Shown piece by piece: positions 1 through 64,000 of a stretch of DNA of 64,000 bases. A program made the translations under genes and the position numbers. This stretch comes from Flavobacterium pisciphilum. GTDB taxonomy: Bacteria > Bacteroidota > Bacteroidia > Flavobacteriales > Flavobacteriaceae. Numbering within the stretch: the first letter of the stretch is position 1; every line of letters starts with the position of its first letter. Below the pieces are notes generated by a model that saw only the letters and a program-made list of their open reading frames with translations, was not told the origin of the DNA and ran no database searches. The DNA lies in NCBI RefSeq assembly GCF_020905345.1, contig NZ_JAJJMO010000001.1, positions 186,001 to 250,000 on the forward strand, in the 5' to 3' direction.

Positions 1-1029
1 AATTGTTGGTGAAATTTGGTTGCTGTACAATTGTTCTTTTGATTTAATTTCTCCTTGTGCTTCTACTCCATTTCCAAAAATAACTAACCAAACTTGATTG
101 GCTCCTTTTACATCTGAACCGTGATCTCTCCATTTATCCAAGGGTTCTGTCCCCCTACCATGATCTGTTGAAATAATAAAAATGGTATTGTTTTTATAAA
201 AAGAATCTTTCTGAGTAAAATCCCATAATTGTTTGATTAATGTATCTGTTGCATTTGCTGATTTTAAATAGGCTTCATAGTTCCCATCGTGTGCAAAGTC
301 ATCTGTTTCTCCATAAGCGATATAAATCAATTCAGGATGTTCCTTTTTCATATATTCTAACGCATAATTAGATGTAAAAGCATCAAGTCGAACTGAATCC
401 CAAGGTGATGGAACTATTGGTTGTAATTCATTCAGAAAAGCTTCTCTAGGAGTAAGTTTCTTTCCTGTGGCCAATTCAAAACCTGCATTTATAGGCAATT
501 GGGAACGTTCTCTATTAATAATAAATGGGAATACATCCCAACTACCAAAAGCCGCAACCTTTCCTTTGTAAGACGATAGATTATTTACCTTTTCTAGAAT
601 AGTAGTGTTTGGATTATTGATTTTGTCATTACTGCTAATTCGTTTATCATCTGCTGCACCAGTTAAAATTTCATTGTATCCAGGATACGAAAACCACATT
701 GTATTGGTTAAGTTCACATTACTTCCTTCATTTCTATTTCCGTGTAATTGTCCCATTTTGGTCACCTCATTCCAGAAAAAAGGCATTAGAACACTTCTTC
801 TTTCTTCAGGTGTGTTTCTCCAAAACTTAGTTTTTAAATCTTTAACATCCTTAACATATTTTTTTTCATTAATAAGGTTTGCATCTGCACCTGTGAATAA
901 TTCCTCCCATCGGAAACCATCTAAAGTAATTAACACGATTTTGGGCTTCTTTGAGGTTTCCTTTTGTTGCGCATGCATTCCAAAAAAGGATAATAAAACT
1001 ATACTTGTAATTGTTACTGTTTTTCTCAT
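1..1029 (-). CDS. Alkaline-phosphatase-superfamily hydrolase (type I phosphodiesterase-like), C-terminus cut by window edge
   Basis: The minus-strand frame opens at ATG 1029 and stays open to base 1, giving 343 codons without a stop, so the 3' end lies outside. It begins with a signal peptide (about residues 1-20, ending HAQQ). Metal-binding landmarks of the alkaline phosphatase superfamily are visible: LITLDGFRW (Asp37), GETDDFAHDG near residue 240 and STDHGRG near residue 288. The segment YPGYNEILTG near residue 115 sits where the nucleophile (Ser/Thr) usually lies; here the central residue appears to be Asn. It is probably a periplasmic phosphoesterase or a phosphoglyceromutase-like homologue. 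It follows a calcineurin-like phosphoesterase by 54 bases on the same strand, suggesting joint function in phosphate-ester breakdown. The superfamily is clear; the substrate is unknown. Confidence 0.8.
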   Translation of the reverse strand, partial: MRKTVTITSIVLLSFFGMHAQQKETSKKPKIVLITLDGFRWEELFTGADANLINEKKYVKDVKDLKTKFWRNTPEERRSVLMPFFWNEVTKMGQLHGNRNEGSNVNLTNTMWFSYPGYNEILTGAADDKRISSNDKINNPNTTILEKVNNLSSYKGKVAAFGSWDVFPFIINRERSQLPINAGFELATGKKLTPREAFLNELQPIVPSPWDSVRLDAFTSNYALEYMKKEHPELIYIAYGETDDFAHDGNYEAYLKSANATDTLIKQLWDFTQKDSFYKNNTIFIISTDHGRGTEPLDKWRDHGSDVKGANQVWLVIFGNGVEAQGEIKSKEQLYSNQISPTI

Positions 1030-1083
1030 TTTTTGATAAATTAAGCTTTAGACTATAATTATTTATTTTATTCTTTTTCCTAG

Positions 1084-2589
1084 TTATTGTATCCACAAAA
1101 CAGCATTACCATGTGCTTCTAAGTTAATTCCTTTGCTTAAAGCTTTTATTCTTATGCTGTGAGCACCAGGTATTAAATTAGCTGGTTTTTCTATTCTCCA
1201 TAGATGCGTACTAATTGTTTCTGGTTTTGGAGATTTAGAAATATTCATACTGTCATATTTTCCTTGGCTTTGTAAATAATATTGCTTTTGGACGTTTGGT
1301 GAAACACCATCGTATTTCATCATTTCGATCCAATTTCCTCCATCATAACTAATGTAGGTTTTCGTTGCCTCATCGGCTGCAAATACATTAGCATATATAA
1401 AGTTATCATTTAAAACGTTTAGTGTTGTATCCCATTCGTTTATTTTTGGTACTGATATATCTATTTGTTTGCTACTAGGTGCTCCAGAAACTTTATAATC
1501 GTATGAATATTTGGTATCATTAATTCCAACTGTCCAGTATCCCTTGGGTGTACCATCATGCATCAATGCAAAAGGAATTTGATCAACATCATGCGGACCT
1601 TGCCACCAAGAACCACATACAGCTCCAGCAACTAACTCATGAATGGGCTCTTGCCCTTCTCTATCAAAATATTTATGATATTGAGTATGAGTATGTCCGG
1701 CGCTAATCAAAACCTTATTAAAGGGCTTTAATGATGTTATTATCCAATCTTTATCTTCCATTTCTTCTAACGGAATGTGCATAAATATGTTTATCGAGTC
1801 ATAATTATCTTTCTCCAATTTAATCAAATTTGTTATAAACTCTTTTTGAGTTTCATCAAGGCGACCTACATATTCTTTTTGATTTGTAGGATAAATGTTA
1901 TTCAGTACCAAGAATAATTGCTTTCCGAATTTAAAAGCATAATATGATGGTCCGAAGATGTCCTCAAAGCTTTTGTCTCTATCATGAAAAGCTTTTTCTT
2001 TAAAGTTCAAATCGTGATTTCCAATTGTGTAAAATATTGGAGCTCCTATTAATCCTAAAGTTTCTGATAAAGGTTTAAAAATGGATAAATTATCAAAGGA
2101 AAGATCTCCTAGAGGAACTATGAAATCAATTTCTTTGTCCATTAATTCTTCTGTAACTAGCTTTCCAACATGATGAACATCATCCATAACATCTACTTGA
2201 GTATCTCCTAATAGAACAACTTTTAGCTCTTTATTTTCTTGATTCGGAAGGAAACCAAAATTATATTTTTGCAATTGCTTTATTTTGTCAAATGGAACAT
2301 AAAACAATACTCCGTTTTGGTTGTTTCTCTTAGAAATATAGTCCGTTGGTTTAATCACAAAAACAGTATTCCCTTCTATTTTATTAATGGTATAGTTTCC
2401 TTTAGAGTCAGTTTTAATAATTTCTTTTCCATTAGAAACCAAAACATTAGGAAGTGTTATTTCATTGTTATCATGAATGCCATTTTCATTAGTGTCAACA
2501 AAGACAATTCCCGAAAGTTTGTCTTTTGACTGCCCAAAACAAATCGTATAACTTAACAGTAAAAAAATGCTTGTAACTATTTTATACAT
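1084..2589 (-). CDS. Calcineurin-like metallophosphoesterase with N- and C-terminal accessory domains
   Basis: This 501-residue exported protein has a signal peptide ending near CFGQ (residue 20). Residues 24-110 resemble an SdrD-B/MetallophosN-type beta domain with a DTNENGIHDNNE calcium-loop-like motif. The dinuclear-metal phosphoesterase core follows: GDT (128-130), GDLSFD (161), GNHD (190-193) and a late GHTHT near residue 300. After about residue 320 comes a region like the C-terminal MetallophosC domain. These motifs are diagnostic for calcineurin-like phosphoesterases; substrate specificity cannot be read. It starts 25 bases after the stop of the phosphatase fusion gene upstream on the minus strand and probably shares its transcript. 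Confidence 0.88.
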   Translation of the reverse strand: MYKIVTSIFLLLSYTICFGQSKDKLSGIVFVDTNENGIHDNNEITLPNVLVSNGKEIIKTDSKGNYTINKIEGNTVFVIKPTDYISKRNNQNGVLFYVPFDKIKQLQKYNFGFLPNQENKELKVVLLGDTQVDVMDDVHHVGKLVTEELMDKEIDFIVPLGDLSFDNLSIFKPLSETLGLIGAPIFYTIGNHDLNFKEKAFHDRDKSFEDIFGPSYYAFKFGKQLFLVLNNIYPTNQKEYVGRLDETQKEFITNLIKLEKDNYDSINIFMHIPLEEMEDKDWIITSLKPFNKVLISAGHTHTQYHKYFDREGQEPIHELVAGAVCGSWWQGPHDVDQIPFALMHDGTPKGYWTVGINDTKYSYDYKVSGAPSSKQIDISVPKINEWDTTLNVLNDNFIYANVFAADEATKTYISYDGGNWIEMMKYDGVSPNVQKQYYLQSQGKYDSMNISKSPKPETISTHLWRIEKPANLIPGAHSIRIKALSKGINLEAHGNAVLWIQ

Positions 2590-2614
2590 AGTAATATTTC
2601 TATATAATTAAAAT

Positions 2615-4441
2615 TTATTTTGCACCAAGTAATTCCATTATTTTGCTGTAAATAGCTGTGTTTTGATAAACACCCATAAAGTTTTGTGCTCCTGGTCCAT
2701 ATGCAAAAACGGGAACTGCCACCGACGTATGATCATTGGTACTAAAACTTCCGTGTACATATCCTTTTTCTATACTTCCATCTATTAATGAAAGACCACC
2801 TGTTTCATGATCGGCTGTAACGATTAATAGGGTTTCTGGATTTTTATCTACAAATTCCATTGCTTGCCCAACCAAACAGTCAAAATCTAATAATTCGCGA
2901 ACAACATATTCTACATTGTTACTGTGACCTCCGTAATCAATCTGTGCACCTTCGGCCATGATAAAAAATGGTTGAGAAGTTTTAGAAAAAGTATTCGTTG
3001 TTTTAGATAAAGATTTAGCTAGAAAATCGCCTCTCCCATTTTTTACAGAAACTACTGCCGCATCTTCTAGAACTACAAAACGTGGATTGCTAATGGTATC
3101 TATAGCACTGAATTTATCCGAAAAGCTATAGCCTTTTTTTATTAATGCTTCCGCTAAGTTTTTACCGTCTTTACGTGATTTAAATTCATTTTGACCTCCC
3201 CCAATTAAAATGTCAGTTGGATTTGTTAAAAAATCTTCTGCAATGGCTTCGCTATAACTTCTATCAGACTGATGTCCGTAAAAAGCGGCAGGTGTAGCAT
3301 CGGTGATATTACCACAAGAAATAAGGGCTGTTTTGTAGTTTCTTTTAGCCAAGATTTGTGTTATCGATTCTAAAGGTTTTCCATTTTCATCAACACCAAT
3401 AAATCGGTTATTGGTTTTATGCCCAGATGCCATAGCAGTAGCACCAGCAGCGGAATCAGTAATATAACTATCAGAAGCTTTGGTTATCGAAAATCCTTGG
3501 GTAGGTATGTTAAACATATTTAGTTTACCCTTATTGGCTGTATAACCTGCATAAATTTGACTCAATCCCATTCCGTCACCAATAAGAAGTATCACATTTT
3601 TAGGTCGTTTCTTTTTAGAAAATGCAGAACTGTTTTTTGGCACGTATGTTTCGTGAAATTCTGTATTTTGGTAAAATGCAGTTTTTATATTTTTGATGAA
3701 TTGTGTTAATGCCGAAGTATTATCTGTTGCAATATAATCTACATGCAAATTCATAAGCGTCATCCAAGTATTCACATTGTCTTGTGTAGACCAGAATCTT
3801 ATTTTTTTATTCTGATCGTGCACTTTTTTGATTATAGCTTGAATTTTTTCTGAATCGATTTGTGTCAAGACTCCTTTGCCATTCCAGATGGTATGGTCTT
3901 TTAAATCTTCGCTAATCATTTCTATACGCGATAATTCTTGTGCTGTATAAGTTTCATTAAGTCTTCCGTCAAAATAAATAAAGGATGGATATTCATTCCA
4001 TTTTGATGAAGAAGGTCTGTTGCCAGAAATAACTACTTTTAAATTTTTGTTTGAGATTAATTCAGGATATAATTTAAGCTGCTCTACGATTTTTTTTAAA
4101 GTTGCTTCTGCATCTGACTTGATGTCAATCATCAATATTAATGGTTTATCACTTTTGTAAGCATTGCTATTTAACTCTTTAAGTTTTAATTGAAGTGGAT
4201 TAAGATAAAGGCTTCTTAAAGTAGTATTTATATTTATTTCTTTTGAAGTATGAGCAACAAATAAATCATCATTTACTAAAAAAACATCTGCTTCAATTAC
4301 ACCTGTTTCATTGGCATAAGCTTCATAAAAAGGTAATGGGCTTGCATAATCATTATGCGAATGAATATTGGTAGAACTGTATTCCTGTGCCTGTGCTAAC
4401 AGACAAAAATGAAGGCAAAAAAGGAGGATTATTTTTTTCAT
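2615..4441 (-). CDS. Glycerophosphodiesterase-like / alkaline phosphatase fusion protein
   Basis: This 608-residue protein has a signal peptide (residues 1-18). Residues about 22-250 resemble a PI-PLC/glycerophosphodiester phosphodiesterase-type TIM barrel: NIHSHNDYASP at the start, EADVFLV, LMIDIKSD and a late DYIATDN. Residues about 280-608 form a complete alkaline phosphatase domain with LIGDGMG (metal site, near 288), TDSAAGATAM (nucleophile Ser near 329), HKTNN and TADHETGG (metal ligands near 543). Fusing a diesterase to a monoesterase would let one periplasmic polypeptide cleave a phosphodiester and release phosphate; this is inference. The diesterase half is less canonical than the phosphatase half, so it may be degenerate. 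The gene lies between SusD and the calcineurin-like gene, with a hairpin separating it from SusD. Confidence 0.87.
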   Translation of the reverse strand: MKKIILLFCLHFCLLAQAQEYSSTNIHSHNDYASPLPFYEAYANETGVIEADVFLVNDDLFVAHTSKEININTTLRSLYLNPLQLKLKELNSNAYKSDKPLILMIDIKSDAEATLKKIVEQLKLYPELISNKNLKVVISGNRPSSSKWNEYPSFIYFDGRLNETYTAQELSRIEMISEDLKDHTIWNGKGVLTQIDSEKIQAIIKKVHDQNKKIRFWSTQDNVNTWMTLMNLHVDYIATDNTSALTQFIKNIKTAFYQNTEFHETYVPKNSSAFSKKKRPKNVILLIGDGMGLSQIYAGYTANKGKLNMFNIPTQGFSITKASDSYITDSAAGATAMASGHKTNNRFIGVDENGKPLESITQILAKRNYKTALISCGNITDATPAAFYGHQSDRSYSEAIAEDFLTNPTDILIGGGQNEFKSRKDGKNLAEALIKKGYSFSDKFSAIDTISNPRFVVLEDAAVVSVKNGRGDFLAKSLSKTTNTFSKTSQPFFIMAEGAQIDYGGHSNNVEYVVRELLDFDCLVGQAMEFVDKNPETLLIVTADHETGGLSLIDGSIEKGYVHGSFSTNDHTSVAVPVFAYGPGAQNFMGVYQNTAIYSKIMELLGAK

Positions 4442-4513
4442 GGAAATATATTTTGTTCATTTTTAAAGCTGTAGGTAACTTTAAGAAATGGAAGTGAGTT
4501 GTTGTTGTTAAAA

Positions 4514-4550
4514 TATAAACCAGTCTTTCTATTCAAAAAACTGGTTTATT
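4514..4550 (-). terminator. Hairpin downstream of susD-like gene
   Basis: Ten-base arms (ATAAACCAGT and ACTGGTTTAT) enclose a loop of about 15 bases, roughly 90 bases after the SusD stop. The stem is AT-rich and the minus-strand T tract is weak, so it may be a partial terminator or an RNA-processing element separating susCD from the phosphatase genes. Confidence 0.45.
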
Positions 4551-4638
4551 AAGTATATAGAATGTTTTCTTTTTTACAACTGCAAACTCACTTAGAGCTT
4601 GCAGCGTAAAAAATTACAAAAACAAATGAAACTACTAA

Positions 4639-6174
4639 TTACCACCCTTTGTTTTGGGTTAATGCTCCTTTACTCACGGCAATTTCATCTGGCGGTATAG
4701 GCCAAACATGGTGAATAGTTGGATTAAAACTACGTGCAGGATAAATTACTGTACCATTATAATGGTGCAAAGGTTGTGCATAAGTAGCTTGGGCATCTCC
4801 CCAACGTACTAAATCAAAATGACGATCTGTCCATTCTCCAGCTAACTCACAACGTCTTTCTCTTTTTAAATCTACCATAGTTGCTCCTGAAATGCTTTTT
4901 AGATCTGCACGATTACGAATCATGTTTATCTCTTTATCTGCATTTTGACCTTTCATTAATTTTGCTTCAGCAAGCATTAATATTACATCAGCATAGCGCA
5001 AAAGTGGTACGTTAAGTGCTGTTGAAGGTTTATCTCCATTTGCATTTACATAACGTATATCTACTCCGCCTGAAGTGGTTTTAGGATAACTAAATGGCTC
5101 CATGTATTTTTTGAACTGGTATCCTGTTCTATTACTAGAACCTGCTGTATATTTTCCTTCGTTAAAGGTTACTGATTCACCGAAATAGGTGAATTTATCT
5201 CCTTTTTGTAAAATGGTTGCGCTGCGTCTTTTATCTGCAGGATCATACGCATCAAATAATTCTTTGGTAGGATAAAAATTTCCCCAACCGTTATAAGCTC
5301 CCCATCCTTTATCTTCTAGACAAACTCCTGGAAATATAGAACCTAGAGAAGTATTCTCTGCACTTGATGTAACAGACCAAATATATTCTGAAGACCAATT
5401 GTTTTTAATTTTAAATACATCTTCAAAATTAGGCAGCAAAATATGTTTACCACTATTTACAATCATATCTGCATATTTTATGGCATTATCCCAATCTTTT
5501 GCATATAAATACGTACGCACTAAATATCCCCAAGCTGCTGTTTTATGAGCACGCCCATAATTATCAGCCGTTAGCTCATTAAAATAAGGTAATAAATCGG
5601 CTGCTTTAATTAAATCGGCTGCGATATAAGCGTAATTCTCTGCTACATTTTTTGCACGTGGCACATATACATTTGTAGGATCTACTCTATCTTGAATCGG
5701 GATTCCTGCACGATCATCGCCATAGTGATATGCCAATTCTAAATGCATTACTGCGTGATTAAAATAGGCTTCTCCCAACATCATTTTTTTAGTTTTTTCG
5801 TCTAAAGGAATGTTTGGAATGTTACGGATAACATCATTACAACGTTTCATAATCTCATAATGGATTCTCCAAATGTCTTTAGTATCTGATTCTGAACCAT
5901 CAACTATGAAGTTTTTTATACGTTCTGCATTTTGTCTGGGTTTGGTTCCGATATCATCACTGGCATTGTTTAGCCAGAAAAAACCACGTCCATACATATT
6001 ATCATCAGAGTACAAAGCGTAAATAGCATTGACTCCTGCTTTTGCATCAGCAGGTGTTTTCCAGAAATTTCCAGTCGAAGGTGCTCCTTGTGGTACTAAG
6101 TCTAGTTCACTCTCACAAGCTGTTGCGCCTAGCAACATTGTAAAACTCAATAATAAAATATTTATCTTTTTCAT
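4639..6174 (-). CDS. SusD/RagB family substrate-binding outer-membrane lipoprotein
   Basis: The 511-residue product starts with a lipoprotein signal peptide (lipobox GATAC near residue 20, followed by ESELDL). It then has the SusD N-terminal pattern NFWKTPADAKAGVNAIYAL and tetratricopeptide-like helices. It ends in the typical HHVWPIPPDEI segment and a terminal NKGW. SusD proteins cap the SusC barrel and bind substrate at the cell surface. The gene starts 18 bases after the SusC stop, as in almost all Sus pairs. The neighbouring phosphatases suggest a phosphorylated ligand rather than a plain glycan, since no glycoside hydrolase is present. That ligand assignment is inference. Confidence 0.95.
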   Translation of the reverse strand: MKKINILLLSFTMLLGATACESELDLVPQGAPSTGNFWKTPADAKAGVNAIYALYSDDNMYGRGFFWLNNASDDIGTKPRQNAERIKNFIVDGSESDTKDIWRIHYEIMKRCNDVIRNIPNIPLDEKTKKMMLGEAYFNHAVMHLELAYHYGDDRAGIPIQDRVDPTNVYVPRAKNVAENYAYIAADLIKAADLLPYFNELTADNYGRAHKTAAWGYLVRTYLYAKDWDNAIKYADMIVNSGKHILLPNFEDVFKIKNNWSSEYIWSVTSSAENTSLGSIFPGVCLEDKGWGAYNGWGNFYPTKELFDAYDPADKRRSATILQKGDKFTYFGESVTFNEGKYTAGSSNRTGYQFKKYMEPFSYPKTTSGGVDIRYVNANGDKPSTALNVPLLRYADVILMLAEAKLMKGQNADKEINMIRNRADLKSISGATMVDLKRERRCELAGEWTDRHFDLVRWGDAQATYAQPLHHYNGTVIYPARSFNPTIHHVWPIPPDEIAVSKGALTQNKGW

Positions 6175-6192
6175 TTTATTTGTTTTATTTTT

Positions 6193-9100
6193 TTAAAAAG
6201 TTGCGTTTACTCCTGTCATATAAATTCTTGAAAGTGGGTAACGCCCTAAGTCCATTCCAAAGTTTTTAAGCCCAACTTCTGGGTCCATACCTGAGTATTT
6301 GGTAATTGTAAAAAGATTTTGTCCTGAAATAAAGAATCTAAGATTTGCTTTTCCGTTTAACCAACGTTCTTTAACTGTATAACCGATAGAAAGGTTTTTT
6401 AATCTTAAAAAAGATGCATCTTCTATATAGAAGTCTGAAATTCTTCCGAAGTTATTGTTGTTGTCTTTTGCAGAAAGTATTGGAATAGTTGACCCTGTAT
6501 TTTGTGGAGACCAAGCATCTTTGGCATCTGCCAATAAATTATAACCTGGGAAAGAAGCATTCAAGCCCGTGTATTTTACAGCGTTGAAATTGCTATTGCC
6601 TACTGCTCCACTTAAAAAGATATTCATATCAAACCCATTATATCTAAAGTTCATGTTTAAACTATAAGTTGTTTTAGGAAATGGACTTCCTAACACTACT
6701 CTATCGCTATTATTAATTACACCATCTCCATTCATGTCTTTGAATTTAATATCACCTGCAACTGCATTAGGTTGATAAACCTCTCCTTTTGAATTTACAT
6801 AAGCTTTTGCTTCTGCATTGCTTTGGAATAATCCGTCTGTTTTATATCCATAAAATGCACCTACTGGGCTTCCGACTTGATAAATATTGGCTAGAGGCAA
6901 ACTACGTACTCTGCTGACATTAAGTGGTTCTAGTGAAGTTAAATCATCTTTGATTGAAACAATTTTGTTATCTAAAAAAGCCACATTTGCAGTAACATCA
7001 AATTTAAAATCTCCACGTGCTTTTTGATACGTAAGACTTCCTTCAATACCTCTATTTTCTACATTACCTGAGTTTACAATACGTCCTAACGGTGTTCCTG
7101 ATACTCCTGGTAATTGATCACGAACCAACATATCTTTATTTGTTTTCACGTAAGCATCTATAGATCCTGACAAGCTATTGTGAAATAGACTAAAGTCTAA
7201 TCCTAAGTTGGTTTGTTCTGAACTTTCCCATTTTAAAGCTGGATTTGATAATTCGCTTTCTGAATACCCATAATTAATTATTGGAGTAGATCCTATTAAG
7301 GCTGAAGTTTGTGATAATGGAACACTAAATTGGTATGGTCCTAAGTTTCCTAAATTTCCGATTTGTCCCCAACTGGCACGTAGTTTTAAACTGCTTACAA
7401 TTGGATTAAGGCTTTCCATAAATGCTTCTTCTGAGATTAACCAACCTGCAGATAAGGATGGATACACTTTCCAACGATTCTCTGAAGTAAGTTTTGATGT
7501 TCCGTCGCGACGAACAATTCCTGAGAATAAATACTTTTGATTGAAATCATAGTTTAATCTTCCCACATAAGATGAAATAATTTCTTCTGACATTCCTGCT
7601 TCTGTTTGCTGAATTAATTTAGCATTAAGCAGATAACGTTGTGATGGATCTTCATTGTCAAAACCTGTACCTGTAATTGTATAAAATTCTCTTTTGGTTT
7701 GCTGATAGGTATATCCTGCTAGTGCCTTAAAATTATGCTTTCCAAAAGATTTATCGTATGAAATAGTTTGCTCACTCAATAAGTCTGTTGTTGTAGCTGT
7801 AGATTGTGTTAATCTATTGTAATCGAATATTTTACCTGGTTCTGTGATTTTAACCGAAAAATCTTTTGAATTGTTTTGTATTCTGGTGAAACCCCAGTTT
7901 GATTTTACTTTTAATCCTTTTGTAATTTCCCATTCGGCATAAGGGTTAATCAAAATTGTAGAAACTGGATTGCGGTTATCCAATCTTTTTAAATAAGCTA
8001 CTGGATTTATAACATCTCCATACGATCCTATGTATTTCTCTGGAACACCTCCAAAAGAACCAGATCCATCTTCTCTATAAATAGTTGCATTGGGCGGATA
8101 AAAGATAGCTCCCAAAATTGCTCCTGTATATGCATTTGTAGTATTAGCACTTTGACCATCTGTTAACGAATAGGTTAAATTTTCTCCTATTGTGAAATTT
8201 GGCGCTAGTTTAAAAGAAGAATTTGCTCTTGCTGTATAGCGATTACCGAACGTATTTAATAATATCCCTTCATTTTTACGGTAACTCCCAGAAAGAAAGA
8301 AATTAGATTTTTCTGTTTTACCATTTACAGAAATAGATAAATCTTGAACTTGACCTATTTGAAAAATTTCATCCATCCAATCTGTTTTGGTTGTTCTGGC
8401 TGTAGGTTCAAATGCAGGATCAAAAGCTGGTATTCTTGGTAATCCCGCGTTATCTGTAGCTGTGTTCATAGCATCTGCATATTCTGCAGCATTTAGTACT
8501 TTTAATTTTTTGGCTACATTCTGTAAACCACCTTGATAATTTACATTTACATTAATGCGTTCTGAAGTACCTTTTTTAGAAGTAATTAAAATAACACCTC
8601 CAGAAGCTCTTGCTCCATAAATTGCTGCCGATGCGGCGTCTTTCAAAACACTTATCGAAGCAATATCATTAGGATTAATAGTATTTAATGAACCACTGTA
8701 AATAATTCCGTCTAAGACAATTAATGGTGTTTCGGCATTTAAAGATCCAATACCACGAATATTTATTGTTGGTTCTCCTGTTGGATCTCCTCCATTATTG
8801 ATAACTGTAACACCTGCAACTGTACCTTGTAATAATTCGGCTGCTGAATTATAAGTTCTGCTTGATGTTTCTTTCATAGAAACGGCTCCAACAGCTCCTA
8901 AAACTTCTCCCTTTTTTACACTACCATATCCCATAACAACAACTTCTTGCAGTTGTTTTACATCTGATACTAGTTTAACACTTAGATTATTAGTTGATTG
9001 GTTAATTTTAACTTCTTGTGTGATATAGCCCACATACGAAAAAACAAGTGTTGCTTCGCTTGAATTGATTACCATACTAAAAGCCCCATCAAAATCGGTA

Positions 9101-9582
9101 GTTGCCGTTGCGTCTGAGTTTTTATCTTTGATTCCTACTCCCGGTAATGGCAGTTTGTCGTCGCTACCATAAACAATTCCCGAAATAGTAATTTTATTTT
9201 GACCTACTTCACTACTCTTTTGGTTCTTCTTGATTACAACATTGTTATTTATGATTTCATATTTCAAAAAGAAGCTTGTACAAACTTTGTCAAGCGCCTG
9301 CTCTAAGGTTACATTATTAAGTTTTAGGCTAATTTTTTGATTTGTATTTATCTGATTGGCTTCGTACATAAAGTGTACATCTACTTGTTTTTCAATATTT
9401 TGAAGAATACTCTTTATATTTTCGTTTTCTACTTTTAGGGTTACTCTTTTATTACTACCAACATTACTCGCTTTTGTCGTTAGTCCGATAAAGAATAAAG
9501 CCGTGAGCATAATCAATTGGACTAATACACGCTTCTTAATTCTTTGACAGTTTACGACGTACCGCATTTGTTTTTCGTTCAT
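6193..9582 (-). CDS. SusC/RagA TonB-linked outer-membrane transporter with STN signalling domain
   Basis: At 1129 residues this is a full SusC. After a signal peptide (to about residue 38) comes an STN domain (about 45-118) that receives or transmits signal to FecR. A carboxypeptidase-regulatory-like domain (about 130-205), a TonB box (EVVVMGYG near 215) and a plug with the SusC motifs NIRGIGSLN and LVVLDG-like LIVLDGIIY follow. The 22-strand beta-barrel ends in aromatic Phe (MTGVNATF). The STN domain together with the adjacent FecR and sigma genes makes it a transducer: substrate import induces its own operon. It lies 114 bases after the FecR gene and is followed by SusD. Confidence 0.95.
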   Translation of the reverse strand: MNEKQMRYVVNCQRIKKRVLVQLIMLTALFFIGLTTKASNVGSNKRVTLKVENENIKSILQNIEKQVDVHFMYEANQINTNQKISLKLNNVTLEQALDKVCTSFFLKYEIINNNVVIKKNQKSSEVGQNKITISGIVYGSDDKLPLPGVGIKDKNSDATATTDFDGAFSMVINSSEATLVFSYVGYITQEVKINQSTNNLSVKLVSDVKQLQEVVVMGYGSVKKGEVLGAVGAVSMKETSSRTYNSAAELLQGTVAGVTVINNGGDPTGEPTINIRGIGSLNAETPLIVLDGIIYSGSLNTINPNDIASISVLKDAASAAIYGARASGGVILITSKKGTSERINVNVNYQGGLQNVAKKLKVLNAAEYADAMNTATDNAGLPRIPAFDPAFEPTARTTKTDWMDEIFQIGQVQDLSISVNGKTEKSNFFLSGSYRKNEGILLNTFGNRYTARANSSFKLAPNFTIGENLTYSLTDGQSANTTNAYTGAILGAIFYPPNATIYREDGSGSFGGVPEKYIGSYGDVINPVAYLKRLDNRNPVSTILINPYAEWEITKGLKVKSNWGFTRIQNNSKDFSVKITEPGKIFDYNRLTQSTATTTDLLSEQTISYDKSFGKHNFKALAGYTYQQTKREFYTITGTGFDNEDPSQRYLLNAKLIQQTEAGMSEEIISSYVGRLNYDFNQKYLFSGIVRRDGTSKLTSENRWKVYPSLSAGWLISEEAFMESLNPIVSSLKLRASWGQIGNLGNLGPYQFSVPLSQTSALIGSTPIINYGYSESELSNPALKWESSEQTNLGLDFSLFHNSLSGSIDAYVKTNKDMLVRDQLPGVSGTPLGRIVNSGNVENRGIEGSLTYQKARGDFKFDVTANVAFLDNKIVSIKDDLTSLEPLNVSRVRSLPLANIYQVGSPVGAFYGYKTDGLFQSNAEAKAYVNSKGEVYQPNAVAGDIKFKDMNGDGVINNSDRVVLGSPFPKTTYSLNMNFRYNGFDMNIFLSGAVGNSNFNAVKYTGLNASFPGYNLLADAKDAWSPQNTGSTIPILSAKDNNNNFGRISDFYIEDASFLRLKNLSIGYTVKERWLNGKANLRFFISGQNLFTITKYSGMDPEVGLKNFGMDLGRYPLSRIYMTGVNATF

Positions 9583-9696
9583 AATTTTAAGTTTTAGTTG
9601 TTTCTGGATTTTAAATTTTCTTGTTTTTTGTGAGCTCTTTTTTGGTATTTTTAATTTGCATAGTGGTATTAGCTGATTTATTCTGTATTAAAAAAG

Positions 9697-10617
9697 TTAC
9701 TGTATCTTATAAACTCCCGATTCTAATTTGTAATTAGCATTAATGATATTGCACACTAAGCCAATCACTTGATCTGCAGGAAGTTCTTTGAAGTAGCCAC
9801 TTATTTTTAGATTATTTAGATTCTTATTTTCAATAGCTATTGCGACATTATAATTGCGATTAATTGTTGCAATAACCTCAGGTAAAGGGGTGTCGTCAAA
9901 AACAATTATATTTTTTCGCCATAAGGAAATGGAATTCACCGGAATATCTGTGAATGCTTGCAGACTGCTATTTTTTGATTTAAAAATTACTTTTTGACCA
10001 GGTGTTACATAAACATTCTCATCTGTTACAGTCGATTTAACATTTACTTTTCCAGTTAAAACAGCTACTTCTTGTGTGGTTTGTCCCGGATAAGCTTGTA
10101 CATTAAAACTGGTACCAAATACTTTTGTATCCATTTTATCGGTATGAATTATAAAAGGATGTTTTTTGTCTTTGGCAACATCAAAAAAAGCTTCACCAGT
10201 TAAGTAAACTTCACGTGTGTTTCCTTTAAATTTAACAGGGTATTTTAAAAGACTTCCTGCGTTAAGCCATATTTGGGTTCCATCACTCAACGTTATCTTA
10301 GTATGTTCTCCTAGTTTTGTAGCATATTGCTTGGTTGCAACTGCTGTTGATGACAGATAAAAAAAACAGGATATTCCAACTAAAAGTAAAAGTGATGCTG
10401 CTATGGACCAATTTCTATTATTTAGGAAAACAACATTATTTGTTTTCTTAATTGCTTTGATTTCTTTTTTTAATTTTGAAATGTCAGTTGTGATAATCAC
10501 TTCATTGTCGAATATTTCATTCGGGTGATTATACCAGTTATCCCACATTTCTTGTCCTTTTAGTGAAGGCTTACCTTCTAAAAAAAGTTTTATATCTTGA
10601 TCCAAATTTTCAGGCAT
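9697..10617 (-). CDS. FecR family anti-sigma factor
   Basis: This 306-residue inner-membrane protein has a cytoplasmic N-terminal segment (about 1-80) that would bind the sigma factor. One transmembrane helix follows (about 84-107, SIAASLLLLVGISCFFYL). The periplasmic FecR domain contains LSDGTQIWLNAGS, GEAFFDV and FGTSFNV. The C-terminus (about 235-306) is the DUF4974-type STN-interacting domain. It lies between the ECF sigma gene (113 bases upstream) and the SusC transducer, the standard order for cell-surface signalling in Bacteroidota. It should relay ligand occupancy of SusC to the sigma factor. Confidence 0.94.
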   Translation of the reverse strand: MPENLDQDIKLFLEGKPSLKGQEMWDNWYNHPNEIFDNEVIITTDISKLKKEIKAIKKTNNVVFLNNRNWSIAASLLLLVGISCFFYLSSTAVATKQYATKLGEHTKITLSDGTQIWLNAGSLLKYPVKFKGNTREVYLTGEAFFDVAKDKKHPFIIHTDKMDTKVFGTSFNVQAYPGQTTQEVAVLTGKVNVKSTVTDENVYVTPGQKVIFKSKNSSLQAFTDIPVNSISLWRKNIIVFDDTPLPEVIATINRNYNVAIAIENKNLNNLKISGYFKELPADQVIGLVCNIINANYKLESGVYKIQ

Positions 10618-10730
10618 TATAATTTTTTATAGCTTTAATAATATGTCTTAGGAATTTCAATTTCGGTTAGGTCTCTAAGGTTACCCTTGTGTTAAGAAAC
10701 AAATAGGCTCCTCAATATTCGAAATTGTAA

Positions 10731-11288
10731 TTAGTTAAACTCTCCTAGATAGGTTCGCATAAACTTTAGCGCATAAGCGATATGATACTTTACCGTTTCG
10801 TGAGATACGTTAAGTTCTTCAGCTATCTCTTTGTTGGAATATTGTTTAATACGGCTTAAGATGAAAACCTCTTTGGCTTTCTTGGGGAGTAATGAAGTTG
10901 CTTTATCTACGGCTTCTTGAAGTTCATCATGAAAAATAGCATCTTCGGTTGCGTTATTGCTACTGCAATCGGTAGTATTTCGATCCAAAACTTCCTTTAT
11001 ATATTGATCAGTAATGGTGTTTGATTTGATATAATCTAATGTTACGTAACGTACTGAGGTATATATGTACGACGAAAATTTCTTTTGAATTACCAAAGTT
11101 TTGCGACGCTCCCATATAGAGGTGAATACTTCCTGAACAATTTCTTCAGAGATAGGGATTGATTTCATTCTTATATATACAAACCGCACAAGCAAATCTC
11201 GATATCGAAAATATAATTCATCAAATGTTCTGTCCTTCCCTTGTTTTAATAGCTCTACAAGTTCTTCATCGGTATACTTTTTATACAT
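10731..11288 (-). CDS. ECF-type RNA polymerase sigma-70 factor
   Basis: The 185-residue product has region 2 (about residues 18-75, with FDELYFRYRDLLVRFVY and EEIVQEVFTSIWERR). It also has region 4 (about 128-180, with LPKKAKEVFILSRIKQYS and NKEIAEELNVSHETVKYHI helix-turn-helix). There is no region 1.1 or 3, as expected for ECF sigma factors. It is first in the sigma-FecR-SusC-SusD gene string and presumably directs transcription of that string when FecR releases it. It belongs to the Bacteroidetes family-1 type sigma factors by general appearance. Confidence 0.94.
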   Translation of the reverse strand: MYKKYTDEELVELLKQGKDRTFDELYFRYRDLLVRFVYIRMKSIPISEEIVQEVFTSIWERRKTLVIQKKFSSYIYTSVRYVTLDYIKSNTITDQYIKEVLDRNTTDCSSNNATEDAIFHDELQEAVDKATSLLPKKAKEVFILSRIKQYSNKEIAEELNVSHETVKYHIAYALKFMRTYLGEFN

Positions 11289-11693
11289 AACACATCGCTT
11301 TTGTATTGACTATCAAATAAATTATGTTTGCTAGAACTGGTATTTTGAATGTTTTTTTGCGATTTATTCCTAACTTAAAAAATGACATATATACAACTAT
11401 TGGTTTCTTATAATATGTCTTCAAAATTAGAACTGAGGGTAGGTTTGAAAGGTTACGTTTACATTAACAAACCGATCCAATAATAAAACATACTATTAAC
11501 ATTTGGTATCGGATGTTATCTATAAAATAATTGTAGTATTAGAAAATGATAAGGAAGATTGAATAAAATTTATTTAGCAAAGTTTCTAAATCAATTGTAG
11601 AAATACTCGTGGATATTTCTTGTGTGCAAGAAAGACAACATTGAATTAAGGGCTCGTTTGAAAAGAGCAAAGCTGAATGAATGAGATGGGTGC
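11289..11693. other. Intergenic region upstream of ECF sigma gene
   Basis: About 400 bases without a credible open reading frame on either strand. It should hold the promoter of the ECF sigma gene, but I could not identify a clear TAnnTTTG element. Nothing else is recognisable apart from the terminator at its distal end. Confidence 0.5.
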
Positions 11694-11733
11694 AAAAAAA
11701 ATACACCTAACATAATTTTCATATGTCAGGTGC
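11694..11733 (-). terminator. Rho-independent terminator after DUF4249 gene
   Basis: Arms CACCTAACAT and ATGTCAGGTG (one mismatch) enclose a nine-base loop and are followed on the minus strand by TATTTTTTTT. It lies about 33 bases after the stop of the DUF4249 lipoprotein gene and closes the second signalling operon. Confidence 0.85.
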
Positions 11734-11765
11734 ATTTACACAAATCAATTCTAAGTACTAAATTT

Positions 11766-12605
11766 TTATTTCATTGTATATGAAGCAGTAACTGTTTCGC
11801 AAAGTCTAAAATATCCAAAAGCAAAATCATTAGAGTCATTTGCATTTATAATATTGCCTCTAATGTTTGCCGGTGTTGTAGCAAAAGGATTCCAGTTTGA
11901 TGCCTCTATAATTAAAGCCATATAGTTAGAAAAGTTTTCAGAAATACCACGGTGTATAATCCCAATGGTCTTTCCAGGCTTCAATTTCTCATCCGAAAAT
12001 CTTTCACTCATTTCATTTCCATTAGAAAAATCATCATTTGACATTGCATAAGACGGTAATACAAGGAAATCAGTTTTAAAATTTGTCAAATAAAAATTGG
12101 CTTGATCAACTGGATCATCATAAAAGAATGCCAATTCAAGCAAATCTGGGCCAGTTAAATTTGGAACATACCTTTGCTCAATTCGGTTAATCGTTGTTAC
12201 CGAAGTTAATTTTTCAACTGCTATGAAATTTTTACCTTCAGCCTGAACATGTAGTGTATATTCCATATTAAGAACGGGAACAAAATCTGCACATACATAC
12301 GAACCTGGTGCCGATTCGGTAAACACAAAAGTATCACCATTACTATTTACGATTCTTACCTGTGCCCCAGAAACTTTTGGTGTAGAGGTATTATAATAAG
12401 GAGCCATTTTGCTAATCTTTATAATTTGCTCTTTTCCGTCGGTTCCTTTATTCCAAAGAATTTCAGCATCAATAACTATTTTAGCTTCACCAGTTTCTAA
12501 GTCAAGAGAAACAACTTCTTCACATGAAGATAACAGTAAAACAAAAAGAAGACTAAATAACACTAGTACTTTATTTTTAAAATTATTTTTTATCAACTTT
12601 TTCAT
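11766..12605 (-). CDS. DUF4249 family lipoprotein
   Basis: This 279-residue lipoprotein has lipobox LLSSC near residue 28, then EEVVSLDLETGEAKIVIDAEI, the start of the DUF4249 fold. Members are almost always encoded directly after a TonB-dependent receptor with a carboxypeptidase-like N-terminus, as here (4 bases after the receptor stop). It is probably an outer-membrane accessory lipoprotein for that receptor, analogous in position to SusD but unrelated in sequence. The ligand is unknown. Confidence 0.88.
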   Translation of the reverse strand: MKKLIKNNFKNKVLVLFSLLFVLLLSSCEEVVSLDLETGEAKIVIDAEILWNKGTDGKEQIIKISKMAPYYNTSTPKVSGAQVRIVNSNGDTFVFTESAPGSYVCADFVPVLNMEYTLHVQAEGKNFIAVEKLTSVTTINRIEQRYVPNLTGPDLLELAFFYDDPVDQANFYLTNFKTDFLVLPSYAMSNDDFSNGNEMSERFSDEKLKPGKTIGIIHRGISENFSNYMALIIEASNWNPFATTPANIRGNIINANDSNDFAFGYFRLCETVTASYTMK

Positions 12606-12609
12606 ACTA

Positions 12610-15225
12610 TTAAAATTTAAAATTATAAGAGATTCCAGGTACTAATCCGTAAATCGATAGTTTTTTGGTCTCATTTATACCTGTTTTGTCATTTGTTGAA
12701 AATGTCATTGAGGCTGCGTTTTTTCTGTCGTAAATATTATAGATACTAAATACCCAATAGCTTTGCCATCCCTTCTTCTTATCTGGTTTTGGTGTATAGG
12801 TCGCAGCCAAATCTAAGTGATGGTAAGTGGGAAGTCTATTTTCATTTCTCTGCATAAAATTTGGCACATTAATTCCACCAAATTCATAATACCCATTTGC
12901 ATAGGTTACGGGTTGACCTGATTGTAATGAAAAATTAGCATTAAAAGACCATTTACGATTAAGCTCATAACTAGCAACTACACTTAAATTATGTAATTTG
13001 TCATACGATGACAAGTACCATTTACCATTGGCAATTCCTGGTTCTTCTGGCGTTCTTCCAGGTGTTTTTTGCTCTGCTTTCGATAATGTATAAGAAACCC
13101 ATCCAGTGAATCTGCCTTTATTTTTTCTAAATAATAATTCCATTCCATACGCTCTAGCGTCGCTGTTAAGAATTACTCTCTCAATAAGGTTGTTGGCTAC
13201 TATGTTTGCTCCATCAATATAATCAATACGATTTTGGATCTTTTTATAGAATAATTCTCCTTCAAAAGAATAATCACGATCCTTAAAATTTGTAAAATAT
13301 CCTACCGCATATTGATCTACTAATTGTGGCTTTGCATAAGGTCCGCTAGGTGTCCAGATATTCATTGGTAGCGGAAATCTTGAATTAGATAGCATATGAA
13401 TGTATTGTGACATTCTGTTATAACTTGCTTTTACAGAATTATTATCATTAAAAGCGTATGACAATGCAGCACGTGGTTCGAAATTATTAAAATTACTTAT
13501 AGTCTCACCGCTTTTATATGAGATCATACCCGTTGGGGTCGCTCTTTGATAAATATTGTATACTGGATTATATACTACTGGTTTTCCATCTTCATAAGTA
13601 TATACGTTCTCTTTACCCATGCGGTAAAATGAACTATAACGAAGTCCGTAGCGAAGATTTAATTTCTCAGTAATCTGATGCTCGAAATCAATATAGGCTG
13701 CAGATTCAAAAGCATATTTTTTATCAAATTGCTGATAATTATATTCTGAGTCAGAACTTGTGGGGCGTATTGTTCCTGGATTAAAATTATAATACATTCC
13801 CTCAATTCCGTAGTTTAGCTTAAATTTTTGGGTTATCGATTGATTCCAATTGTACTTTAACCCATATGTTTTAACTGTATTTTCCCAATCAAACCTATCG
13901 GTTTTTAAACCAAGGTTAAATTTATATTCACTGTAAAAAGTAGATAAATTTGTATTTAAATTATCTGAGAATCTATGCTTCCAGTTTAAAACCCCCATAG
14001 TATTTCCAAAAGAAGTGGTCAAATCCTTATTGAAACTAAAAACATCACTTCCTAAATATCCAGAAAAACTAAGTGTATTATTGGCATTAAATCGATAATT
14101 AAGTTTGGCATTGACATCATAAAACTTAATCACATTGGTGTTTCCATCTTCCAATTTAAAAAATAAATGGGCATAAGAGGTACGTCCAGAAATTATAAAA
14201 GATCCTTTGTTTTTCTTTATCGGCCCTTGTACCAGAAGCCGACTTGAGATAAGTCCGATTCCTCCATTTACCTTAAATTTTTCAAAATCGCCTACTTGTT
14301 GGGTTACATCAAGAACTGATGAAACCCTTCCTCCAAATTTAGACGGAATACCTCCTTTGTATAAATCCAATCCACTGACTATATCTGCATTAAAAATAGA
14401 GAAAAAGCCAAGCATATGTGAGTCACCAAATACGGGAGCTCCGTCTAAAAGAATCAAATTCTGATCGGTTGCTCCTCCTCGTACATTAAATCCTGACGAA
14501 GCTTCTCCGGCATTTGTAACTCCTGGTAATGTTAATATCGATTTTAAAGGATCTGGCTCACCCATTGCAGATGGAATTCTCTTTATTTCCTCCATAGTAA
14601 GTCTATTAACACTCATTTGAGTATTCTTAACATCAACTGCTTTAGAGGTTGTTACAATGACCTGATCTAATTGATTGCTATCAGATTCCATTGAGAAATT
14701 AATTACAACATCATCTTCAACGGTAATTTGTTTTTCTTGATTTCGGTAGCCTACATAACTTGATAAAATAGTATAATCCCCTTGTGACAATTCTATCGAA
14801 AATTTCCCATTATTATCAGTTATAATACCTGTTTTTAATTCTTTAATATAAACATTAGCACCTATAACAGATTGTTTTTTTTCATCTAAAACCTGTCCTG
14901 TTAACTTTATTTTTTTTTTAGTTCCCTTGGACGTTTTGTGTTTCACAAAAATGTTATTCCCTACAATTGAAAATTGAATTGATGAAGTCTTGTTCAATTC
15001 AGCGATAAGTTTCTCTATTTCGAGTTTCTTATACGTGTGCTTTTTTGCAAAATATTTTTGACTGGTGTCTATTTGATCTGTAAAAGCAAATTTAAAATCG
15101 GACTGACCTTCTATCTGCTTAAACAATTCTTTTAGTGTTGTTGTTTGATCAACTGTTACATTAATTTTTTGGGAGAACATACTCAAACTGAGTAAAAAAA
15201 AGCATGCTGAAATTATATGCTTCAT
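12610..15225 (-). CDS. TonB-dependent receptor with STN-like and carboxypeptidase-regulatory-like domains
   Basis: This 871-residue receptor has a signal peptide (1-18), an STN/secretin-like domain (about 20-100) and a carboxypeptidase-regulatory-like domain (about 108-180, with GANVYIKELKTGIITDNNGKFS). The plug includes LPGVTNAGEASSGFNVRGG and LILLDGAPVF near residue 260, and the barrel ends in SYNFKF. It is shorter than SusC and paired with DUF4249 rather than SusD, so it belongs to the non-Sus class. FecR and an ECF sigma factor upstream indicate that it is an autoregulated transducer. Substrate cannot be deduced; no enzyme gene lies in this operon. Confidence 0.93.
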   Translation of the reverse strand: MKHIISACFFLLSLSMFSQKINVTVDQTTTLKELFKQIEGQSDFKFAFTDQIDTSQKYFAKKHTYKKLEIEKLIAELNKTSSIQFSIVGNNIFVKHKTSKGTKKKIKLTGQVLDEKKQSVIGANVYIKELKTGIITDNNGKFSIELSQGDYTILSSYVGYRNQEKQITVEDDVVINFSMESDSNQLDQVIVTTSKAVDVKNTQMSVNRLTMEEIKRIPSAMGEPDPLKSILTLPGVTNAGEASSGFNVRGGATDQNLILLDGAPVFGDSHMLGFFSIFNADIVSGLDLYKGGIPSKFGGRVSSVLDVTQQVGDFEKFKVNGGIGLISSRLLVQGPIKKNKGSFIISGRTSYAHLFFKLEDGNTNVIKFYDVNAKLNYRFNANNTLSFSGYLGSDVFSFNKDLTTSFGNTMGVLNWKHRFSDNLNTNLSTFYSEYKFNLGLKTDRFDWENTVKTYGLKYNWNQSITQKFKLNYGIEGMYYNFNPGTIRPTSSDSEYNYQQFDKKYAFESAAYIDFEHQITEKLNLRYGLRYSSFYRMGKENVYTYEDGKPVVYNPVYNIYQRATPTGMISYKSGETISNFNNFEPRAALSYAFNDNNSVKASYNRMSQYIHMLSNSRFPLPMNIWTPSGPYAKPQLVDQYAVGYFTNFKDRDYSFEGELFYKKIQNRIDYIDGANIVANNLIERVILNSDARAYGMELLFRKNKGRFTGWVSYTLSKAEQKTPGRTPEEPGIANGKWYLSSYDKLHNLSVVASYELNRKWSFNANFSLQSGQPVTYANGYYEFGGINVPNFMQRNENRLPTYHHLDLAATYTPKPDKKKGWQSYWVFSIYNIYDRKNAASMTFSTNDKTGINETKKLSIYGLVPGISYNFKF

Positions 15226-15324
15226 AAAATTTTGTATTTTTGAAAATTATTAAATGGGAGAGTTTTTTACTATCCTGACTAAGGGAGGATGTTTAGTTTC
15301 GCGGCTAGTGCATCCTTTTCTTTT

Positions 15325-16164
15325 CTATTGAAAAGTAACTTGCTTTAATTCTTCATTGGTTTCGAAGTTTAGGTTATACATTTCTGACATTAATTGGACA
15401 ATCGTTTTTAAATCTTCTTTTTTGTTTATTCGTAATGTTATTTTCTTGTTACTATATTCAGTAGGAAGAATCATTTTATAACCGTAATTACTCTTAACAT
15501 AGGCTATAACGTCACTAATATTTTGATTATCAAAATCTACAAATCGGTTAAAATCTGCCACTAAGACTGTATTATTGTTATACGTGAATTTTTCACCTGG
15601 TTTCAGTATCCATTTTCCGTCCTGTCCATTTACATTCATCTGGACACTACCTTCATAAAGCTCTACAACTACTTCTTTTTTATCATTTCCTTTTACAACG
15701 AAAGAGGTTCCTAAAACCGTTGTTGTTGTTTCATTACAGAACACTTGAAAAGGATGTTCTTTGTCTTTTTTTACTTTAAAGTATGCCTCACCTTCTACTC
15801 CAATCTTTCTATTACTAGCAAAATTATTAGCATATTCAATTTTAGAATAAGCTGCTAATTCTACCTTTGAACTATCTGGTAAGAATACCGTTTTTACTTG
15901 AGAAGTTGTATTTTCAATGCTAGTTCCAGCAAATGAAATATTAGTTTGTTGTGATTCTTTGGTTAAATAAATGCCAGTTCCAATAATCAAAAAAATTACT
16001 GCCGCCGCCGCCGCATAGTTACGCCACTTAAAAGTTCGTTTCTTTGAAGGGAAAGCTTTAGAATGGAATTCTTCCCATGAAGCTTCTTTTACACTATTGG
16101 AATGTTTTATAGGAGTTTCATCCCATATTTTTTTTAATTCTTCATCTAGTTTTTTCTCATCCAT
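15325..16164 (-). CDS. FecR family anti-sigma factor (second module)
   Basis: This 279-residue protein has a cytoplasmic N-terminal part (to about 45, with KIWDETP and SWEEFHSKAF) and one membrane helix with an alanine run (about 48-66, YAAAAAVIFLIIGTGIYL). The FecR domain contains LPDSSKVELAAYSKIEY, GEAYFKV and LGTSFVV, and the DUF4974-like C-terminus is about 200-279. It starts 12 bases after a small ORF and precedes the TonB receptor gene by 99 bases. It should regulate the sigma factor encoded at 16434-16955 and sense the STN domain of that receptor. Confidence 0.93.
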   Translation of the reverse strand: MDEKKLDEELKKIWDETPIKHSNSVKEASWEEFHSKAFPSKKRTFKWRNYAAAAAVIFLIIGTGIYLTKESQQTNISFAGTSIENTTSQVKTVFLPDSSKVELAAYSKIEYANNFASNRKIGVEGEAYFKVKKDKEHPFQVFCNETTTTVLGTSFVVKGNDKKEVVVELYEGSVQMNVNGQDGKWILKPGEKFTYNNNTVLVADFNRFVDFDNQNISDVIAYVKSNYGYKMILPTEYSNKKITLRINKKEDLKTIVQLMSEMYNLNFETNEELKQVTFQ

Positions 16165-16176
16165 GTCTTTGGGGTG

Positions 16177-16386
16177 TTAAAGTTTTTGGCAATAAAATCC
16201 GTTCTTATTAAAAACACGATAAACCATTTCTTTAATATCTCTGTTGGTTTCAATTCTTAGAATATGATCACAATCTTCAATATCAAAATTCATGATACAA
16301 TCGGAAATAACGAATTGTAGAAGCGCAACGATATATCTCGCTTCTTTCTTTGTTTTAACATCAGTTTTATAAACCTCTATATCCAT
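16177..16386 (-). CDS. Small conserved-looking protein between ECF sigma and FecR genes
   Basis: The 69-residue product has no signal peptide or membrane segment. Its pattern (MDIEVYKTDVKTKKEA, then helix RYIVALLQFVI, then a strand pair FDIEDCDHILRIE) suggests a small beta-alpha-beta ferredoxin-like fold similar in outline to heavy-metal-associated domains, but without a CxxC motif. It fits within the operon: 47 bases after the sigma stop and 12 bases before the FecR start. Role unknown; it might modulate the sigma/anti-sigma pair or simply be carried with it. The tight spacing makes it credible as a real gene. Confidence 0.7.
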   Translation of the reverse strand: MDIEVYKTDVKTKKEARYIVALLQFVISDCIMNFDIEDCDHILRIETNRDIKEMVYRVFNKNGFYCQKL

Positions 16387-16433
16387 TTTAATGGTCTCGT
16401 TTTTATATATAACAAACGAGAATAGAAAAGTTC

Positions 16434-16955
16434 CTAATGCTCTTCGATTTTTTTTCGAATAAATTTACTGGCAAGATAAATATGATTGGCAATGGTCTTC
16501 TCAGAAAGATCTGTCATCGCCGCAATCTCCTTATAACTAAGGTTTTCCAGTTTGTGTAAAGTAAATATTTTTTGTTGCTGCTCCGGAAGCTGATTTATGT
16601 AATTATATAATAATTCTTTTCTTTCTTCAAAATTTCCTGTATCGGGATCTTCATCTGCGATTTCAGATTTAGAAGGATCGAGATGAATTATTTTATTTTC
16701 TCTATTTATATGATTAATGATGATGTTCTTGCAGATTGTAAACAATTGTTTGTCAAACAGAATATCTTCATGAAGTAATTCTCTTTTATCATATAATCTT
16801 AAAAAACTTTCTTGGACAAAGTCTTCTGGAGTAAGAACTTTAAAGTCAAATCTTTTGGCAATACTTATAAGTCTATCATAATAATTTAAATAAACCTCTT
16901 TGAAGGCTGCTTCATTACCTTTTTTTAAACTCAATATAAACTTCCTATTGTCCAT
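16434..16955 (-). CDS. ECF-type RNA polymerase sigma-70 factor (second module)
   Basis: The 173-residue product has region 2 (about 15-75, FKEVYLNYYDRLISIAKRF and DFVQESFLRLYDKR). Region 4 (about 120-170) contains LPEQQQKIFTLHKLENLS and YKEIAAMTDLSEKTIANHI. It heads the operon sigma, small ORF, FecR, TonB receptor, DUF4249 lipoprotein. It differs substantially from the sigma factor at 10731-11288, so the two adjacent signalling systems are not recent duplicates. Confidence 0.94.
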   Translation of the reverse strand: MDNRKFILSLKKGNEAAFKEVYLNYYDRLISIAKRFDFKVLTPEDFVQESFLRLYDKRELLHEDILFDKQLFTICKNIIINHINRENKIIHLDPSKSEIADEDPDTGNFEERKELLYNYINQLPEQQQKIFTLHKLENLSYKEIAAMTDLSEKTIANHIYLASKFIRKKIEEH

Positions 16956-17171
16956 AACTTAAATATGATAACTAATCTTAACTATAACAGCTCTAATTAT
17001 CTTTTGATTCAAAATTCAAAAAAGTAATAAGCTACAAAGAACAGTAATTTAATTATATATATTATGTAGGGTATAAGAAAATTTTTAACAATTGTACGTA
17101 TGGTACTTCTCTAGTGCCAGATTTATTTTTTTATATCTGATTCAATGCTTTTTGCATTTGGCATATAATTC

Positions 17172-17202
17172 AAAAAGCCACTTCGTATTGAAGTGGCTTT
17201 TA
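17172..17202. terminator. Bidirectional terminator after amino-acid permease
   Basis: Perfect arms AAAAGCCACTTC and GAAGTGGCTTTT with a five-base loop. It lies 23 bases past the permease stop on the minus strand, with A/T tracts on both sides. A closely similar stem recurs at 19232-19267. Confidence 0.9.
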
Positions 17203-17224
17203 AGATAGATGTAGTGAAAACTAC

Positions 17225-18649
17225 TTATTTTTTTGTTTTAAAAACTTTATAACATATAAAAAGAATCCCCAACCAAATAGGAATTAATTCTACGGATAAC
17301 TTCATATTAGTAATCCACATGATTGATAAAATACCTAATAGGAATATAAAACAAATATAATTGCTTATTGGATAAAACAGCGAAGGAAACTTAGTCTTTG
17401 CATTTTCCTTGTCTTTCGCATCTCTAAATTTTAAATGCGTATAAGAAATCATAACCCAGTTAATAATTAAAGAAGATACTACCAAAGACATCAAAATACT
17501 AAAAGCCTCTTCTGGAATTACCTTATTTATTAAAATACAAATAGCTGCAAAGCATGAAGAAATTAAAATTGCATTAATTGGTACTGATTGTTTATTTAAC
17601 TTCATTAAAAACTTAGGAGCATTACCTTGATCTGCTAAACCATATAACATACGTGAATTGCTGTATACACTACTGTTATATACTGATAAAGCTGCAGTTA
17701 ATACGATTACATTAAGCACATTAGCAATAAGGCGGGTAAAGAATATTTTTTGACCAAACAACTCGAATTCCATTCCGTTTAAATTTTGGAAAACCATTAC
17801 AAATGGACTACTATCTGTAGTGATTTGCTGCCAAGGTGACAAAGCAAACAGAATAACCAAAGCACCAACATAAAATATAAGAATTCTATAGATAACCTGA
17901 TTTGTAGCTTTCGGAATATTTTTTTCTGGATTTTCTGCTTCAGCAGCCGTAATTCCGATTAGTTCTAAACCACCAAAGGAGAACATAATTAGAGCCATTG
18001 CCGATAATAAACCTTGAAAACTACCAGTAGTAGTTTTTTCAAAGAGTCCTTTTGGAAAGAAACCACCATCGTTATATAAATTATGAATTGTAGCTTGCTC
18101 CCCTCCTGTTCCACTGATTAGCAAGTACGTACCAAAGAGTATCATTGCAATAATGGCAACAACTTTTATGATTGAAAACCAGAATTCAGTTTCTCCATAA
18201 ACTTTTACAGAAGCAAAATTCAAAGCATTAATAACCAAAAAGAAAAATAAACTGGATGCCCACAGCGGAATTTCAGGCCACCAAAACTGCACATAAACAC
18301 CAATGGCTGTAAGTTCAGCCATACTAACTAAAATATACAAAATCCAATAATTCCAACCTGATGCAAAACCCGCAAAAGAACCACAATATTTATAGGCAAA
18401 ATGACTAAAACTTCCTGATACAGGTTCTTCAACAACCATTTCACCAAGTTGCCTCATAATAAAAAAGGCGATAATTCCAGCAACAGCATAACCTAAAATA
18501 ACTGATGGACCGGCTAATACAGCTGCTGGACCAATACCTAGGAAAAGACCTGTTCCAATTGAGCCACCTAAGGCTATTAATTGAATGTGGCGGTTGCTCA
18601 GCCCACGTTTAAGCTGATTTTCTTCTACGTCTTCATGGTTTTTTTTCAC
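17225..18649 (-). CDS. Amino acid permease (APC superfamily, AAT family)
   Basis: This 474-residue protein has about 12 predicted membrane helices. The N-terminal signature RGLSNRHIQLIALGGSIGTG followed by LFLGIGPAAVLAGP is typical of the bacterial amino acid transporter family (AnsP, CycA, ProY, GabP relatives). So are GELVV-like EMVVEEPVSGSFSHFAYKY and the internal FGGLELIGITAAEAENPEKN. It should be a proton-coupled amino-acid importer of the inner membrane; the substrate cannot be assigned. It is monocistronic, with its own terminator, and unrelated in function to its neighbours. Confidence 0.93.
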   Translation of the reverse strand: MKKNHEDVEENQLKRGLSNRHIQLIALGGSIGTGLFLGIGPAAVLAGPSVILGYAVAGIIAFFIMRQLGEMVVEEPVSGSFSHFAYKYCGSFAGFASGWNYWILYILVSMAELTAIGVYVQFWWPEIPLWASSLFFFLVINALNFASVKVYGETEFWFSIIKVVAIIAMILFGTYLLISGTGGEQATIHNLYNDGGFFPKGLFEKTTTGSFQGLLSAMALIMFSFGGLELIGITAAEAENPEKNIPKATNQVIYRILIFYVGALVILFALSPWQQITTDSSPFVMVFQNLNGMEFELFGQKIFFTRLIANVLNVIVLTAALSVYNSSVYSNSRMLYGLADQGNAPKFLMKLNKQSVPINAILISSCFAAICILINKVIPEEAFSILMSLVVSSLIINWVMISYTHLKFRDAKDKENAKTKFPSLFYPISNYICFIFLLGILSIMWITNMKLSVELIPIWLGILFICYKVFKTKK

Positions 18650-18787
18650 AAATTAGATTTTTTAAATGAGTTAAATGTAATTTTAAATGTATAAACGACG
18701 AAGATAAGTTAAAAAAGGAATCACACAAAACATGCACAAGCGTAATTTTATATAAATTTTTAACTGCATATATGATGATATTAAAAC

Positions 18788-18820
18788 AAAAAGGATAAGC
18801 AGTTATACTTATCCTTTTTT
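18788..18820. terminator. Bidirectional terminator
   Basis: Arms AAAAGGATAAG and CTTATCCTTTT with an eight-base loop and T/A tracts on both sides. It lies in the gap between the permease start (18649) and the Rhs-tip array and probably stops minus-strand transcripts leaving the array. Confidence 0.8.
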
Positions 18821-18853
18821 CTAATTGTCAATACCATTTGTAACAAGCTGTGT

Positions 18854-18869
18854 GAAGTCTCCTGACTTC
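18854..18869. repeat. REP-like hairpin, copy 1
   Basis: Six-base arms GAAGTC and GACTTC with a four-base loop, followed by GTACCCAACCC. It is a divergent member of the hairpin family spread over 18.8-25.5 kb. Confidence 0.5.
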
Positions 18870-19029
18870 GTACCCAACCCTATTTGCTACTATAATTTAA
18901 AAACTATCACTCTGCGGCACCTTATTTTTACATCACAAATAAAACTACGAATTTTTCGCATTATACACTTTTTAACAGCCCGTTAAATTATAATTTTGGT
19001 TGTAGTAGCAGTCAATTGAAACGGGTACA

Positions 19030-19043
19030 AAGTCGGGCGACTT
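19030..19043. repeat. REP-like hairpin, copy 2
   Basis: Arms AAGTCG and CGACTT with a two-base loop, followed by CGCACAGCAGAGG, which resembles the CGCCAGCAGGGG tail of other copies. Confidence 0.55.
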
Positions 19044-19133
19044 CGCACAGCAGAGGTGTTTTGGATTATCTAGCGCATAAAAAAACCTCGCCAGTATTTG
19101 ATTTCTATTCTTTGTCGATGCTCTTTGTCTTCA

Positions 19134-19160
19134 CGAGCGGGACGCTCGCGCCAGCAGGGG
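19134..19160. repeat. REP-like hairpin, copy 3
   Basis: Arms CGAGCG and CGCTCG with loop GGA, followed by CGCCAGCAGGGG. The hairpin and tail match copy 4 at 21465-21491. Confidence 0.7.
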
Positions 19161-19231
19161 CGAAAAAAGATTCAATATCACCACAGGTACATTTACGGCT
19201 ATTCCGTAATAATATCATTACATGATAAATC

Positions 19232-19267
19232 AAAAGCCACTCCGTTGTAAATGAAGTGGCTTTTTTG
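19232..19267. terminator. Terminator downstream of pentapeptide-repeat gene
   Basis: Arms AAAAGCCACT and AGTGGCTTTT with a T tract on the plus strand and a shorter one on the minus strand. It is 118 bases past the stop of the pentapeptide gene. The stem sequence is nearly the same as that of the permease terminator at 17172-17202. Confidence 0.7.
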
Positions 19268-19346
19268 ATTTGGACTACCCAAAGGTTGTTTTAATTTTAT
19301 GCGATATTACTATAAATCATTGGTAATCTGTAAATATTAAATGGAA

Positions 19347-19376
19347 TATTAACCACCAACACATCTGATACATTAC
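19347..19376. repeat. 30-base direct repeat, copy 1
   Basis: Identical over 30 bases to 21496-21525. Both copies lie just past the 3' end of a probable immunity gene on the minus strand, marking a cassette boundary in the Rhs-tip array. Confidence 0.8.
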
Positions 19377-19384
19377 TCATCCAA

Positions 19385-19864
19385 TCATTCTTTATAAATT
19401 GCTCCAAAAGATTTTGGATTGAATTTTTCAGGCCAAATAGTTTTACCATCATATATTGCCCCATTAAGAATTGCAGTTTCTAATCCAATACAATTCATAT
19501 TAGCACCCACAAGATTACAATTTGTAAAATCTGTGCGCTCAACTTTCGCTTCGCTAAAATCGCAATTAATAAGACTAGAATCATTAAAAGATGCAAAATA
19601 GATAATTGAGCCTTTAAAATTTGAGCTATCCATAATGCACTGACGCATATCTACCGTAATTAAGATTGCATCGTTAAAATTACAATTCTTTACAGTTGCT
19701 CCAAAAAGAAAAGCTCCTCTTAAATTTGTATTAATTAAACTACTACCTGTTAAATCGGTATTTTCCAATTTAGCCCTATGGAAATCTAAATTGTCCATAT
19801 TAATACCTTTCAAGTTTTCAAAGGGTAAGTTTAGAGACTTCCCATCTTCACAATAAATTTTCAT
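19385..19864 (-). CDS. Pentapeptide-repeat protein, probable immunity protein of Rhs tip 1
   Basis: The 159-residue cytoplasmic protein shows repeated five-residue units of the A(D/N)LxX type through most of its length (NLDFHRAKLENTDLTGSSLI, then NTNLRGAFLFGATVKNCNF and further units), predicting a right-handed beta-helix. It starts 10 bases after the stop of the Rhs tip with a ParB-like C-terminal domain. In polymorphic toxin systems the gene directly after the toxin is normally its immunity gene, so that is the proposed role. Some pentapeptide proteins mimic DNA and protect gyrase, so protection against a DNA-targeting toxin would make sense, but this is inference. Confidence 0.75.
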   Translation of the reverse strand: MKIYCEDGKSLNLPFENLKGINMDNLDFHRAKLENTDLTGSSLINTNLRGAFLFGATVKNCNFNDAILITVDMRQCIMDSSNFKGSIIYFASFNDSSLINCDFSEAKVERTDFTNCNLVGANMNCIGLETAILNGAIYDGKTIWPEKFNPKSFGAIYKE

Positions 19865-19874
19865 TTCAAAATAA

Positions 19875-21122
19875 TTAATGATTACCCCAATCTACCTTTG
19901 TTGCGACTGTATTCTGAATAGGAACAACCTTATTCGCTTGACTAGCTGAAATGGAACCAGGAACAGTTGGGGGGGTAGTTCCTACTAATCTTCCAGCAAT
20001 ATATCTATGATTACCATCTACAATAATATCACCAGCTACTTTAATTGGCGGAGGCACTGAGCCATTTTCTAACATTCTTACATATCTTTCAACTGCTGGT
20101 ATTGATACAGCACCTTGAGCGGTACGCATATTAGAACCTTTTAAAGCTTTAGCAATAGATTCCTCAGTTACTTCAATAGGAATAGTTGCAGCTCTAGGAC
20201 GAAAACCTAACACAGCCGTTGAAGCAGCCGCAATCAATTTTTGAGGGTCTGACCATTGACTTAACGCTTCACTATAAGACATTGCCAAAGCATTCCCTAA
20301 TGTTGGGTTTTGCAAATAATTTATTGCATTTTGTCTTGACCACTGAGTAGTAAATCCGTCCAATAAAGAATTCATTTGATTAACAGTTTTCATGCCTAGA
20401 AAACTTGCCTTCATATTGTCGTTCCACTCCTGTGAATCAGACATACTTGTTGAAGTATTCTTTATTAATTCTTTAAACTTCTTCAATTGGCTATTAGGAA
20501 CAACGATAATATCATTACTACCATCATTTGTATCCAATAATGTATTTCCTTTCGTGTCTTTATAAACTGTTTCAAAAGCCTCTCCAGTTAATCCAGTTGG
20601 GTCTACAAAAATTATAGGATTATTATGTACATATTGAAATGGTGATTCGCTTTCTGATATTTCTCCCAAAAGGTCAATGTTCATCCATCTACCAATTGCT
20701 GGGTCATAATTACGTGCTCCATAATCGTACATATTAAGCCCCAGTTCATCCTGCAATTCTTTTCCGTTGTATTTATACTTATAATTTTGTTGTTTATTAT
20801 CGGTATTATACCCCTCATGTTTTAATCCAAACGGGTAATAATTATTCTCTTCAAGAATTTCAAGAACGTTTTGAGCATTTTTTTTGTAGCTAAGGCGAAC
20901 GTTTACTAAATGATCTGTATAATTAAACACATAATTATAACTGTTTGTACCATTTACAGGAGTATTGTTTACATAGCCCTCAGCTGTTGGAAAATATTGC
21001 AATACATTAGCTTTATATTGGAACCCTCCCAAATATATGGTTTGCGTTACAGCTCCATTTTCAGTTACTGTTTTCTCTAGTTTTTGCCCTGTTGCATTGT
21101 AAATATGGGAAATGTTATTTGC
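19875..21122 (-). CDS. Orphan Rhs tip 1: RHS core end with ParB-like C-terminal toxin domain (no N-terminal region)
   Basis: The open frame begins after an in-frame TGA at 21123-21125, in the middle of YD-repeat sequence (HIYNATGQKLEKTV). There is no ATG before the core motif; TTG 21032 is the earliest plausible start. The RHS-associated core is clear: YYPFGLKHEGYNT, YNGKELQDELGLNMYDYGAR, NYDPAIGRWMNIDLLGE and NPIIFVDPTGLTG. After the PxxxxDPxG-type cleavage region comes a variable C-terminus. Its end (GDIIVDGNHRYIAGRLVG, preceded by IPAVERYVRML) resembles a ParB/sulfiredoxin-like nuclease fold. It is probably an untranslated or weakly translated remnant, or a silent toxin cassette. The pentapeptide-repeat gene 10 bases downstream is the likely immunity gene. 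Confidence 0.75.
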   Translation of the reverse strand, partial: ANNISHIYNATGQKLEKTVTENGAVTQTIYLGGFQYKANVLQYFPTAEGYVNNTPVNGTNSYNYVFNYTDHLVNVRLSYKKNAQNVLEILEENNYYPFGLKHEGYNTDNKQQNYKYKYNGKELQDELGLNMYDYGARNYDPAIGRWMNIDLLGEISESESPFQYVHNNPIIFVDPTGLTGEAFETVYKDTKGNTLLDTNDGSNDIIVVPNSQLKKFKELIKNTSTSMSDSQEWNDNMKASFLGMKTVNQMNSLLDGFTTQWSRQNAINYLQNPTLGNALAMSYSEALSQWSDPQKLIAAASTAVLGFRPRAATIPIEVTEESIAKALKGSNMRTAQGAVSIPAVERYVRMLENGSVPPPIKVAGDIIVDGNHRYIAGRLVGTTPPTVPGSISASQANKVVPIQNTVATKVDWGNH

Positions 21123-21397
21123 TCAATATTTTCCTCGCGAGTGTAACTACTTTTTTTTAAGAAGGTCCTTTTACATTTTCTTGCTTTGTAAAAATAGTAA
21201 AATATATAGATTACATACTCAATTGAAATAAAAAATGACAACTTTTCGTATATTCCTAATTCTGATAGATTTGCTTTTACATTGGGCTTATTTTTTTAGA
21301 ACGTTTTGATTTAAACTCAGATGAAAGTTAAAAAATCTTCAAATAAAACAAGCGCAGGATTAAAGCGTATTTGGTGTGTTTTGGATTATCTAGCGCA
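21123..21397. other. Non-coding spacer in Rhs-tip array
   Basis: About 275 bases between the broken 5' end of Rhs tip 1 and the terminator of the next cassette. Very AT-rich, with no gene; a promoter could be here but none is clear. Confidence 0.4.
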
Positions 21398-21434
21398 TAA
21401 AAAAACCTCGCCAGTATTTGACGAGGTTTTCTTT
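21398..21434 (-). terminator. Terminator of cassette 2
   Basis: Arms AAAAACCTCG and CGAGGTTTT around CCAGTATTTGA, with seven Ts following on the minus strand. It is downstream of the lipoprotein gene 21541-21873. Related copies are at 23723-23758 (intact) and 19079-19100 (3' arm deleted). Confidence 0.85.
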
Positions 21435-21464
21435 TCTATTCTTTGTCGATGCTCTTTGTCTTCA

Positions 21465-21491
21465 CGAGCGGGACGCTCGCGCCAGCAGGGG
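21465..21491. repeat. REP-like hairpin, copy 4
   Basis: Arms CGAGCG and CGCTCG with loop GGA, tail CGCCAGCAGGGG. It sits between the immunity gene stop and its terminator, as in the other cassettes. Confidence 0.7.
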
Positions 21492-21495
21492 AAAT

Positions 21496-21525
21496 TATTA
21501 ACCACCAACACATCTGATACATTAC
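21496..21525. repeat. 30-base direct repeat, copy 2
   Basis: Identical to 19347-19376. It lies 16 bases past the stop of the lipoprotein gene at 21541. Confidence 0.8.
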
Positions 21526-21540
21526 CCCATTAAATTTATA

Positions 21541-21873
21541 CTATTTTAAATTTAAAATTTTAAATAAGTTATTTTTAGTAATAAAAATACCACTATTACT
21601 TTCATAGCTTTTTTCATTAATAAAGTAAGAAATTGTATCAGTCTTTCTAAAAGCTATTATTCTATATTTAGTCGGAAACTTCAAAAAATATGTAGTTTTT
21701 TTTGACTTATAAATTGCTTCGTCAAACAAACATATTGTTCTATTATCACTAATTTTTTTAATTAAATTATTATTTTCATAAACGTCTAAATTTAAAATTT
21801 TAGACGTTTTGTTTCGGCATGCTAAAGTTGTAATTATTAAAATTAAACAACTAAAAAAATATATCAGTCTCAT
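21541..21873 (-). CDS. Small lipoprotein, probable immunity protein of Rhs tip 2
   Basis: The 110-residue product has a lipoprotein signal peptide (MRLIYFFSCLILIITTLAC, lipobox TLAC near residue 19) and no recognised domain. It starts 42 bases after the stop of the Rhs tip with the peptidase-like C-terminus. By position it is the candidate immunity lipoprotein, which would act in the periplasm or at the outer membrane. It is AT-rich like its neighbours. Function is inferred from context only. Confidence 0.65.
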   Translation of the reverse strand: MRLIYFFSCLILIITTLACRNKTSKILNLDVYENNNLIKKISDNRTICLFDEAIYKSKKTTYFLKFPTKYRIIAFRKTDTISYFINEKSYESNSGIFITKNNLFKILNLK

Positions 21874-21915
21874 AGTTTTAATTTTTCAAGCCAATTCAAA
21901 GAATTGATTTTTTCG

Positions 21916-22971
21916 TTATACCTTTGTTGGGCAGTTTTTTTTAACTTCACTTCCTGGATTTCTTATTACTTTAGTTCCAGTAGACTCTTTTAAATCCTTA
22001 AATAATCTATATTGTGTTACAATATTAACTTTATTTCCATTTACATCTGTTACTTCTTCTTTCCCCACACCATCTCTAAAAGCTTTTGCAACAAAATCAG
22101 TACAATTGTTTTTGATTAAATTGTACATGCTATTTTTTACATTATTCTCTAACTTATCCTTAATTTTCTCGTCATAGCTAGAAGAAGTTTTTACTCTTAA
22201 AATTCCATCTATTTCTTGTGGTTTATCTGTAAATGCAGGATTACTATTTTCAATATCTTTCATTGTCATATTTCCCCTTTTATTTACTTTACCACGAACA
22301 CTTTTATCATAATTTTTTTCACCAATCCCTTCTGCTGGTTCAAAATCATAATAGGTATATGTTCCATCTTCAATATTATTTCCTTTTTTGTCTGTAACAT
22401 AATTCCCATCCTTATCTTTTTTATAATTACTAATAGCCAAAGCCGCATGGCCTACATCTCCATTTTGAGAAAGCCAAATCAAAAGTATTATATCATTACC
22501 ATCAGGGTCAATTACATTTACTGGATTATTAATTGTGTAATTATAAGGGGATAAATCAGTATATTTTTCAGACATAGCATCCATATTCATCCAGCGACCA
22601 AGAGCTGGGTCATAATTTCTTGCTCCAAAGTCATATAAATTCAACTGAATCCCGCCAATACTCTCGTCTTGCAGTTCCTTGCCGTTGTACTTATACTTAT
22701 AATTTGGTTGTTTATTGTCGGTATTATATCCCTCATATTTTAAACCAAACGAGTAATAATTATTCTCTTCAAGAATTTCAAGAACGTTTTGAGCATTTTT
22801 TTTGTAGCTAAGGCGAATGTTTCCTAAGTGATCCGTATAATTAAATACATAATTTAAGTTATCAACTCCACTTGCAGGTGTATTATTTACGTATCTCTCT
22901 GCAGTCGAAAAAAATTGTAAACTATTGTATTTGAAATATGTAAACTTTTTTAAGAAGAAATATACATGAGC
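21916..22971 (-). CDS. Orphan Rhs tip 2: RHS core end with permuted-papain-like C-terminal domain (no N-terminal region)
   Basis: The frame is open from just after TGA 22972-22974, next to a REP hairpin, and contains no ATG until WMNMDAM; TTG at 22644 is the usual computed start. The core motifs YTDHLGNIRLSY, NYYSFGLKYEGYNT, YNGKELQDESIGG, LYDFGARNYDPALGRWMNMD and NPVNVIDPDGND are intact. The C-terminal domain has GDVGHAALAISNY followed later by NNCTDFVAKAFRDG. This His-then-Cys order is typical of circularly permuted NlpC/P60-like or papain-like thiol peptidases and amidases. This makes it a candidate peptidoglycan- or protein-cleaving toxin. The lipoprotein gene 42 bases downstream is its likely immunity partner. 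Confidence 0.75.
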   Translation of the reverse strand, partial: AHVYFFLKKFTYFKYNSLQFFSTAERYVNNTPASGVDNLNYVFNYTDHLGNIRLSYKKNAQNVLEILEENNYYSFGLKYEGYNTDNKQPNYKYKYNGKELQDESIGGIQLNLYDFGARNYDPALGRWMNMDAMSEKYTDLSPYNYTINNPVNVIDPDGNDIILLIWLSQNGDVGHAALAISNYKKDKDGNYVTDKKGNNIEDGTYTYYDFEPAEGIGEKNYDKSVRGKVNKRGNMTMKDIENSNPAFTDKPQEIDGILRVKTSSSYDEKIKDKLENNVKNSMYNLIKNNCTDFVAKAFRDGVGKEEVTDVNGNKVNIVTQYRLFKDLKESTGTKVIRNPGSEVKKNCPTKV

Positions 22972-23132
22972 TCACGAGCAAGATGCTCGCGCCAGCAGGG
23001 GGCTATAGCTAAATGTTGCGCGCAACTGACTTATTTATAAATCTTACCATCACACTCAAAATTAAAACTCAAAACAGTATCTTTTTTATGAATACTGAAA
23101 ATTAATTCTCCTTTCTTTTTTATGATAGTATC
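22661..23132. repeat. Near-identical direct repeat of about 470 bases, copy A
   Basis: Matches 25159-25629 almost base for base (a few substitutions and one indel). The repeat spans Rhs core, REP hairpin and the 3' third of the adjacent lipoprotein gene. Confidence 0.85.
22975..23001. repeat. REP-like hairpin, copy 5
   Basis: Arms CGAGCA and TGCTCG with loop AGA, tail CGCCAGCAGGGG. It sits exactly at the broken 5' edge of Rhs tip 2. Confidence 0.7.
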
Positions 23133-23381
23133 GCCAATTTCGATGTGATCACTATAAAGTGACCACCATTTTCCACTGCGGTTCGAATTACAATCACATC
23201 CTTTTTTAGTAATAGGATTAATTCCTCGATAATCAAAGATATTATCAATATCTCTAGGTATTCTTTCAACAATTAAAATACATTCATCAGACCTATAGCT
23301 TTCTGCGGATGCATCGCAATTATAAGATGGTCCACAAGAAAAGAAGGATAAACATATACAAAGCAAAAAATTATGTCGCAT
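23031..23381 (-). CDS. Lipoprotein paralogue A, probable orphan immunity protein
   Basis: I take ATG 23381 as the start (MRHNFLLCICLSFFSC), which gives a 116-residue lipoprotein with lipobox FFSC; a longer frame from 23423 lacks a proper signal peptide. It is a paralogue of the protein at 25528-25878, of the same length. The N-terminal two thirds are similar (CDASAE, DECILIVERIP, FDYRGINPITKKGCDCNS). The last 34 residues, from GDTIIKKKGELIFS to the end, are identical. It starts 10 bases after what looks like the 3' remnant of a toxin gene. It is probably an immunity lipoprotein left after loss of most of its toxin. Confidence 0.7.
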   Translation of the reverse strand: MRHNFLLCICLSFFSCGPSYNCDASAESYRSDECILIVERIPRDIDNIFDYRGINPITKKGCDCNSNRSGKWWSLYSDHIEIGDTIIKKKGELIFSIHKKDTVLSFNFECDGKIYK

Positions 23382-23391
23382 ATTTATATTT

Positions 23392-23484
23392 TTAAAATAA
23401 TTTATGGGAATTTGTAACACCATAGTTACCTCCTGTACTTGGCTTAAAATTAAGAAAAAGACTATTTACAGTAACTCCGATAGC
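23392..23484 (-). pseudogene. Remnant of a toxin gene 3' end
   Basis: A short minus-strand frame encodes VTVNSLFLNFKPSTGGNYG then VTNSHKLF and a stop at 23392-23394, ten bases before the lipoprotein start. It begins at a REP hairpin (23486-23500) and has no start codon. Position and compact spacing fit the surviving tail of an Rhs tip whose body was deleted. Confidence 0.4.
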
Positions 23485-23485
23485 G

Positions 23486-23500
23486 CAGATTTGGAATCTG
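23486..23500. repeat. REP-like hairpin, copy 6
   Basis: Arms CAGATT and AATCTG with loop TGG. The same stem appears at 23684-23698 with the loop complemented, so the two are in opposite orientation. Confidence 0.55.
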
Positions 23501-23683
23501 AGCTCGCAAAGATTATCCTTCAACAAATCTAATAAGATTGCCTCCAAATCATTATTTAATTTGAATAATTTATTACCGAACTAAAATAATAATTTTCTGC
23601 CAAAATTACAATCTTGTCTTTTACAGGATTGTTATAACTATAATCTATTTTTTATCTAAAAATCTGTATACACTTTGCGGGCA

Positions 23684-23698
23684 CAGATTCCAAATCTG
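23684..23698. repeat. REP-like hairpin, copy 7
   Basis: Arms CAGATT and AATCTG with loop CCA, followed by CACTGTCGG. It is inverted relative to copy 6, about 200 bases away. Confidence 0.55.
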
Positions 23699-23722
23699 CA
23701 CTGTCGGTTTTATTCTAGCACA

Positions 23723-23758
23723 TAAAAAACCTCGCCAATTGACGAGGTTTCCTTTTTT
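23723..23758. terminator. Terminator of cassette 3
   Basis: Arms AAACCTCG and CGAGGTTT with loop CCAATTGA, and T/A tracts on both sides. It is a diverged copy of the terminator at 21398-21434, including the flanking CTAGCRCAT sequence. Confidence 0.8.
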
Positions 23759-23779
23759 AATCGATTCTCTTTGTGAGCA

Positions 23780-23794
23780 CGGAAAGAATTTCCG
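23780..23794. repeat. REP-like hairpin, copy 8
   Basis: Arms CGGAAA and TTTCCG with loop GAA, tail CGCGATCGGG. The stem sequence is different but the architecture is the same as in other copies. Confidence 0.55.
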
Positions 23795-23835
23795 CGCGAT
23801 CGGGTTCTTGGTTTGTTTGCTTATTGTTGTGGGTA

Positions 23836-23861
23836 CGAGTGTGACACTCGCACAAGCTGGG
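23836..23861. repeat. REP-like hairpin, copy 9
   Basis: Arms CGAGTG and CACTCG with loop TGA, tail CACAAGCTGGGG. It lies 12 bases past the stop of the immunity gene at 23873. Confidence 0.6.
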
Positions 23862-23872
23862 GCATTATCCAT

Positions 23873-24385
23873 CTAATGATCTGAAACACTATCAAAATAA
23901 TTTTCAACTTCATTATTTAAAACATATTCTATTCTAAATATTTTATAATCAATATTATAATACAAAGAAAATCGATATTTAGAATCAATCGAATCATTAT
24001 TACCTAATGTTGTTTTAAATTTATTTTTATCGACTTGTTCTATATTACAATAAAAACTTGAATTCGGCCCATAGTAATATAACATCTCCTTTTTAACAGA
24101 TAATATTAATTTCTGTTCTTCAGACCTTTTCCCTAAATTAAATAACTTTTGAAAATATTCACCATTATTCTTATAAAAAATTATAGAATCGATTTCCTTA
24201 GATTCATTACATTTTTTTATAAGCACAAGTTTTGTTTTCATATCATAAACATTATAAAAACAATTTTCTTGTTTATTATATAATTGATAGCTGATATCTT
24301 GTTCTCTATGAATAAGAAAAATAGTTAAAATACTGATAACTATTAAACTTAATATTATTAAAAATGTCTTTCTATAGTCCTTCAT
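23873..24385 (-). CDS. Membrane-anchored protein, probable immunity protein of Rhs tip 3
   Basis: I take ATG 24385 (MKDYRKTFLIILSLIVISIL) as start, giving 170 residues. The longer frame to 24469 merely runs through the end of the toxin gene. One N-terminal membrane helix (about residues 7-26) is followed by a polar domain, probably periplasmic, without a recognised fold. The start codon overlaps the last 14 bases of Rhs tip 3, a translational coupling typical of toxin-immunity pairs. No homologue is recognised; the immunity role is inferred from the overlap and position. Confidence 0.7.
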   Translation of the reverse strand: MKDYRKTFLIILSLIVISILTIFLIHREQDISYQLYNKQENCFYNVYDMKTKLVLIKKCNESKEIDSIIFYKNNGEYFQKLFNLGKRSEEQKLILSVKKEMLYYYGPNSSFYCNIEQVDKNKFKTTLGNNDSIDSKYRFSLYYNIDYKIFRIEYVLNNEVENYFDSVSDH

Positions 24386-25468
24386 ATTTATGGTTGTTGG
24401 TTTCTCGTATCTGTTCGAATATCTTTCTTTTTTTATCCTCTTTTTTTGCAAGCTCATTCCAAAATTCAATATAGTTCTTAACTCCTTCGTGGCTATTATC
24501 CAAATCTCTTAAAGCTCTATGATCATCATCTTCAGAAGGTCCATTATCATTTACCTTTTCTACTTCTTTTATACCGCCCTTTCTAAAAGCACTAATTATT
24601 TCATCAATTATACCTGAGTTATGTGCAAAAAGCTCGTGTGTGATAGTTTCTAAATCTTCCCCAAAGGTCCAAATAGAAATATTCAATTTTTCATTATTTT
24701 CAGTAACGCTTACTGTACCATCTCTAAATGCAGCTCCTTTTATTCCGTTAAATTTTTTATCGTTTCCTTGTAAATCATATTGAATAATATTTAGATTAAC
24801 ATCTGAATACTTACCATTTTTATCAGCTTTGTAACCACTAAAGTTTTGGCCTTTTTTCATAAATTGTGATAGATAATTTCTCCCTGTGGTCGTAGACATT
24901 ACTTCTTTCATAGTAGAGAGAAGTTTCGGAGTAAAATAACCATATTGATTTATATCATCAAGAGAAGGTTTTTTAAGGTGATGTACAATCCAAGGTAGTA
25001 TATCTCTTCCATCAGGATCAATATAAAATATTGGATTATTCACAACATACACATATGATCCAATATTATAATATTTTTCTGCTTTAGGATCAATATTCAT
25101 CCAACTCCCTAATGAAGGATCATAATTTCTAGCTCCATAGTCGTACATGTTAAGCCCCAGCTCGTCTTGTAGCTCTTTTCCGTTGTACTTATACTTATAA
25201 TTTGGTTGTTTATTATCGGTATTATATCCCTCATGTTTTAAACCAAACGGGTAATAATTATTCTCTTCAAGAATTTCAAGAACGTTTTGAGCATTTTTTT
25301 TGTAGCTAAGGCGAACATTACCTAATGATCTGTATAATTAAACACATAATTTAAGTTATCAACTCCACTTGCAGGTGTATTATTTACGTATCTCTCTGCA
25401 GTCGAAAAAAAATGTAAACTATTGTATTTGAAATATGTAAACTTTTTTAAGAAGAAATATACATGAGC
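24372..25468 (-). pseudogene. Orphan Rhs tip 3: RHS core end with HExxxH metallopeptidase-like C-terminal domain; frameshifted
   Basis: The 3' part from ATG 25148 is an intact 258-codon frame: MYDYGARNYDPSLGSWMNID, VVNNPIFYIDPDGRD, then a variable domain with ETITHELFAHNSG and EDDDHRALRDLD. The HELFAH motif plus a downstream acidic/His segment suggests a zinc-metallopeptidase-like toxin. Upstream the core continues (YYPFGLKHEGYNT, YNGKELQDELGL). At about 25325-25335 one base is missing relative to the other two copies, placing a TAG in the core frame. Further upstream the core runs on to the REP hairpin at 25472 without an ATG. It is probably a decaying or silent cassette, although translation from 25148 of the toxin domain alone is possible. 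Confidence 0.72.
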
Positions 25469-25629
25469 TCACGAGCAAGATGCTCGCGCCAGCAGGGGGC
25501 TATAGCTAAATGTTGCGCGCAACTAACTTATTTATAAATCTTACCATCACACTCAAAATTAAAACTCAAAACAGTATCTTTTTTATGAATACTGAAAATT
25601 AATTCTCCTTTCTTTTTTATGATAGTATC
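25159..25629. repeat. Near-identical direct repeat of about 470 bases, copy B
   Basis: Pairs with 22661-23132. It contains the Rhs core segment with a one-base deletion, a REP hairpin, and the 3' third of the lipoprotein gene at 25528. Confidence 0.85.
25472..25498. repeat. REP-like hairpin, copy 10
   Basis: Arms CGAGCA and TGCTCG with loop AGA, tail CGCCAGCAGGGG; identical to copy 5 because it is part of the large direct repeat. Confidence 0.7.
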
Positions 25630-25878
25630 ACCAATAGCAATATCTTTTTTATAATCTGCCCACCATCTATCACTTCTACTAGAATTACAATCGCATTCTT
25701 TTTTAGTTGTTGGATTTATTCCTTTATAATCAAATCTGTCATCAGTATCAGTTGGTATTTCCCGTACAATTAAAAGACATTCGTCTCCTTTTAAATCTTT
25801 CGCAGAAGCATCACAATCATATGTAGGTCCGCAAGAATACAAACACAAAGCCAAGCATAATAAAATTATATATTTCAT
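25528..25878 (-). CDS. Lipoprotein paralogue B, probable orphan immunity protein
   Basis: The 116-residue lipoprotein (MKYIILLCLALCLYSC, lipobox LYSC) is similar in length and layout to the one at 23031-23381, with CDASAK, DECLLIVREIP, FDYKGINPTTKKECDCNS and WWADYKKD. The C-terminal 34 residues are identical to that paralogue while the middle has diverged. This fits either homogenisation of the 3' end by recombination or diversifying change in the specificity region. No toxin lies directly upstream; the preceding gene is a frameshifted lipoprotein. Orphan immunity genes are common in such arrays. Confidence 0.7.
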   Translation of the reverse strand: MKYIILLCLALCLYSCGPTYDCDASAKDLKGDECLLIVREIPTDTDDRFDYKGINPTTKKECDCNSSRSDRWWADYKKDIAIGDTIIKKKGELIFSIHKKDTVLSFNFECDGKIYK

Positions 25879-25922
25879 GATTTTTATTTTTTAAATAATT
25901 TATAAGTAAATGTAACACGTAG

Positions 25923-26485
25923 TTACCTTCTATTTTTCATTATCACATCCCTACTTACAACTATATATTTAGGAAAATAATCATCCCTTGAAGTCTCATA
26001 ACCATTTAAATAAAAGTAATATGAAATAGTCATAATTTCACCTGAAGATTTTTTTTCTTTAGAATTAAGAATATAAAAATCTTTTCTAGATTCATCCTTT
26101 TTTACATACTTTTAAAAAAAGCATCAAAATTTAATTGCCCATATTCCATCTCAAGTTCCTTATTAATTTTAAACGATTTATAAGGAATCTTATTAAAAAA
26201 ACTTTTTTTTACCCTCTTTTTCTCATTTAAAACATTTGATAAAAAAATATTATAATTTTTAAATTCATCTTTATAATGATTGACATAAACATAATTCAGA
26301 TAATCTGCATTTGTTACAATTATTTCATCATTATCTGACAAAACAAAAAGATTTAAAGTTCCATATCTAGAAGGTATTTCATAGCTTCCTTCTGATAATT
26401 TGCTAATATTGCTATCGGATATTATTTCTTTCTTTTTTGTACAAGAAAAAAATAATACTACTATAATTATAAATAAATGTTTCAT
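25923..26485 (-). pseudogene. Frameshifted lipoprotein gene
   Basis: The first frame (ATG 26485, lipobox FFSC near residue 15) encodes 127 residues and ends FDAFFKSM at a stop at 26102. Directly after a homopolymeric T/A run (about 26110-26116) another frame continues with sensible protein sequence: KKYVKKDESRKDFYILNS, then GEIMTISYYFYLNGYETS and PKYIVVSRDVIM, to a stop at 25923-25925. Joining the two gives about 187 residues with no gap, so a one-base indel in the run is the simplest explanation (true mutation, phase variation or sequencing error). Function unknown; it sits in a row of small exported proteins. Confidence 0.65.
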
Positions 26486-26487
26486 TT

Positions 26488-26859
26488 CTATTCTAAATTG
26501 AAATCTGTTGCTTTATTTGGTTTTAAATCGAAGTCAATTATATTTTTTTCATTTACAATATCATCTGATTTATAACCAGTCTGATATCCATCACTATAAA
26601 CTTTCACTTCAATATAAGCTCCTTTCTCAAAATTACATTTATAAAAACCATCTTTACTTGCAATTATAAATATTGAATCCTTACCCGTGTAACTACCATC
26701 AGGAGTTTTACCATAGCTCCAGCAAACAATTGAAACTTCAGCATTTCCAATCGGTTTTTTAGATAAACCGTCTTTAATTGTTCCTTGAATTTGAATATTT
26801 CCCACATCATTGTAGCAAGATGCAAATATAAAAATGATAATTATAGCTAAGTATTTCAT
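26488..26859 (-). CDS. Small lipoprotein with carboxypeptidase-regulatory-like (Ig-like) domain
   Basis: The 123-residue lipoprotein has a signal peptide with lipobox FASC near residue 15. It carries a beta-sandwich pattern of the carboxypeptidase-D-regulatory-like family: IQGTIKDGLSKKPIGNAEVS, then ASKDGFYKCNF and YIEVKVYSDGYQTG. It ends two bases before the next start, so it is co-transcribed with the frameshifted lipoprotein. It is probably a surface or periplasmic binding or structural lipoprotein; an immunity role is possible but not shown. Confidence 0.68.
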   Translation of the reverse strand: MKYLAIIIIFIFASCYNDVGNIQIQGTIKDGLSKKPIGNAEVSIVCWSYGKTPDGSYTGKDSIFIIASKDGFYKCNFEKGAYIEVKVYSDGYQTGYKSDDIVNEKNIIDFDLKPNKATDFNLE

Positions 26860-26882
26860 TTATTTTAACAGAGAATATTTTT

Positions 26883-27422
26883 TTAAATCCTTTTTGTGCT
26901 AATGATGTATCCTAATTTATAAATAAATTTATTTTTACTTAAGTTGTATAAATATGTCTTTTGATTTTTTTCATAAAAACCATCAAATCCAAAAAAAATA
27001 TTTTCTTTCCAACCTTCAAAATATTTATTGGCTAGCTTTTTATTTTTAAAATTTAATAAACCAATATAAATAATAGTGTCATTTGATTTGTCTATAAATC
27101 CAGCATACTGTCTATTATACTTTAAGAATTTCTTCTTAACATTTAAAGGTTTCTTAAATTTTACATTAAATTTTGATTTATCTATATTAAAACTATCCAA
27201 GACATTAGCTTCGTACTCATAATAATTGTTTAATAAGTGTGTTTCTGTCTTTTTTATATCATCCATTGTTGGTGTATACCCTTTTTTGTAATTAGGCTCT
27301 ACAAAAGGATATTTTATACTTTTATCAAAAATAACACCTTCTCCATTGTAATAATCTTCAAGTTTAATTACTGTAGAATTCTCAATAATAAATGCTAATA
27401 GTAATATTGCTATATATTTCAT
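26883..27422 (-). CDS. Small exported protein of unknown function
   Basis: The 179-residue product begins with a hydrophobic segment MKYIAILLLAFIIENSTVIK that could be a signal peptide. The rest is charged and Lys/Tyr/Asn-rich with no recognisable domain. It begins 54 bases after the stop of the MORN-repeat gene and stops 23 bases before the next lipoprotein start. It shares the same N-terminal MKYIAI pattern as its neighbours, suggesting signal-peptide homology within this cluster. I do not recognise it. Confidence 0.6.
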   Translation of the reverse strand: MKYIAILLLAFIIENSTVIKLEDYYNGEGVIFDKSIKYPFVEPNYKKGYTPTMDDIKKTETHLLNNYYEYEANVLDSFNIDKSKFNVKFKKPLNVKKKFLKYNRQYAGFIDKSNDTIIYIGLLNFKNKKLANKYFEGWKENIFFGFDGFYEKNQKTYLYNLSKNKFIYKLGYIISTKRI

Positions 27423-27476
27423 ATTATTAGTATTTAAATGGTAGAATCGCTGTTGTTGCGCATGACTTAATAATAT

Positions 27477-28256
27477 TTAATTTACTTTGACTTTAAAAGA
27501 AATAGTATCATTTATAATTGGAGTAACTTTATCATGAAATTTATACTGAACAATAGCTTTAATTGTATTTATTCCCTTTTTTGTTAAAATTTCTTCAACC
27601 TCGACCCCAACTGGTATCTTTTCTACAATAGTTCTTTTAACTTTTGAATTATCAACATCAATATTTTCTACTTTGAAACTTCGTGTTGTATTAGGAATTT
27701 TAGCCACTAAATACTTATACTTTAAAATATCTCCTACCTTTAAAACTTGTTCAGTCTTAGTATTAAACTCATTTTTATGATTAAATTTATATTGATAGAT
27801 TTCTAATATAGTATGACCATCAAACCTCTTTGGTCCTTTCTCATCAAAACTAATAATAAATGAAGATTTTCCAAAATCATCATACATAATATAACTTTCG
27901 ATCATACCATTTCGATCATAGTATGTACCTTCTTCTATAATTTCTGGGTTTTTATGATAAACAATGGATTCAATTTTCCCATTATCATAGTAGTTAATTG
28001 TTTTCCCTTTAATATGACCATCTATAAAATTTCCTTCAGATATTTTATTTCCCTGTTCATTAAAGTACATATACTTGCCTTGAAGTATGGTATCTCCATT
28101 TTTAATTATAAATTCAATTGAAGTAGTTCTTTTTGTTTTTGGGTCATACTTTTTTAAAACATGTACTTTTTCATCCTTTAAAAAAAAGAATAAAATTATA
28201 AAGCCTAATATTATAACTAGTAAAATTGAAACTACTACTTTATATCTATTTTTCAT
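27477..28256 (-). CDS. MORN-variant-repeat protein (YwqK-like) with membrane anchor
   Basis: The 259-residue protein has an N-terminal membrane helix (about residues 8-27, VVVSILLVIILGFIILFFFL). Several MORN-variant repeats follow: GKYMYFNEQGNKISEGNFID, GKTINYYDNGKIESIVYH and EGTYYDRNGMIESYIMYD. The C-terminal half is an uncharacterised beta-rich domain. YwqK-type repeats occur in immunity proteins for polymorphic toxins, which agrees with its place at the head of the array. The start is two bases after the stop of the small ORF upstream. Confidence 0.7.
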   Translation of the reverse strand: MKNRYKVVVSILLVIILGFIILFFFLKDEKVHVLKKYDPKTKRTTSIEFIIKNGDTILQGKYMYFNEQGNKISEGNFIDGHIKGKTINYYDNGKIESIVYHKNPEIIEEGTYYDRNGMIESYIMYDDFGKSSFIISFDEKGPKRFDGHTILEIYQYKFNHKNEFNTKTEQVLKVGDILKYKYLVAKIPNTTRSFKVENIDVDNSKVKRTIVEKIPVGVEVEEILTKKGINTIKAIVQYKFHDKVTPIINDTISFKVKVN

Positions 28257-28258
28257 TA

Positions 28259-28453
28259 TTACTTCTTCTTTTGTTGCGTTTCATAAATATCTCTTCTAAC
28301 CCAAGTGAAGTTTTGATTAACATTATTAGACATTTTGCCTAATACATTATAGAAATCAATATTTTCTAATTTGATAATAGCTTTATTTCCATCACCAAAT
28401 AAAAGAACAGGAATACCTTCAATATATGATATCCTTAGTATTTTATCCGTCAT
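28259..28453 (-). CDS. Small hypothetical protein upstream of MORN-repeat gene
   Basis: This 64-residue frame starts at ATG 28453 with an in-frame stop close upstream, so it is not a cut-off extension. It has no signal peptide or known motif. It ends two bases before the next gene start, which supports translational coupling. It may be a fragment of a cassette or a real small protein. Confidence 0.45.
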   Translation of the reverse strand: MTDKILRISYIEGIPVLLFGDGNKAIIKLENIDFYNVLGKMSNNVNQNFTWVRRDIYETQQKKK

Positions 28454-28631
28454 AATACATTTACTTTTTTAGATAATTAAATCCGTTTTTTTGCATGAAG
28501 CAATATTTTTTTTGAAGTAAAAATACTATTTAATTGATTAAAAGATTTTAAGATGTATATTCTATTTTTAATTTATAGCTATTTCAATTTCCCAACCATA
28601 AAACCACTTTTCTTTTAAAATAAGTAAACAA

Positions 28632-28662
28632 AAAAAGAGCCATCATTAGGATGGCTCTTTTT
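28632..28662. terminator. Terminator of the cobalamin-uptake operon
   Basis: Arms AAAAAGAGCCAT and ATGGCTCTTTTT with a short loop. It lies 20 bases past the stop of the DUF4465 gene on the minus strand. Confidence 0.9.
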
Positions 28663-28681
28663 GCATTGAAATTGATCTATT

Positions 28682-29626
28682 TTAGTTTACTCGTTTTACC
28701 GAAAGCTTGTCTAAGCAAAAATAGGCAGCTGTATTCATTCCGTAAATTGGGTGTGAATCTGAAGAATACATTTGGAAAATTAGGTATTTAACTGCTCCTA
28801 AATTCTGAAGGTTAGTTGTATTAACATTTTTCCAACCCGTTGGCATCACTAAAGAAGATCCTGTATAATCTGCTAATGAATGTACAATTGGCGCTGAGAT
28901 GATTCCGTTTTGGTTTACTCCATAAATCAATAATTCAAAACGATCTCCTTGATTAAATGGTTGTGCAAAACCGTCTCCATACAAACAACCATAATAAGGC
29001 CATGGATGCATATTTATTTTTAATCCTTTAACGTCATACAATCCTGTGTCTCCAATTTTTACCCAGTTTGAAAAACTAGATTCACTAAAGGTAGTACCAG
29101 CTGGATTTTTAGGATCTTGGTAACTTGACCAATACGCTACTATATAAGGATCGCCCGGTGTACCTGGGCTTCCTGGAGTTGTTGTAGAAGATGTACCAAA
29201 ACCACTTCCTGCCATAGCTCCCCATTGGTTAGGTACCCATCCATTAGATCCTCCAGTTCCTGCACCAGAACCATAATTTGTAATATCATTTACATTTGAT
29301 ACTATAAAACCATCCCAATAATTATAACCAGACGATACTGCAGTATGCGAAAATGTAAAGATATCTACGTTTAATTTTGTATTCGAAACATAGGTGTTTT
29401 CCCAATATTTACCGCCTGTTGTTGTGATTCCGTTGGCTAGTAATCCACTAGTAAGATTAAGGGTTGTAGTAGTTCCTATTCCTGGATCTGCAACAATTCT
29501 TTTTGTTAAGTTGGTAGAATTTACAGTTGCATTTGCACCACCATTAATTACTTGGTCGTCTTCGCTGCTACAAGACGAAAGTCCTAAAAGCAAACCTACT
29601 GTCAAAAAATAAAGTACTTTTTTCAT
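28682..29626 (-). CDS. DUF4465 family lipoprotein, cobalamin-locus surface protein
   Basis: The 314-residue lipoprotein has lipobox LSSC near residue 19 followed by SSEDD, a surface-export-type signal. The fold is a beta-rich domain of the DUF4465 type: GKYWENTYVSNTKLNVDIFT, WDGFIVSNVNDIT, YIVAYWSSYQD and a terminal LDKLSVKRVN. It is last in the B12-riboswitch operon, where DUF4465-type proteins are frequent. Surface cobalamin-binding lipoproteins (BtuH type) are known from gut Bacteroidota B12 loci; whether this is functionally the same is inference. It should sit on the outer membrane and help capture corrinoids or a carrier. Confidence 0.8.
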   Translation of the reverse strand: MKKVLYFLTVGLLLGLSSCSSEDDQVINGGANATVNSTNLTKRIVADPGIGTTTTLNLTSGLLANGITTTGGKYWENTYVSNTKLNVDIFTFSHTAVSSGYNYWDGFIVSNVNDITNYGSGAGTGGSNGWVPNQWGAMAGSGFGTSSTTTPGSPGTPGDPYIVAYWSSYQDPKNPAGTTFSESSFSNWVKIGDTGLYDVKGLKINMHPWPYYGCLYGDGFAQPFNQGDRFELLIYGVNQNGIISAPIVHSLADYTGSSLVMPTGWKNVNTTNLQNLGAVKYLIFQMYSSDSHPIYGMNTAAYFCLDKLSVKRVN

Positions 29627-29677
29627 TATATATAAAATTTAGGGTTAATATTCTTTTACTATAAAAATGATTCTTAA

Positions 29678-30901
29678 TTATTTTGTCTTGACAAAATTGA
29701 TGTCTTCAGCTTTTTCAAAATAATTTGTTAGTGATCCTGATGAACCTAGTTCAACGAATGTTGATACATATACTTTTACAAAATCAATCCCTGCTAAATG
29801 GACTTTTTTTCCGTTTGCATCTACAGCCCAGCTAATATCTATTGAAGAATCTTTTATTCCGCCATACCCCCATTCAAAGGTGCCTACATTAAAGTTTATG
29901 CCTTCCCCATCACTAATATCTTTTACTGGTATATACAATTTTGTACCTTTAAGCGTATAAGAATTCTCTACCCATTGTGGGTAATAATCAGAATATTTTC
30001 CTCTGTTTGTTTTTGTAATGGTACCCGATGTATTCTTGTTATCTGTCCATTTAATATATTCTTTATCAAACTGCCAGTCTGCTGTGCCAGCTACAGGTGT
30101 TTTATTTGGATCTGGTTTAAAATAGGTGACTTCGTAGTTTTTAATAGTTGTTGATTTATTGTGTTCACTCCCAGCTATTTCATACCATTCATTTTCGTCT
30201 GCCACTCCATTTTTGTTTTTGTCGTACGCAACATAAATACTAACAGGTGATAAATTTGTACTACTAGCCGTATTCATTTTAATTATAAAATCACGTTTAC
30301 CGTAGGCATTTATTACAGTATGGTCAAAGCCTGCTACAATATAACCTCCAAATGTGCCCAGTGGAACAGCAGATTCGTCTTCAAGATTTAATTTTACCTG
30401 TTCTAAAACTTCTGCTTTAGTAGTAAAGGCATAATCATCCATAGTTGGGTATGGAGATGGTAAATAATCAATAATCGATAATGCTTTTGAATTATAAGAA
30501 AGTCCAGTTTCGGAAACTGTAACTTTAGTACTGGCTTGCTTTATAACTTTAGCCAATGTTACTGTAAGATCTACATTGTAGTCACCTGCTTTTGGCATTA
30601 TAAAATTTAAAGTTTTAGTATCGCCAATGATAGAATCTTTAGCAACTCCATCTTTTCCAGATACTTTTACTGTCCATTTGTATTGTGCAACAGTATTATT
30701 TGCATTTTCTATAGTTACTTCAGGGTCTATTACAGCTACTTTATATCTAGTTGTTGCAAAACTTGGTTCTAATTTTAAAGCTAAAGAAGCCTCTAAAACG
30801 GGTTCAGGTGCAACTGTTTCTGGTTTTGAATCATCATTACTACAGCAATATAAGGCGCTAATAACCACTATACACAAGCTGTATTTTATATACTTATTCA
30901 T
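29678..30901 (-). CDS. Cobalamin-operon surface lipoprotein, paralogue 1 (PKD-like plus conserved C-terminal domain)
   Basis: The 407-residue lipoprotein has lipobox YCC near residue 20 followed by SNDDSKPE. Residues about 40-130 form a PKD-like Ig domain. From about 140 on comes the domain shared by all three paralogues: IIDYLPSPYPTMDDY, GGYIVAGFDHTVINAYGKRD, and an acidic loop DKNKNGVADENEWYEIAGS resembling an EF-hand/thrombospondin calcium loop. KNYEVTYFKPDPN and DISWAVDANGKKVHLAGIDF follow. It lies between the DUF4465 gene and paralogue 2 (5-base gap). Probably a surface accessory of the BtuB receptor; the ligand is unproven. Confidence 0.78.
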   Translation of the reverse strand: MNKYIKYSLCIVVISALYCCSNDDSKPETVAPEPVLEASLALKLEPSFATTRYKVAVIDPEVTIENANNTVAQYKWTVKVSGKDGVAKDSIIGDTKTLNFIMPKAGDYNVDLTVTLAKVIKQASTKVTVSETGLSYNSKALSIIDYLPSPYPTMDDYAFTTKAEVLEQVKLNLEDESAVPLGTFGGYIVAGFDHTVINAYGKRDFIIKMNTASSTNLSPVSIYVAYDKNKNGVADENEWYEIAGSEHNKSTTIKNYEVTYFKPDPNKTPVAGTADWQFDKEYIKWTDNKNTSGTITKTNRGKYSDYYPQWVENSYTLKGTKLYIPVKDISDGEGINFNVGTFEWGYGGIKDSSIDISWAVDANGKKVHLAGIDFVKVYVSTFVELGSSGSLTNYFEKAEDINFVKTK

Positions 30902-30906
30902 AATTC

Positions 30907-32148
30907 TTATTCTTTTATTTTTCTTAGATTATATTTCTTTACTATATGAAGATCAGCTGCTCCAGAGAATTTGGTTGCCATTGATGACTGCTGATGACAA
31001 AGTCCCATTGGTTCGCTTACACAGTTAACAATTTTTATAAAATTTATACCGGGAAGATTTGCTTTATTTCCGTTTTTGTCTACAGCCCAATCGATATCAA
31101 TATCTGGATTTACTGCATTGGCATATCCCCATTCTGGAGCATTATAATTCCATAGTGTCGTTTGTCCAGCTCTTGCAGGTTGGAAATTTACATTTAGTTT
31201 AAGGCCTTCATAAACAGCTGTATTTTGAGTTGCCCATGATGGATAATACTCTTTTTTACCTTTTGATCTAGGCAAGTAGTAAGTTTCTCCCTGATTATTT
31301 TCGCATAATAAGTGCTCACGATCTAAGAAAGGATCATTTGGACCGCTTACAACAACTGGTTTTCCTGCTGCTGGTTTGTTGTAAGTGATTTTAAAATTCT
31401 TTATTGTATTCTCTTTAGTATGCTGGCTACCTATTATTTCATACCACTCATCATCATCTGGCTTTCCATTTCCGTTTTTATCGTAGGCAACATATATTAA
31501 TCCAGGTGCAGGCGGATTGCCTTTGTCGGTTAAATTACCTCCATAGATTCTTAAATCTTTTTCTCCTGCTATGTTAACAACAGTATGGTCAAATCCAACA
31601 ATAATTGATCCTCCAAAACCTCCTAAGTCGATTGGATAACCTACATTAGTTTCGTTTATTCTCCCTAATGCTATTCTTACAACATCTTCTTTTGTATAAC
31701 CTGCTTTAAATAAATCATTGGCAAACGCACCCGGAGCAGGATTAAAATCATAAATACTGGTTATGTATGGATTGTAGTTTTTGGTCTCATTAGTAACATT
31801 TATGACTGTTTTTTTACTTCCTTTTTTTCCATCTGCCGAAACATTCAATGTTAGTTCGTAGGTACCTGAGTATAGTGCTATGAACCTTAAATCTTTAGTT
31901 TTTCCAATTATAGAATCTGTAGTTGCATTGACAGGATTTTTTGTCATCACCCATTCAAAAGTTGGATTGCTTTTAGTAGTTGAACTACTTATATCTAATA
32001 CACTAAATGTACTTATATCATGTTTTTCTTTAAGTGTAATTTCTGTGGATTGTATATTCCCTTCTTCTGATTTAGCATCATCATCATTGCTGCTACATCC
32101 TATAACTAGGAAAGCAATGAATAACAAATGAGTAAAGTTTTTTTTCAT
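30907..32148 (-). CDS. Cobalamin-operon surface lipoprotein, paralogue 2
   Basis: The 413-residue lipoprotein has lipobox IGC near residue 18 followed by SSNDDDAKSEE. The layout is the same as its neighbours: PKD-like domain, then DFNPAPGAFANDLFKAGY, GGFGGSIIVGFDHTVVNIAG, the acidic loop DKNGNGKPDDDEWYEIIGS and DIDWAVDKNGNKANLPGINF. The loop may bind calcium. Clear divergence among the three copies argues for an old triplication rather than recent duplication. It is co-transcribed within the riboswitch operon. Confidence 0.78.
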   Translation of the reverse strand: MKKNFTHLLFIAFLVIGCSSNDDDAKSEEGNIQSTEITLKEKHDISTFSVLDISSSTTKSNPTFEWVMTKNPVNATTDSIIGKTKDLRFIALYSGTYELTLNVSADGKKGSKKTVINVTNETKNYNPYITSIYDFNPAPGAFANDLFKAGYTKEDVVRIALGRINETNVGYPIDLGGFGGSIIVGFDHTVVNIAGEKDLRIYGGNLTDKGNPPAPGLIYVAYDKNGNGKPDDDEWYEIIGSQHTKENTIKNFKITYNKPAAGKPVVVSGPNDPFLDREHLLCENNQGETYYLPRSKGKKEYYPSWATQNTAVYEGLKLNVNFQPARAGQTTLWNYNAPEWGYANAVNPDIDIDWAVDKNGNKANLPGINFIKIVNCVSEPMGLCHQQSSMATKFSGAADLHIVKKYNLRKIKE

Positions 32149-32188
32149 GGTTTTGATGTAATAATTTTAATTTAACGTACTATTTAAT

Positions 32189-33484
32189 TTATGGTCTGGT
32201 AGGAATGTTTTCACCCAAAAGATGTAAGTCTGTAGCTCCCATTATTTCGGTAGATGTTTCACCAAGCCATCCTGCTTGCTGATTAAGTCCATTGTAAACT
32301 TTTACAAAATCAATTCCCGGAAGGTGGATTTTGTTTCCGTTTTTATCTATTGCCCAATCAATATCTATTGCCGAATCGTTATCATTGTTAGGGGCATTAT
32401 CTGCATATCCGTATAAAAATGCATATTGAACAAAATAGCTTCCTGTTCCGCTTTCGTCAATGGCATTGTCCGGTAGTCTAGTGCCTTTAAAAGTAATTTT
32501 ATCTTGATCTTTAAGCCATTTTGGCCAGTAGTCTAATGAATGGTTATAAGCATTATTTTGTGCTAAATAACCCGTTTTACCTTGATTGTCTTTCCATAAT
32601 ATGTATTCCATATCTGTAAAAAGCACTGTGCCTGTGCCTCCACCCGGAACTGGCACTTTGTTGGGATCAGGTCTGTAATAAGTGATTTCATAATTTTTGA
32701 TGGTTTTTTCCATTTTATGCCCACCACCTTCTATCTCGTACCATTCATCATCTGGAAGTCCATTTTTGTTTTTGTCGTACGACACCATTATAACTCCTGC
32801 TTCACTGCTTCCGCCACGCATGGTTTGATTTGGATTGGGATTTGCCTCTGCCCAAAAAGCATTGCCTAAAACTCTAAAATCACGTTTGCCTTTTACATTA
32901 GCAATAGTATGATCAAACCCAAAAACAATATAACCTCCAAATGCCCCAAGCGAAATTAGATCTCCATTTTTCTTCGCTAGATAACTGTTGGCTCTAGTTA
33001 AAATTTTATCATAGCTTTCGCCATCATTGGCTATTGGTAAATCGTTTATGAATTGCCCAGGAGCTGGTTTAAAATCAAATACTTTGGCTATAAAGGTTTT
33101 GTATTCTTTCGCTTCTTTGCTTACAAATACTTTAACCTTTTGTGTTTGCGTAGCTCCTTTATCATTTATAACTACTGCCAGTTCGTAAATTCCAATTTCT
33201 GTTGCTACAAATAAGGCTTCTTTTGCAGAAGTATTTGCTAGAGAATAATTATCTGATGCAGCTGTTGTTACACTCCAACTATATGTTGCATCGGCGCTTA
33301 CCGTACTGTTTGTTGTTACAGCTACTATGGTGGCTCTTTGAGCATTAAACTCGTTGTTTCCAATATTACCTGTTGGAGGATTTTTATCATCAGAACTTTC
33401 GTCACTGCTAGAACAATTAGTCACTAGAACTCCTATAAATAAAAGCAATAGCATTCTAAAGTGTTTTGTTATTTTATTATTCAT
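32189..33484 (-). CDS. Cobalamin-operon surface lipoprotein, paralogue 3
   Basis: This is the longest of the three paralogues (431 residues), with lipobox TNC near residue 24 followed by SSSDESSDD. It has a PKD-like N-terminal domain, DFKPAPGQFINDLPIANDGE, GAFGGYIVFGFDHTIANVKG, the acidic loop DKNKNGLPDDEWYEIEGG, and DIDWAIDKNGNKIHLPGIDF. It starts 12 bases after the BtuG-like gene, the closest of the three to the receptor genes. Probably a surface-exposed accessory protein for corrinoid uptake. Confidence 0.78.
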   Translation of the reverse strand: MNNKITKHFRMLLLLFIGVLVTNCSSSDESSDDKNPPTGNIGNNEFNAQRATIVAVTTNSTVSADATYSWSVTTAASDNYSLANTSAKEALFVATEIGIYELAVVINDKGATQTQKVKVFVSKEAKEYKTFIAKVFDFKPAPGQFINDLPIANDGESYDKILTRANSYLAKKNGDLISLGAFGGYIVFGFDHTIANVKGKRDFRVLGNAFWAEANPNPNQTMRGGSSEAGVIMVSYDKNKNGLPDDEWYEIEGGGHKMEKTIKNYEITYYRPDPNKVPVPGGGTGTVLFTDMEYILWKDNQGKTGYLAQNNAYNHSLDYWPKWLKDQDKITFKGTRLPDNAIDESGTGSYFVQYAFLYGYADNAPNNDNDSAIDIDWAIDKNGNKIHLPGIDFVKVYNGLNQQAGWLGETSTEIMGATDLHLLGENIPTRP

Positions 33485-33496
33485 GGTATTGTTATT

Positions 33497-34642
33497 TTAT
33501 TTTTTGGTTATAAAAGCAATATGTGCCGGAATATTTCCCGCAGTAGTCTTCCATTTTAATTTTCCTTCAGGAGTAAAACAGTAGATGTAACCTGTTACGA
33601 CATAATTTTGCGCATCGGTTATATATATTTCTTTTGTTTCAGGATTTACTTGTAGCCCATAAGGAATCATTATTTGCTTGTCTGTACCGTCTGTGATTAT
33701 CTTATCGCTAATTATTTTTTTTGTTTTTGTATCTAATATTCCATAGCTCACCTTATTGCTATTGGTGAGGTAGCTCCAAGACACACTGTAGTAATAGAGT
33801 AAATCATCTACTAGGCACATTCCTAAAACCGGAATATCTAGTTGTTGTTTCTTCTCATCTGTTTTTGTGTCTATTACAAAAAGGTTTGATGGTGTATTGT
33901 AATAATCGCCTCTAGAGCTAACATAAATATCACCTCTACTGTCTATTTGCATACTATAGAGATTGATGCCTACATCTATTTTTTTTATTTCAGTAAAAGT
34001 TTCAAGGTCGATTACAGATACAGTTCTGTCGTAATTAGGCACTCTATATCCACCTGAATTTGCAACATATAATTTCCCGTTATGCACCACCATTTGTTCA
34101 GGCTGATACCCAACGTTTACTTTTCGTTTGATTTCCAATGATGTTGTGTCAATCTCGGCTACAAAGCCTATCTCCGCATTTGGATTAATAGCTACAGGGC
34201 CTGAGTATGAACTTACGTATGCCTTGTTTTTATAGAAAGTTATATAACGACAATTGGGAATGTCAATTTTTTTTATGCGCTTTGTAGTCCATTTATCTAC
34301 TACTTCAACCTTATTAGAGCAATTGATTACAGCATAAACCTTATTGCCATATATTTTTATATCGTTACCTACATCGCCTAGCTCTTTTACAACTGTTGGG
34401 TTACGTTCAGAATAAACATCGGTTGTATAATTTCCAGTTCGGTAATTAAACACATCAATGCTTGCTCTGTTCATTCCCATATTACCCTCATTAAGAAGGT
34501 AAAAACCTTCTATATTGCCATCGCTTCTTGGAGCAGCAACACTTTTGTCTGAGGACAGAAAAATAACTTCATCTTCTCTACAAGAAACAAAGGCAAGAGC
34601 TATAAATAAGCCTAATACTAATTTTGTTGTTATCTTTTTCAT
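33497..34642 (-). CDS. BtuG-like YncE/DUF5074 beta-propeller surface lipoprotein
   Basis: The 381-residue lipoprotein has lipobox VSC near residue 20 followed by REDEVI. The body has repeating YVTN/YncE-type beta-propeller blades (GNKVYAVINCSNKVEVVDK, HNGKLYVANSGGYRV, DYNTPSN-like repeats). It starts with the LLNEGNMGMNRASIDVFNY motif of DUF5074 propellers. Its start overlaps the BtuB-like receptor gene by four bases. In Bacteroides, BtuG propellers bind B12 with very high affinity and cap BtuB; the riboswitch and gene order support the same role here. Residue-level proof of cobalamin binding is not visible. Confidence 0.85.
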   Translation of the reverse strand: MKKITTKLVLGLFIALAFVSCREDEVIFLSSDKSVAAPRSDGNIEGFYLLNEGNMGMNRASIDVFNYRTGNYTTDVYSERNPTVVKELGDVGNDIKIYGNKVYAVINCSNKVEVVDKWTTKRIKKIDIPNCRYITFYKNKAYVSSYSGPVAINPNAEIGFVAEIDTTSLEIKRKVNVGYQPEQMVVHNGKLYVANSGGYRVPNYDRTVSVIDLETFTEIKKIDVGINLYSMQIDSRGDIYVSSRGDYYNTPSNLFVIDTKTDEKKQQLDIPVLGMCLVDDLLYYYSVSWSYLTNSNKVSYGILDTKTKKIISDKIITDGTDKQIMIPYGLQVNPETKEIYITDAQNYVVTGYIYCFTPEGKLKWKTTAGNIPAHIAFITKK

Positions 34643-36690
34643 AGCTCAATACTGATTATAAATTTTAGTGTACGACCCGGCATAGGATAATTGTATATAA
34701 CCTCATACTGCTGATTGAATACATTGTTCACTTCAATAGTTCCCTTTATCAAATAATTAGTGAGTGCAAAAGATTTTTGCATCGATAAATCATGAGTGTA
34801 CCAAGGTTGTACTTCATTAACCTTAATATTGTTTACATTTCCATTGTATCGTTTTCCTACATAGATAAAACTGTAGTTAAAATTCCAAGATTCATAACTA
34901 GCATTTAGTATTCCAGATCCGCTATGCCATGGTGTATAAGGTATTTGGTCTCCATAAGAAGAAGTTTCTAATCCTAAAAACTTTGTGTAATCTCTGCTTT
35001 CTGAATATGTATAGGTCAGATTGGTAGACAGGTTTAATTTATTAATATGCATTCCCATATTAATTACAGATTCAATACCATGTCCTTTAACTTGTCCCAT
35101 ATTTGTCATCATCCAACGAAACAGATTTCCTGTTGGAGCTGCTACTATTTTATCTTTGGTATTGGTATAATAAGCGTCTGCCTGAATCGAAAATCGATCG
35201 AAGAAACCTTTGCCAGTAGGTAAATTATAAGTAAATCCTACATCATATTGGTTCATATACTCTGGTCTTAGCGTACTAGAACCAACCATAGTATAATACA
35301 AATCATTAAATGTTGGCATTCTAAAAATGCGTTTTGCAAATGCTCTTAAATTAAAATCATAATCCTTAAAAGGAGTATAACCAATAAATAATGCTGGAGT
35401 AAGTTCTTTTTTGTCTGGCGCTTTTGCATTATAACGTACTTCTTCCTGAACATAAGTGCCTACTACACTACCTAAAGCCTTAAAGCGTCCAAGTCTGAGC
35501 GAACTTGCTAATGAAAATAATCCGGTGTAACGTTGCGGAAATGAAAACTGGGTTTGTATTCCTCTCCTTGTTGCGTCTAGCTTGTTGTATTGAAAATCTG
35601 TGGATAGAGAAACATCCCATGTAGGCAATATACTGTACATATTTACTGCTGAGAAGTATATTTCTTTTTGATAATAGCTATCATCAGATTGTGCTCCCTC
35701 GGTTACTATTTCTCCTAATATGTTTGTCGTATCTCTAGCTACATAATGCGTGTAATCATCAGCATATTTTGCCTTTGCCTGAAATTTATACCTTTTTGTA
35801 AAATCCTTTACTATCGAGGCTTGCGCAAAGAAGTTTTTGTCATATTGTCTAAATCCATCAGAAAACTTATTCTCTACAATAGCTCCTGGTGCTCCCCTAT
35901 CTGAATCATAATAATAAACTTTGGCGTCCCAAGAGCCGTTATTTATCTTTCCAAAAATACCTGATTCAATTCTTAGTGCTGCTATATCACTATTGTGTCT
36001 GGTAGCTGTGGTATCATAGGCAACAGTACCATCTTGATTGTCTCTTTTATATCTAAATTTATATTGACCATTGGATTTTATGTACTCTGAGCTTACACTC
36101 ATGCTTATTTTGTCACTTAGCTTTTGCTCCCATCTAAAAGAAGGATTGTTGTAGTTTATAGACATCGTTTTATAGCGTACTAATAAATGTGTCTTTTTAT
36201 TATCATCAAAAACAGGTCGTTTTGTTTTTAAATAAATTGCTGAGGCCGCTGCGAAGTCTTTTGCCGACTGGAAAATTTCACTTTTTTGACCGTTATACAT
36301 CGTAAGCGATTCCATGTCATCTAAGGAGTATTTACCTAGATCGGTAACTCCATTCTGAGCGTTACCCAACTGTATTCCGTCATAAAAAACACCTACATGA
36401 TGCGTACCCATATTACGTACATCGACTGTTTTAAGACCTCCAAGTCCTCCGTAATCTTTAATTTGGGTTCCAGCAAAATAGCGAAGTGCATCTGCAACAT
36501 TGTGACTGGCTAAGTTTTCTAGTAATTTTCCTGAAAGGCTTTGTACTGGAATTACTTCTTGGAAAGGTTTTCCTTTTAGAATTACTTCTTTTAAAGGGCG
36601 TATACTATCATTAGATGCTTGAGAATAAAGCACAAATGGAGCAAATAACGTAAAAATGAATAAAAGACTTTTTTTTGTATTATACATCAC
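34639..36690 (-). CDS. btuB: BtuB-like TonB-dependent cobalamin receptor
   Basis: At 683 residues the size fits BtuB-type receptors (larger than E. coli BtuB, without the SusC extension). A signal peptide (to about 23, YSQ) precedes the TonB box region (PLKEVILKG) and a plug (LRYFAGTQIKDYGGLGGLKT, RNMGTHHVGVFYDGIQLGN). The 22-strand barrel ends in KFIISIEL. It is the first gene downstream of a cobalamin riboswitch with a terminator hairpin, which is the main evidence for B12 as ligand. It overlaps the BtuG-like gene by four bases. Expression should be off when adenosyl- or other cobalamin is abundant. Confidence 0.9.
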   Translation of the reverse strand: MMYNTKKSLLFIFTLFAPFVLYSQASNDSIRPLKEVILKGKPFQEVIPVQSLSGKLLENLASHNVADALRYFAGTQIKDYGGLGGLKTVDVRNMGTHHVGVFYDGIQLGNAQNGVTDLGKYSLDDMESLTMYNGQKSEIFQSAKDFAAASAIYLKTKRPVFDDNKKTHLLVRYKTMSINYNNPSFRWEQKLSDKISMSVSSEYIKSNGQYKFRYKRDNQDGTVAYDTTATRHNSDIAALRIESGIFGKINNGSWDAKVYYYDSDRGAPGAIVENKFSDGFRQYDKNFFAQASIVKDFTKRYKFQAKAKYADDYTHYVARDTTNILGEIVTEGAQSDDSYYQKEIYFSAVNMYSILPTWDVSLSTDFQYNKLDATRRGIQTQFSFPQRYTGLFSLASSLRLGRFKALGSVVGTYVQEEVRYNAKAPDKKELTPALFIGYTPFKDYDFNLRAFAKRIFRMPTFNDLYYTMVGSSTLRPEYMNQYDVGFTYNLPTGKGFFDRFSIQADAYYTNTKDKIVAAPTGNLFRWMMTNMGQVKGHGIESVINMGMHINKLNLSTNLTYTYSESRDYTKFLGLETSSYGDQIPYTPWHSGSGILNASYESWNFNYSFIYVGKRYNGNVNNIKVNEVQPWYTHDLSMQKSFALTNYLIKGTIEVNNVFNQQYEVIYNYPMPGRTLKFIISIEL

Positions 36691-36738
36691 TAAATAAATT
36701 ATAAAAACTTACTGAGGTATAATCATCAAGAAGCATAA

Positions 36739-36768
36739 GAAAAAAAGCCCATTATAAAATAATAGGGT
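36739..36768 (-). terminator. Leader terminator (expression platform of the cobalamin riboswitch)
   Basis: On the minus strand CCCTATTAT and ATAATGGG form a hairpin (one bulge) followed by CTTTTTTT. It sits between the riboswitch aptamer and the btuB start, so ligand-controlled transcription termination is likely. Confidence 0.65.
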
Positions 36769-36811
36769 GATTTCTTGTTCTTCAACTTTGTTCCTCGAAA
36801 GTTTTAAACTA

Positions 36812-36960
36812 TGTGATTTTGGCAGGTCTCCTGACTTATTCCATCTTTAAACAACCTTCCCATTTGCTAAAACAAACAGTGGCATTAGTAACGTTTAAAG
36901 ACTTATATAGAACTTACAGTAGCGGGCCTGTTCAGGATTTACACCTGATTCCCTTTTAAC
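36812..36960 (-). ncRNA. Cobalamin riboswitch
   Basis: Reading the minus strand from 36960 down: GGGAATCAGGTGTAAATCC, AACAGGCCCGCTACTGTAA, the core GCCACTG, GGGAAGG, and the B12 box GTCAGGAGACCTGCC (reverse complement of 36821-36835). These conserved blocks occur in the right order and spacing for the AdoCbl-class aptamer. It lies 120 bases upstream of the btuB-like start and controls the operon 36690-28682. Confidence 0.96.
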
Positions 36961-37022
36961 TATTTTATCTTAATTTTAAGAAAAAAATAGACCAAAATTT
37001 TAGGTAAAGATATAACTATACT

Positions 37023-37223
37023 TCATAAAAAATAATTGTTATCTAATAAAATTATAATTTTTGTAATAAAATCATAAAGAATAATGTGATATGTATAAAT
37101 TACCAAAGCCAGATATTCAATGCGTTTTTTAACAAAAAAAGCCAATAAATAAATGCTTAAAATTAGGCCTGAAATGAGATAATAAAAAATAATAATTGGA
37201 CATATTGGATTGTAGAATTTCAT
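37023..37223 (-). CDS. Possible small membrane protein
   Basis: A 66-codon frame predicts two hydrophobic helices, but composition is strongly biased by the AT-rich DNA (Ile, Tyr, Leu). It sits just upstream of the riboswitch, where the btuB promoter should be. There is no recognisable homologue. It is more likely to be spurious than real; listed because nothing excludes it. Confidence 0.2.
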   Translation of the reverse strand: MKFYNPICPIIIFYYLISGLILSIYLLAFFVKKRIEYLALVIYTYHIILYDFITKIIILLDNNYFL

Positions 37224-37370
37224 CTACAAACAGAAGTTATAACCCAAGTCAATTTAAGTAAGATATTACGCAACTTAGTCATAAAACGCACACTGTCTGA
37301 ATCTTTCATTAGGAATTGCCTATATTTTTTAATACTTTTGCACCCTTTTTTTACACAATCTAACATTACA

Positions 37371-37835
37371 ATGGCATATTCAAACAATGATTTAATCCGC
37401 TTTTTAGAAGCACAAAACCACCTTTATCTTACCGCTCTTTCTGAAATTAAAAAAGGGAAAAAAGAGACGAACTGGATGTGGTTTATCTTTCCTCAAATTG
37501 CGGGATTAGGAACTAGTGATACTGCCAAATTTTATGCTATTACAGATTTAAAAGAAGCAACAGAATTTATTGCACATCCTATTTTAGGAAAACACCTTAT
37601 CGAGATTTCGGAATTGATATTGACTTTCAAAATGAAATCTGCTGAATCAATTCTAGGAGAATTAGAAGCGCGAAAATTACGCTCATCGATGACACTTTTT
37701 ACTTTGGTAGAAAACAGTAATCCAATTTTCCAAGAAGTATTGGATGCCTTCTTTTCAGGAGAGCAAGATCCACTTACCTTGTCCATTATTAATTCAATTA
37801 TAACGGCGTCTATTGAAACAACTGTGTTGTCATAG
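37371..37835 (+). CDS. DUF1810 family protein
   Basis: I take ATG 37371 (MAYSNNDLIRFLEAQ) rather than the upstream in-frame ATG, giving 154 residues, close to the family's usual length. The DUF1810 signature is clear: KKETNWMWFIFPQIAGLGTS, then FYAITDLKEATEFIAHPILG. The protein is cytoplasmic and helical. Its function is uncertain; relatives have been linked to calpastatin-like names without firm evidence. It is a single plus-strand gene with its own terminator. Confidence 0.88.
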   Translation: MAYSNNDLIRFLEAQNHLYLTALSEIKKGKKETNWMWFIFPQIAGLGTSDTAKFYAITDLKEATEFIAHPILGKHLIEISELILTFKMKSAESILGELEARKLRSSMTLFTLVENSNPIFQEVLDAFFSGEQDPLTLSIINSIITASIETTVLS

Positions 37836-37862
37836 TACAACATTACAATAGATTATTTACTC

Positions 37863-37912
37863 AAAAAAGACACTACGTCGTATTTGCAATCGCAAATCTG
37901 TAGTGTCTTTTT
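37863..37912. terminator. Bidirectional terminator between convergent genes
   Basis: A long stem (AAAAAGACACTAC with GTAGTGTCTTTTT) is extended by an inner arm pair ATTTGC/GCAAAT. It serves the DUF1810 gene on the plus strand and the esterase gene on the minus strand. Confidence 0.9.
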
Positions 37913-37970
37913 AGTTTTATGAATTATCCTTTAAAATATGGTGTTTAGTATACCTTAAAAACAACATAAT

Positions 37971-38792
37971 TTATAATTTTTCAGTACCAAAATAGTTTTC
38001 AAATAATGCTAATTGATTTGATAATGCTTTACTCCAATAATTAGTATCGTGTCCTCCGCGAGATTCAATATAAAGATGTTCTACTTTTTGATTGTTCAAG
38101 AGTTTATGAAAATCTCTGTTCATCTCAATCATTTGCTCATCTTCAGTGCCGCAATCCAGAATATAATACTGATTTGATTTTTGCATTTGTTCAATTTTAT
38201 TGAATGCAAAATATTCTTTTGGCAAACTTTTAAACTCTCCCAAAACTTTATCTACTTGATAATTATGAAAATTTTCACCAAAACGATTAAAATCTAGTGC
38301 TCCACACGTACTGCCTACAATCGAAAAACTATTTTGATAAGTAACACCAATAGTTGTTGCTCCATATCCTCCCATGCTCCAACCTAAAATTCCTCTAAAT
38401 TTTCGATCCTTGATTGTTGGATAATTAGCGTCAATATATTCAACTAGCTCTTTTCCAATAAAGGTTTGATATTGTGACGTTTTATTGATTGGACTATCTA
38501 CATACCAGCTATTAAAATTACCAGTTGGTAATACATAAATAGTTTGATATTTTTCTGATTTACTAACAAGATCGGGAATATCTTTTTTATAAGTTCTATC
38601 AGGGTTTCCGCTATAACCATGCAATAAATAAACGGTTTTATAGGATACTCCTTTTTTGAGTTTAGGAGTAATAATAACTGTCTCAATCTCTTTATCCATT
38701 TTAGTACTATATACTTTTTTATGAATAATATCCTGAGCAGAAATAGTTAATGATAATGCAAGTAATAACGCTGTTGTAAGTAATGTTTTCAT
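37971..38792 (-). CDS. Secreted alpha/beta-hydrolase, putative esterase family
   Basis: I take ATG 38792 (MKTLLTTALLLALSLTISAQ) as the start because it gives a clean signal peptide; the longer frame to 38885 does not. The 273-residue product has oxyanion motif LLHGYSGNPDRTY, nucleophile elbow GWSMGGYG (catalytic Ser), an Asp candidate in DCGTEDEQM and His in RGGHDTNYW. That is a complete triad of the putative-esterase (S-formylglutathione hydrolase / mycolyltransferase-like) family. It is exported and probably cleaves an ester on sugar or lipid substrates. No operon partner. Confidence 0.87.
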   Translation of the reverse strand: MKTLLTTALLLALSLTISAQDIIHKKVYSTKMDKEIETVIITPKLKKGVSYKTVYLLHGYSGNPDRTYKKDIPDLVSKSEKYQTIYVLPTGNFNSWYVDSPINKTSQYQTFIGKELVEYIDANYPTIKDRKFRGILGWSMGGYGATTIGVTYQNSFSIVGSTCGALDFNRFGENFHNYQVDKVLGEFKSLPKEYFAFNKIEQMQKSNQYYILDCGTEDEQMIEMNRDFHKLLNNQKVEHLYIESRGGHDTNYWSKALSNQLALFENYFGTEKL

Positions 38793-38971
38793 TTCTTTGT
38801 TTTTATTGAAAGACAAAGAAATGAAGTAAAAAAAACAAAAACATTTACATATGTTGATGCCATAAAAAAACTTACGCGCATGCAATTTGAGCAGGTTACT
38901 GCAATGCGTATATTACAAAATCATAAATAACAAAGAATACTATGTAGCGCTCTTTTATGCTTTAATCTATA

Positions 38972-39832
38972 TTAATGCTTTGCTTTAACTCCAAAGGGAC
39001 AACGTTTTATCAAATAGTTAATTGTAGCATGATAGGCATCGAATCCAGTTCCAAAAGAATTTCTTGATTCTGAATATAAATTAGCTCCTTTATCGTTATA
39101 AATATTTAGATTGATTTTGGTGTCATAATTAATCATAGTAGTAGCATTGTTAGAGTTGTATGCTGAACCAGATGATTTAGTAGTTTCTTTTCTCCCCTCT
39201 TTATTCTGTGTTTCTTTATCATTATAACTTGTAACACCACTTCCATAAGATGAAGTTCCTTTATTTGTTACGTTAGCAATTCCGTATAATACATTTTCAA
39301 CACCTAATAACGCTGCCATTTCTGTTGGGCTAATAGATTTTAAATTGGCATGTGTGATATTATTTTTTGCCAATAAACTATTTGTTGTAATTGGATCCTG
39401 TAATTCTAAACCAGAAGTATTCTCTTTAACAGACAGATAACTTTCTGCCTGTAGTTGCTCTGCCATAGAATTAGCATTAAGAGAAGGGTCATTTGTTATG
39501 AATTCATAAGGCAATATGGCTATTTTACCTTTTCTGCCTGTTGCTGGAACTTGTGATGAAGCAATACTAGAATTTCCTCCTTTATTGATTACTTCTGTTC
39601 TGCCACTTGCAAATACAATTACATTTATTTCTGATTTTTTAAACTCATATTCAAGTGCTTCGCCTTTGTATACAAATTTAATAGCGTCATCTTTTACCGA
39701 TACAACTTTACCTTCTTTTTTCTCACCGTTTAGCATAACTACAGTATCGACTTTATCCTGAGCAGATACAGTAATTACACTACATAATAGAATTACAAAA
39801 AAGACAATGTTCTTTAAAACAGATTTTTTCAT
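38972..39832 (-). CDS. Exported protein of unknown function with CsgG/LpoB-like features
   Basis: The 286-residue protein has a signal peptide (about 1-25, ending VSAQ). Residues 27-75 form a small beta domain seen in many Flavobacterium proteins (VVMLNGEKKEGKVVSVKDDA). From about 98 it resembles CsgG/GNA1162-type nucleoside-hydrolase-like folds: GKIAILPYEFITND, an AEQLQAESYLSVKE helix, LLGVENVLYGIANV, then a low-complexity Ser/Lys/Asn linker (about 205-235). A role in envelope lipoprotein assembly or stress is possible but not shown. It stands alone between the esterase and an operon with oxidoreductases. Confidence 0.7.
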   Translation of the reverse strand: MKKSVLKNIVFFVILLCSVITVSAQDKVDTVVMLNGEKKEGKVVSVKDDAIKFVYKGEALEYEFKKSEINVIVFASGRTEVINKGGNSSIASSQVPATGRKGKIAILPYEFITNDPSLNANSMAEQLQAESYLSVKENTSGLELQDPITTNSLLAKNNITHANLKSISPTEMAALLGVENVLYGIANVTNKGTSSYGSGVTSYNDKETQNKEGRKETTKSSGSAYNSNNATTMINYDTKINLNIYNDKGANLYSESRNSFGTGFDAYHATINYLIKRCPFGVKAKH

Positions 39833-40068
39833 TTTTTTAAGATTAAAATTTAAGAACTATACTTCAATTAATATTAATCTAACAAGACTCTCCAACAAGA
39901 CAATAGTCACGCTTGTAATTGTTTTAAAATGGTGTTATTTGTACATAAATTGATAGCATAAAATTAAAAGTTTTTTTATTTAAATCCTACATAAAACTAG
40001 TATTTATATAGGATGAACAGTGGCTTTAGCTACCAAATTACCAATTGAAAATTATTCTATTTTTTTGA

Positions 40069-41175
40069 TTATATACTAAACGGATAATCAGTATACCCTC
40101 TTTCTGTACCACCGCCAAATAAGGTGTGATTGTCTGATATTTCATTTAGAGAAGTGTTTAATTTCACTCTTTTAGGATAATCTGGATTGGTTAGAAATTT
40201 TCTTCCAAAACCAACTAAATCAACCAAATTGTTTTCTATTAATTTTTCTCCCGATTGTGGTGTTTTATTACCAGTTGCGATGATAGTGTTCTTAAATTTA
40301 GTTCGAAGTTCTTTTCTAAAGTCATCTGAAATTTGGGGTGCATCATCCCAGTCGGCTTCACAAAGATGAATATATGCAATATCTAATTTATTCAATTCTT
40401 CTGAAGCTAACATGATAGTGTCCAATATCTCAGGATCATTCATATCCTTAAAACTTATAAAAGGAGAAAGTCTAACTCCTGTCTTTTCATTCCCAATTGC
40501 CTCTACTACTGCTTTAGAAATCTCAATTAACAACCTAATTCGATTCTCTTTAGAACCTCCATATTCATCAGTTCTCTTATTGCTGTTGCTTCTCAAAAAT
40601 TGATCTATTAAATACCCATTTGCTCCATGAATTTCTACACCATCAAAGCCTGCAGCAATAGCATTTTTAGCACCTTGAGCAAATTCTTTAATTACATTTT
40701 CTATATCTGTTTTGTCCATTTCCTTAGGTTCATCCACAGGTATGAAAGTAGCATCTCCATTTGGTGCACCGTCAAAAATATAGACATGGGTATTTTGTGC
40801 TTTCAATGCCGAAGGCGCAATAGGCTGCAGTCCATTAACCTTAGAACTACTCACCCTGCCTACATGCCATAATTGAAGAAATATTTTACCTCCTTTTTTA
40901 TGTACAGCAGCAGTTGTTAATTTCCAACCGTCAATTTGTTCTTGACTGTAAATTCCTGGTGTTTTTGCATAGCCCATTCCTTGTATTGAAACCTGTGTTG
41001 CTTCGGTAATTATTAAACCTGCCATACTTCTTTGTGCGTAATACTCCGCCATTAATGCATTGGGAACATTTCCGGGTTGTGTAGTTCTAGAACGAGTCAT
41101 TGGTGCCATCAGAAAGCGATTCTGCAATGTAATTCCTTCTAAATCATATTCTTTAAATAATTCTTGATAATCCAT
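40069..41175 (-). CDS. Old yellow enzyme family alkene reductase (NADH:flavin oxidoreductase)
   Basis: The 368-residue flavoprotein has the OYE TIM-barrel pattern: LQNRFLMAPMTRSRTTQPGN, the LQLWHVGR strand (flavin and substrate site), and the hallmark HGANGYLIDQFLRSNSNKRT followed by DEYGGS. A late ATGNKTP and FGRKFLTNPDYP bind phosphate of FMN. Members reduce activated alkenes such as N-ethylmaleimide, enones or nitro compounds with NAD(P)H. It is the last gene of the operon deacetylase, zinc-type dehydrogenase, OYE (gaps of about 11 bases). Substrate unknown. Confidence 0.93.
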   Translation of the reverse strand: MDYQELFKEYDLEGITLQNRFLMAPMTRSRTTQPGNVPNALMAEYYAQRSMAGLIITEATQVSIQGMGYAKTPGIYSQEQIDGWKLTTAAVHKKGGKIFLQLWHVGRVSSSKVNGLQPIAPSALKAQNTHVYIFDGAPNGDATFIPVDEPKEMDKTDIENVIKEFAQGAKNAIAAGFDGVEIHGANGYLIDQFLRSNSNKRTDEYGGSKENRIRLLIEISKAVVEAIGNEKTGVRLSPFISFKDMNDPEILDTIMLASEELNKLDIAYIHLCEADWDDAPQISDDFRKELRTKFKNTIIATGNKTPQSGEKLIENNLVDLVGFGRKFLTNPDYPKRVKLNTSLNEISDNHTLFGGGTERGYTDYPFSI

Positions 41176-41186
41176 TTTCTTATTTT

Positions 41187-42200
41187 TTAAAATTTTATAG
41201 CAATCTTTCCAATTGTTTTACCTGATTCCAAAAGCTGATGCGCTTTTTTTAAATTGTCAGCCGATAAACCAATAAGTGTATCGTTTAGAGTTGTTTTGAG
41301 GATTCCGTTGTCTAATAAATCGGCAATTTTGTTTAAAATATTATGTTGCTCTTGCATATCATCAGTTTGAAACATTGAACGAGTATACATTAATTCCCAT
41401 GAGAATGAAGCACTTTTGTTCTTTAGTTTATTCAAAACTACTGGATTACTATTACCTGTAATAGAGGCAATATGCCCTTGTGGTTTAATAAGTTCTACCA
41501 TTATATCCCAATATGAATTTGTATCAACAAAATCTAAAATAAAATCAACATATTGGAAGCCTAATTCTCTAACCGATGAAATTAAGTTTTTGTGATCAAC
41601 CACATAATCTGCTCCTTGTTTTTTGCACCATGCAATAGTCTCAGGACGGGATGCCGTAGCAATAACAGTTAAACCTGCTACTTTTTTTGCCAATTGAATT
41701 GCAATAGAACCTACTCCTCCTGCTCCACCAATTATTAAAACCGATTTGCCTTTATCCTTTTCAGGACTTATGCGAATACGATCAAACAATATCTCCCAAG
41801 CTGTTAAACCGGTTAATGGCATAACGGCAGCTTCTTCGTCATTAAGAGACTTTGGCTTTCTACCTACAATACGCTCATCTATAACTTGATACTCGGCATT
41901 GCTGCCCTGCTTAGTAATATCACCAGCATAATACACTTCTTCGCCTACTTTAAACAAGCTCACATTATCACCAATGGCTTCTACTACGCCTACAGCATCC
42001 CAACCAATAATTTTTGGTGTATCTAAAGGGGAATCGACAGCGCTATTCTGACGAATTTTAAAATCTACTGGATTTACAGAAATTGCATTAATTTTTACCA
42101 ATAATTCATTTGCATCAGGTATTGGTTTTAAAGATTCAAATTCAATAAAACTATCTTGTTCCGTTATTGGTAGTGACTTTTTAAATCCTATTGCTTTCAT
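41187..42200 (-). CDS. Zinc-type alcohol dehydrogenase / quinone oxidoreductase family protein
   Basis: The 337-residue MDR enzyme begins with a GroES-like domain (NELLVKINAISVNPVDFKI, then GWDAVGVVEAIGDNVSLFKVG). A Rossmann domain follows with VLIIGGAGGVGSIAIQLAKK and HKNLISSVRELG. The Cys/His ligands of the catalytic zinc are not evident, so it is probably of the zinc-free quinone oxidoreductase (ZADH) subgroup despite the usual family name. It reduces enones or quinones with NADPH. The next gene encodes an OYE, so both may act on the same electrophiles. Confidence 0.9.
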   Translation of the reverse strand: MKAIGFKKSLPITEQDSFIEFESLKPIPDANELLVKINAISVNPVDFKIRQNSAVDSPLDTPKIIGWDAVGVVEAIGDNVSLFKVGEEVYYAGDITKQGSNAEYQVIDERIVGRKPKSLNDEEAAVMPLTGLTAWEILFDRIRISPEKDKGKSVLIIGGAGGVGSIAIQLAKKVAGLTVIATASRPETIAWCKKQGADYVVDHKNLISSVRELGFQYVDFILDFVDTNSYWDIMVELIKPQGHIASITGNSNPVVLNKLKNKSASFSWELMYTRSMFQTDDMQEQHNILNKIADLLDNGILKTTLNDTLIGLSADNLKKAHQLLESGKTIGKIAIKF

Positions 42201-42212
42201 AAGTTTATAGTT

Positions 42213-43163
42213 TTAATTATTATATTTTTCTTCTGGGTTATCAATTGGTGTTTTTGGATCGTTTTGAACCATCTTTGCTATATCATCCTTTCTCATAAAC
42301 ACAACTCCTTTTTTAGTTTTTGTATATTGAATAAAAGTATCCATTGCTTTTACCATTGCAGGAGTCCCTCCTATTCTGTCATGAAAACTAATAGACATCA
42401 TTCTTCTTTTGGTAGCGCCCTCCTCATAAAGTTGATCAAATTCCATTTTTAATTGTGCCAAAAATTGATCAGGACTCCAATGTTTTCCTTCTACATTTAC
42501 GATATCATTATTACGAAGTGTATAGGGCATTACTACAAAATTTTTACCGTTCACTTTAGTAATAAAAGGCTCGTCACGACTTAAATCGTCAATATGATAT
42601 AAAAACCCAAGCTCTTGCAATACCTTTAAAGTATTTGGGCTTCTGCGCAACCAGTTTGCATTATATCCAACTCCTCTTTTACCTGTAATAGATTCTACAG
42701 TATCAATTCCTTTTTTTACAAATGCCAATTCGTCTTTATAACTCATATTCCATTGATTACTCCAAGACAAACCGTGAGCAGCTATTTCATGACCTCCAGC
42801 AGCAATTGCTTTTGCTAATTCGGGATACTTCACTGCAGCTTCTCCCACAACATGCGAAGTAACCTTTATATTGTATTTTTTCCATAAATCCAGCATTCTG
42901 TAAATACCTTCATTTGCTCCATAACGAAACCAGCTTTCTGCAGCCAAATCTGGTTGCCCTTTTGGCAAAGGATTACCCGAAAATGGGCTTTCAGCACCTT
43001 CTGGCTGTCCTCCGGTTTCAAATTGCATAGACACCGAAATTACTAATTGAGCACCATTAGGCCAATTCTTAGTTGTATTTTCTTTTTTAGTTTGCGCACT
43101 AGATAAAACAGCAAACAACATACTAACTGACAGTACCATTATTCTTAACAAAGTTGAATTCAT
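42213..43163 (-). CDS. Exported polysaccharide deacetylase family protein (PuuE-like)
   Basis: The 316-residue protein has a signal peptide (about 1-23, SSAQ). The NodB fold is seen in WPNGAQLVISVSMQFETGGQ, YGANEGIYRMLDLWKKYNIK, KVTSHVVG and GGHEIAAHGLSWSNQWN. FHDRIGG gives a late His. The first motif has MQFE in place of the usual DDG/DEG metal site, as in PuuE/allantoinase-related deacetylases, so the substrate may be a small amide or a glycan. It heads the operon with the two oxidoreductases; a TAACTTTG -7 element lies 24 bases upstream of its start. Confidence 0.85.
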   Translation of the reverse strand: MNSTLLRIMVLSVSMLFAVLSSAQTKKENTTKNWPNGAQLVISVSMQFETGGQPEGAESPFSGNPLPKGQPDLAAESWFRYGANEGIYRMLDLWKKYNIKVTSHVVGEAAVKYPELAKAIAAGGHEIAAHGLSWSNQWNMSYKDELAFVKKGIDTVESITGKRGVGYNANWLRRSPNTLKVLQELGFLYHIDDLSRDEPFITKVNGKNFVVMPYTLRNNDIVNVEGKHWSPDQFLAQLKMEFDQLYEEGATKRRMMSISFHDRIGGTPAMVKAMDTFIQYTKTKKGVVFMRKDDIAKMVQNDPKTPIDNPEEKYNN

Positions 43164-43186
43164 TTTTTTAGGTTTAAAATTTTTAA

Positions 43187-43194
43187 CAAAGTTA
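43187..43194 (-). promoter_or_regulatory. Bacteroidota -7 promoter element (deacetylase operon)
   Basis: TAACTTTG on the minus strand matches the TAnnTTTG consensus of Bacteroidota sigma-A promoters, 24 bases before the start at 43163. A -33 TTG box is not obvious. Confidence 0.5.
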
Positions 43195-43371
43195 CAATGG
43201 TTCCCTATTTATATTTTTGTAAAAAATCATTGAATTATTGTAAATTTCAATCAATAGGATTATTTTGTTTTTGGTAGTTCATCTCTTGTGTTATTTGAAT
43301 AAAAAAGAACCTAAAAGACAAGTGAATTTAAACACAAAATACTGGTTTAAAACTATTTAGTTTGTAAAAAC

Positions 43372-43412
43372 AAAAAAAGCACACAGTAGTATTCTAAAAA
43401 TAACTGTGTGCC
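43372..43412 (-). terminator. Terminator of the MRJP/membrane-protein operon
   Basis: Arms GCACACAGT and ACTGTGTGC with a loop of about 15 bases, followed by a run of seven Ts on the minus strand. It lies about 55 bases past the stop of the gene at 43466. Confidence 0.85.
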
Positions 43413-43465
43413 TTCTGTACCTAAATTGATATTTGAGAATGACTTATTGGATAATCATTTTTTAA

Positions 43466-43822
43466 TTAACCAAACAAAGCCGTTCCTGAACTCATTCGCT
43501 CTATTAATCCCATACAAAGCGAACAAGTGAACAATGTAATTATGATTGCGATAAAACCAAAAACAAACAACATTTTTTTTGTGGCTTTTTGCACTGATTT
43601 GTGTTCATCGGTACTTGAAACATATTCATAGATGATTTTAAAGTTTTTATAGATTGTAATTCCCGTAAGAGCCATACCTAAAAAAATTATAGCAGCTATA
43701 ATTGTCATAATGTGAAATCGGAGTTGATTACTATGAATAAAAACATCGCTCAGAGTAATTAAACCTAACGTAAACAAAGCTATTATAGCAGCATAAACAG
43801 AAATCTTGAAAAATGTAGACAT
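43466..43822 (-). CDS. Small integral membrane protein of unknown function
   Basis: The 118-residue protein has about three hydrophobic helices (residues 7-27, 37-57 and 88-110). A short soluble stretch between the second and third contains YVSSTDEHKSVQKATKK. I do not recognise a family. It begins 32 bases after the MRJP-like gene and is the last gene of that operon. A role with the exported neighbours is possible but not inferable. Confidence 0.7.
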   Translation of the reverse strand: MSTFFKISVYAAIIALFTLGLITLSDVFIHSNQLRFHIMTIIAAIIFLGMALTGITIYKNFKIIYEYVSSTDEHKSVQKATKKMLFVFGFIAIIITLFTCSLCMGLIERMSSGTALFG

Positions 43823-43854
43823 GTTTTTAGGTGTTAATTTGTAAAAATACTTTT

Positions 43855-45063
43855 TTATTGTTTAAAACGATAAATATAATAAGGAGGCTTACCTTCGTCT
43901 GTAGCTCCTGTAAAAGCTGGAGAACTATCCAGTTGGTTTACCGAAATATACATCCAGTCATTTGGACCTTGGTAAACATTATCTGGCCATACTATTTTTT
44001 CATTATCCTGTATAATGTTAGTCAACTTGCCTGTAGCGTCCAGTTTTGTAATTGCATGTTCTTGTAAATTGGTAAAATAATGGTTTCCTTTAGAATCAGT
44101 AATTGCACCATCACTAAAAGGCTTGTTTCCAATCTTTCGTATTGAGCCTCCAATTACACTATCATTTTTACCTTCTCTTAAAAGTTTAGCTGGCAAACTA
44201 TACCATGATGAACCATTCATTGCGCCAAAGAATATTGTTTCCCTATCACTTGAAAGCGTAATTGGATCAATAGCAACACGAGCAGGCTTACCTCCAAAAT
44301 GTATCACTTTACCTTTTATAATCATATCTTTATCCTCAGCTTGCAAAGACGCATGTCCGCTAAATCGACGCACTTTTTTAGTTTTTAGATTAAGTACAAT
44401 TATACCCGGATTGGCAATATCTGCTAAGTATGCAAAATTATTCTTTTCATCGATTGCTACATCTTGAGCAAAAGTTCCTTTTGGAGCAACTGAAGCAGGT
44501 AATTCAATTTTTTGAGATACCGTATTTTTATTAATATCAAAAGCCCAAAGTCTCGTTTTCCCGAGTTCTAATCCCATATCTGCAACCCAAAGCTGATTAT
44601 TTTTATCAAAAATCAATCCCAACATAGCATCAAAAGTAGCGTCACTTGCTTTTTTGCCATTTTTCTGATAAGCAGCAGAAGGATATGGAACTGTTTTTCC
44701 ATTTACAATTTCAACCAACTGTGTCTTTTGACTTCCCAATGGATGTATCGTTGCAAAAACACGACCTTCAGCAGATACAGCTACATCGCCTGGGCGTATA
44801 TCCATCGCAGCTACAACTTCAAGATTATTGCTCGCTTTGTTATTGTTTCCAAAATAACTAGCTGTTCCTTTATCCATCTTAAATAATGCCAACATTCCCT
44901 GTTCACCATATACATATTTGCGCTGAAGTTTATCACCCAACTGCTCCCAGCCCAAATCATCAAATTTAATATGTTGTATCTCCTTTGTGTTTTGGGAATT
45001 TATTGAATTTGTAAACAAACTCATTACTATCACTACCAGTATTGTCAATTTTAATCGTATCAT
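43855..45063 (-). CDS. Major royal jelly protein / yellow family (SMP-30-like beta-propeller), exported
   Basis: The 402-residue protein has a signal peptide (about 1-24, ending NSQN). It shows the MRJP pattern: LWVADMGLELGKTRLWAFDI, AQDVAIDEKNNFAYLADIAN, the DPITLSSDRETIFFGAMNGS block, GAITDSKGNHYFTNLQEHAI and WPDNVY near the C-terminus. Bacterial members are six-bladed propellers; some relatives are lactonases or dopachrome-conversion enzymes, but catalysis here is unknown. It follows the small acetolactate-decarboxylase-like gene by 30 bases in one operon. Confidence 0.85.
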   Translation of the reverse strand: MIRLKLTILVVIVMSLFTNSINSQNTKEIQHIKFDDLGWEQLGDKLQRKYVYGEQGMLALFKMDKGTASYFGNNNKASNNLEVVAAMDIRPGDVAVSAEGRVFATIHPLGSQKTQLVEIVNGKTVPYPSAAYQKNGKKASDATFDAMLGLIFDKNNQLWVADMGLELGKTRLWAFDINKNTVSQKIELPASVAPKGTFAQDVAIDEKNNFAYLADIANPGIIVLNLKTKKVRRFSGHASLQAEDKDMIIKGKVIHFGGKPARVAIDPITLSSDRETIFFGAMNGSSWYSLPAKLLREGKNDSVIGGSIRKIGNKPFSDGAITDSKGNHYFTNLQEHAITKLDATGKLTNIIQDNEKIVWPDNVYQGPNDWMYISVNQLDSSPAFTGATDEGKPPYYIYRFKQ

Positions 45064-45093
45064 TTTTTATTTATTTAATTATTCAAATAGTTA

Positions 45094-45381
45094 TCAGTAG
45101 GAACTTTTACTTTTATTTTGCTGTGGCCATGCTTTATCAAAATTTTTATTTAGCTGTGGTAAAATAACCTCGTAACCCGGTTTTTCATCAATGCTTACTT
45201 TTATTTTAGCAGAAGATAAATCCCCAGAGACCAGATGTCCGCCAAATGTTTTGTCATCAGATATAAAATGAAAGTGAAAAGGCGATAAATCTATAGCCGC
45301 AAAAGAGGAAGGATTATAAAAACCAACTAAAGCACTTGCTGTAGCTACAAAAGAAACTAGTGTTGTTAATTTTTTTCTCAT
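45094..45381 (-). CDS. Truncated alpha-acetolactate decarboxylase-like protein with N-terminal signal sequence
   Basis: The 95-residue product has a hydrophobic N-terminus (MRKKLTTLVSFVATAS). It continues as the C-terminal part of alpha-acetolactate decarboxylase: ALVGFYNPSSFAAIDLSPFH, HFHFISDDKTFGGHLVSG (metal-ligand and active-site His region), then IDEKPGYEVILPQLNKNF. Full-length enzymes have about 230-260 residues, so about 150 are missing between the leader and the C-terminal segment. I see an intact frame, so an in-frame internal deletion or a fusion is likely. It is first in the operon under an AraC-divergent promoter region; activity is doubtful. Confidence 0.65.
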   Translation of the reverse strand: MRKKLTTLVSFVATASALVGFYNPSSFAAIDLSPFHFHFISDDKTFGGHLVSGDLSSAKIKVSIDEKPGYEVILPQLNKNFDKAWPQQNKSKSSY

Positions 45382-45406
45382 TATGTATTTTTCTGATTTA
45401 TAGAAA

Positions 45407-45414
45407 CAAAGATA
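45407..45414 (-). promoter_or_regulatory. Bacteroidota -7 promoter element (MRJP operon)
   Basis: TATCTTTG on the minus strand fits the TAnnTTTG consensus, 26 bases before ATG 45381 and in the spacer shared with the divergent AraC gene. Confidence 0.5.
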
Positions 45415-45479
45415 TTTTTTAACAAATGAGATCTATTGTAGATTTTCATTGTATTTTTGTACAAATTAATTGTCGTTAT

Positions 45480-46325
45480 ATGAAACGTTTTACTAGCTAT
45501 CATTCTTTAAATGTATTTCGCCTGCAGCTTGATAAATGGGAATTTCCAATACATAAGCATAATTTTTATGAATTCATTTTTATAGAAAAAGGAAGTGGTA
45601 ATCATATTCTAAACGATACTATGTTTAACTATAAAGAGGGAGATGCCTTTTTACTAAGACCTGAAGATTCACATTCATTTGAAATAGAAGAAAACACCAA
45701 TTTCATTTTTATAAAGTTTACTGAACAGCTTTTTATTGAAAAACTTGAAGGTGGTAAAACAGCAAAATGGATGGAAGTAATCAAAGTGCTTTTGCAAAAT
45801 CCATCTGCAATAGATGGGTCTTTATTAACAGACAAAGAAGATAAAAAACACATTTCTAGCTTATTACAAATACTATTAATAGAATTTACTAAAACATGTG
45901 CTTATAGTCGAGAAGTTGTATTAGAGCTTTTTGGAGCAGTAATGATGATGGTTGCAAGAAGTCATTCAACTTCTAAGCACGGAGAGCAATGCCCAAGCAA
46001 TACTGAACTTGACAAACTAAATCAAATTCTGGGATATACCCGTTTGCATGCGCTTGATTCAGAAAAAATGCGCATTGAAAACATTGCGGAACTATTTGCT
46101 ATGTCTCCTAATTACATTAGTATATATGTAAAAAAACATAGTGGCGTTTCTATTCAGCAACATATTATTCAAACAAAGCTTAAAGCTGCCGATCAATTAC
46201 TTAAAAACGGTCGCCATAACATAAATGAAATTGCTGCCAAGCTAGGCTTCACAGATGCAAGTCATTTTAATAAAATATATAAAAAATACAAGAAAGTAAG
46301 TCCAACTGGATTTATGAAGCCATAA
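45480..46325 (+). CDS. AraC family transcriptional regulator with cupin-like N-terminal domain
   Basis: I prefer ATG 45480 (MKRFTSYHSLNVF) over the in-frame ATG at 45426, because the cupin domain starts right after it; this gives 281 residues. The N-terminal sensor has WEFPIHKHNFYEFIFIEKG and DAFLLRPEDSHSFE. The C-terminal 100 residues form two helix-turn-helix motifs: IENIAELFAMSPNYISIYVK and INEIAAKLGFTDASHFNKIY, then the FRKxxGxSPxxF-like YKKYKKVSPTGFMKP. It is divergent from the ALDC-like/MRJP operon and likely controls it, and perhaps the deacetylase operon, in response to a small ligand. Confidence 0.92.
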   Translation: MKRFTSYHSLNVFRLQLDKWEFPIHKHNFYEFIFIEKGSGNHILNDTMFNYKEGDAFLLRPEDSHSFEIEENTNFIFIKFTEQLFIEKLEGGKTAKWMEVIKVLLQNPSAIDGSLLTDKEDKKHISSLLQILLIEFTKTCAYSREVVLELFGAVMMMVARSHSTSKHGEQCPSNTELDKLNQILGYTRLHALDSEKMRIENIAELFAMSPNYISIYVKKHSGVSIQQHIIQTKLKAADQLLKNGRHNINEIAAKLGFTDASHFNKIYKKYKKVSPTGFMKP

Positions 46326-46751
46326 TATCTTTGAAATAAAACTATTCTCCTCTTATTTAGTAAACAAGAGTATAATTTCTGTTTTATTATTTACATCTAC
46401 CTTAAGTTAAAGAAATTCAATGCTTTGAGTTTCTAGTCTTTTTATATTCGCTACTTTTTAAAATAGGAATCTAAATTTAAAGTCGAGCACATTTCTTAAA
46501 CAAATTGACCCCCAATCTATCGTTTTATAACAAAACTCGAGCATTTTAAGGAGTTTCTGAATTATTCTTTATTCATTAATACATAAAAAATAATAGATAA
46601 AACTTACATAATTAAGATAATAAAAACACTTAATGTAATTTTAGAGTTAATTTATTGGATTATTTGATATCAAAACAGAATAAAATAGTACAATCATTTT
46701 TTCAGCTATACGAATAACTTTGGTCGCATTATTAACAAACCCCAAAAAACT
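46326..46751 (+). promoter_or_regulatory. Intergenic region with promoter of the M43 protease gene
   Basis: 425 bases without a gene. TAACTTTG at 46715-46722 matches the -7 consensus, 29 bases before the protease ATG. The rest is AT-rich and featureless to me. Confidence 0.45.
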
Positions 46752-49700
46752 ATGAAACCAAAATTATTATTATTTATGGCGTTCATTTTCATTCTTAAAG
46801 TAAGTGCGCAAGGGCTCCCTTGTAAAGCAAAAGAAGAAAATGACAAAATCTACAAACAGAATCCTAATGCATTGAAGGAAAAACAAAATTTTGATGCATT
46901 TAGTAAAAAATTCAGTGCAGAAAGGAAGTCTAAAACTTCCAAATTATTACAAACATCTTATGTGATTCCAGTAGTATTCCACATTTATGGAGATATTCAA
47001 AGCGGAAAAACAGTTACTTATGAGAAAATAGTAAATCATCTAGCTCAACTTAATGATGATTTTAATGGACGTAATGCTGATTATGCAACTGTAGATCCAT
47101 TTTTTCAAGCCCGAAGAGGCACACTAAACATCGAATTTAAGCTTGCAAAAATAGATCCAAGCGGAGGTTGTACTTCTGGAGTTGTTTTTCATGCTGCCAA
47201 AAACGGTTATGGTAATGGTGGCGGATACGATGACCAAATTGCTGCCGACGCTTGGGACAACACAAAATATATGAACGTGTATATCCAAAATGATTTATAT
47301 CAAGATGGAGCACTTAACAACTCTGGAGTAGCTTGGTATCCAGACTCTGGAATGACAGCTAACAATACGGCAAGAGTTGTTTTTAATGGAGCCTACCTAT
47401 ATGACAACTCATACAGCAAAGAGTTTTCGGCTACATTAACACATGAGTTTGGGCATTTCTTGAATCTAATACACACCTTTGAAGGTGGTTGTACAGGTAC
47501 AGATGAAGTAGCCGATACTCCTCTTGAAGATGGTCTGCACACTTTAGCCTGCACTCAAGGGACAAATTGTAATGGCGATAGAGTAAACAATGAAAATTAT
47601 ATGGGCTACAATGGAGCGCAAGGATGCTACAAAATGTACACTCAAGGACAAATTGATCGGATGCTCGCAGCATTAGAACATCCCGCAAGAAAAACACTAT
47701 GGCAAGAAAGCAACCTAGTAGCAACAGGAGTAAATAACAGTGGTAGCTTATTGACAGTAAATGCGAGTTCATTTAAAGAAGCTGTTCCAAATGATGGTTC
47801 TTTTGATACCTCTTCAGTAATTACGCTATCAGGAACAAAAACACTGGCTCTCAGTTCAGGAACAATGATTGCAGGAACACATTTTACTCATACTTTTCCA
47901 GCAGGAATTACACCAATACTTACTGTAAATTCAAACTCTCAAATAACTGTTACACTAACGGGAAAAGCTACAAATCATTTAGTTGCCAATAATACTAAAG
48001 GAGCAATTAATTTTTTACCAGCAGCATTTACAGGCGGCACAACAGGTTTATCATGTACAAGCTTATATTTCGATCTTAAATTTGTAAATCCTTATGGGAT
48101 TTTCTTTGTTGATATGCCAGACGTAACTGTGTCATCAGCATTAATTTGGAAGTATTTTGAAATAGAAAAAGGGGACGATCCTGCTTTTGGAGGTTGGAGA
48201 TTTGCAGCAAACGCATTGAAAATCGAAACTTATGCAAAAAAATTAGTTTGCGAAACGGGAACAAAAAACATCTCATTACTTGGATCAAATACACAAGTTG
48301 GCGCTACAAGTAACTTTACTGCTCCGGGAGCATACCCAAATCAGTTAGATTTACGCACAGCTAGTTATACCAATTGGGACGGAAAAACTGGCTATGTTGG
48401 TTTTACCTACCTTATTGATGGTTTAACTTGTTATGGATGGTTCAAAGTAACTGTTGCTGCTAATGGTGATGGATATACTATTTCTGAATATGCTTATAAT
48501 ACACAACCTGGAGGTTCGATTTATACAGGAATGACAGCAAAAACAGCAGTGGTATTATCAGCAAACACATTATACGAAGCGGATGCTAACGATGGCGGAA
48601 TTACAACTGGTACAGAAATATCTCTATCAACTAATAATGGAACATTCACAAAAAGTACAGGAACATTTACTGCTGGTACAGATTATACAATCTCTGGAGT
48701 TCCAGCAGGTTTAACAGCAGTTTTGACATTAAAAAGCAACTCAAAAGTAGCTCTTACTTTTACAGGAAAAGCCAACGCCCATTTGCCAGCCAATGATGCT
48801 GCTATTGTAGTTACATTCAAAGATGCTGCAATAACTGGAGGAATAATAACCTTAGATAATGCTGCAAAAACCATAAACATAAAATTTGATGCTCCATACG
48901 GAATCGTTTATGTAGACAACCCTGATTTTGTAGTTTCTTCTACTTCTACTTGGGATTATATCAATTTAGGAATTGGTGATAACACAGAATATGGTGCATG
49001 GAGATATGCAGCCAATGCGCTAAAAATTGAAACTTATGGAAAAAGATTAGTTGGACAAACAGGCACACGAAATATTACAAAAATAGCTGCAGGAACTTCT
49101 ATTGGTGCCTCAAGTGTATTTGTAACACCCGGAGCCTACCCTGACCAACTAGATTTACGCACTGCAGCATACACAACTTGGGATAATCAAACAGGATATG
49201 TAGGTTTTGAATATACTAGTAGAGGAAGAACTTGTTACGGTTGGTTCAAAGTAAAAGTAGCAGCCAACGGAGACGGTTATTCTATTACTGATTATGCCTA
49301 CAACAGCAAACCTTTTGAAGCTATTATTGCAGGAGCAACAAACGGAACAACGGTTGCAGCACCTACTAATTTGGTAGCTACTGCCAATTCAACAACACTT
49401 CAAGCTGTTTTAACATGGACAGATAATGCAACAAACGAAACTGGATATAGCGTAGAAAGAGCTTCTACTGATGGAGTTTATAGTGTAATTGCAACACTTG
49501 GTGCAAATATAGCTACCTACACCAACACTGGATTAACTGCTGGAAGCACCTATACATACCAAGTAAGAGCAAATGCAAACACTACGTATTCAGATTATTC
49601 AAATGTTGCTACCGCTGTTATTGCGGGAACTGGTGCCTATTGTGCTGCCAATGGAGCAAATCAATACGAATACATTAAAGATATAGTAATTGGAAGTTTT

Positions 49701-50606
49701 ACAAATACATCTGGTGCCGATACTTCAGGATACGGAAATTATGTTTCAAAAAACATTACATTAACTCCAAACACAAGCACATCAGTTAGTCTTACTCCTG
49801 GTTTTGCAAGTTCAAATTACACAGAATCTTGGGGTGTTTGGATCGATTATAACAAAAACAATACATTCGAAGCATCAGAGAAAGTTATCAATGGACTTTC
49901 GTCAAACGGAACTGTTACAGGGAATTTTACAGTACAAAATAATGCAACAGGATCAACTAGAATGCGTATTGTAATGAAATACAACTCAAACCCTACAGCT
50001 GTATGCGGAAGTATAGGTGATGGTGAAGTGGAAGATTACACAGTAACTTTTGGCCCTTCAAATCCTAATCCGGTAACTCTTGCAACTCCAACAAACATTG
50101 GTAACTCAGGAATTTACGCTGCAGGATTTTATGCTTCATGGACACAAGTAACAAATGCTACAAGCTATGAGGTACAATTATACAAAGCGGCAACAGGATG
50201 GGCAAATGTAGGTACATCAACAACTTACTATTTATGGATTCCAAAACAAGGAACAGAAACTGCTTATAGATTTAGAGTTAGAGCAGTTAATGCTGCTGGA
50301 ACAAGTGACTGGAGTAGTTATCTTGACATAACACTTCCACTTGCAGGAGCTGATGCCAATGAGGCTTTAAATGAAAATAAATCATTTACTATGTTTCCAA
50401 ACCCAGCTACCAACGTAGTAAACTTTACTTTTGAAAACATTAATAGTGCAAATGCTGTAATTACTATTTACAACAATAACGGAAATGTAATCGATACTGT
50501 TCGAAATACATCAAGTTATACTGTCAAAAATTTGCCAACAGGAATTTATCATGTTATCCTAACTGACGGCGCTTTTAAACAAAGCAAAAAATTATTGATA
50601 AATTAA
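46752..50606 (+). CDS. Secreted M43 (pappalysin-type) metalloprotease with GEVED, fibronectin-III and T9SS C-terminal domains
   Basis: The 1284-residue protein has a signal peptide (about 1-19, VSAQ) and a metzincin catalytic domain. THEFGHFLNLIHTF lies near residue 230 and NYMGYNG, the Met-turn, about 50 residues later. Two long tandem repeats follow (about 440-610 and 715-860), sharing YGWFKV, ANALKIETY and PGAYPxQLDLRTA. Next come a fibronectin-III domain (about 870-960), a GEVED domain (about 965-1100, with WIDYNKNNTFEASEKV and GDGEVEDYTV) and a second FN3-like domain (about 1110-1190). A T9SS type A sorting domain (about 1210-1284, FTMFPNPATNVVNF) ends it. It should be a cell-surface or released protease; the two repeats are probably adhesive. 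Confidence 0.93.
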   Translation: MKPKLLLFMAFIFILKVSAQGLPCKAKEENDKIYKQNPNALKEKQNFDAFSKKFSAERKSKTSKLLQTSYVIPVVFHIYGDIQSGKTVTYEKIVNHLAQLNDDFNGRNADYATVDPFFQARRGTLNIEFKLAKIDPSGGCTSGVVFHAAKNGYGNGGGYDDQIAADAWDNTKYMNVYIQNDLYQDGALNNSGVAWYPDSGMTANNTARVVFNGAYLYDNSYSKEFSATLTHEFGHFLNLIHTFEGGCTGTDEVADTPLEDGLHTLACTQGTNCNGDRVNNENYMGYNGAQGCYKMYTQGQIDRMLAALEHPARKTLWQESNLVATGVNNSGSLLTVNASSFKEAVPNDGSFDTSSVITLSGTKTLALSSGTMIAGTHFTHTFPAGITPILTVNSNSQITVTLTGKATNHLVANNTKGAINFLPAAFTGGTTGLSCTSLYFDLKFVNPYGIFFVDMPDVTVSSALIWKYFEIEKGDDPAFGGWRFAANALKIETYAKKLVCETGTKNISLLGSNTQVGATSNFTAPGAYPNQLDLRTASYTNWDGKTGYVGFTYLIDGLTCYGWFKVTVAANGDGYTISEYAYNTQPGGSIYTGMTAKTAVVLSANTLYEADANDGGITTGTEISLSTNNGTFTKSTGTFTAGTDYTISGVPAGLTAVLTLKSNSKVALTFTGKANAHLPANDAAIVVTFKDAAITGGIITLDNAAKTINIKFDAPYGIVYVDNPDFVVSSTSTWDYINLGIGDNTEYGAWRYAANALKIETYGKRLVGQTGTRNITKIAAGTSIGASSVFVTPGAYPDQLDLRTAAYTTWDNQTGYVGFEYTSRGRTCYGWFKVKVAANGDGYSITDYAYNSKPFEAIIAGATNGTTVAAPTNLVATANSTTLQAVLTWTDNATNETGYSVERASTDGVYSVIATLGANIATYTNTGLTAGSTYTYQVRANANTTYSDYSNVATAVIAGTGAYCAANGANQYEYIKDIVIGSFTNTSGADTSGYGNYVSKNITLTPNTSTSVSLTPGFASSNYTESWGVWIDYNKNNTFEASEKVINGLSSNGTVTGNFTVQNNATGSTRMRIVMKYNSNPTAVCGSIGDGEVEDYTVTFGPSNPNPVTLATPTNIGNSGIYAAGFYASWTQVTNATSYEVQLYKAATGWANVGTSTTYYLWIPKQGTETAYRFRVRAVNAAGTSDWSSYLDITLPLAGADANEALNENKSFTMFPNPATNVVNFTFENINSANAVITIYNNNGNVIDTVRNTSSYTVKNLPTGIYHVILTDGAFKQSKKLLIN

Positions 50607-50639
50607 ATTTGCCAACATAACATAAATAGGTTTAAAATT

Positions 50640-50674
50640 GAAACCGTTGAGAGAAATTCTCTCAACGGTTTTTA
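50640..50674 (+). terminator. Terminator of the M43 protease gene
   Basis: Perfect arms AACCGTTGAGAG and CTCTCAACGGTT with a five-base loop and T tract; 34 bases past the stop. Confidence 0.92.
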
Positions 50675-50768
50675 TATATAGAGTAATATAATTTTTAACC
50701 TTAATAGATTTAAAAATTAATTACTTAAATTATTTTATATAAATAAACACTTTAAATATAAAATGCCG

Positions 50769-50807
50769 AAAAACTCAGTTAATCCATACACGATTAGCTG
50801 AGTTTTA
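50769..50807. terminator. Terminator of the 2-oxoglutarate dioxygenase gene
   Basis: Arms AAAACTCAG and CTGAGTTTT, with an inner TAATC/GATTA pair. It lies 27 bases past the minus-strand stop at 50834 and may act in both directions. Confidence 0.8.
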
Positions 50808-50833
50808 TTATATAATAAATCAACAGATTAGCT

Positions 50834-51949
50834 TTAATCTAGATCAAAAATTTTACCTAAATGCTCTTCCATTACAAAATATGGATCGTCTGTATGGGTC
50901 ACTGATCGCATGTGTATCAAACTCGTTTTACTCATCATTCTCAACATTTGACGACGTTCACATTTTACAATTTTACCATTCTCATTTCGCTGTCCAGCTA
51001 CAAAAGCGCTTCTTCCATGAGCACATAAATGGTTGTTAACAAAAATTACATCACCCGAATTCGGAACGTATTCACTGTTAATAAGCGTTTTTGCTTCATT
51101 CCAAAAGTCAGTTAAATAGCTAAGAGCCTCAGGAGTCTGCCCTGCATTTTCATTAAATATTTGTTCCGCTGCATCAAAACGAATAAAAGGGAGCTGTCTA
51201 TTACCGTATAATACAGAGCTTGTTGGACCAGCCGTCAAGTCTTCATCACTGTGATTGGCATCCTTTGGACATTGGTAAATAGGTTCAAATAATTTTTCCA
51301 TTGCAGAGTTTACTTCACCATGAGAACGAATCGAATATAAAGTTGAAGGAACTCTTTCTTCATTTCTTAAATAAAGAAAACTTAAAAAATCGGCTTGATT
51401 AAGCAAAAAGGCATCTTCGGTATGTACATACAAATCCGTTTTTGATCCTGATCCGGTTTGAGTAGTAGACATTTTTTCATCTGGAATCACTGCATGCAAT
51501 AATCCTCCACCCTTTCTTTGAGCATAATATTGCACTGGTTTAGATGGTACAGCTCCGTGAAGAAGCGAACATATAAATCCATATTTATTTAATTTGCTAT
51601 GATCTGCTCCTTGCCAGTTTGGAGGTGTTGGACCTAGGTCGTCCTGATCGACTTCTAATAAGCCTTGAAATACAATTGCGCCATATTGATTGGCTGAAAA
51701 ATCAGATCCAAACTGGCTTAAAATTCTTGTAATTCGTTCGGGTAATAATTGAAAAGCATGAAGGTGGAGAGCGCCAATATATTCGGGATTTTCGTAATGA
51801 TCGAATGCTTTTACTAAAAGATTTCCAACATTAGATAAAATATTCCTCTCTTGTGGGGTAACCTCAATGATTAAAGGTCTTGTAGGAATTTCAAAGGGTA
51901 AATTTTTTACAGTTGGTTCCTCAACTGAGATGACTGATTGTGATTTCAT
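50834..51949 (-). CDS. TauD/clavaminate-synthase-like Fe(II)/2-oxoglutarate dioxygenase
   Basis: The 371-residue cytoplasmic enzyme shows the facial triad: HTEDAF (His and Glu, about residue 177) and the distal His in NNHLCAHGRSAFVAG followed about 15 residues later by Arg (ERRQMLRMM). The second-sphere pattern resembles VioC/AsnO-type clavaminate synthase-like oxygenases that hydroxylate amino acids. It is divergent from the siderophore operon across a spacer with palindromes. It may make a beta-hydroxy amino acid or modify a siderophore precursor; substrate is unknown. Its iron dependence makes its location interesting. Confidence 0.87.
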   Translation of the reverse strand: MKSQSVISVEEPTVKNLPFEIPTRPLIIEVTPQERNILSNVGNLLVKAFDHYENPEYIGALHLHAFQLLPERITRILSQFGSDFSANQYGAIVFQGLLEVDQDDLGPTPPNWQGADHSKLNKYGFICSLLHGAVPSKPVQYYAQRKGGGLLHAVIPDEKMSTTQTGSGSKTDLYVHTEDAFLLNQADFLSFLYLRNEERVPSTLYSIRSHGEVNSAMEKLFEPIYQCPKDANHSDEDLTAGPTSSVLYGNRQLPFIRFDAAEQIFNENAGQTPEALSYLTDFWNEAKTLINSEYVPNSGDVIFVNNHLCAHGRSAFVAGQRNENGKIVKCERRQMLRMMSKTSLIHMRSVTHTDDPYFVMEEHLGKIFDLD

Positions 51950-52128
51950 TTGTTTTTAAACGTTTATGGGAGTTAATAGATAAATGTGTATTAAAATGCA
52001 ATGCATTAATAACAAGTATCATACAGTAGTAGATTTGGGGCTTTATAATCTGTCTGTACAGGCATTCGTATAAAATTTTTCATTTTTTTTTAATTTTTAT
52101 TAGTATTAATTTATACATTTGTTTTTAC

Positions 52129-52137
52129 TTAGTCTAA
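52129..52137. promoter_or_regulatory. Operator-like palindrome 1 in the siderophore divergent promoter
   Basis: TTAGTCTAA is a perfect odd palindrome, in the context ACTTAGTCTAAATA, repeated 38 bases later as TTAATCTAA. The TTAG..CTAA core resembles DtxR/IdeR-family iron boxes. Iron-dependent repression would fit the neighbouring genes, but no regulator is encoded here. Confidence 0.4.
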
Positions 52138-52166
52138 ATAAAAAGTACTTACAAATATATTTTTAT

Positions 52167-52175
52167 TTAATCTAA
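52167..52175. promoter_or_regulatory. Operator-like palindrome 2 in the siderophore divergent promoter
   Basis: TTAATCTAA sits inside an ATTTA-ATC-TAAAT palindrome (52165-52177), 36 bases before the nitroreductase start. It shares NNTTARTCTAAATAA with copy 1. Confidence 0.4.
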
Positions 52176-52211
52176 ATAACAATAGTTTTTTTGAAAAAAA
52201 TTGAAAAAAAA

Positions 52212-52847
52212 ATGAATTTTAAAAAGAACACCAATAAAATAGCGACGTCAGAATCTTCTGAAGACTCAAGTAAAATATCTGAAAACATTCGCAACAGAAG
52301 AAGCGTTTTTGCCGATCAATATATTAAGAAAGATATCGCCGAAGAATTGCTCAATGAGATACTAATAAATGCAACATGGGCACCCAATCATAAAATGACC
52401 GAACCATGGCGATTTATTGTTTTGAAAGGTAAATACCTCAAAGACTATGGAGAATATATGGCAAATTATTACAGGGATTTTTATGCAAAACAGCTTTCTC
52501 CACAAGAACTAGAGGAAAAACTAAACTACCTAAGAGAATATCCGTTAAACACAGCGTGTTTAATTGGGGTAATCCTAGTTCATAACCGTAAAATCAATCT
52601 GCCAGAGTGGGAAGAAGTTGCTGCAATAGCTTCGGCAGTACAAAATATGGCATTAACCTGTACGGCCAATAATATCGGAAATTATTGGAGTACAAAAAAT
52701 GTAGCAATCGATTATATAGCACAATTTGGCTTGGCCGAAAACGAAAAATCACTAGGCATACTTTATCTCGGATACTATCCCGAAAATTTAGAACTATCAA
52801 ACAAAAAAAGAACTCCCATATCTAAAAAAGTAATGCACTTAGAATAA
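52212..52847 (+). CDS. Nitroreductase family protein
   Basis: The ATG at 52212 is preferred over a TTG at 52191; this gives 211 residues. The nitroreductase FMN-binding signatures RNRRSVFADQYIKKDI near the start, ATWAPNHKMTEPWRF (FMN phosphate/ring site) and ASAVQNMALTCTANNIGNYW are clear. LGILYLGYYPE is the usual C-terminal segment. These enzymes reduce nitro compounds, quinones or related acceptors with NAD(P)H. As the first gene after the operator palindromes and 29 bases before the decarboxylase, it is probably part of the siderophore operon, possibly as a reductase for iron release or for a biosynthetic step. Confidence 0.88.
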   Translation: MNFKKNTNKIATSESSEDSSKISENIRNRRSVFADQYIKKDIAEELLNEILINATWAPNHKMTEPWRFIVLKGKYLKDYGEYMANYYRDFYAKQLSPQELEEKLNYLREYPLNTACLIGVILVHNRKINLPEWEEVAAIASAVQNMALTCTANNIGNYWSTKNVAIDYIAQFGLAENEKSLGILYLGYYPENLELSNKKRTPISKKVMHLE

Positions 52848-52876
52848 ATATTAATAACCCCAAATAATTATCTATT

Positions 52877-54403
52877 ATGAACAGCACATTGACTACCAAT
52901 GAGGCGTCTAACAAGACGGTGCTTATCCCCCAACAAGATTTCTATAAGGATATCTTTCACCAGCATACAAACGATGAGTATGCTCAAGCCATACAATTGG
53001 CACAGGAAAGAGTAACAAATTTCCTGAAAAACAACACCAAACCTTTTAGCGGAATCAGACCAGAAGATATCCGAAAAAAAGTAGAAAATGTCGATTTGGG
53101 AACTCCCCTATCCGATTACAAAAGTTTACTTGATGAAGTAGACGAACTTTATGTAGAACATGCTACAGCTTTTCATTTGCCAGAGTACATAGCGCATTTA
53201 AATTGTCCAGTAGTAATTCCAGCCTTAGCCGCAGAGGTTCTAATAAGTGCTATTAATTCCTCGCAAGACACTTATGATCAAAGTGCTGGAGGTACATTTA
53301 TGGAACGAAAATTAATCGACTGGACTAGTGAACAAATTGGTTATTCATCAAATGCCGATGGTATTTTTACTGCAGGAGGTTCACAAAGTAATCTAATGGG
53401 CTTGCTTTTAGCAAGAGATTATTTCTCATTAGAATATAAAAAGTGGAACATCAAACATGATGGTTTGCCACCAGACGCAAGTAAGTTTCGTGTTTTTGTA
53501 TCAGACAAAGCCCATTTCAGTAATCACAAAAACGCTTGGATTCTAGGTCTTGGAGAACAAGCTATTGTACATGTTGGTGTAGATAGCCGTTATAGAATGG
53601 ATCCTACACAACTAGAAAAAGCAATAGCAAAAGAAATAGAAAACGGAAATATTCCTATCGCTATCACTGCTACAGCAGGAACAACCGATTTTGGTAATGT
53701 AGATCCATTAGATGCCATATCACAAATTGCTGGCCGTCATAATTTATGGCTTCACGTAGATGCTGCCTATGGTTGTGGGCTGTTGCTATCAGAAAAACAC
53801 AGACACCTCCTATCAGGAATTGAACACGCGGATTCAGTTACAATTGATTACCACAAATCATTCTTTCAACCTATTAGCAGCAGTGCTTTTATTGTAAAAA
53901 ACAAACTGCATCTAAACATTATCAAGCACCATGCTGATTATCTAAATCCGAAAGAGCAAAATTATGATGCGCTTCCGGCTCAAATCAATAAATCAATTAT
54001 TCAAAGTACCCGTCGTTTTGACGCTCTTAAGCTTTGGTGTACGCTAAGATACATGGGCAAAGAAAAGCTAGGTCAATACACTGATGCTATTATTGAAACA
54101 ACAAAAGAAACTGCAGGTCTTATAGAAACCGATTCTGATTTTGAACTTTTATGCCATTCTGATCTTGGAGTATTGGTTTTTAGATACATCAACGGTCCTA
54201 CAGAAGCGCTTCCTTGCAACGTAAACCAGTACATCAAAGAAAAACTCTTTTTTAGTGGAGAAGTTTTATTGGCTAGTACCAAAGTAAATGGAGAATTCTA
54301 CCTCAAATTCACCATTTTGAACCCCCTCACTACCCTAAATGATATTAAACATATTCTTAACCTAATTAAACAAACCGGAAATGGCTACCAAAGAGTTAAC
54401 TAA
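52877..54403 (+). CDS. PLP-dependent group II decarboxylase (lysine/diaminobutyrate/ornithine type), siderophore pathway
   Basis: The 508-residue enzyme has the group II amino-acid decarboxylase pattern: GGTFMERKLIDW, GIFTAGGSQSNLMGLLLARD, HVDAAYGCG (Asp binding the pyridine N), and DYHKSFFQP with the Schiff-base Lys. In NIS siderophore clusters, DesA-type members decarboxylate lysine to cadaverine and RhbB/Dat-type ones 2,4-diaminobutyrate to diaminopropane. No aminotransferase for diaminobutyrate is in the window, which favours lysine or ornithine as substrate (inference). Its stop overlaps the start of the next gene by 23 bases. Confidence 0.92.
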   Translation: MNSTLTTNEASNKTVLIPQQDFYKDIFHQHTNDEYAQAIQLAQERVTNFLKNNTKPFSGIRPEDIRKKVENVDLGTPLSDYKSLLDEVDELYVEHATAFHLPEYIAHLNCPVVIPALAAEVLISAINSSQDTYDQSAGGTFMERKLIDWTSEQIGYSSNADGIFTAGGSQSNLMGLLLARDYFSLEYKKWNIKHDGLPPDASKFRVFVSDKAHFSNHKNAWILGLGEQAIVHVGVDSRYRMDPTQLEKAIAKEIENGNIPIAITATAGTTDFGNVDPLDAISQIAGRHNLWLHVDAAYGCGLLLSEKHRHLLSGIEHADSVTIDYHKSFFQPISSSAFIVKNKLHLNIIKHHADYLNPKEQNYDALPAQINKSIIQSTRRFDALKLWCTLRYMGKEKLGQYTDAIIETTKETAGLIETDSDFELLCHSDLGVLVFRYINGPTEALPCNVNQYIKEKLFFSGEVLLASTKVNGEFYLKFTILNPLTTLNDIKHILNLIKQTGNGYQRVN

Positions 54404-56822
54404 ATTTAAACAAACAGCAGAGCAAGTCAATTTTAAATCCCTATTAAATTGTTATTGCAGAGAATTCAGCAACTGGAGTCGTTACAAAGGAGTTCCAAAA
54501 TATGATCCTGCACTGGCAGATTATATGCAAAAAATCAATCATGATTCATTTCTTAGATTTGATTTTACTGCCATAGGTGTTGAAGTTTTTGCTCCATTAG
54601 AATACTTTTCAGAAAGTGGAGTACACTCTTATTACTTCCCAGTTATAGTGCGTAATTGCAAAACAGATGAAATACAACAAATAGATCCGATACATTTCAT
54701 CGAGCTTGCTACCGCATTCGCTAAAACAGATTATCCAGATGTTGACTCCGAAGCAACTAAAAAACGTTTGGAAAATAGTATCGCTAATCTAGCGCAATAT
54801 CTGTCACATTTTGAAGCCAATAATCGTACAGCCAATAGTCCAGAGCAAACTTTTATCGAATCAGAACAATCCCTGATTTTAGGGCATACAGTGCATCCTT
54901 TACCAAAAAGTAGAGAAGGTTTTACAAGTGATGAACTTGAAAAATATTCTCCAGAAACAGCTGGACAATTCAGATTACATTTTTTCTTGATTCATCCAGA
55001 CAATGTCTTAGAAAAAAGTTCTGAAGAGTATTTGATGACAGATTATCTAAGAAAAGAAATTTTAGTTTCAGCAAGTACTAATGCCAAAGATTTACTAAGT
55101 CTTTACCCAGATTGGAAAGTTGTGCCAACTCATCCCTGGGAGGCAGATTACTTGCTAAAACAACCCGAAGTAAAAGAAATGCTATCTAAGGGAATCTTGT
55201 TTAGTTTAGGGCAGTTTGGATCTCCTTACACTGCTACATCATCTGTTCGTACAGTGTATAATGCTGATAGCGAATGGATGTACAAATTCTCATTACATGT
55301 AAAAATCACCAATTCTTACCGTGTAAATTACCTTCATGAGTTAAATCGTGGTTATGACGCCAGCGAACTTATGAAAACTGATTGGGGAAAAGGTATTAAA
55401 AAAGACTATCCAGAAATAGAACTTATCAGCGATCCTGCCTACATAGCCGTTACTTATCAAGATAAGGTTATTGATGGTTTTAGCACCAGTATACGTCAAA
55501 ATCCATTTCATGGAGCTGCTGCAAACAAAAACATTAGCATGATTGCTTCCTTAACTCAAGATAGTGTTTTAGGACAATCACCAAGAATGCTCAACTTAAT
55601 TACAGAAGCAGCAAAACGCCAAAATAAAGAAGTAGCAGATGTTGCGCTGTTGTGGTTCAAACAATATTTAAATATTACCATCCGTCCATTAGTAGGAATC
55701 TTTAATAAATACGGATTTGGTTCAGAATACCATCAGCAAAATATGTTGGTAGAATTTGATGCCAATCTTTTTCCATCAAAACTTTATTTTAGAGACAATC
55801 AAGGCTGTTTCTTTCGTCAAGGAAAAGTAGAAGAACTTCAACAAATCATTCCAGATTTTGGTAAAGATAGCCGCTCTTTTATAGCCGAATCAAGAATTAT
55901 AGATTTCTGGGGGTATTATCTTTTGGTAAACCATTTGCTTGGAATCGTAAATGCATTGGGCAAAAATAAATTGGCAGACGAGCAAGTATTGATTAGTATG
56001 ATATACGAATCTCTAAAAGCCGAAGAAGAATCGGATACTACAGGCTTGATTGCACATTTCATCAACAGTGTAAAACTAGTTGTGAAATGCAACTTGCTTA
56101 CTAGTCTTAATAATATGGATGAAGCAAGTGCACCAAGGACAAATCCTGCAATTTATAAAAGCTTTCCAAATCCATTAAACAAGTACTTCTATTCACAAGA
56201 ACTAATTAATCCGCAAGGAACAGGAACAGTTTTTAGTCGTTATTTCGAAAAAGAAAACGTTACAATAACGCTACGAACTGTAGATGTCGATAAAGATTTA
56301 GAAATGTTACACGAATGGTTTCATCGTGAGCATGCACTAACTATTTGGAAAATGAATTGGCCAATTAGACAATTGGAAACCTATTACCGCACATTACTAC
56401 CAACAGACGTAGTACATAGTTATATAGGTGAAGCCAATGGTATAGCTACTTTTAACATTGAGGTATATTGGGCAAATCGTGATATCGTTGGAAATTATTA
56501 TGATGTTTTACCATCAGATTATGGAACCCATCAATTTATTGCTCCAACCGACCCAAAATTGAAATTCGGTTCCCCTGCCACCCAATCAATGATGGATTTT
56601 GTTCTTGGCGAAGCCAAAGTAGGCAAAATGGTTGGTGAAGGTTCTGTAGATTCATTAGCATCTATGATGAACAAGGCTCATGTTGGATTCAAAATTCAAA
56701 AAGTAATCGAAATGCCAGATAAAAAGGCAAATCTTAATTTTTGTTATAGAGAATGGTATTGGGCTAAATTCCCCGCTGCCAAAGATTTCCAGAATATTCT
56801 AGTTACAGCACCCCAAATCTAA
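54381..56822 (+). CDS. IucA/IucC-type NIS synthetase fused to GNAT acyltransferase
   Basis: This 813-residue fusion has an N-terminal NIS synthetase domain (about 1-590). GHTVHPLPKSREGF lies near residue 165, VVPTHPWEADYLL near 250, and TSSVRTVYN and KITNSYRVNYLHELNRG follow; RPLVGIFNKYGFGSEYHQQN carries the catalytic-site region. The C-terminal domain (about 620-813) is the AlcB/RhbD/IucB-type acetyltransferase, with ITLRTVDVDKDLEMLHEWFH, WYWAKFPAAKDF and GEGSVDSLASMM. The fused acyltransferase would acylate an N-hydroxy-diamine and the synthetase couple it to citrate or succinate. The order in one polypeptide suggests substrate channelling. It overlaps the decarboxylase gene upstream by 23 bases. 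Confidence 0.92.
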   Translation: MATKELTKFKQTAEQVNFKSLLNCYCREFSNWSRYKGVPKYDPALADYMQKINHDSFLRFDFTAIGVEVFAPLEYFSESGVHSYYFPVIVRNCKTDEIQQIDPIHFIELATAFAKTDYPDVDSEATKKRLENSIANLAQYLSHFEANNRTANSPEQTFIESEQSLILGHTVHPLPKSREGFTSDELEKYSPETAGQFRLHFFLIHPDNVLEKSSEEYLMTDYLRKEILVSASTNAKDLLSLYPDWKVVPTHPWEADYLLKQPEVKEMLSKGILFSLGQFGSPYTATSSVRTVYNADSEWMYKFSLHVKITNSYRVNYLHELNRGYDASELMKTDWGKGIKKDYPEIELISDPAYIAVTYQDKVIDGFSTSIRQNPFHGAAANKNISMIASLTQDSVLGQSPRMLNLITEAAKRQNKEVADVALLWFKQYLNITIRPLVGIFNKYGFGSEYHQQNMLVEFDANLFPSKLYFRDNQGCFFRQGKVEELQQIIPDFGKDSRSFIAESRIIDFWGYYLLVNHLLGIVNALGKNKLADEQVLISMIYESLKAEEESDTTGLIAHFINSVKLVVKCNLLTSLNNMDEASAPRTNPAIYKSFPNPLNKYFYSQELINPQGTGTVFSRYFEKENVTITLRTVDVDKDLEMLHEWFHREHALTIWKMNWPIRQLETYYRTLLPTDVVHSYIGEANGIATFNIEVYWANRDIVGNYYDVLPSDYGTHQFIAPTDPKLKFGSPATQSMMDFVLGEAKVGKMVGEGSVDSLASMMNKAHVGFKIQKVIEMPDKKANLNFCYREWYWAKFPAAKDFQNILVTAPQI

Positions 56823-56839
56823 TCATAAAAACAACTACA

Positions 56840-58213
56840 ATGAGTACAGAAAAAATATACTCGGTTATAGGTATTGGTATCGGTCCTTTTAACCTTGGCC
56901 TTGCAGCTCTTATGGAGCCTGTGGAAGAATTATCATCACTATTTTTTGATCAGTCAGAAAGTTTCGACTGGCACCCTGGTTTAATGTTAAGCAACGCTAC
57001 ACTTCAAGTTCCATTTTTAGGAGATTTGGTAACCATGGCTGATCCTACAAGCAAATACAGCTTCCTTAATTTTATCAAAGAAAGCGGACGATTGTATAAG
57101 TTTTATATTCGAGAAAGTTTCTTCATCTTCCGAAAAGAGTACAATGAGTATTGCAAATGGGTCGTTGCTAAACTACACAATTGTAAGTTCTCACATAAGG
57201 TCGTAGCTCTTGATTATGTCGATGGTCTTTATGAAGTTACAGTTACAAATACTAAAACTTCTATCACAACGACTTACTATGCAAAGAAACTGGTTCTTGG
57301 AACAGGTACATCACCACATGTTCCAGATTTTATAGATAAAGATGCATTGCCAAATGTGGTACACGCTTCAAAATATTTAGACTATAAATCAAAGATTAAT
57401 AAAAGTACTTCAGTGAGCATTATTGGTTCAGGTCAAAGTGCAGCAGAAGTATTTCGTGACCTTTTGCCAGAAACAGAAAACGGATTACAACTAAAATGGT
57501 TTACCCGTTCTTCTCACTTCTTCCCTTTGGATAATAAATCAAAGCTAACACTCGAATTGACTTCACCAGAATATGTGGATCATTTTCATAGTTTATCAGA
57601 TGTTAAGCGCAAACAATTATTAGCAAGACAACATGGACTTTATAAAGGTATTGATCAAGAACTTATCAACGAAATTTTTGATCGTTTGTATGAAATGAGT
57701 TTAGAGAATACACCATTGAATGTTGAATTGCGTTCGAATCTACGCCTTACTGATATTGCTGGTGCAGACAATGGTTCTTATGACATGAATTTCATGCATA
57801 CAGAGCTAGAAAAACCCTATCAAGATCAAAGTGATTTTGTTATCCTTGCCACAGGTTATACTTATAAAGAACCTGCAATACTTGAAGGAATCCAAAACAG
57901 AATTGATCGCCTAGAAAACGGTTTGTTTAATGTACATCGCAATTATACTATCGATAAAAACGGGAAAGATATTTTTGTTCAAAATGCTGAATTACATACT
58001 CATGGACTTTCAACTCCCGATTTAGGAATGGGTGCTTATCGTAATTCTTGGATTATTAACCAATTAGCTAATCGTGAAGTGTACAAAGTTGAAAAACGTA
58101 TTGCATTCCAGGAATTTGGTGTAGAAAAATCTGCTGAAAAATACCTGCAAGAAGTTGCCTTAAATACTGTGGACGAACGATTAGACAACGAAGTATTAAT
58201 ACAAACAAACTAA
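56840..58213 (+). CDS. L-lysine/L-ornithine/diamine N6-hydroxylase (IucD/AlcA/DesB-like flavin monooxygenase)
   Basis: The 457-residue enzyme shows a FAD-binding motif GIGIGPFNLGLAALME near the N-terminus and FDWHPGLMLSNATLQVPFLG (hallmark of N-hydroxylating monooxygenases). The NADPH motif is IIGSGQSAAEVFRDLLPE near residue 195, and ATGYTYKEP and ENAELHTHGLSTPDLGMGAY complete it. It N-hydroxylates an amine to give the hydroxamate oxygen. With the decarboxylase upstream, cadaverine or putrescine is a likely substrate (AlcA/DesB type) rather than free lysine; this is inference. It lies 17 bases after the fusion gene. Confidence 0.95.
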   Translation: MSTEKIYSVIGIGIGPFNLGLAALMEPVEELSSLFFDQSESFDWHPGLMLSNATLQVPFLGDLVTMADPTSKYSFLNFIKESGRLYKFYIRESFFIFRKEYNEYCKWVVAKLHNCKFSHKVVALDYVDGLYEVTVTNTKTSITTTYYAKKLVLGTGTSPHVPDFIDKDALPNVVHASKYLDYKSKINKSTSVSIIGSGQSAAEVFRDLLPETENGLQLKWFTRSSHFFPLDNKSKLTLELTSPEYVDHFHSLSDVKRKQLLARQHGLYKGIDQELINEIFDRLYEMSLENTPLNVELRSNLRLTDIAGADNGSYDMNFMHTELEKPYQDQSDFVILATGYTYKEPAILEGIQNRIDRLENGLFNVHRNYTIDKNGKDIFVQNAELHTHGLSTPDLGMGAYRNSWIINQLANREVYKVEKRIAFQEFGVEKSAEKYLQEVALNTVDERLDNEVLIQTN

Positions 58214-58219
58214 GATATA

Positions 58220-60052
58220 ATGATAACCCCCAAAGACATATTCAAAGATACCCAGCATCTCGATGCGGGTATCTGGAATAAAGTAAATCGCAACCTACTT
58301 GCCAAAAGTATCGCAGAATTAATGCGTGAAGATGTGATAAAACCTGTAATTGTGAGTCAACAAAAAAAGGGTCACACCCTTTTTAGATTAGAGACTGATA
58401 ATGAAAATATTTATTATACTTTCTCTGCTTATCTAAGGTTCTTGAATTACTGGCATATTGACAAAGAAAGTATTCACAAAAATGAAGATGGAAATGAATT
58501 AAGCACACTTGATGTTCCTAATTTCTTTATTGAACTTCAAAATACTATTGGCATAAATTCTTTTACATTAGCCCATTACGTAGAAGAGTTGTTGCATACA
58601 TTATATGCAGATGCTTTTATCCAAAATAACAATCGTTTATCTGCTGCTGAACTTGCAGATTCAGATTTTCAAACTATCGAACATAGTTTGGACGGACATC
58701 CTTGGGTAATTGTAAACAAAGGTCGTATTGGTTTTGATACTGAGGATTATGTAAACTTCACACCTGAATCGGGTCATAATACGCATCTTTTATGGGTAGC
58801 AGCACATAAAGATCGTGCTACACTCCATTTAGGAGCCGACAAAAATCAGGATGCATTTTATGAAAGCGAATTAGGCAAAGAGAAAATAGCTTCTTTTAGA
58901 AAATTATTGACTCACGCAGAAGTTAATCCTGAGGATTATATCTTCATTCCAGTTCATTTGTGGCAATGGCAACAAAAATTAGTAATGCAATTTGCGCATG
59001 ATATTACTGCAAAGTATATTATTCCGCTAGGGTTGTCTGATGATTTGTATAGCCCACAGCAAAGCATCCGCACATTTTTTAATTTGAGTCAGCCAAACAG
59101 ACATTATGTAAAAACATCTATGTCAATCTTAAACACTAGCCACATTAGAGGATTGTGTCCAAAACAACTTTCTGTTGCTCCTCGCCTAACCGATTGGATT
59201 AAAAATGCAGTCAAAAGCGATCCTTATCTCCAAGAAATGGAAGTGGTGCTTTTAGGTGAAGTGGTTTCAGTAAGTTATGCACATTCTAGCTATAGCAAAA
59301 TTAAAGATGCTCCCTATCAGTATAATGAATTCCTAGGGGCAATGTGGCGCGAAAACCCAGTCAATTCTTTAAAAGAAGGTGAAAACCTAATGACTATGGC
59401 TGCCTTATTACATGTTGATAATCAAGGTAAAAGTCTGGTTCAGGAGCTTATAGAAAAATCTGGACTTTCTACAGAAGAATGGTTGAAGACTTATTTTAGA
59501 GCTTATTTAAAGCCAGTGATGCAACTGTATTATCAGCATTCATTATGCATCGATCCACACGGACAAAATGTAATTCTTATTTTAAAGGACTACGTTCCAA
59601 CCCGAATAGCCTTGCAGGACTTTGTGGGAGATATTCTAATTAATGAAGAAGCAAAGAAAAAACTACCACAAGAGTTTATTGATAAGCTTTTTAATGCATC
59701 GCCAAATCCCGAAAATGCACCTTTAGTTATTCTTATAGCCGTTTTTGATGCCTTTTTTAGATACTTAAGCGATGTAATGACAACTGCAGCCAACTATCCT
59801 GAGGTTTCTTTTTGGAATTGTGTGCATGATATCATTATAGAGTATCAAGAAGAGCATCCAGAGCTAAAAGAAATGCTTGATAAGTATGATTTATTCATTC
59901 CAGAATTTAAACGACTCATCTTTAATAGCCGTCGTTTATTTAATGGTTACGAAGAAACATCTGGATTTCCGCATATGAAAAAAAGCGGTTTTATACCTAA
60001 CCCTTTGCATCAATTAGTAACAGAAGATTTGGCAACAATAAAAGAAAATTAA
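58220..60052 (+). CDS. IucC/AlcC/DesD-type NIS siderophore synthetase
   Basis: The 610-residue synthetase has GHPWVIVNKGRIGFDTEDY near residue 155, FIPVHLWQWQ near 245, QQSIRTFFNLSQPNRHYVKT near 295, and SLCIDPHGQNVILILKDYVP near 440, which includes the catalytic-site region of the family. This is the second NIS synthetase in the operon, so the final product should need two condensations, e.g. at both ends of citrate or for a succinyl-diamine oligomer. Its GHP motif with NKGRIGF differs from the KSREGF of the fusion protein, suggesting different substrates. Confidence 0.94.
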   Translation: MITPKDIFKDTQHLDAGIWNKVNRNLLAKSIAELMREDVIKPVIVSQQKKGHTLFRLETDNENIYYTFSAYLRFLNYWHIDKESIHKNEDGNELSTLDVPNFFIELQNTIGINSFTLAHYVEELLHTLYADAFIQNNNRLSAAELADSDFQTIEHSLDGHPWVIVNKGRIGFDTEDYVNFTPESGHNTHLLWVAAHKDRATLHLGADKNQDAFYESELGKEKIASFRKLLTHAEVNPEDYIFIPVHLWQWQQKLVMQFAHDITAKYIIPLGLSDDLYSPQQSIRTFFNLSQPNRHYVKTSMSILNTSHIRGLCPKQLSVAPRLTDWIKNAVKSDPYLQEMEVVLLGEVVSVSYAHSSYSKIKDAPYQYNEFLGAMWRENPVNSLKEGENLMTMAALLHVDNQGKSLVQELIEKSGLSTEEWLKTYFRAYLKPVMQLYYQHSLCIDPHGQNVILILKDYVPTRIALQDFVGDILINEEAKKKLPQEFIDKLFNASPNPENAPLVILIAVFDAFFRYLSDVMTTAANYPEVSFWNCVHDIIIEYQEEHPELKEMLDKYDLFIPEFKRLIFNSRRLFNGYEETSGFPHMKKSGFIPNPLHQLVTEDLATIKEN

Positions 60053-61458
60053 TGAAAACCACTTTATATAAAACGCGTTCATTTTTTAGCCTTTTAAAAC
60101 GTTCATTGTCTGGAAGTGAAAGCAATTTTACAAGCGGAAGCATCAACAAAACAATCATTTTGTTGTCTGTGCCAATGGTTGCCGAATTGCTAATGGAGTC
60201 TTTATTTGTGTGCTCAAACCTATTCTTTGTAAGTAGATTGGGTACCAGTGCAATTTCTATTGCTGGAGCGACAACTACTTTTATAACCTTTTGTTATTCA
60301 GTTTCGATAGGTTTAGGTATAGCAGCTTCGGCTTTGATTTCTAGAAGAATTGGTGAGAAGAAATTTAAAGCAGCAGGGCTTACGGCAATGCAGGTTATTT
60401 ATATTACAACACCAATTGCCACATTAATAAGCGTAGTGTGTACAATATGGAGTGATGAAATCATGAGTGCTATGGGGCTTTCTCCTGCCATGGTTAAGGA
60501 AGGAGCTGCCTACGGAATAGTTATGTTTGCCTCTAGCGGATTTTTAATTCAGCGTATTGTCATTAACGGAATATTTCGTGGAGCCGGTGATGCCTCAACA
60601 GCAATGAGAATCCTTTGGTTGTCTAATGCATTGAACATCATATTGTGTCCAATATTCATTTATGGCTGGGGGCCTATTCCCGCTTACGGCTTGGTTGGTG
60701 TGGGAATAGCTACATTAATTGCCAGGGTTATTGGTGTTGCTTACCAAGCATGGTATTTAATAAAAGGCAAAACAGTACTCCGAATTGGAAAAGCACAATT
60801 GGTTCTTCAATTTGACATTTTAAAAAGAATCGTTAAACTCGCATTTAGCGGTACAGTTCAATTTATCATTCCAGCTTCTAGTTGGGTGTTTATGATAAAA
60901 ATTATGTCACATTTTGGAGAAAATGCCTTGGCTGGTTACATATTAGCACAAAGAGTTACCTCTATAGCCACTATGCCAGCTTGGGGACTTGGTAATGCCG
61001 CAGGAATATTAACTGGGCAGAACCTTGGAGCCAAACAACCCGATCGTGCCGAAAAATCAGTTTGGAGAGCAGGAACTCTTAATATGGGATTCTTAGTTAT
61101 CATTGGTATTTGCTGGATATTTCTTGCTGATCCAGTTGTGAAAATCTTCACAGATATTCCTGAAGTGGTTTCTCATAGTACGATGTATATCCATTTTATT
61201 TCGATGGCATATATACTGTTAGGTTATACAATGGTAATTTCCAGAGCACTAAACGCTGCTGGTGATGTAAAAGTTGTTACTTGGCTTTATATCCTTATGT
61301 TTTACGTGGTGCAAATTCCGCTAGCCTATGCTTTGGGAGTTGCTTTTGATTTAGGTACAAATGGTGTTTTTACAGCCATCCTTGTTTCGGAAATCGTACT
61401 GGCAGTAGCCTGTATCGTTATCTTCCGTAAGGGAAAATGGAAAACAACAAAAGTTTAA
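60052..61458 (+). CDS. MATE family multidrug/siderophore exporter
   Basis: The 468-residue protein has about 12 membrane helices in two repeats (SVPMVAELLMESLFVCSNLF and ALAGYILAQRVTSIATMPAW). It has the MATE-like motifs GAGDASTAMRI and VISRALNAAGDV. Its start codon shares one base with the stop of the NIS synthetase gene. Position in the operon suggests siderophore export across the inner membrane, a role MATE proteins play in some clusters; other substrates are possible. Confidence 0.88.
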   Translation: MKTTLYKTRSFFSLLKRSLSGSESNFTSGSINKTIILLSVPMVAELLMESLFVCSNLFFVSRLGTSAISIAGATTTFITFCYSVSIGLGIAASALISRRIGEKKFKAAGLTAMQVIYITTPIATLISVVCTIWSDEIMSAMGLSPAMVKEGAAYGIVMFASSGFLIQRIVINGIFRGAGDASTAMRILWLSNALNIILCPIFIYGWGPIPAYGLVGVGIATLIARVIGVAYQAWYLIKGKTVLRIGKAQLVLQFDILKRIVKLAFSGTVQFIIPASSWVFMIKIMSHFGENALAGYILAQRVTSIATMPAWGLGNAAGILTGQNLGAKQPDRAEKSVWRAGTLNMGFLVIIGICWIFLADPVVKIFTDIPEVVSHSTMYIHFISMAYILLGYTMVISRALNAAGDVKVVTWLYILMFYVVQIPLAYALGVAFDLGTNGVFTAILVSEIVLAVACIVIFRKGKWKTTKV

Positions 61459-61491
61459 TAAAAATTTAATTAATATAAAAAAATAGAAAAT

Positions 61492-61734
61492 ATGAACACA
61501 ATAGAACAATTAAACGGTGTATTTGCAAGAGCTTTTGAAATTCCAGTTGATGCAGTAAAAGATGATTTAGAATATCAAGGAATTGCAGAATGGGATTCTA
61601 TGAGTCATCTTGTTTTGGTTCAAGAACTTGAAAGCACTTATAATATTTCTATCGAAATGGAAGATATCCTAGAAATGGGTAGCGTAGAAAAAATTAAAGA
61701 TATACTTAAAAAATACGGGTTCGATATTAATTAG
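61492..61734 (+). CDS. Acyl carrier protein in siderophore operon
   Basis: This 80-residue acidic four-helix protein has the phosphopantetheine site EWDSMSHLVLVQELES with Ser36. A downstream ITVEMEDI-like motif (ISIEMEDILEMGSVEKIKDI) follows. It is encoded 33 bases after the MATE gene and 15 bases before an AMP-dependent ligase gene, so the two should work together: the ligase loads an acyl group on the ACP. An ACP is not part of the classic NIS siderophore pathway. Confidence 0.92.
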   Translation: MNTIEQLNGVFARAFEIPVDAVKDDLEYQGIAEWDSMSHLVLVQELESTYNISIEMEDILEMGSVEKIKDILKKYGFDIN

Positions 61735-61749
61735 AAGATAGTAAGAACT

Positions 61750-63141
61750 ATGGAACTATATAATTTAATTAGAAAAAACGAAAAGTTAACCTTTACAGAT
61801 TCGAGTACTGGAATTTCCAAATCTATTTCGGAAATGCACCAATCACTTGAAATTGACAACCTAAGATCAGTAGTCTTTATTTACAGCGATAATCAATTAC
61901 CAGCGATAGAAACATTGCTGAATTTTTATCAAAGTAAGTTTGCGATAGCTTTATTAGGATTGAGCTTAAACGAGAATTTTAAGGAGAATTTAGAAGAAAA
62001 GTACACGCCGTACTATATTTATGATCCATCGCGTACAACTATAGATGGATATAGTCTGGTGAATGCTTCAGATACTATAATGTTATTTAAGCGTCAGGAA
62101 AATTCTATTTATCCTATAAATCCTAAGATAAAGCTTTTGTTGAGCACTTCAGGAACAACAGGTTCTCCTAAATTTGTTAGGCTTTCGGATGAGAATTTGG
62201 TACAGAACGCCAAGTCTATCATGGAGTACATGCCTATCAAAGGAGAGGATGTAGTACCATTAAATGTGCCAATCAATTTTGTGTACGGATTATCGATTTT
62301 CACAACAAATTGTATCAAGGCAAATCATATTATTTGTACTGATAAAGATGCTTTTCAAAAAGAGTTTTGGTCAGATTTTAAAAAATACGGGTACTCCACT
62401 TTAGGAGGAGTACCGTATTTTTATGAAATGCTTTTCAGCATTGGATTCTTTAAAAAAGACCATCCATCACTGCGATACCTTACTCATACAGGAGGAATGC
62501 TAAACCATAAACTGATTGAAGCAATTTCTGAATACAGTGAGAAATTCGGAAAGCAGTTTTTTGCTCAATACGGTCAAACAGAAGCCTGTGGAAGAATGGC
62601 TTATTTACCACCAGATGATTTATTAAGAAAAGGAACTTCTATTGGTCGCCCTATTCAAAATGGACATTTTGAAATAGATAGCGAAACTTCAGAATTAATC
62701 TATCATGGGCCAAATGTATTTGGTGGTTACGCCAACAGAAGAGCTGATTTGCAATTCTATGAAGAACAAGAAAAGCTCCATACAGGAGATAAAGCAAGAA
62801 TGGATAATGAAGGCTATTATTATATTATAGGACGTATAAAACGAATTGTAAAATTATTTGGTGTACGACTTAATCTTGATGAAGCTGAACTCCTTTTAAA
62901 AGATGCTTTAGGTGGGCAGACCTTTATTTGCCTAGGTATAAATGATAAGCATCTAGCCGTTTTATATACAGATGAAGCTCTAAATAAAGAATTGATTCTA
63001 AAAGTATTAAAAGCAAAACTAGGGATTCATGCTAGTTCATTAAAGGTTATCTATCTAGAAGATGGTGTTCCGCTAACCGCTAATGGAAAAGTAAATTACC
63101 CACTTATTAAAGAGCGACTCGAAACAGAGGTACTTGTTTAA
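61750..63141 (+). CDS. AMP-dependent synthetase/ligase (acyl-activating, ACP-loading)
   Basis: The 463-residue enzyme has ANL-superfamily motifs: LLLSTSGTTGSPKFVRLS (P-loop A3, about 128-145), GGVPYFYEML, YGQTEACGRM (A5), TGDKARMDNEGYYYIIGRIK (A7-A8), and the C-terminal ANGKVNYP with the A10 Lys. The N-terminus is shorter than in acyl-CoA synthetases. With the ACP beside it, it is probably an acyl-ACP or fatty-acid/aryl adenylating ligase. Substrate cannot be assigned by eye. It ends the operon. Confidence 0.9.
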   Translation: MELYNLIRKNEKLTFTDSSTGISKSISEMHQSLEIDNLRSVVFIYSDNQLPAIETLLNFYQSKFAIALLGLSLNENFKENLEEKYTPYYIYDPSRTTIDGYSLVNASDTIMLFKRQENSIYPINPKIKLLLSTSGTTGSPKFVRLSDENLVQNAKSIMEYMPIKGEDVVPLNVPINFVYGLSIFTTNCIKANHIICTDKDAFQKEFWSDFKKYGYSTLGGVPYFYEMLFSIGFFKKDHPSLRYLTHTGGMLNHKLIEAISEYSEKFGKQFFAQYGQTEACGRMAYLPPDDLLRKGTSIGRPIQNGHFEIDSETSELIYHGPNVFGGYANRRADLQFYEEQEKLHTGDKARMDNEGYYYIIGRIKRIVKLFGVRLNLDEAELLLKDALGGQTFICLGINDKHLAVLYTDEALNKELILKVLKAKLGIHASSLKVIYLEDGVPLTANGKVNYPLIKERLETEVLV

Positions 63142-63154
63142 TAAAAATTAAAAA

Positions 63155-63187
63155 AAAGGCTATCAAATTTATTTTTGATAGCCTTTT
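63155..63187 (+). terminator. Terminator of the siderophore operon
   Basis: Arms AAGGCTATCAAA and TTTGATAGCCTT with a short loop and T tract; about 15 bases past the ligase stop. Confidence 0.92.
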
Positions 63188-63311
63188 AAATTTAATAGTA
63201 ATTCAAACTATTAGATTTATTCTCCTTTTTTGATTTGTGACTATTCACTTAAAAGTAAATCATCTTTAATCATACTCATCATTTTATTAAATACTCGAGG
63301 TCTTTAAAAAG

Positions 63312-63347
63312 AAAAAGGTTTCTGATATACTATCAGAAACCTTTTTT
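63312..63347 (-). terminator. Terminator of the downstream TonB receptor gene
   Basis: Arms AAAAAGGTTTCTGATA and TATCAGAAACCTTTTT with a short loop. It lies about 20 bases past the minus-strand stop at 63368 and could also back up the siderophore operon terminator. Confidence 0.9.
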
Positions 63348-63367
63348 CTATTACTTATGTGGTTCTC

Positions 63368-64000
63368 TTAGAAGCTATAACCAACAGCTAAATTAAATCT
63401 TGAACCATTTCCTCTTGTATAATTGGCATTAGTACCATAAAATTGAGAAGTTGTAGTATAATATGATGTATTAAGAAGATTTTCAATACCAAGTTTCACT
63501 CTAATCTGACTTGTTACTTTATATGCTGTAGCCAAGTTCCATAGGTTAAATGATTTAATTGGTCCTTCGCCAATAGCATAAGCTCCTTTGGCATTAGGTT
63601 TAAAGTAATCTCGATCACCTACATACATCCAATACACTTCAACATTTAATCTTTCGTTTCCAAATTTTGCATAACCAGTCATTTTAACTGGAGGAATTCT
63701 ATTCGATTTTAGATAAATATCATTGTCACCATAAAAATGACCGTCTCCATCTTTATCTCCTCTACCCTGTACATAAGCATAATTTCCTCCTATGGTAAGT
63801 TCTTTAATTAATTGGTAATCCAATTGAACTTCATAGCCCCATACACGTTCTGGTAAACGTTCAGCAAGTAATAAACCATCTACTTGAATTAAGTTAGTAC
63901 CTAATTTTGAAGTACTATAGTAATAAGCAGCGCTAAGATTTAATTTTCCTAATTGACTACTAAATCCACCTTCGTAGTTATTAACGATAATCGGTTCTGT
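63368..64000 (-). CDS. TonB-dependent receptor, C-terminal part (probable ferric-siderophore receptor), cut by window edge
   Basis: The minus-strand frame is open from 64000 to a stop at 63368 (211 codons). The computed start at 63823 is a TTG inside it, so the true start is outside. The sequence has alternating beta-strand pattern: GFSSQLGKLNLSAAYYYST, ERVWGYEVQLDYQLIKEL, LGIENLLNTSYYTTTSQFYG. It ends in RFNLAVGYSF with a terminal Phe, all typical of the TonB receptor barrel end. Convergent to the siderophore operon, it is likely the uptake receptor for its product. That is inferred from position. Confidence 0.88.
   Translation of the reverse strand, partial: TEPIIVNNYEGGFSSQLGKLNLSAAYYYSTSKLGTNLIQVDGLLLAERLPERVWGYEVQLDYQLIKELTIGGNYAYVQGRGDKDGDGHFYGDNDIYLKSNRIPPVKMTGYAKFGNERLNVEVYWMYVGDRDYFKPNAKGAYAIGEGPIKSFNLWNLATAYKVTSQIRVKLGIENLLNTSYYTTTSQFYGTNANYTRGNGSRFNLAVGYSF

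Follow-up and report, generated by a model that had tools for sequence, protein, structure and literature searches.

A siderophore locus in a 64,000-nt stretch of Flavobacterium pisciphilum DNA (hereafter the window) likely directs the synthesis of a chryseochelin-type citrate dihydroxamate siderophore, for which an adenylating ligase would load fumarate onto an acyl carrier protein (ACP) that serves a GNAT acyltransferase. With somewhat less assurance, we favor a broader reading: a dedicated fumarate:carrier-protein ligase, together with the ACP it charges, would deliver a free citric acid cycle dicarboxylate to a synthetase-fused GNAT, constituting a carrier-dependent NIS branch and a transferable Bacteroidota module (IucA-GNAT, IucC, MATE, ACP and ligase). 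This module was perhaps recruited from polysaccharide N-acylation loci.

The sequence-only reading had described a hydroxamate siderophore operon closed by an ACP (Ser36) and an ANL ligase, and this description holds. All seven genes from decarboxylase to ligase are present with Pfam support, arranged head to tail on the plus strand with successive intergenic gaps of -23, 17, 6, -1, 33 and 15 nt, and their order is conserved in 76 of 80 loci (best 80 of 488 ligase relatives). The locus extends past this operon and additionally comprises a divergent lysine 4-hydroxylase (KDO), a nitroreductase and a TonB receptor:

50834..51949, minus strand: predicted lysine 4-hydroxylase (KDO5-type Fe(II)/alpha-ketoglutarate oxygenase), by full-length match to PDB 6euo and active-site residues
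51950..52190, no strand assigned: divergent promoter region with a candidate iron-regulator site, a block conserved among Flavobacterium relatives
52191..52847, plus strand: flavoprotein of the nitroreductase family, opening the operon (PF00881)
52877..54403, plus strand: PLP-dependent decarboxylase, predicted to act on lysine or 4-hydroxylysine (PF00282; best NCBIfam model, RhbB-type DABA decarboxylase, below its cut-off)
54381..56822, plus strand: IucA-type NIS synthetase with C-terminal GNAT hydroxylamine acyltransferase (PF04183, PF06276 and PF13523 in a single chain)
56840..58213, plus strand: flavin-dependent diamine N-hydroxylase (PF13434, E 1.2e-115)
58220..60052, plus strand: IucC/SbnF-like NIS synthetase (PF04183, PF06276; NCBIfam SbnF at E 7.3e-75, below its cut-off)
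60052..61458, plus strand: MATE exporter (PF01554; TIGR00797 above its cut-off)
61492..61734, plus strand: acyl carrier protein of 80 aa, the predicted fumaryl carrier (PF00550, 23.6 bits against a cut-off of 20.8)
61750..63141, plus strand: ANL adenylating ligase of 463 aa, the predicted fumarate:ACP ligase (PF00501)
63154..63187, minus strand: terminator-like hairpin between ligase and receptor (14 pairs)
63311-63347, both strands: second terminator-like hairpin (16-17 pairs)
63368..64000, minus strand: TonB-dependent siderophore receptor, 3' portion (PF00593; TIGR01783 below its cut-off)

The synthetase domain and the C-terminal FhuF-like domain (PF04183 and PF06276) exceed their cut-offs in both the IucA and the IucC protein, and Pfam places the GNAT domain at residues 635-778 of the fusion protein, after the IucA half. 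The receptor measures 792 aa in full, with its remainder past the window edge (L003:13368-15746). The nitroreductase is without a match in Chryseobacterium (0 of 37 loci, taken from the best 80 of 488 ligase relatives).

The KDO gene, which the sequence-only reading of the locus did not include, points to the product. Its protein matches the L-lysine 4-hydroxylase of PDB 6euo over the full length (E 1.5e-220) and keeps all seven active-site residues named in PMC6224419 (Gln144, Thr165, Tyr193, Asp230, Asp260, Arg334 and Arg338). KDOs from Flavobacterium, Chitinophaga and Niastella are described as yielding (4R)-4-hydroxylysine (PMC12930750). The enzyme of this locus is thus predicted by homology to make 4-hydroxylysine, and since this compound becomes 3-hydroxycadaverine once decarboxylated, the KDO indicates the type of product. 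Chryseochelin A, reported from Chryseobacterium in 2023, consists of citrate, two 3-hydroxycadaverines and two fumaroyl hydroxamates, and chryseochelin C carries fatty acyl groups of varied chain type on the free amine (PMC9989332). The predicted building blocks of the locus are identical to this citrate, 3-hydroxycadaverine and fumaroyl hydroxamate set, which is known from chemistry (chryseochelin A/B/C; PMC9989332). Every one of the 37 Chryseobacterium loci within the best 80 of 488 relatives contains KDO, decarboxylase, GNAT, N-hydroxylase, IucC, MATE, ACP and ligase, a match at the level of the genus rather than of the producing strains. The Chryseobacterium IucA half has diverged (29-33% identity to the window), so the amide/ester regiochemistry may differ.

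The suggestion that the siderophore may be undescribed therefore divides. The molecule is probably chryseochelin A or a close isomer and hence already known, but the gene cluster and the carrier-bound supply of fumarate appear to be undescribed in open papers. The discoverers called two of the chryseochelin building blocks novel and left the biosynthesis of the siderophore open; the main text names no gene cluster, and the words "cluster", "BGC", "ligase" and "acyl carrier" are absent from it (PMC9989332). Judged by title or abstract, none of the papers listed from the open-licence PMC literature assigns a cluster to chryseochelin. Siderophore clusters were reported by antiSMASH in four Chryseobacterium genomes (PMC8151938), so such a cluster had been noticed earlier, with no link to chryseochelin drawn in the passages concerned.

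In the proposed pathway, KDO would hydroxylate lysine at C4, the decarboxylase would convert 4-hydroxylysine to 3-hydroxycadaverine, and the N-hydroxylase would act on one of its amines. The ligase would adenylate fumarate and attach it to the phosphopantetheine of the small ACP, from which the GNAT on the IucA synthetase would move the fumaryl group to the hydroxylamine, giving a fumaroyl hydroxamate. Two of these units would then be joined to citrate by the IucA half together with the IucC synthetase; MATE would export the siderophore and the TonB receptor would recover its ferric form. We infer that fumarate is the ligase substrate, that the ACP rather than CoA is the donor, and which product F. 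pisciphilum makes. The pathway would account for both building blocks that were called novel, and the locus offers genes that can be tested for the synthesis of a siderophore acting against a plant pathogen. If correct, NIS pathways are able to use carrier-protein-bound acyl donors, and the siderophore type of Bacteroidota could be predicted from the genome, with KDO telling hydroxylated from non-hydroxylated products and the ACP and ligase telling fumaroylated from non-fumaroylated ones.

Gene content and order proved highly conserved. Among the ligase loci, taken as the best 80 of 488 relatives from a genome scan, 76 contain decarboxylase, GNAT, N-hydroxylase, IucC, MATE, ACP and ligase, and all 76 complete loci show the same order on a single strand. 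Two of the incomplete loci (L043, L051) are cut by the contig or locus end, and two from Pedobacter (L046, L049) lack the decarboxylase and N-hydroxylase locally. In seven genomes, including two labeled Pedobacter, IucA-GNAT, IucC, MATE, ACP and ligase occur without these two genes, which reside in a second, ligase-free cluster. Across 150 Flavobacterium genomes, KDO and a close ligase (64% or more) co-occur in the same 13, and the one remaining genome that has the fusion (G204, the 14th) lacks both. The ACP and ligase hold the same place and order across several Bacteroidota families. The neighbors of 41 of 86 fusion matches were examined (37 chosen across the identity range plus G000, G127, G587 and G635), and some strains occur twice in the locus set (e.g., L029/L101, L049/L136 and L137/L149).

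As the sequence-only reading had proposed, the ACP and ligase belong to the siderophore operon and most likely feed the fused acyltransferase: their position is conserved in 76 of 80 loci (best 80 of 488 relatives), and the GNAT half is of a different type where they are absent. The phosphopantetheine site, Ser36 within W34-D35-S36, is kept in all 71 distinct ACPs, the window's included, and all 80 loci have an ACP match 12-606 nt 5' of their ligase (both among the best 80 of 488 relatives). Acyl-supply genes co-occur with a distinct GNAT: by best segment, GNAT-half identity to the window was 61-90% in 96 ligase-bearing loci versus 47-56% in 27 ligase-free loci, whereas the IucA-half ranges overlap (19-87% versus 47-57%). 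Neither KDO nor ACP was matched in the retrieved stretches of the 27 ligase-free loci. Eighteen GNAT alignment columns set 91 ligase-bearing apart from 26 ligase-free sequences (distinct proteins only). In a tree of 40 versus 16 representatives, built by a quick method and leaving out near-copies and the short ligase-bearing rows L051, L128 and L129, the split by ligase presence received 100% SH-aLRT support with 0.83 changes per column for the GNAT half, versus 98% and 0.11 for the IucA half.

The best PDB matches of the ligase by sequence are oxalate-CoA ligases, which also appear among the top ranks of a profile search alongside carrier-loading NRPS adenylation domains and DltA. Among NCBIfam models, an exosortase-associated acyl-CoA ligase scores best, followed by a long-chain ligase subfamily, with the best 25 of 78 models all below cut-off. 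The 12-position pocket signature is nearly the same in Chryseobacterium: 21 of 37 ligases are identical to the window and the other 16 differ by Y223F only. Pocket residues 177 and 247 are altered in seven Flavobacterium ligases, and 7-9 of the 12 positions are changed in four further relatives, one of which is represented twice among the five rows. In a comparison of the modeled fold, 7thq gave the highest Z (26.6, rmsd 5.8, 399 aligned) but was tied with others. Carrier ligases, aryl-CoA ligases (benzoate, feruloyl) and the fatty-acyl ligase FadD13 came out level; the model separates no acid types and does not resolve the pocket, so it offers no guide to the cargo.

Related ACP-ligase pairs were also seen outside siderophore loci, in two Flavobacteriaceae loci (L099, L100) beside SDR and LuxE/LuxC-like genes (named by eye). 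Relative to the window, their ligases show 36% and 43% identity and their ACPs 41% and 48%. The ligase pocket is altered at 178, 247, 273 and 281, among others, and Arg282 is common to both and the window.

An aryl or fatty cargo, as suggested in the sequence-only reading, is less likely given the sequence kin of the ligase (oxalate-CoA ligases, NRPS adenylation domains and DltA) and a gene set shared with Chryseobacterium, a genus whose siderophore bears fumaroyl hydroxamates. In such a scheme, the ACP and ligase would load fatty or aryl acids for an amphiphilic or capped form and the GNAT would use fumaryl-CoA or another CoA ester. Mycobactin offers a precedent with its ACP, fatty acid ligase and GNAT, and MbtK is among the PDB relatives of our GNAT; the second-best NCBIfam model and the modeled fold tie with benzoate, feruloyl and FadD13 ligases are also compatible with it, as are the fatty acyl groups of chryseochelin C (PMC9989332). 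However, the cluster has a single GNAT, which differs between loci with and without ACP and ligase, and the PDB sequence matches favor oxalate-CoA ligases and carrier-loading enzymes. The varied chain types of chryseochelin C would also fit fatty acyl groups drawn from the general pool, leaving this scheme quite unlikely. Supply of another small acid (succinate, malonate, 3-hydroxybutyrate or crotonate), giving a chryseochelin analogue, is unlikely. The relatives in L099 and L100, where a different short acid is likely, share Arg282 with the window, and seven Flavobacterium ligases carry pocket changes at 177 and 247, but 21 of the 37 Chryseobacterium ligases carry the window's signature, and between the two genera the GNAT halves are 69-73% identical.

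Classic NIS acyltransferases of the GNAT type are known to use CoA esters, acetyl- or succinyl-CoA, and CoA and carrier ligases were tied in the modeled fold comparison. The ligase could accordingly be a fumarate CoA ligase, with an incidental ACP and a GNAT that takes fumaryl-CoA. The invariant proximity of ACP and ligase (80 of 80 loci among the best 80 of 488 relatives), the conservation of Ser36 in 71 of 71 distinct ACPs and a ligase profile scoring highest against carrier-loading enzymes argue against this, and we regard it as very unlikely. We give hardly any credence to an ACP and ligase of an unrelated pathway merely trapped behind the siderophore genes: related pairs do occur elsewhere (L099, L100), but place and order are constant in several Bacteroidota families, the genes co-occur in Flavobacterium, and GNAT type tracks their presence.

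The fumarate-loading pathway can be set against known systems. The rhizobactin 1021, schizokinen and aerobactin NIS pathways share with the locus a decarboxylase, an N-hydroxylase, an acyltransferase and IucA/IucC-type synthetases, but their acyltransferase is separate, and the classic pathway is not known to include an ACP, a ligase or a lysine 4-hydroxylase. In the mycobactin arm MbtK-MbtL-MbtM-MbtN, a GNAT is fed by a ligase-loaded dedicated carrier to give an alpha,beta-unsaturated hydroxamate; there, the chain is a long fatty one, the siderophore is of NRPS origin and a separate acyl-ACP dehydrogenase is used. GNAT, dedicated ACP and AMP ligase are all present in our cluster, and the GNAT half has DfoC, MbtK and SidF as relatives among PDB structures. 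No acyl-ACP dehydrogenase domain was found in the ten window genes scanned or in five ORFs downstream in a Chryseobacterium locus (L055), so the locus works like the mycobactin arm without being a member of it. DfoC of desferrioxamine biosynthesis (PDB 5o7o) likewise unites an acyltransferase with an NIS synthetase in a single polypeptide, yet in reverse order, with an N-terminal GNAT (match at residues 21-184); that system is not known to use an ACP or ligase. The proline ligases PltF and PigI (7thq, 6o6e, 7thn) are stand-alone ANL enzymes that load a small carrier protein, as predicted here, but with an amino acid substrate and outside siderophore pathways. An E. anophelis cluster resembles the locus in its IucA/IucC, iucB-like, iucD and DABA-like decarboxylase genes, although iucB is separate rather than fused; iucA/C, iucB and iucD were induced 45-69 fold under low iron, and supernatant of a deletion mutant was comparable to the uninoculated control in CAS (PMC7221216). 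The words "hydroxylase" and "acyl carrier" are absent from the text of that report.

Both hairpins 3' of the ligase are long and terminator-like, with terminator-like sites across the whole window not above chance (10 versus 7.5 expected). The motif TTAGNCTAA was likewise not enriched over chance in the window (2 found versus 2.43 expected). Within the divergent promoter region at 51950..52190, the block conserved among Flavobacterium relatives comprises TTAGTCTAA at 52129 and TTTAATCTAAATAA at 52166 and is a possible iron-regulator site.

All seven siderophore genes that the sequence-only reading had claimed for the operon at 52877–63141 were found, in a single orientation and at the coordinates it gave, and its domain assignments match those of our domain search:

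PLP decarboxylase, the first of the seven
IucA with an FhuF-like domain and, in the same chain, a C-terminal GNAT acyltransferase (the fusion protein)
N-hydroxylase of lysine/ornithine type
IucC
MATE
acyl carrier protein (ACP), 80 aa
AMP-forming ligase, 463 aa

The operon itself opens with a nitroreductase-family gene, 29 nt ahead of the decarboxylase, and is followed by a TonB siderophore receptor gene. From decarboxylase to ligase the intergenic gaps are −23, 17, 6, −1, 33 and 15 nt, and two long terminator-like hairpins separate the ligase from the convergent receptor gene. Given these small gaps and the hairpins after the ligase, the ACP and ligase look like members of the siderophore transcription unit.

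That reading had missed a divergent gene:

50834–51949 (−), predicted lysine 4-hydroxylase of KDO5 type (KDO)

Its product aligns end to end with the L-lysine 4-hydroxylase KDO5 (PDB 6euo; 734.6 bits) and conserves His176, Glu178 and His312, which we take to be the iron-ligand positions. Likewise conserved are all seven residues that, according to PMC6224419, surround substrate and succinate in KDO5 (Gln144, Thr165, Tyr193, Asp230, Asp260, Arg334 and Arg338). KDOs from Flavobacterium, Chitinophaga and Niastella form (4R)-4-hydroxylysine (PMC12930750). Decarboxylation of 4-hydroxylysine would give 3-hydroxycadaverine.

Chryseochelin A, reported from Chryseobacterium in 2023, is a dihydroxamate in which citrate is combined with two 3-hydroxycadaverine and two fumaric acid units; its authors call the substructures previously unreported and the biosynthetic pathway still in need of proof by further studies, and the main text does not contain 'cluster', 'BGC', 'ligase' or 'acyl carrier' (PMC9989332). 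The predicted functions in the window fit this molecule building block by building block, and a chryseochelin-type product is likely. With the rest of the molecule covered by the gene set, fumarate activation is the one evident task left to the ACP and ligase: together they would activate fumarate, the probable acid of the ligase, with the ACP as its probable carrier. Counted against this reading are Arg282 of the ligase, which is not specific, the second NCBIfam match of the ligase, to a fatty-acid ligase model, a ligase structure model that leaves the pocket undefined, a different ligase pocket in two loci (L128, L129), and a Chryseobacterium IucA half whose strong divergence may mean a different coupling chemistry. 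Mycobactin is a precedent for the trio of ligase, ACP and GNAT, which the window locus resembles in this respect. In Elizabethkingia anophelis, a cluster of similar general kind is iron-regulated and required for CAS activity (PMC7221216); by analogy, this supports the class of siderophore cluster, not the ACP step.

The siderophore molecule itself is probably already known, and antiSMASH had detected Chryseobacterium siderophore clusters (PMC8151938). Among open-licence papers, covered mostly by listing, we found none that describes a chryseochelin cluster or an NIS pathway with a carrier-protein acyl arm.

One scan of species genomes with the ligase alignment gave at least 488 relatives, of which the best 80 were retained. 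Decarboxylase, GNAT, N-hydroxylase, IucC, MATE, ACP and ligase occur together in 76 of these 80 loci, in identical order and on a single strand throughout. Two of the four incomplete loci are truncated where the contig or the locus stops (L043, L051); the other two, from Pedobacter (L046, L049), lack decarboxylase and N-hydroxylase nearby. All 37 Chryseobacterium-titled loci among the 80 carry the seven genes and KDO. Across the 80, KDO lies inside the locus in 57 and elsewhere in the genome for 14 of the remaining 23 (71 in total); locus and genome searches did not find it for the other nine, one a metagenome-assembled genome. Five Flavobacterium loci (L015, L018, L021, L023, L024) combine an ACP and a ligase having the window's pocket signature with a genome without KDO match, and a plain-cadaverine analogue is their predicted product.

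Of 150 Flavobacterium genomes drawn, 14 encode the fusion protein; 13 of these, and no others in the draw, have KDO and also a close ligase (64% or more). The exception, G204, has decarboxylase, fusion protein and N-hydroxylase; neither KDO nor ligase had a match in its assembly, and the contig runs only a short distance past the cluster. G230 has an additional weak ligase match (35%) in a locus with, by eye, sugar-nucleotide genes.

A further 44 loci with the fusion protein or its GNAT part (17 ligase-bearing, 27 ligase-free) brought the identity comparison to 124 loci, some strains being included twice. A GNAT match was present in 96 ligase-bearing loci, where best-segment GNAT identity to the window was 60.6–89.7%; in the 27 ligase-free loci it was 46.8–55.7%. 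The IucA half ranged over 19–87% and 47–57%, respectively. Within the fetched stretches, none of the 27 ligase-free loci had a KDO or ACP match. In quick-method trees of 56 representatives (three short rows omitted), the split by ligase presence was supported for GNAT at 100% SH-aLRT, on a branch of 0.83 changes per column, against 98% and 0.11 for the IucA half, and 18 GNAT columns set the distinct sequences of ligase-bearing loci (91) apart from those of ligase-free loci (26). As judged from these alignments, acyltransferase type goes with the presence of ACP and ligase. Across the 37 Chryseobacterium loci (L055–L093), identity to the window is 29–33% for the IucA half and 69–73% for the GNAT half; the divergence of the IucA half might be connected with chryseochelin B, the ester-linked isomer.

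Seven genomes carry two fusion clusters each (G1265, G1364, G1246, G1273, G1338, G1266, G702; loci L116–L119, L130–L137, L046/L148 and L049/L149). Two are named Pedobacter: G1266, whose strain is apparently P. cryoconitis S3M1 (L049), and G702, Pedobacter sp. PAMC26386. The first cluster holds IucA-GNAT, IucC, MATE, ACP and ligase, without decarboxylase or N-hydroxylase; the second holds decarboxylase, an IucA-GNAT of the other GNAT type and N-hydroxylase, without ACP or ligase. This partition links the ACP and ligase with assembly and the transfer of acyl groups, not with diamine supply, and by gene content the first set appears to be a movable module. The paired clusters may share an N-hydroxydiamine and yield two siderophores.

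A variant layout occupies L128:8855–17579:

one arm: KDO, then two NIS synthetases (614 and 604 aa)
divergent arm: nitroreductase, decarboxylase, 484-aa GNAT protein, N-hydroxylase, MATE, ACP, ligase

The ligase pockets of L128 and L129 are similar to those of outside relatives. Such outside ACP-ligase pairs (L099:6020–10716, L100:6806–11466) adjoin an SDR gene and, beside sugar genes, others that by eye resemble those for LuxE and LuxC; the siderophore module may have come from loci of this type, which perhaps serve to N-acylate sugars. Seven Flavobacterium ligases (L028–L033, L035) share pocket residues S177 and G247, where the window has F and T, and may use another acid.

Upstream of the nitroreductase gene, window 52129–52179 holds a conserved block with TTAGTCTAA and TTTAATCTAAATAA, a possible operator for an iron regulator, which several Flavobacterium relatives have and which was not found in the Chryseobacterium regions compared. 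Past the window end, L003:16339–19538 encodes an FAD-dependent oxidoreductase with a tryptophan-halogenase-like Pfam match, neighboured by a 697-aa protein that is LodA-type oxidase-like by eye (the Pfam scan covered the flavoprotein only). Next to the siderophore locus, window 46752–50606 encodes a 1284-aa protein that carries a zinc-protease-like HEFGH motif; by eye, it also has repeated modules and a C-terminus resembling a sorting signal.
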